Source: Chromera velia
Taxonomy: Eukaryota > Sar > Chromeraceae
Assembly (NCBI GenBank): GCA_018398765.1
Contig: JAHBMJ010000900.1
Span: 1 to 20,000, forward strand
Length of the DNA stretch: 20,000 bases
Direction of reading: 5' to 3'
Shown here: positions 1 to 20,000 of the stretch, piece by piece
Layout: each line of letters starts with the position of its first letter
Numbering within the stretch: position 1 is the stretch's first letter
The notes under the pieces: generated by a model
Databases searched by the model: none
Seen by the model: the letters and a program-made list of their open reading frames with translations, nothing else
What the model was told of the DNA's origin: nothing
Position numbers and translations under genes: made by a program

Positions 1-1
1 C

Positions 2-61
<60 letters not shown>

Positions 62-66
62 GTGTT
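1..66. repeat. Composite (CT)n(TG)n microsatellite
   Basis: A run of CT dinucleotides passes directly into TG dinucleotides with one CG interruption. The array begins at or before the window edge. The same CT-then-TG order recurs near 8300 and 18663. Confidence 0.97.
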
Positions 67-614
67 TCTGCGTGAGTGCTCTCTCGCACAGTTCCGTCTC
101 GCCCTGCCCCCCCCTTGACTTTTCCCTCTCTCGTCCCTGCGAAATATCACACATGTCAGATTAAGTTATTTGATTCAGGCAGTGTGCGCATAAAGTCATT
201 GAAGTTCCAAGCGGAGCACAACTAAGAAAACACGGCGAGTCTGATTGACGGTCAGCTGTCCTCGGTATATTTCTTCAAACCATCCCAGCCTCTCCAAATC
301 CCAAATTTCAGGTGGCCAGATGGCCACACAAGGAGCCAAGTTCTGCTGTCACCCTGCGTGCCCGTGCACCTACACGTCACGAAACCATCCAAAGTGTTTT
401 CAGTCTACTGCCCGCCAAGTCGATGCTCCCACCGACACCACGCTCTCTTGTTCTTCCAGACAGGGAGAGAGAACAGGAAACTGCCAGATCGGCACTTCTT
501 GCAAAAGCACTCTCCCCCTCCAGATCTAAAATTCATCTCCAGCAAGACAACCCACCCCGCCTGGTGCATCAATCTCGCAACCAGTCTGAGTAGGATTGAC
601 ATTGCATCAATCGA
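67..614. other. Non-coding stretch, no supported gene
   Basis: Short open frames occur here on both strands, but none has a plausible start, splice partners or protein-like composition. The part next to 615 would be the 3' untranslated region and terminator of the minus-strand membrane-protein gene. I see no clear polyadenylation signal. Confidence 0.5.
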
Positions 615-893
615 TCACTTGTGCGTGACTATCACGCTGAGTAGTCCTGGGACGGGAATGAGGGCCCAGACGAGTCCACCAGTAAGCATCATCAGGAGCG
701 ATGCTAAAAACTGTATTGGTAATGATACAAGGAAGAAGAACTTGAGCACGTCTTTAGTGCTCCTCACTGCCTCCCTTGCATTTTTGTAGACGTCGACTGC
801 CAGCTTCGAAGAGACGACGAAGAGGAAGAGGTACGTCAATATAAAGACGAAGAACAGCAGCCCTGCAAGCTGCCTCGCCAATTCCTTCAGCAT
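615..893 (-). CDS. Small hydrophobic membrane protein, unknown family
   Basis: A 92-residue open frame runs from ATG (893) to TGA (615-617). It begins MLKELARQ and has a long hydrophobic segment at about residues 9-31 (LAGLLFFVFILTYLFLFVV). A basic loop follows (VYKNAREAVRSTKDVLK), then a second hydrophobic block at about residues 50-88 that could form one or two further helices. This suggests an integral membrane protein with two or three spans. The frame stays open upstream of the ATG as far as a likely acceptor at 993/994, adding about 33 residues including GRNVTDPAISSSFD. An in-frame stop in the upstream exon argues that translation starts at 893 if that splice is used. A different splice (AAG acceptor near 975) would join the 22-codon exon at 1091-1156 in frame. 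I do not recognise the family. It is transcribed divergently from the large WD40 gene. Confidence 0.55.
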   Translation of the reverse strand: MLKELARQLAGLLFFVFILTYLFLFVVSSKLAVDVYKNAREAVRSTKDVLKFFFLVSLPIQFLASLLMMLTGGLVWALIPVPGLLSVIVTHK

Positions 894-993
894 ATCAAAG
901 GAAGAAGAAATTGCAGGGTCCGTGACATTTCTGCCTTTGCGGCCTTGCGGGTGGTCTCGGTTGTCTGTATCCTTAGGGGCTTGTCTCCTCAGG
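894..993 (-). other. 5' part of exon 2 of the membrane-protein gene
   Basis: This stretch is the leader of the exon carrying the 615-893 reading frame. On the minus strand an acceptor reading ttttcag ends at 994, so the exon would start at 993. Codons are open in the frame of the downstream ATG (LRRQAPKDTDNRDHPQGRKG), so it is either 5' UTR or extra N-terminal coding. A short out-of-frame ATG occurs about 30 nt before the start. Confidence 0.4.
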
Positions 994-1090
994 CTGAAAA
1001 GGCAACACTTCGCTGTCGATCGTCAAAATTTGGTTCCGCGTAACCAACGTGGAAAACAGGGGTTCGATGAAACAATGACTTTAGACTTAC
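994..1090 (-). other. Predicted 97-nt intron of the minus-strand gene
   Basis: Read on the minus strand, the donor is acg|gtaagt at 1090 and the acceptor is ttttcag at 994. This donor matches the canonical eukaryotic consensus, unlike most donors of the plus-strand gene in the window. Confidence 0.5.
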
Positions 1091-1156
1091 CGTCTTTGTG
1101 GCAATCCTCTTGTGAACGTACTGTGAAATTGTGACACGCACTTCTAAATCCTTCAT
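1091..1156 (-). other. Candidate first exon of the minus-strand gene
   Basis: An ATG at 1156 opens 22 codons (MKDLEVRVTISQYVHKRIAT...) that end exactly at the gtaagt donor in phase 0. With the best acceptor (993) the joined frame hits a stop, so the exon may be 5' UTR. With a weaker AAG acceptor near 975 it joins in frame to DTDNRDHPQGRKG and the membrane protein. Transcript data would decide. Confidence 0.35.
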
Positions 1157-1827
1157 GCTTGTCAGAATCACAAAGGTTCGCGATTCGCGCGCGCGCTCCC
1201 TCTGAGACCTGACATGCACGCGATGGTGAGCGCCACCGATACACATGCAGGCCGGCGAAGTTGCAACATGTTGCATGCAACTACTGCTGCAACAGTATTG
1301 CAACAGTGAAACAACACAAAGCAACACGTAAAAACTGAGCATTTTCCGCATACAGATCGATATGCGTACATGTACGTATATATGTACGTATATGTATACG
1401 TATATGTTGCTACAAATACAAGTATATATATGCTCACGATCATAAAGACATCTTTATGTGTGTGCAGTCTTTGATTTGACGTGCCGGCTTTCCGTTGTGT
1501 ATGCGTAGAAAAATAACAATCTCGGTGTGTGACTCTGGCTCGCAGATCTTTCCATGGGTGTTCATGATGAAGTGAAGCCATTCAAGTGAGCAGCAAAGAC
1601 ATTGAATGATTTGATGTAGACGGCAACCCCACTGATTTTCCGAATCAATGGCATATTAATATATAAGCCAGAATCAACCGCGACCTTCATCCTGACTTAT
1701 ATATTTCGCCGCCTGTTCAGTTCTGACACGCGTCATGAGCGACTGATTGCAAAGCCACCACACTGCAACCACAAACCACCACAGAGACTGCCTTCCCACC
1801 CCCTCTCGCATTACCGTATCCACCTAA
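1157..1827. promoter_or_regulatory. Divergent intergenic region, probable bidirectional promoter
   Basis: About 670 bases lie between the likely 5' end of the minus-strand membrane-protein gene and the start of the plus-strand WD40 gene. The region contains the AT-rich repeat at 1361-1432, a TATA-like stretch at 1653-1666 (atattaatatataa) and another at 1697-1705 (ttatatatt), the last about 120 bases before the plus-strand ATG. No experimentally known element is recognised; promoter function is inferred from gene orientation. Confidence 0.45.
1361..1432. repeat. AT-rich tacgtata / tatatg repeat
   Basis: Imperfect copies of tacgta and tatatg motifs recur, several of them self-complementary (for example tgtacgtatatatgtacgta). 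This is the most AT-rich patch of the window and sits midway between the two divergent genes. Confidence 0.8.
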
Positions 1828-1920
1828 ATGGACGAGCCGCGAGTCCCATTCCTCCGCCTCCAATTCGACGAGAGACTCGGGTTCCACTCGCAGGACATCT
1901 CCGCCGCTGCAGCTGCCCTG
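1828..1920 (+). CDS. WD40 gene exon 1 (start codon)
   Basis: The ATG at 1828 follows an in-frame TAA directly, so no longer start exists in this exon. It encodes 31 residues beginning MDEPRVPFLRLQFDERLGF and ending in an alanine run. The donor is ctg|gtcagt in phase 0, at the first copy of a GTCA array. Intron 1 (616 nt) holds that array and no other clear exon. Confidence 0.65.
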
Positions 1921-1928
1921 GTCAGTTC

Positions 1929-1959
<31 letters not shown>

Positions 1960-4900
1960 AGTCACTTAGCGAGTCAGTCAGTCAATTTATCGGAAATTCA
2001 AGCAGTCAATCACTTTTATCACTACGTCTACTTACCTCCATCAGCAGCGCTATCCCTGCTCTTGCACTCTTTGATGGTGAATTGCACTTTTCTTCTTTCA
2101 GGAGCCTCCTGGTAGTGAGTTCACCTCCCTTCTTCAATGGAGCACTTCTCACTTTGTCTTCCGCAATTTGCACTTCTTTCCGTGCCCTATCTCTGTTCTC
2201 TCATTATTTTACGACACGCATTCGTTTGTTGTCCACTGCTATGCGCACTGCGCGCGCGGTCTTCGGATAGTTGAGATCAGCAAAGCCGCCCCCAATGCAC
2301 GATTCACTTCCCTCCTACCAACCTTGCTCTCGCCTGTCCACCCCCTCTCCGCCTGGCTTGCTGACATCCCTGCCCCCACTTCGTCTGGCTTTCCATTTTG
2401 GTCGCTGTGTCGAAAGACCATCGGGCTTTTTGCCTCCAAACTGAGTGGCCTGCTTGTCAAGTGGTTTCTTTCTTTCTCGCACTAGATGACCCCTCCTTTC
2501 ACTTGACGCCTTTCCTTTTGAACCTTCTGTCTGCAGAAGGCCCACCTCTTCCTGACCTCAGACCTCTGGGAGCTGAAGCTCTGGTCAGTAGCCGGGGGCA
2601 TACTTGGTTGGTAATTTTTGCTTCCACATCAGGCATGAATGAATGAATGAAAGGAGGAAAGAAAGAAGCAAGAGGCTTTGAACAACACCATGGAGAATTT
2701 TTGATTCTTTCTGGCAGCAGGGATCTCGATTAATACACAGAAATGGCAGCAGGGATCTTGATTAATACACATGCAGAAATGGCAAAAAGAACGGAAGAAT
2801 GAACAGCAACGAGGACTGTCTAAGTAGCGGGATGGTATGCACCCCAAAAAAGCACACAAGCACAAAATGCAACATTCATTCCCGTATGTCCTTACATATG
2901 CCTGCAGGGATGTGGACTCAAGGGCCCTTCTCTGCACACGGGCAACGTTCTCCGGTGAGCAGCAGAAGGAGGCTGAGAGGGAGAAGGCAGCCACGGGAAA
3001 GAGCACCTTCGAAGTCAAGCCGCCCATCGCGAGGCCACTCGTGTCAGTCAGTGAAGAACGCAGTCACGCATTCTGTTTTTCTTTCTACCTCTACAGAACT
3101 GCATCCAACCTGTTTAGCGACACACCCTTCTCTAAGGGTTCCTTCTAGCCCCCTATACCCCCGACCCGCCCCCCCTTTACTGCACGTGAATGTGTGGTGT
3201 CTTTTACCGTCTGCCCCTTCAAGCAGTCTTTACGTTTCTTTGTGCTCTTCAGAAGTTTCGGTTTCTGTGCCTTTGCATCAGCACTTATACCCGCCTCCCT
3301 GACCATGCGCAAATCGGCCCAGACGAAAACCGGGATCTACTATCTCTTGATGCCTGTCTTTGCAAAAGTGTTTCCTTATCGTTGCTTTGGTCTTTGTCCT
3401 TCAATGCGCAGAGGGAAGAAGGGCCAACCTGATCTCGGGCCTGTCTGGCTTCTACGGTTCCTCTCTGCCTGCAATTGCTGGTCCGTCTAGCTGTCTGTCT
3501 TTTGCGAGTCCCAGTCTGCCTGTCGCCCTACACTGATCATTCTTCCAAAGAAAACCCCTTTTTTGTTTTCGTCATTTCAGAACTCTTATGCATGCAGGCC
3601 TTGGGTGTTCTTTGTTTGTTTGGTGCAGCTAGCTGCCTTTTTTCTATGGGATGTCTCTCCCAGCCACCCTGTTTTAATAACACCACTGTTCTTATTTGCT
3701 ATCCACGAGCTCTTTCTGGTCCCTTTCTTCCTCTGACCTCGCACTTTTCCTGTCAGACAGAGGGGTATGGCACGTAGTCGGAGCAAGTGTCTGACCAATG
3801 AGTTTTTCGTTATCTGCCTCTCCGTTTGCCAGTCTGTATGTTTGCGTTTTCATCGGTCCCCCTCAATTGGATGGGTGAGCGCGCGTACCTCTCTCTCTGC
3901 AGGGTTGCTGTGGACTCCTCGTATAACCTGAGGCTCCTCTCTCTGCGCGACCTCTCTGTAGAAGCCACCTTCTACCCTCTCTGCTCAGTCGCTAACATGC
4001 GGCATGTCAGTCAGGCAGCACTTGTCATTGTGTCAGGGTGTGTGTGTGATTGTACTAAAAAAGGAGGCAAACAAGGAAGCAAACCAAGAGGGTCGAGCTG
4101 CAGATGTGAAAATGGGAATTGGCCGTTTGAAAAGAATTTGAGTCAGAAGAGGCAGCAGCGCGTCCTGCATCAATCTACCCTCAAGGAGATTCAGGGAGAG
4201 AAAGCGGATCTCGATTCTTCTGCACACATCCATCGAGACGGACGGAGAGAGTAAACGGAAGCACGGATGGATAGACATCATTTCGTCTGTTATGAAAGGG
4301 AGACAACCGTTCTATCCAAAGCCTTGCCACTTCGGCACTCTCTCTCTGCACCAAGAGCCGGGACACATGCATTCTTTTGGTCCAGACAGCAATTTTACTT
4401 TGATTGGTATTCCCCTGTGCAAAAATTAGCCTTGAATCCTTCAGCAAGACAGACTTTCTGCTGCCCACTGGATCTCCATCCGTTTTTAAAATGTCAAATT
4501 TGTCTGCGTATGTGCAAATCTGCATGTGCAGCTGATTTCTGCCCACAGCGCCGCCATGAAAGCAGGAAGCGGGAAGAAAGATGAAGATGAGACTGAGGCG
4601 GGAGGGGAGGAGGAATTGGGAGACGGAGCCTCAAGTTCCAGAGGTGTACCACGGAGGCACACGGTGGTTTCCCGACGCGCTTCCGTCACTCCGTCACTCC
4701 AGGTGCCAGGCAACCGACGCGCTTCAGTCGGCACCGCACTGACACCCCCCGCCACTCCCCGCCCTGCACCCCGGATTCTCGATGTTTGCGTGTTTCAGCA
4801 TAGGGCAGAAGTGGCTTGTGCTTTCGACTCCAGACAGATAGTCATCTGGGGGTGTGCACGCACGCACGGAAGGGGAGGAGATGGAGCGGAGGGGGCCGCC

Positions 4901-5547
4901 GTCGTGTCACGTCTCAGTGGAAATGCAGAGGAAAAGGCAAAACGTCCGTCAGCTGCATGTCTGCTGAAAGTTTCATTCATTGGGCTTCCCGCGCAAATTC
5001 GAATTCCGAGACATCCAACCAAAATGTGATGGCACTGGAACTTGTGTGAGTTCGTCTGTAGATGCATCGTCTTTGTGCGCCCCTCAAGGCTTCTATGCAC
5101 TTTTTTGAAATGTAAAGGGATCGCCGAAGTTGAGAAAGAGAACCGAAAGTGTCAATTACCCAAGAGACCTGCGTATTCAGACCGGTTCAGAAGAGTTTTC
5201 TCACTTACGCATAATTGCATGGATGGATTCGCTCGCAAAGGAACCAATATCAATGCCAAAGTGAGTGACACAAAAAGAGCAGAATCGAATCCGTGAGGCA
5301 ATGGATGATTGGCTCAGCGATCGCCTCACTGACAGAAGAAATGAAAGGAGAAACGAAAGACTGCACATCCATTTATGCAGATCTCCTCTCGCCAGGAAGA
5401 GAAAAGGAAGTGTCGGGAGACGAGGGTGAGATCATTTTGAGTCCCTCTGTCTGTGTGGAGGTCGAGAGAGAGAAGGGAGTCGTCGAGACCCTCAGCGCTG
5501 TGGAATTTCATGATGTCCTCGTCGGTCGGTTGGTTGGTTGGTCTCTC

Positions 5548-5578
<31 letters not shown>

Positions 5579-8300
5579 TTCTTCCTACTTTTCTGGCTGC
5601 TTGCGGGCCTTTTCCTCTTCGCCCGCAGGTTCCCTTCTGCCCCTCGAAAGCCCATTGGTCTGTAGGAATGTTTGTCTACGTGTCCATTGTCTGCGTTTCG
5701 GATTTTGCTGTTTTCTTCTTGTTTGATTTTGTGGTCAAAAGTTTTCCTTTACCTTCGGACGACTGGATGTGCGATTGCGATCGGTCTTCGACAGTCTTTT
5801 CCCGTGCATTTTGTCAATGTGTCTCCAAACTCTTCGCATACTCACGTTGTATTACTTACAAACAACCCATAACACGGATGATTGAATTTCAACGAGGATT
5901 GAGAGCTCACCTCAGCACTGGAAAGTATGTTGAAAGACAAAAACATACGTACGCGTACACGCACGACCATATATACAGACAGCCGCACTAACAGGGTAAA
6001 CAAAGAAAAGCAGAAAGAGGGATAAAAGGCGAGACAGATAATAAAAGAAAGGGGGAGAGAGACAGAGAGAATGACTCAAAACATGTGCCGACTGCGTTGT
6101 CTTTGCAGGTGTGACCGACTTCTCTGAATGCCTCTTGTGGAATGTCGTCGGTCAGTGTGAAGTAGTTGACGACCGCTGTCTGTGTACCGTCTGTCTGTCT
6201 TTTTCTTTCCTTTTCTTCATTCCTTCCCGCTCCGCTGAGTGCAGTGTCTGCAGAGTCCCCCCTCCCTCCCTCCCTCTCTCCCTCTCTTGCCCCTCTTTCC
6301 CCTCCGATGGGAAGACCGGGGGGATACGTGATTCAGTCGAGCGCCTCTTTTTTTGTGTCGTTCTGCACGTCCCTTCTCCTCAATTTCACTCATCGCCTTT
6401 GTTTTTGTTTTGCCTCTTCACTGCACTGCACTGCCTATCCTGCGTTGACTCATTCACACGCTCCCTGTGTGCTTCTTATCCTTTCTCTGGGTGAGAGAGA
6501 ACGTACGCAGATGGTGCGCTGCTGAGGGAGTTTTCTGTTCCGGCAGCTCATGAAGTGCTCTCCACAGACTCGACTTTGCACATGGTCAGACAGAGATGCA
6601 CACGCAAAGACTGGGAGAAAAAGTGGTTGACACACCGATAGAAACTCACACAGACAAAGGAACAGGCAGAAAGGCAGATCGATGAGAGAGAAAGGCAGAG
6701 AGAGGAAAACAAGACAAAGAAAGAAAGAAAGAAAGAAAGAAAGAAGGAAAGAAAGAAAGGAAGGAAGGAAGGAAGGAAGGACGAGAGAAAGACAAGCACG
6801 CAGACTGTGACTGAAGATAGAGGAAGAGAGAGACCGAGAGAGTGGAGAGTGAAAGAGACAAAAACAAGAACACAAAAAGTCAGAAAGCCAGACGGACTCA
6901 GCAGAGCCTGACAGGCAGGCAGGCATGCACGGGGGGGGAATCAACTCCTGTGCAGACGCGTCAATTGGTTCTGGTGTGCAGCCATGCAGCTAAATCTGCT
7001 CAGATCTTGTCTTGTACTCCTTCTTTGTTCTGCAGGCGTTTCTCATTATCTCATCTCATCGTAGGCTTCCAATTAACTCTCCCTGTCTTCACTGATGAGT
7101 CTCTTGGCCTGCTGCTGCCTGCCTGCCTCCCTGTTTGCCTACAGGCTTTCAAATGCATCGACGGAGACATCCACACCTTTCGGTTCTGGCATGGTGACGA
7201 CGGTCAGTCAGCCAGTCGCTTTACTGAAGTCTGTGGATCCGTCATCATGAGCCATTCACTCGAATTCTCTGTTTACATTGGTCACCGTACAAGAAACTGT
7301 CAACGGGACACACACCTGTTCATCCACAGCTCTGCTGGTTTGTTTTCCTATCAAGTCCACAAGGAGTCTCTTCTCAGTTAGCTTTCCTTTGCGTGTCTAT
7401 CATGTGCCACAAAATCGAAAACGACGACCCTCGTTTGTTTGTTTGTCCCTGCAGTTCGTCACCAGGGGCGAGTACCGAGAGTGTGCACAGAGGCATTAGA
7501 GCTCGCCAAGCAGATGAGGGGGCGGGCACGGACACTCCAAATGGTTGGAGATTCGGTTCTGCCCTCCACGGGAGGTCTCAAGGGTCAGTGAGTGAGTGAG
7601 TGGGTGGGTGAGTGAGTTGATGCATGAGGAGGTGGAATTAAAGGCGCACATTCATATCTGCACGTCTGTTCGAATGAGTGTTGAAGACATCTCTGCCCCA
7701 TGCATGTTGTGCGTCCATTCATTTATCTGAAATAGTTTACGAAAATCTTGGCGTCACCCTTCGAGATCATTACATCTCGCTGGATCCATTAATGAAACTT
7801 CGTGTTGCCCTCCTTTCCTCTCTCGCAGGTTCCTCGCACAGTTTTCTTTTGGATGAGAGGAGGCTTGAATCGAGTGGGTGGGTCTGTGGACCTCGTTGTG
7901 TTTGGTCTTTGCTTCTTTTTTTTTTTTCTTTTTCTTTCTTTCTTTCTTTATCTATTTATTTGTTTCTCTCTCTCCCCCCCCCCCCCCCCTCTCTCTCTCT
8001 CTCTCACACACATACACACACACTGTGTCAGCTCCTGTGTGTTTGCAGTCGTGTATCTGTCCTTAGTGCCGCACAGCCTTCTTCTGCCTTTTCATTCACT
8101 TAAGTGTTGCTTATGCAGAAACCACTTGATTTCTTCTCACCTAAACAGACTTCGGTTTTTGTTCGTTCGATAGAGTGCTGATATGAGGAGACAGTCAATG
8201 TTATGAGAGGGATCTGCCTTGATGTCAGTTTCTTGCCTTTCTGCATTGCCTTTTTCTCTCCCTCTCCCTCTCCCTCTCCCTCCCTTCCTCTTCTTCTTCT

Positions 8301-8332
<32 letters not shown>

Positions 8333-11300
8333 TGTGTGTGTTTATGTTTGTGTGTGAAGTGCAGTTCTGTTTGAAGAGCCAAAATTTGGAGCCTACCTTC
8401 TTGCCTTGTCGAGTCAGTCTCCCTCTCTCTCTCCCTCTCCGTCGCTCTTTCTGTCTCTGTATGGAACTCTTCCCCTTTCGTCCGCCCACACTGCCAGAAA
8501 GAGATTGAATCCACCCATTGACTTTCCAGCATGCACGATCCTTACAGATCAAACAAACAGCATCTCCTTTGTGGAGTCGCAGCATCCACGAACCCCCTTT
8601 GGCCATTTATTCCTTCCCGCCATACTTCTTTGGTTTTCAACCTCCCACTCCTTGCTCACCATCTAACTTCTCTTTGATTCCCTTCTTTGCGCCTGCAGCT
8701 GATGGTGTGGTGTCAAGTATGAATGCGGCAAAAGGCGTTGTGCTGGACGCCTTCAGACTGCAAGAGCAGGTCGCGCTCCTGCAGGGAGAAGACAATTGGC
8801 CTCCATTCAAGGGACCGTTCGGTGAGCATCCATCTGTCTGTCTGTCTGTCTGTCTGCCTGCCTGCCTGCCTGCCTGTCTGTGTGTGTCACTGTCTGGATA
8901 TATGCTTGTTATGCTTCCTTTCTCGCTGGGACTTGGTGGCTCCAGCGCATCTCCCTTCTTGCAACCTCACAGCCTTAGGCTGTCTGTCAGTTTTGTGGAG
9001 AAGCAAGGGTTGTTGCAGAAAATTCAATAATTTACCCACTGACGTCCTCAATTTCTCTTGGTGTCATGCGTCTCTCTGTGGAGTCATCTTGCGAATGCAC
9101 GCCCTTCTCTTGCTCTTACCAAATCGTATTTTGTGCTTTCAGGAGTACGTCGCCCTCCATTTCAGCGCCTTGCCCTTTTTGCAAAGGAAAAAGAAAAACC
9201 CGGCACCGCAGCGCAAGGCCGGCAGAGGGGGCAGACGCCAGGGGACCATCAGGTCTCCTCTGGGGGGGTGGCAGGGAACTACTCCACTTTGATGATTGCA
9301 TTTCGGCACCAGGTGCTGAAGCTGCGTGTAAGTTCACGGGTGGGGTGCCGGACGAAAGGGAGCCTTGGGTGATGGGTGGTCGACAGGGTCGGAACTTTTG
9401 GTGACCAAAGCTTGCTCCCTCTCTTGAGTGTCTGTTTTTCTCCTTTTGTTCGCAAGGAACCTTTGTCTGCCTGTATATCTTTCTGTTTTTCTTTCTTGCT
9501 CCATCCATTTGCTTCTCTGAGTGTCTGCTTGTCCGTGTGTGTGCATGTGCAGGTATGCGCATTGGCCGAAGACTTCTTCCACCTCGAGGCCATCCCGACC
9601 TCACTCCAGAGATGTGTGCTTCCGGCACCGCGCCTAGGGTGGGTCTCCCTCTCTCCCTCTCTCTCCGTCTGTCTCTTGAATTTTTCTGTCTTCTCCTCTC
9701 ATCCTCCGCATGCTACTGTAGATTTTCTTCTCAGGCTCTGACTGACTCGCTGCAACGGAAAGCGGTTGAATAGATTTCAGAAAGTCCGCAAGCTGCTGCT
9801 GTTGCATGAAATCTTGGCTCTTTGTTTCAACTTCAGTCTTTGGTTTTGTTTTTTTGCCGTAGGAATGAAAAAGGGGGCCCTGACGTACATCTTTTGTATG
9901 TTTGCTATTCCCTAATTTTGTTTTGTAGGTCTGATTGATTCACACACGAAGTGACGCATTTCCTTTTACTCAGCACTTGGCATCCTTTCCTCCCAACCCT
10001 TCACTTCATTCAAAGGTGTCTTTTCTCTTTCTTTCTTGTGCTTGACTGACTGCCTGTCTGCAGATTCCCTCTCACCGGGCCTTTGGGCCATGCTGTTGTG
10101 GCCTGGTTTACGGGATCAAGTCAGTCACCTCAGGGAAGATGTTTTGAATGCATGGGGCATGCGTGCTGTGGGTGGGTGTGCGTATCTGTCTGTCTATCTA
10201 GGTCCGAACAGGACAAAGCGTCTGCAGAACGCAAAACGGTCTGCAGTGAAGGTTGTGCCCTGAGAATTGTTTGCGCATCTGTGTGTGTGCGTGTGTGTGT
10301 GCATGTCTGTGTGTTTTCTCTCTCTCTGTGTGCAGACATGCTCGGTCTTGTCGGTGTCCGGCCCCCCATAACGGGAGATGAGTACTGTCTGACAGAGTAC
10401 ACAGACGCATACGACAGTCTGATTCGGAAAATGTCCATTGACGGCCCCGGAAAGAAGCGAGGAGGGCAGAAAAAGAACAACTTCTTTCTTTCTTTTTGTG
10501 ACACAATCACAGCCACGCGTTCGCGCATCAAGTCTCACAGTCTTGTAGATAACAGCATCGGAATGTGTCTCCCTGACGACGGGCAATCGACTGGATCTGC
10601 CTTGGCGGGGGTTCTCCTGGGTTCACGTGCGGGGGCGGTGAGATTCTTTGACGACGATGAATTTGACGATCGGCTTCCGAGAGGCGTCGCGCCGTTTGGG
10701 GCCCATCACCAGTTGGAAGATAAGAAGAGCAGGGCGGTCGAGGTGGTAGCGTTGGACTTGGAGGCGGACTCTCTTGTGTGTGGGTTTGCAGACGGGGCGA
10801 TTGAGCTGTTTGAGCTTGTAGGGGGGCGACGGCGGTTCAAGGGAGGGGAGGAGGGAGAGGGAGGGGGGGGGGCCTTCGGGATGGGTCCGGCTGATAGCAC
10901 GGCAGACGAAGCTATAAGGGAACGGTGGGGGTTTGCAGCTCTGCAGGTGAGGTGCATGAAGGGGATCTTTTGCGGCTTTGCGGGAGTCTGTTCTGAGGTT
11001 TCTTTACTCCTTTAATGTTGCATCTTTTGCCTTGTTGTATCTTTTGCCTTTTCCCATTCGCACTCGCTTCTTTCTGCTGATTTACTGTCTCTTCTTTCTC
11101 TCCTTTTTTTTTCAGATTTTTATTTCTGTCCCTCCCTGTCTTCTTCCTTCTATCGGCTGTTTTACTCACTGCAGAGAGACATCACAAAGAGCCAATCAAT
11201 GGACAGATTCCGCAGAGAGTCCAACGACCCGGAAGGAGAAAAAAACGTCAAGAGAAGCCCCGTGCTTGCCTTCCATCTTCAAGCATCATCAGGTGTGTCA

Positions 11301-12193
11301 GACAGAACCTTCACGTCTGCATGTACACGCATGGTTCAATATCTAGTCAGATGGCTCTCACGTGTCCGTCTTATTACAAGAATGTTGCATCATGCAGTCT
11401 ATTTGCTCGTTGAGCTGTCGACTGAATCCTGAAGTATCCGACAGAAGACACGTCTGGTGCTGCTATGTTCTATGCAGTGAAAGCAGCAAAACTGAGTAGT
11501 TGCGCAAGTGTCCGCCTGTCCACACCCGTCTTGGCGGCCCGATTCCCTTGGGCGGTCACCCGCAGCATCTCCGAGGACGACTGCAAAGAGCTGAGCGAGG
11601 GAAACGACCTGTGGCCCCTTCCCGCCAGCTCGATGGTTTCCGCCTCTCTGGTCTTTGCGGGTTTTCAAATGGGCAGACTCGTCGGGTGGGTCTGTGCGGC
11701 TTTTGCACCCTCCGCTAGACGTCCCCAGGTCCCTTCTGGTTCTCCAGGGGGAGGGACTCTCTCTCCTTCGTCGAGACAGACTCCCGGGGTAGACGGGTCA
11801 GTGAGCCCAACAAGGAAGGTCAGATTGCGCAGACACGCCAGGAGAGTGTTGGATCTTTCCTGGTACATAGGTGTCACTGCAACCATCACGGAGGTTCGCG
11901 TGATTCCCAGAGACCCAGCCGACGGGATTTCGGACAAAACCCAGGCAGGGAACTGGGACTCTCGTGCCCCCCCTCTGCCGAATTTCGTCAACTCGGCGTG
12001 TGGCCTGATCGTCATGGCCTCCACCGGCATGGCCCGAATGTGGAGGGTGGTGGGGAATCTGCAGAGAAGTTTGGTTGGGTCCTCTCAGGCCGACTCTGTG
12101 GACCCTCAGGCAGACGCTGGGGTAACGAGTGTGGAGCTCCTCTGGCAGATTGACCTTCTGTCTACCGTGGCTGATGTGACGGTCAGTTGGTGG

Positions 12194-12228
<35 letters not shown>

Positions 12229-15200
12229 TTCGTTAACAAAGGATGAAGACCATGTGAGAAAGAAAGAGGCGGGAAGGTAAGGAGGAAAGAAAAAAACACT
12301 GGGTGGGACGTCATCGTATTAGCATCTTCTGCAGCCCATGCCTTTTTCTTGCGTAGTACCGATGGAGTGATTACTCGATAAAATTTCACCCGCTTGACTG
12401 GATTTGTCTGTTTTCTTCCCACTGCATCCATTTGCCTTTACGCCTGCCTGACCCCCTGCATATATGTTTGCACACAGACCACACGGAAGGCCAATCCGAA
12501 AGCCACCGCGTTCAACCTGGCGAGGCCCCACGCCTCTTTTTTCGCCGGGTTCTCCAACGGTGGCCTGAGGGTGGTCCGGATGGACAGAGAGAGAACAGGC
12601 CACGCTCGGAGATTCACATACGGCCCTCTGATGGAACTCCGGAAAAAAGCCCTGGAGAGAGCCGGCGCCCCAGGGGCACTCGCGCAGTCGTCCTCCATCA
12701 GAAAGCAGAGGACTGCAGGGGCACTTCTGGGGGTGGGGGGGTCTGAGATTTGGGGGGAGGACGCGGTGGGACTTCAGTGGATTGAGAGGGCCAGAGAGGT
12801 TCAGAGACAGCTTGTACAGGTCGTGCGATGTGCGTTCCATACAAACGAGGTCAGTCAATGGAATGGGCCTTCGCGCATTCAGTTTTGTCGACCTGTTCGA
12901 ACAGTCGTGTGGTGTCTTTCCCTTTCCATTTTCTCTTTTCTTGGAGTCCCTTCACTGTCTTTGACCTGTTTGTGTTGCTTTGTTTTTGAAATATTTAAAC
13001 GATAGTCAAAAAAGGCGGCCCAGTGGCCTGCTCGGTCGATCGCTTTCGATTTGAAGTGGCGCGTCTTCGTTTTCTACTCTTTCGCCGAATTTCCGTATTT
13101 GCGTGCCTTTGAGCGTCCAAAGTTTCTGCAGACCCTCCGCGTGCGTCAACATGCCGAAGCACTTCCTTGTCGGTGCCATCTGGCAGAACTATCTTCTGAA
13201 GGTCTTCGGGCATCGACTAAGTTCTACAAACTGTTTTGTTTCTTCGCTTCCTTCTTCTTGCCTGCCTGCAGGTTTTGGCTGTCGATCCCCATCCCGCCCG
13301 TGCCCTCTTCCTCTCTTGCTCCTCCAGACAGGTCGGAGTCTGGCCGTTCCCCCCCCCAGACGGGAGGGGCCCTGCCGAGATCGTACCCTTGAGGTGCGTT
13401 TCCTTCCTTGAGGAAATCAGATCCCTCGTTGCAGTCGGGAGCGCAGAGCAGCCGGGGGCACTGATTCTGTGTCCAACCAACGGGACCCTCAGGCTTCTGA
13501 ATCTGTCCCTGATGCCTGTTCAGGGAAAGAGCCAACCGACAGAAGATGTAGAGGCAGGAAATCTAATAGCGTTGGAGTCGAGATTCCAACAGATGCGCGC
13601 AGAGGACCCAAAGGACCCAACAAATGCAGTGGGAGGGCGGAGGTTCTCTCACCTGAGTGATGGCCGGAGGGTGTCCACTTCTGAAGGTACCCGATTAAGG
13701 CGGTCATCCATCGATAGCGCCAGCGCAGTTCTGCCAGGCGGCGCCCGAATTTACAAGAAGACTGCGTTAGGATCCAACGCTCGACACCAACTGCACTCAG
13801 TTGGAGCGGGGTCTAGAGATGAGTTGCAGGGAGGAAGAGGAGTGCCGTTATCTATTTCGTTGTCCATGCGTCTTCGAGAGGAGGGACAACGAGGCCGAAT
13901 GGGAGAGGAAGGTCCCCCCTCGCCCTCAAAAAGAAGGCTGTCTGTGAGACTTCAGGGCGAACCCGAGGATTTCGCTAAGCCTGCAAGAAGGAACTCTCTG
14001 CTTCTGCAACCAGGGACACAACTAAAGCCCCTGCCTGCACCTAGTGACTCCACCACCCCTTATGCCCTGCGAGTGGAATTGCCAGCCCGAAAGGAGGACA
14101 CCCTGGCTGTACCTCTGCAAACAACAATTATCCCCGCAGGCACCCCCCTTGCAGCCACAGCGGTGGGAGACGACGAGATCTCGCCTGTGAAGTCTCTCTC
14201 AGAAGCATTCAAAGGGAAGGAAAAGGAGCAAGAAGGCCTCAAAAAGTTTGGACATCTAGCATCCAGGCCTCACTCTCCTGCCTCCTTGCAGGCGTTCGGA
14301 TCCCCCAGTCCCCGGCCGGGCTCCCCCTTTAACTACACACAACGCTCAGAGGGGTCTGTGCAGCTTCAGAGTCCAAAACCCGGACCGATCCATCCGAGAG
14401 ACGCCATGGGAGAACTCAGACCTGTACTGCAAAAGATTGCCAGAGAAAACAATCCTTTGCTAAGCCTCGCACTTGGAGAAATCAAAAGATACAGGTCCAA
14501 GTCTGCAAAGCGCAGAAGTGACCAAGGCCACGGGTCCCCCTCCTCTGACCCAGAGGAAAGGAGAGGAAGAAGAAAAAGCCCAACAAGGGCACAAAAAGCC
14601 CCCCAGTCTCTCTTGGAAGTCTTCCCGATGTTTGCCATTTCGTACTGTGCAAAAGAGAAGCTTTCACGAATGGGAGGGCAACATCTGGGCGAAAGCTCTC
14701 TCCCCAAGCTCACCACTCCCATCAAGAAAGAACTCATGATGCACACAGGACACCAATGCACCCCTGAACCCCCTCCCATCCCCATCCGCACTGACCCTTT
14801 CGAAGTCCCCCCTCCCACCCCCCCACAGCCACCGGCTGAAGGAGGCGAAGGATCATTAAACCTCACATTTGAATCTGCTGTTCAACCACCCGATCCTGCT
14901 GCTGGTTCCCCTTCCCCTGTGAATCAGAACCAGAAAGGCAAGAAGTCTTGCAGAACAACTCTCTCCCCCGCCCGCAGATGGCCCCGCACAGATTGCGTGT
15001 CTCCGGGAAGAAGGACCCTCGAGGACCCATCGTCCCCCTTTCGCCCAGTGCCCTCAAAGTCCGAGGTCGCACTTGCGGATTTCTTTCGGTCTGCACGCCT
15101 CGATTTCATTCGGGGGGCTGCAGGAGGGCTGGGAAGGGACAAAGGCCAACACGCCCGCGCACACGCACGGTCTCTGGTCGACCTCTCAGGGTGTTACAGG

Positions 15201-18200
15201 GAGCCGGATAGCTTTGCTGTGCTGTCAGGAAGTGGAGGCGTGGGGGGGACAGAAACACTGCCTCGGGAGAAGAGGGAGGGTGGGGCTTTGGACAGTGTTG
15301 CCAAAAAGGGGAAGGGAAAGGGGAAGAGTGGAGTAACTTCTTTCAAAAGAGGACGCCCACTGTGGCCCCCAAGACGGCCTCGGAAGGCGATTCCTCCTCT
15401 CTTCCCCCCCCCACAGGTCACTGCCGCAGTGTCTGTAGGGGCACAGGCTGAGTTTCCTCCCATTGATTTTTCAGACACAGAGACCAGCACAGACGGACGA
15501 AGTCCCAACAGAACGACAAAAAGTTTCCTGCCCTCCCTTGACAACGACATTGAACCCAAAGTGACAACCCAGAAGGACGTCGCTGTAATGGTCCAAGATG
15601 CCTCGGATGGCCCCCCTCCTACGGGAGAATCGGGACATTCCGAAGCCCCCGTGAGGTCCAACAAGAGGACTCTTCAGATTCAGAGTCCTCCAAAAAGCCC
15701 ATCAAAACTCACCTCCCCAGGAGGTGTCAGAAGTGAGTCTGCTCCCTGTAAACCCAGACCCGATGGCTCTTCAGCAAAAGCCGGTCCGCCCCTTCTCTCT
15801 TTTCGAGGTCCAGGTGGGACAGTTTTGAGTTTCCGTCCCGTCTCCAGACCGTCCAAGGAAGGTTTGCCGTCTCCGACTTCTCCCCACTCTCGCATTCTCC
15901 CCGCATCGCCCTCAAGTCAGGGCCCCCTCTCTCCTTCCTCTGAACGAATCAAACAGCTGTCCTCTCCTACCGGAGATCTGTCACCCGTCTCAGGACGTCT
16001 CCGCACTCCCGCAGAACTGTTTCCGACAGGCAAAAGGTCACTTTCCCCTTCCTCTTCATCTCCAGGACGGCCAAACACAGTGGGAGACTGGGGGATGGGA
16101 GGTAACAACGAGGTTACGTCAGATGACGAGAAAGCATTTCGTCCTTTCTGCACCTGGGCAGATTCAGGAGACGGTTTTCTGAAAGGGGACAAGCAACATG
16201 AAGACTTCATATCACACATGATGGCACAGACGGGCACTCTGCCATTTCCAAGATCTCCCTCAAGGCACACAGATGGGGCTTCAGATAGAAGAAGATCCCG
16301 ACACAACTACAGAAGAAAGTCAACAAAAAAAGAAAGGCCAAAAGAACACCCACAGCTGACAGTCAGCAAAACTGCAGATCTGCCGATGCAAGAACGTGTA
16401 TTTCCTTCCCCCCCTTCCTCCGTTGCACATTCTCTGTCACCCTGTGCGGTATCACCAGCACGAGAGAAGCCCGATGCCTCCCCAGCCGTCTCATCCGCCA
16501 GATCCCGAGACCAGATCCGACTCACCCCACGGCCAGGCAATTACGGTCTTCCAGATGCGGTCGACAGAGATCTTTCGGACAACGCCCCGAGCCCCTTCAT
16601 GAAAACCAAACGACAAAAGGGAAAGGGAAGTGAGCACGTGGTGCCCCGTCTGGATCTTCAGGGTCTCCGGAAAGGCATAGGGAAGTACCGGTCTCAGGGG
16701 ATGGACAAGAAGGCAACATCCCTCCTTCCTCTTGAGTATCAAGCGCTCTATGGATCGTCCCTAGGGGCTCCTAGTGCGATGAATCAGATGCTTCCGCCTC
16801 AGTCTCGCCATTTGGATCCACGTCGGTGTGTGAGCTCAAGGACAGAGCGGGGCAGAGGAGATGTGGATGACATTCGACGAGAGCAACTGCAAGCACACGA
16901 CTCTCCCCCTGTTGATGTGATACCCAAGTTGTACAAAACCGCTTTCCGGGCCCCTCAAGATTTGCTGAAAAGGGTTGAAGGCAGGAGTGCCACGTGGTTC
17001 CCAACGACCCCGACTGTGCCTCCAGCCCTGCCGAACAGACCCCCGAAGCCGATTCCCATTGACTTACCAGAGGAACACGACCCCTCTCGAGTCCTCTCAG
17101 AAAAGGGAACCAAAAGGGCTGAAGAGGGCTCTCGAAGGGAACACATCCCGCAAGAAGAAGAACAAGAACAGGACGCTGCGATGGTGGCCCGACTTCAGGC
17201 AATCGAGGGAGGGGTCCTCCGTGTGTCTCTCCTTCTTGAGAGTCTTCTTGATGCAGACCGAGCACAGATTGCCATGGCGGCTGTCAGACTTGAAGCCGAT
17301 CCTTTCCGGCCCATTTTGCCTTCCGCTATTGGGATCATTCAAGCGTCAGACCCCCACTACACCCATGAAGCCTCTGCTCACGTCAGTGCTCCTTCACATG
17401 AGATCATTTCAAAGCGGCAACAGCCGAGGGAAGATACAGAGGCATCAGGCGGAAAAGTCAAGGAGGCAGAGGGAGACTTGCCCATGCAGCCTCGAGCGAA
17501 AGAGGACCGAAAGGCCCAAACCCATCCCCTCTACTTTACAGCAGGTGACGGTCAGATAGAATCCCTCCTTCGCACCCTCAGAGGAAGAAGGGTAGACGTT
17601 CGTCAAGAGGAAGAGGAAGACATCCACACGCCCAAATTGCGTCCACGGACCCCTCTTACAGCAGCTGCAGAGAGAGACGGCCTCACTGGTCGGACTGACG
17701 GGACATCTACTGTGCGTATCGGGGGGGGGGCAATTAAGAGTGCTCTCTGCTGGGTGAAGGAGTCCCTTGCTCGTCCAGAGGCCGCCTGTCGCATCGGGTC
17801 TCCCACTCGGAACCCCGGAAGGCCGCCTACCCGATGTGAACAGCGTCCCGGGGCTGCAGAGGGGGACGATGACCTTGCACTCAGCCACAGACGTGCATAT
17901 GGAATTAGGGGAGCCCGCCCGTCCACTCCCCATAAAGAAGGAGAGGACGCGGAACAGCCAGACCCAGGCGCTGCGGGTGATCACACATATGTCAAAAGGC
18001 CCCGGACACCTGTTGCATTTCCGATTCTGGGTCAGAGGATTACACCCAGACCGTTGGGAGTGGCCGGAACCCGATCGCCCATACCCGCCCGTCTTCCTTA
18101 TGGGTGGAAAGAGGCAGCGGCAGCAGGTCGGTTAGGACCCTCTCAAAGTTCTCCCGAGCTAACAACTGTAGGAGGTTTTGTGATTCTAGGCCAGCCTCAA

Positions 18201-18659
18201 TACGACAAAGAAGGCCTTCGTGTAGAGGGACGGTCACCCCCCCCTTCTCGCGAAGGGATTCGGCAGCCTTCCCGGCACGACGAGAAACAACTGCAGATGA
18301 GGGCACGAAGGGAGGCTGTGCTGGAACTTTTGGGACTTCAAGAGAGAACGTTGAAGAGACACTGGGCCCGGCACATAGGGAAGAAGGGACTCATGCCTGA
18401 GGGCCTGTTCAAGTCAGCCTTTGCATCATTCCTCAGTGATTTTCTGTACCCGTCTCTCAAGAAAGTTCCTTCTTGTTCTTGAATCCCTGGTGTGGCCGGC
18501 CCTTATCTTTCTTTCTTCTTTCCTTGTTCCCTAGCTGTCCCTGTCCGAGGCATCCGACTTCCTTGCGGGTGGGTGTCTGTACTTCCTGTTTCCTGTTTTC
18601 ATTCGGCTTCCCGACCTCATGCTTCCATTTTGCGGAGATGTTCTTTCTCCTTCTGCACT

Positions 18660-18702
<43 letters not shown>

Positions 18703-18703
18703 C

Positions 18704-18736
<33 letters not shown>

Positions 18737-19710
18737 TCCGCCTCTATTCATTGTTTTTCTTTCATCTCTGGTCCACTACTCTTTGGGGTACCGAGGATCC
18801 GTTCTGTGTGCATCATTCAACTGGATACTAGTTCGTCTGTTCAACATTATACTTCTGCTCAAGTATCCTATTTTCCTTTCTGGTTTTCCTCGTTGACCTT
18901 CGACTGCTGTTGCATGACGCACGCACGCAGATTCTTTCGAGACCTGGTTGAGGACGGCATCAAACGAAGTCGCAGAGCTGAACAGATTCGACAGCAAAGA
19001 AGGCGAAAGAGAGCCTTGCAACAACAGCAACAAGAAACGCAACACGAAACCAAATCCAGAGACAACAGATCGACTGCGTCCCCATCCCCCTCACCCAGAC
19101 GATGTCACACCCGGACACGAAGAAAGAGCCCCATATCTCCAGGAGGGAGACGGCGAGACGAATCCGAATCCTTCAGTCCTCGCAGAGACGCCACGGGCTC
19201 TCCTACTGGATCGACGGCAGATGACCATCCTGCTGTCGAGCTAGCCGAAGTGCTCGAGGCACTTATTATTGGACTACACTCTCGTCTCCAGAGAAACCCG
19301 GCGGCCGTCCTGGCAGAGATCGGGGTTCCGTTGGATGGCAGTGGGGAGGCGGCTGCCCAGTCTGCTGCGTGTCTGGTTGAATTGTTGGACGAGTTGACTG
19401 AAAGACTTCGGAAGGTGGCATCAAAAAGGAAGTGGCGGGCTCGAGTTGAGGGTCTGCATTCTGATGAAGAGTTGAGTGGAGACGATGGTCTGTGGAGGGA
19501 TGGAATGTCAAAGCTTGTAGATGATGAGGACGGGGAGGGTGGAAAGTTTTTTCTGGGCCTCCCGAGAGATTCTGGAGGGGAGGAAGGATCGCCTGTCAGT
19601 TTTTTGCTCTTCTGCCCTCAGCTTGAAAGAACACTGTCTGGACTTTCTAGTTGTGATCCTTCACGAATATTTCTTAGCTGCCTTTTTTGAATTTTCTTTC
19701 TTTCTTCCCT

Positions 19711-19773
<63 letters not shown>

Positions 19774-20000
19774 CTCCGGTCTTTCCTCATGGGGGCCATG
19801 ACACGTTCAATCTTTGCCTGTCACTCTCACATTGCCAATCTTCTGCAGCGCTTCAAAAGCCTTCCGAGCAGTCCATTGAGAGGCCGCAGTGCTGTCCTGG
19901 ATCTTCTTGCCGACAGTATGGTCGAGTCCATTCGACGTCCTGCCACGGACGAGGAGGTCCAGTTGCACATTCGAGTCATAGGCACCCGCATAGGCATGGA
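1828..20000 (+). CDS. Giant multi-exon WD40-repeat scaffold protein (3' partial)
   Basis: One gene fills the rest of the window. My exon chain is 1828-1920, 2537-2583, 2908-3042, 3412-3480, 3903-4005, 4532-4943, 5381-5425, 6109-6150, 6547-6584, 7145-7202, 7455-7583, 7829-7873, 8699-8821, 9143-9327, 9553-9638, 10064-10119, 10336-10946, 11175-11292, 11478-12181, 12478-12849, 13006-13034, 13132-13201, 13272-18451, 18931-19594, 19849 to beyond 20000. Phases agree at all junctions, giving at least 3,188 codons. Residues 30-1270 hold WD40-like strands (for example LFLTSDLWELKLWDVDS, ALFLSCSSRQVGVWPF), enough for about two propellers. Residues ~1280-2860 are Ser/Pro/Arg-rich and probably disordered. 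Residues ~2866-2940 form a helical module, then a Gln/Arg-rich helix and an acidic tail. No enzyme motif, signal peptide or membrane segment is evident. The architecture fits a cytoplasmic scaffold, perhaps ciliary; the family is not recognised. Small exons are tentative. Confidence 0.75.
1921..1984 (+). repeat. (GTCA)n array overlapping the intron 1 donor
   Basis: About a dozen copies of gtca/gtct-type tetramers start exactly at the exon 1 donor, so the 5' splice-site hexamer gtcagt is repeated many times in tandem inside the intron. Confidence 0.9.
2537..2583 (+). CDS. WD40 gene exon 2
   Basis: The exon is flanked by ctgtctgcag and gtcagt. It encodes KAHLFLTSDLWELKL plus two bases of a Trp codon, a typical end-of-blade WD40 strand, and joins exon 3 to read LKLWDVDS. 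The frame was chosen because both neighbours fit it in phase. The following intron 2 (324 nt) contains a tandem duplication at 2713-2780. Confidence 0.65.
2713..2780 (+). repeat. Two-copy tandem duplication inside intron 2
   Basis: A 32-base unit (2713-2744, beginning ggcagcagggatctcgatta) is followed immediately by a second copy (2745-2780) that differs by one C-to-T change and a 4-base insertion. Confidence 0.92.
2908..3042 (+). CDS. WD40 gene exon 3
   Basis: The exon follows cctgcag and completes the Trp of exon 2, then DVDSRALLCTRATFSG and a charged linker (EQQKEAEREKAATGKSTFEV). It ends at ctcgt|gtcagt. The sequence gtcagtcagtgaag offers three overlapping donors (exon ends 3042, 3046 or 3050); 3042 keeps phase with the WD40-like reading of exon 4. 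Intron 3 (369 nt) is pyrimidine-rich with no other supported exon. Confidence 0.6.
3412..3480 (+). CDS. WD40 gene exon 4
   Basis: The acceptor is aatgcgcag and the donor ctg|gtccgt. The chosen frame encodes GKKGQPDLGPVWLLRFLSAC plus NC, a strand that continues into exon 5 as a normal-length WD40 blade. Another frame (RRANLISGLSGFYGSS) is open and could pair with other splice choices. Intron 4 (422 nt) contains a possible 42-nt cassette exon at 3833-3874. Confidence 0.5.
3833..3874 (+). other. Possible 42-nt cassette exon in intron 4
   Basis: A good acceptor (gtttgccag) and donor (gtgagc) flank 42 nt, a multiple of three, that is phase-compatible with both neighbours (LYVCVFIGPPQLDG). Including it leaves only a 28-nt intron (3875-3902) before exon 5, which is very short for splicing, so I treat it as optional. 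Confidence 0.25.
3903..4005 (+). CDS. WD40 gene exon 5
   Basis: The acceptor is ctctctctgcag and the donor cat|gtcagtcagg in phase 0. It encodes VAVDSSYNLRLLSLRDLSV and EATFYPLCSVANMRH, which with exon 4 forms a complete WD40-like blade. Intron 5 (526 nt) shows no repeat array and no supported exon. Confidence 0.65.
4532..4943 (+). CDS. WD40 gene exon 6 with RRxS motifs
   Basis: The exon begins after catgtgcag in phase 0 (LISAHSAAMKAGSGKK), followed by an acidic/Gly-rich loop and a basic Ser/Thr loop with RRHTV, RRASVTP and RRASVGT. A WD40 strand pair follows (ILDVCVFQHRAEVACAFDSR, then QIVIWG). I place the donor at 4944 (gtccgt), which keeps phase with exon 7; gtgtgc at 4852 or gtgcac at 4854 are alternatives that would end the exon just after the WD motif. 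Intron 6 is 437 nt with no supported exon. Confidence 0.65.
5381..5425 (+). CDS. WD40 gene exon 7 (3' end ambiguous)
   Basis: The acceptor is atttatgcag. It encodes LLSPGREKEVSGDEG, ending at gagg|gtgaga in phase 1, so that exon 8 continues as VTDFSECLLWNV. The frame remains open through 5520, where a gtcggt donor would give a longer exon (EIILSPSVCVEVEREKG...) ending in phase 0. Intron 7 (683 nt) contains a TGTC array and a purine-rich block. Confidence 0.45.
5521..5577 (+). repeat. (GGTT)n(TGTC)n microsatellite in intron 7
   Basis: GGTT/GGTC tetramers pass through a short CT run into about seven TGTC copies, in the sense strand of the WD40 gene. Confidence 0.93.
6001..6072 (+). repeat. Purine-rich tract in intron 7
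   Basis: About 70 bases of almost only A and G (aaagaaaagcagaaagaggg and similar) lie shortly before the exon 8 acceptor, the opposite composition to most intronic repeats here. Confidence 0.75.
6109..6150 (+). CDS. WD40 gene exon 8
   Basis: This 42-nt exon lies between ctttgcag and gtcagt. It encodes VTDFSECLLWNVV, a WD40 d-strand ending in the usual Trp. Phase 1 at both ends. Intron 8 (396 nt) has a CCCT-rich block near 6261-6288 and no supported exon. Confidence 0.6.
6547..6584 (+). CDS. WD40 gene exon 9
   Basis: This 38-nt exon lies between ttccggcag and gtcaga. It continues exon 8 as AHEVLSTDSTLHM, completing a WD40-like strand pair. It ends in phase 0. Intron 9 (560 nt) holds a 300-base purine-rich block. 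Confidence 0.55.
6590..6905 (+). repeat. Purine-rich block with (AAAG)n(AAGG)n array in intron 9
   Basis: The sense strand is strongly A/G-biased for about 300 bases, with a perfect-looking tetranucleotide core at about 6715-6780. The complementary strand gives long Phe/Leu/Ser open frames that are artefacts of the repeat. Confidence 0.9.
7145..7202 (+). CDS. WD40 gene exon 10
   Basis: The acceptor is gcctacag and the donor gtcagtcagc. It encodes AFKCIDGDIHTFRFWHGDD, a clear WD40 strand with the aromatic end. It starts in phase 0 and ends in phase 1. Confidence 0.65.
7455..7583 (+). CDS. WD40 gene exon 11
   Basis: The acceptor is tccctgcag. It encodes RHQGRVPRVCTEALELAKQM and RGRARTLQMVGDSVLPSTGG. 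The donor gtcagt at 7584 is the first of several tandem donors (gtgagt copies follow every four bases). Phase 1 at both ends. Confidence 0.65.
7584..7618 (+). repeat. (GTGA)n array at the intron 11 donor
   Basis: The donor gtcagt runs straight into gtga/gtgg tetramers that regenerate gtgagt several times. Intron 11 otherwise holds no supported feature. Confidence 0.9.
7829..7873 (+). CDS. WD40 gene exon 12
   Basis: The acceptor is tctctcgcag. It encodes SSHSFLLDERRLES, ending at gtgggt in phase 1; another gtgggt four bases downstream gives a frame-changing alternative. Intron 12 (825 nt, the longest) contains two large microsatellite blocks. Confidence 0.55.
7911..8024 (+). repeat. T/C-rich compound microsatellite with a C16 run in intron 12
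   Basis: A poly-T stretch, TTTC tetramers, sixteen C residues (7974-7989), a CT run and CA repeats follow one another on the sense strand. Confidence 0.95.
8256..8343 (+). repeat. (CCCTCT)n(CTT)n(CT)n(TG)n microsatellite in intron 12
   Basis: Hexamer, trimer and dimer pyrimidine repeats lead into a TG run, in the same CT-then-TG order as arrays at 1-66 and 18663-18737. Confidence 0.95.
8699..8821 (+). CDS. WD40 gene exon 13
   Basis: The acceptor is gcgcctgcag and the donor ttcg|gtgagc. It encodes DGVVSSMNAAKGVVLDAFRL and QEQVALLQGEDNWPPFKGPF. Phase 1 at both ends. Intron 13 (321 nt) starts with a CTGT/CCTG array. Confidence 0.7.
8833..8888 (+). repeat. (CTGT)n(CCTG)n microsatellite in intron 13
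   Basis: About five CTGT copies are followed by about five CCTG copies and a short TG run. Confidence 0.95.
9143..9327 (+). CDS. WD40 gene exon 14
   Basis: The acceptor is gtgctttcag and the donor cgt|gtaagt, the only fully canonical GTAAGT donor in this gene. It encodes VRRPPFQRLALFAKEKEK, a Gln/Gly-rich loop, and NYSTLMIAFRHQVLKLR. It ends in phase 0. Confidence 0.7.
9553..9638 (+). CDS. WD40 gene exon 15
   Basis: The acceptor is gcatgtgcag and the donor gtgggt. It encodes VCALAEDFFHLEAIPTSLQR and CVLPAPRL, ending in phase 2. Intron 15 (425 nt) is T-rich with no supported exon. Confidence 0.65.
10064..10119 (+). CDS. WD40 gene exon 16
   Basis: The acceptor is ctgtctgcag and the donor gtcagtcacc. 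It encodes FPLTGPLGHAVVAWFTGS and joins exon 17 as a strand pair. The reading frame stays open past the donor, but the downstream sequence is a TG-rich intron. Confidence 0.65.
10278..10335 (+). repeat. (TG)n-rich tract before exon 17
   Basis: Interrupted TG repeats followed by a CT run lead into the exon 17 acceptor tgtgtgcag. Confidence 0.85.
10336..10946 (+). CDS. WD40 gene exon 17
   Basis: It encodes about 203 residues: MLGLVGVRPPITGDEYCLTE, a basic loop (PGKKRGGQKKNN), and two WD40-like strand sets (ALAGVLLGSRAGAVRFFDDD; VVALDLEADSLVCGFADGAI then ELFEL). A Gly/Glu loop encoded over a ten-G run (10863-10872) follows. The acceptor is tgtgcag and the donor cag|gtgagg in phase 0. Confidence 0.85.
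11175..11292 (+). CDS. WD40 gene exon 18
   Basis: The acceptor is tcactgcag and the donor gtgtgt. It encodes RDITKSQSMDRFRRESND, a charged linker and SPVLAFHLQASS, which begins a new WD40 blade. It starts in phase 0 and ends in phase 1. Confidence 0.7.
11478..12181 (+). CDS. WD40 gene exon 19
   Basis: It encodes about 234 residues with WD40-like segments MVSASLVFAGFQMGRLVGWV and SACGLIVMASTGMARMWRVV separated by Ser/Pro-rich loops (PSGSPGGGTLSPSSRQTPG). The acceptor is ttctatgcag and the donor acg|gtcagt in phase 0. Intron 19 starts with a GA run. Confidence 0.85.
12199..12224 (+). repeat. (GA)n microsatellite in intron 19
   Basis: An uninterrupted GA dinucleotide run close to the donor. 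It is one of the few purine-rich arrays on the sense strand. Confidence 0.95.
12478..12849 (+). CDS. WD40 gene exon 20
   Basis: It is 124 codons, phase 0 at both ends, between gcacacag and gtcagtcaat. It encodes a WD40 blade (PKATAFNLARPHASFFAGFS then NGGLRVVRMD), a basic helical stretch (LMELRKKALERAGAPG) and a strand (VQRQLVQVVRCAFHTNE). Confidence 0.82.
13006..13034 (+). CDS. WD40 gene exon 21 (tentative microexon)
   Basis: It is 29 nt after an unusual acceptor (aaacgatag), with donor gtcgat, encoding SKKAAQWPA. It is proposed because exon 20 ends in phase 0 whereas exon 22 needs phase 2, and this exon corrects the phase exactly. The frame stays open for another 80 codons, so other structures are possible. 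Confidence 0.35.
13132..13201 (+). CDS. WD40 gene exon 22
   Basis: The acceptor is tttctgcag and the donor aag|gtcttc. It encodes PSACVNMPKHFLVGAIWQNY and LLK, which run straight into exon 23 as a WD40 blade. The donor is weak, but the join is strongly protein-like. Intron 22 is only 70 nt. Confidence 0.55.
13272..18451 (+). CDS. WD40 gene exon 23: last WD40 blades and giant disordered region
   Basis: This single exon is about 1,726 codons. It starts after tgcctgcag with VLAVDPHPARALFLSCSSRQ then VGVWPF, and a second WD40-like segment (LILCPTNGTLRLLNLSL) near residue 1260. From about residue 1290 to 2860 it is Ser/Pro/Arg/Gly-rich, with five RRxS motifs (near residues 1313, 1322, 1333, 1410, 1429), many SP sites (SPPKSPSKLTSPGG), a Lys/Gly patch (KKGKGKGKSG) and proline runs. 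A helical segment begins near residue 2866 (RREAVLELLGLQERTLKRHW). I end the exon at cc|gtctct (18452) because it joins exon 24 as FLYPFFRDLVEDG; gtaccc at 18446 is the alternative. The frame otherwise stops at 18480-18482. Confidence 0.85.
18452..18930 (+). other. Intron 23
   Basis: It is a 479-nt pyrimidine-rich intron with the CT/TG array at 18663-18737. It contains the stop codon that ends the exon 23 frame, so the gene continues only if it is spliced. If it is retained, the protein ends just after SLKKVPSCS. Confidence 0.6.
18663..18737 (+). repeat. (CT)n(TG)n microsatellite in intron 23
   Basis: A CT run changes to TG repeats with a TCT interruption, in the same composite order as the arrays at 1-66 and near 8300. 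Confidence 0.96.
18931..19594 (+). CDS. WD40 gene exon 24: helical and acidic C-terminal region
   Basis: The acceptor is acgcacgcag and the donor cct|gtcagt in phase 0. It encodes FFRDLVEDGIKRSRRAEQIR, a Gln/Arg-rich helix (RRRKRALQQQQQE), a Ser/Arg loop (SPSPSPRRCHTRTRRKSP), a helical segment (VELAEVLEALIIGLHSRLQR) and another (AACLVELLDELTERLRKV). An acidic tail follows (HSDEELSGDDG, VDDEDGEGG). The leucine-rich helices could mediate dimerisation or partner binding. Confidence 0.8.
19711..19773 (+). repeat. (TGTC)n(TTTC)n microsatellite in intron 24
   Basis: About eight TGTC copies are followed by about seven TTTC copies inside the 254-nt intron 24. Confidence 0.95.
19849..20000 (+). CDS. 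WD40 gene exon 25 (runs off the window)
   Basis: The acceptor is atcttctgcag in phase 0. It encodes RFKSLPSSPLRGRSAVLDLL and ADSMVESIRRPATDEEVQLH, and is still open at the window end, so the C-terminus lies downstream. Confidence 0.75.

Follow-up and report, generated by a model that had tools for sequence, protein, structure and literature searches.

GTCAGT as the apparent commonest intron start in modelled genes of Chromera velia, alongside canonical U1 and U6 snRNAs

In the modelled genes of Chromera velia, an alveolate alga related to malaria parasites, GTCAGT seems to be the commonest intron start, and canonical U1 and U6 snRNA genes are both present in the genome. As far as gene models can show, a purine at donor position +3 is dispensable in this lineage, and C at +3 accompanies A at +4 and a near-invariant G at +5. 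It may well be, although this reading is tentative, that the major spliceosome of the lineage uses GTCAGT as its commonest donor with standard U1 and U6, the +3C being tolerated by U1 and kept via U6. The bias was first seen in one gene of the window, which is the whole stretch analysed (20,000 nucleotides, positions 1 to 20,000 of contig JAHBMJ010000900.1).

The exons of this plus-strand gene were rebuilt by hand from frame translations and phase arithmetic, with hand-placed donors (Table 1). The phase-consistent model has 20 GT-AG introns and leaves 3108 codons open after splicing. Its 20 donors carry 13 C, 6 G and 1 A at +3, with ten GTCAGT and one GTAAGT. The initial annotation reported C at +3 in 17 of 24 donors and 11 GTCAGT; the bias and the dominance of the hexamer are confirmed, with four donors and one GTCAGT fewer in the remodelled gene. 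Its single GTAAGT in this gene stands, and the GTAAGT that it described in the neighbouring minus-strand gene is seen by eye at 1090. The GTCAGT at 6151 cannot be joined in phase to the exon starting at 7145, for which the phase-compatible donors are 6147 (GTCGGT) and 6144 (GTCGTC), both with +3C. Donor 4854 (GTGCAC) is uncertain. Between 1900 and 19620, the sense strand has 26 copies of GTCAGT and the opposite strand 7; part of this surplus is a tandem GTCA repeat. The Pfam WD40 match to the first 1231 of the 3108 residues reaches only E=0.17, and no clear homologue was found in PDB with one exon or in Pfam with three exons and then with the same 1231 residues.

Table 1. Introns of the window gene and neighbouring features (positions in the window)
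Feature	Position	Strand	Donor	Phase	Remark	Basis
Intron 1	1921..2536	+	GTCAGT	0		manual phase model
Intron 2	2584..2907	+	GTCAGT	2	split Trp codon bridges LKLW-DVDS	manual phase model
Intron 3	3043..3902	+	GTCAGT	2		manual phase model
Intron 4	4006..4531	+	GTCAGT	0		manual phase model
Intron 5	4854..5380	+	GTGCAC		uncertain	phase compatibility only
Intron 6	5525..6108	+	GTCGGT	1		manual phase model
Intron 7	6147..7144	+	GTCGGT	0	6144 GTCGTC fits too	manual phase model
Intron 8	7203..7454	+	GTCAGT	1		manual phase model
Intron 9	7584..7828	+	GTCAGT	1		manual phase model
Intron 10	7874..8698	+	GTGGGT	1		manual phase model
Intron 11	8822..9142	+	GTGAGC	1		manual phase model
Intron 12	9328..9552	+	GTAAGT	0		manual phase model
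Intron 13	9639..10063	+	GTGGGT	2		manual phase model
Intron 14	10120..10335	+	GTCAGT	1		manual phase model
Intron 15	10947..11174	+	GTGAGG	0		manual phase model
Intron 16	11293..11477	+	GTGTGT	1		manual phase model
Intron 17	12182..12477	+	GTCAGT	0		manual phase model
Intron 18	12850..13271	+	GTCAGT	0		manual phase model
Intron 19	18413..18930	+	GTCAGC	2	alternative: frame stops at 18480-18482	
Intron 20	19595..19848	+	GTCAGT	0		manual phase model
Host gene	1828..20000	+			right end open at window edge; WD40-like (by eye), long low-complexity part	
Intron, neighbouring gene	994..1090	-	GTAAGT		donor at 1090	by eye

The pattern extends beyond this gene: Prp8 shows it too, and other genes show it more weakly. 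The Prp8 junctions were placed by aligning human PRPF8 to the Prp8 gene of this genome with a spliced, motif-blind method. In this alignment 1599 of 1938 residues are identical, the regions near the junctions are gap-free, and 19 of the 23 junctions are without a same-shift alternative. The 23 donors have C (12), G (6), A (4) and T (1) at +3, and GTCAGT occurs eight times. When the fixed donors of both genes are pooled, GTCAGT accounts for 18/43, A or G at +3 for 17/43 and T at +3 for 1/43, so the +3 purine of the usual GURAGU consensus of major U2-type introns is found in a minority. G is present at +5 in 42 of the 43 donors, and T at +6 in 36. All 43 modelled introns have GT...AG ends, which the models required.

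On other stretches, genes were predicted with a supervised gene finder that was uniform at +3/+4 and was supplied with weights for +5G, +6T and the acceptor taken from Prp8 and the window gene. It predicted 37 genes, and nine of the proteins were scanned with Pfam (eight over the curated cut-off, one with no family). The supported set comprises ten genes, namely the eight Pfam-matched ones and the two fragments of a DDX5-like helicase from a separate alignment; predicted introns without an initial GT, cut by the end of a stretch, are excluded from the counts. C stands at +3 in 18/39 supported and 31/67 other donors, and T at +3 is not depleted (5/39 and 12/67). Alignments of DDX5 and a pyrophosphatase give +3C in two of seven junctions with at least four identities in ten on each side. 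On 17 stretches plus the contig of the window, an unsupervised finder with a uniform start failed to settle on any donor motif, and its last round had A 0.09, C 0.20, G 0.39 and T 0.32 at +3. Stretch L018, which is all N, is excluded from both gene-finder runs. An initial neutral model proved too weak on the window (15.2 expected donors; C 0.40 and G 0.32 at +3; GTCAGT 2.05). The raw excess of GT hexamers is indecisive, with GTGAGT outstanding at 1.63-fold and GTCAGT at 1.17-fold.

For the comparison with background, a set of 40 donors comprises 17 from the window and 23 from Prp8 (window donors 4854, 5525 and 6147 left out), and a set of 42 leaves out 4854 alone. CA at +3/+4 is found in 20/40 donors versus 14/181 intron-internal sense-strand GTNNGT (p=2e-12), and the GTCAGT preference therefore does not come from composition alone. 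Against the same background, CA is enriched in Prp8 (9/23, p=2e-4) and in the supported (8/39, p=0.03) and other (16/67, p=0.002) predicted genes. C at +3 by itself gives a smaller contrast (25/42 donors versus 68/187 internal GTNNGT, p=0.003), which is not significant per set (Prp8 p=0.13, supported 0.24, other 0.10). Among the 40 donors, C outnumbers T at +3 by 23:1, compared with 68:31 among internal GTNNGT (p=0.003). A at +4 occurs with +3C in 20/23 donors, and with other +3 bases in 5/17 (p=3e-4); this coupling and the constancy of +5G and +6T support the lineage rule, helped by positions +4 to +6, that the initial annotation proposed. An AG at the exon end is rarer before CA donors (5/44 versus 35/104; stratified p=0.002, four sets pooled). 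Within the two fixed genes alone, this difference on the exon side is weak (CA p=0.056, C+3 p=0.044), and for C+3 it is absent across all four sets (p=0.31). A strong acceptor is a possible compensation for a slow second step, but a stronger acceptor was not found at +3C introns (p=0.38; TGCAG 16/25 versus 15/18).

A doubtful but serious alternative is tetranucleotide slippage, in which the donor GTNNGT seeds (GTNN)n just inside the intron, C reflects the commonest repeat units of a genome rich in repeats and +3 is unconstrained. GT recurs at +5, +9 and +13 in 34, 16 and 11 of the 40 introns, and +3+4 is identical to +7+8 in 14/40 versus 6.2 expected (p=5e-5). The lag-4 match is 0.53 in the first 24 intron bases, 0.37 in intron interiors and 0.26 in coding sequence. 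C at +3 is found in 13/16 donors with GT at +9 versus 10/24 without, and internal GTNNGT is, at the proportion given above, already C-rich at +3. However, GTCAGT persists in 8/24 donors without GT at +9, and the dominant units of the 181 internal GTNNGT are GT (57) and CT (44) rather than the scarce CA. Period-4 repeat slippage at intron ends accounts for part of the GTCAGT pattern. Neither such repeats nor U6 figured among the readings of the initial annotation.

The genome has a full-length U1 snRNA copy above the Rfam cut-off (C723). The U1 5′ end reads ACTTACC in all three copies that retain it, two of five copies being without a 5′ end, and the base facing +3 in these three is U and in none of them G. 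The changed U1 put forward in the initial annotation is thus unsupported. The U6 copies found have ACAGAG in 7/7. SNRNP27 and a METTL16-like methyltransferase family match are also present, with PF05971 matching 5/14 prokaryote controls too. The U1 duplex energies are about equally poor for +3C (-7.8 kcal/mol) and +3U (-8.0 kcal/mol). A nearest-neighbour U6 duplex in ViennaRNA, whose register differs, gives no reward for +3C (-0.1 versus -1.4 for GTAAGT).

In the preferred, U6-weighted reading, the mismatch of +3C with U1 base 6 would be tolerated because the exon end together with +5/+6 would leave U1 with enough pairs. The +3C would be kept because Watson-Crick pairing with U6 G44 would be open to it, beside the putative contacts +4A:A43, +5G:C42 and +6U:A41, so that commitment of the site would rest on U6 more than on U1. 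U6 may thus be doing more of the 5′ splice site reading than usual in this genome. On pooled sets the CA donors are less often preceded by AG, and in this they would resemble the U6-type class, not weak sites rescued by the exon. Human U6 G44 contacts +3 according to the available text of PMC9803359, and the excerpt of PMC4299874 describes a G:C pair with U6 gained by GUCAGU in fission yeasts. A stronger form, a lineage-wide shift of donor selection from U1 to U6 with compensating spliceosome changes (e.g., in Prp8 or other step-two factors), is unlikely. Such changes would be required because, in fission-yeast telomerase RNA, a donor with the hexamer that is modal here holds U6 too stably and hinders the second splicing step (PMC4299874).

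It is improbable that the tolerance lies on the U1 side alone, with U1C, LUC7 or a U1 pseudouridine accepting +3C, C arising by drift and U6 not acting as selector. A single LUC7-family gene was found in the genome, U1C reportedly adjusts how strongly mismatched sites are bound (PMC4383343), and pseudouridine reportedly makes pairs with C more stable as well (PMC3950712). Yet such tolerance should admit U like C, and T at +3 is nearly missing from the fixed donors, even though the predicted sets differ; the available text of PMC4383343 reports no base contacts of U1C. That the genome contains an altered U1 whose base facing +3 is G, overlooked here, is very improbable: some stretches are N, the assembly is perhaps incomplete and the best 41 of 2442 candidates were scored, but every U1 copy with a 5′ end has the canonical one, including the full-length copy. 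Least probable of all are wrong exon models with motif-picked donors, as the hand-placed window gene has no clear homologue as control but the Prp8 junctions are motif-blind and lie in highly identical sequence with no nearby gaps.

Saccharomyces cerevisiae offers a parallel, in that the +4U of its donor GUAUGU mismatches U1. One position of this donor pairs with U6 (PMC9803359, available text), and this is +4U there versus +3C, with +4A, in C. velia. The texts available from PMC11732430 and PMC9803359 separate U6-type NN//GURAG from U5-type AG//GUNNN donors. The CA donors are U6-like in their strong +4A and +5G, and on pooled sets, though only marginally in the two fixed genes, their exon ends are weaker, but the U6-type class carries a purine at +3 where these donors carry C. 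They also share two features with the U6-hyperstabilised GUCAGU donor, +3C in the hexamer and U6 G44, the latter in all seven U6 copies. The same GUCAGU begins the telomerase RNA intron of Schizosaccharomyces cryophilus and S. octosporus, where a +3 G:C pair with U6 is proposed to be gained and the U1 pair lost (PMC4299874). That paper gives the hexamer as rare in these yeasts, at 3/5,702 and 1/5,350 introns, whereas here it is the commonest in modelled protein genes. The alveolate Amoebophrya likewise departs from the usual intron signals; according to the available text of PMC7789003, U1 was undetected and >60% of introns are without GT-AG, whereas C. velia has U1 and its introns were modelled as GT-AG.

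The need for a purine at +3 is usually ascribed to pairing with U1. In genomes of this kind, gene finders that have learned GTRAGT donors would annotate genes wrongly. The splicing field debates which snRNA, U1 or U6, determines the cut site (PMC11732430). An ordinary U1 and U6 together with a rule-breaking modal donor able to pair better with U6 would provide a natural test of which of the two makes that decision.

The plus-strand gene, modelled from reading frames and intron phase, has a spliced frame that stays open for 3108 codons across 20 introns. At +3 its 20 donors carry C 13 times, G six times and A once, and half of them (10) are exactly GTCAGT. The predominance of GTC and GTCAGT donors described in the initial annotation therefore holds, as does the normal donor of the minus-strand neighbour, which reads GTAAGT by eye. 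The encoded protein is WD40-like by eye (LKLW|DVDS, ALFLSCSSRQVGVW), and Pfam reports WD40 in its first 1231 residues only at E=0.17.

Features of the window
Position	Strand	Feature
1-1150	-	Small gene, membrane-protein-like, interrupted by a single short intron; in head-to-head orientation to the WD40-like gene (by eye)
1828 onward	+	WD40-like gene
1921-1970		Tetranucleotide array
4854	+	Donor, uncertain
5525-5580		Tetranucleotide array
near 6147	+	Exon end; phase-fitting donors likewise have C at +3
6151	+	GTCAGT that clashes with the phase of the next exon
7584-7616		Tetranucleotide array
8822-8880		Tetranucleotide array
13272-18412		Single 5.1 kb exon encoding a long low-complexity region, probably disordered

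The genome analysed comprises 177,833,721 bases in 4040 contigs, and long runs of N occupy one stretch examined (L018) and portions of others (L004/L005, L014, L016, L020). Published figures for Chromera velia are 193.66 Mb and 5953 scaffolds, and its introns are reported to be larger than those of Vitrella (PMC4501334). The genome contains 11 matches to IMCp (alveolin) domains, a family that also matches Caulobacter, along with plastid-like leaders on three predicted proteins (by eye) and a CFAP61 domain on one. These features are suggestive of Chromera velia, although the two genomes differ in size and number of scaffolds.

Because the choice of donors by motif was to be avoided, a spliced protein-to-DNA aligner was written that allows any GT with any AG and uses no position weights. 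The Prp8 gene was located by Pfam PROCN and aligned with human PRPF8; there are 1599 identities over 1938 aligned residues, and none of the 23 introns has an alignment gap near its junctions. Its donors have C at +3 in 12 cases, G in 6, A in 4 and T in 1, with GTCAGT in 8. The 19 junctions without an alternative GT/AG pair of equal shift within 24 bases comprise C 9, G 6, A 3 and T 1. With DDX5 and E. coli pyrophosphatase as references the aligner produced 13 junctions, many of them poor. Seven show four or more identities in ten on each side (C 2, G 3, A 1, T 1), and the T junction, about 6 kb past the matching exons, is probably spurious. Another 17 stretches were searched with a gene finder that had learned from the window and Prp8 genes but kept +3 and +4 uniform. 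Its 82 donors with posterior >0.5 contain C 37, G 18, A 14 and T 13, and GTCAGT is the commonest hexamer (14). Ten of the predicted genes are supported by a Pfam match or a homologue and contribute 39 introns (C 18, G 11, A 5, T 5), and the other predictions supply 67 (C 31, A 12, T 12, G 12). C is the commonest state at +3 in every set except the few DDX5/pyrophosphatase junctions, and it predominates less in the predicted sets, where some introns are false.

The intron ends show a period of four. Among 40 donors of the window and Prp8 genes (excluding 4854, 5525 and 6147), GT recurs at +5, +9 and +13 in 34, 16 and 11 introns, while other offsets up to +16 give 0 to 2. The +3+4 pair is repeated at +7+8 in 14/40, against 6.2 expected (p=5e-5). 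Slippage would produce such copying and probably shapes the intron ends, and C occupies +3 in 13/16 donors with the repeat (GT at +9) versus 10/24 without it. However, GTCAGT still makes up 8/24 of the donors without the repeat, which slippage leaves unexplained. At the acceptor the pattern is TGCN TGCAG; position -5 is T in 34/40 and position -4 is G in 34/40. Acceptors in the window's 20 introns and those of Prp8 (stretches L035-L037) are unusually rigid, (TGCN)TGCAG, with 31/43 ending in TGCAG and a T every four bases to about -21. The arrays in the table (GTCA, GTTG, GTGA, CTGT/CTGC) start at or just past donors.

Sense-strand GTNNGT inside introns (n=187) has G 80, C 68, T 31 and A 8 at +3, so C is common there too. 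Against this background, C alone is not significant in single sets (Prp8 p=0.13, supported 0.24, other 0.10); for 42 fixed donors, without 4854, p=0.003. CA at +3/+4 is a clear signal over composition, being found in 20/40 fixed donors versus 14/181 internal GTNNGT, and in Prp8 (9/23, p=2e-4), supported (8/39, p=0.03) and other introns (16/67, p=0.002). The C:T ratio at +3 is 23:1 in the 40 fixed donors versus 68:31 internally (p=0.003); the predicted sets (18:5 supported, 31:12 other) do not differ from background.

A changed U1 with G opposite +3, one of the two readings initially proposed, finds no support in the extracted genes, since ACTTACC is the 5' end of all three copies that retain one, which places U there. 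The DNA search found U1 in five places, two without the 5' end; the Rfam profile gave one copy above cut-off (79.3 bits) and two weaker. Copies in four stretches (L038, L039, L040, L041) are truncated or diverged and look like pseudogenes. U6 has seven copies above the Rfam cut-off, all with ACAGAG, followed by T in one. A match to Methyltransf_10, a family that includes bacterial enzymes as well as METTL16, was found along with SNRNP27 and one LUC7-family gene.

In the usual pairing, +6U pairs with A41 of U6. In human numbering, +5G pairs with U6 C42, +4A faces m6A43, and +3 contacts G44 in later complexes (PMC9803359). Since +3 contacts G44, C, unlike A, could form a Watson-Crick pair there, at the cost of a U1 mismatch. 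C at +3 is coupled to A at +4 (20/23 versus 5/17 of the remaining donors), and AG before the cut is rarer in CA donors (5/44 versus 35/104; stratified p=0.002). Both the coupling and the weaker exon ends are compatible with a U6 role; were +3C merely a U1 flaw, stronger exon ends would be expected. The exon-end pattern is not firm support, with p=0.056 in the two fixed genes only and p=0.31 for +3C as such across all sets.

Pyrimidines at +3 are infrequent in most eukaryotes. Human sites are described as having A or G there (PMC4383343). No title or abstract among the matches listed from the open-access literature, including that on chromerid and alveolate splice sites, describes GTCAGT/GUCAGU as a lineage-common donor. 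For two fission yeasts, one study describes GUCAGU as gaining a +3C-U6 pair and losing a U1 pair. In telomerase RNA it hinders the second step, and the spliced form accumulates after a C-to-A change. The second step of the budding yeast actin intron is not blocked by GUCAGU, and an A-to-C change in another intron affects either assembly or step one; the consequences are thus context-dependent (PMC4299874). In the fission yeasts GUCAGU is rare (3/5,702 and 1/5,350 introns, PMC4299874), whereas here the same hexamer forms 18 of the 43 donors modelled in the window and Prp8 genes.
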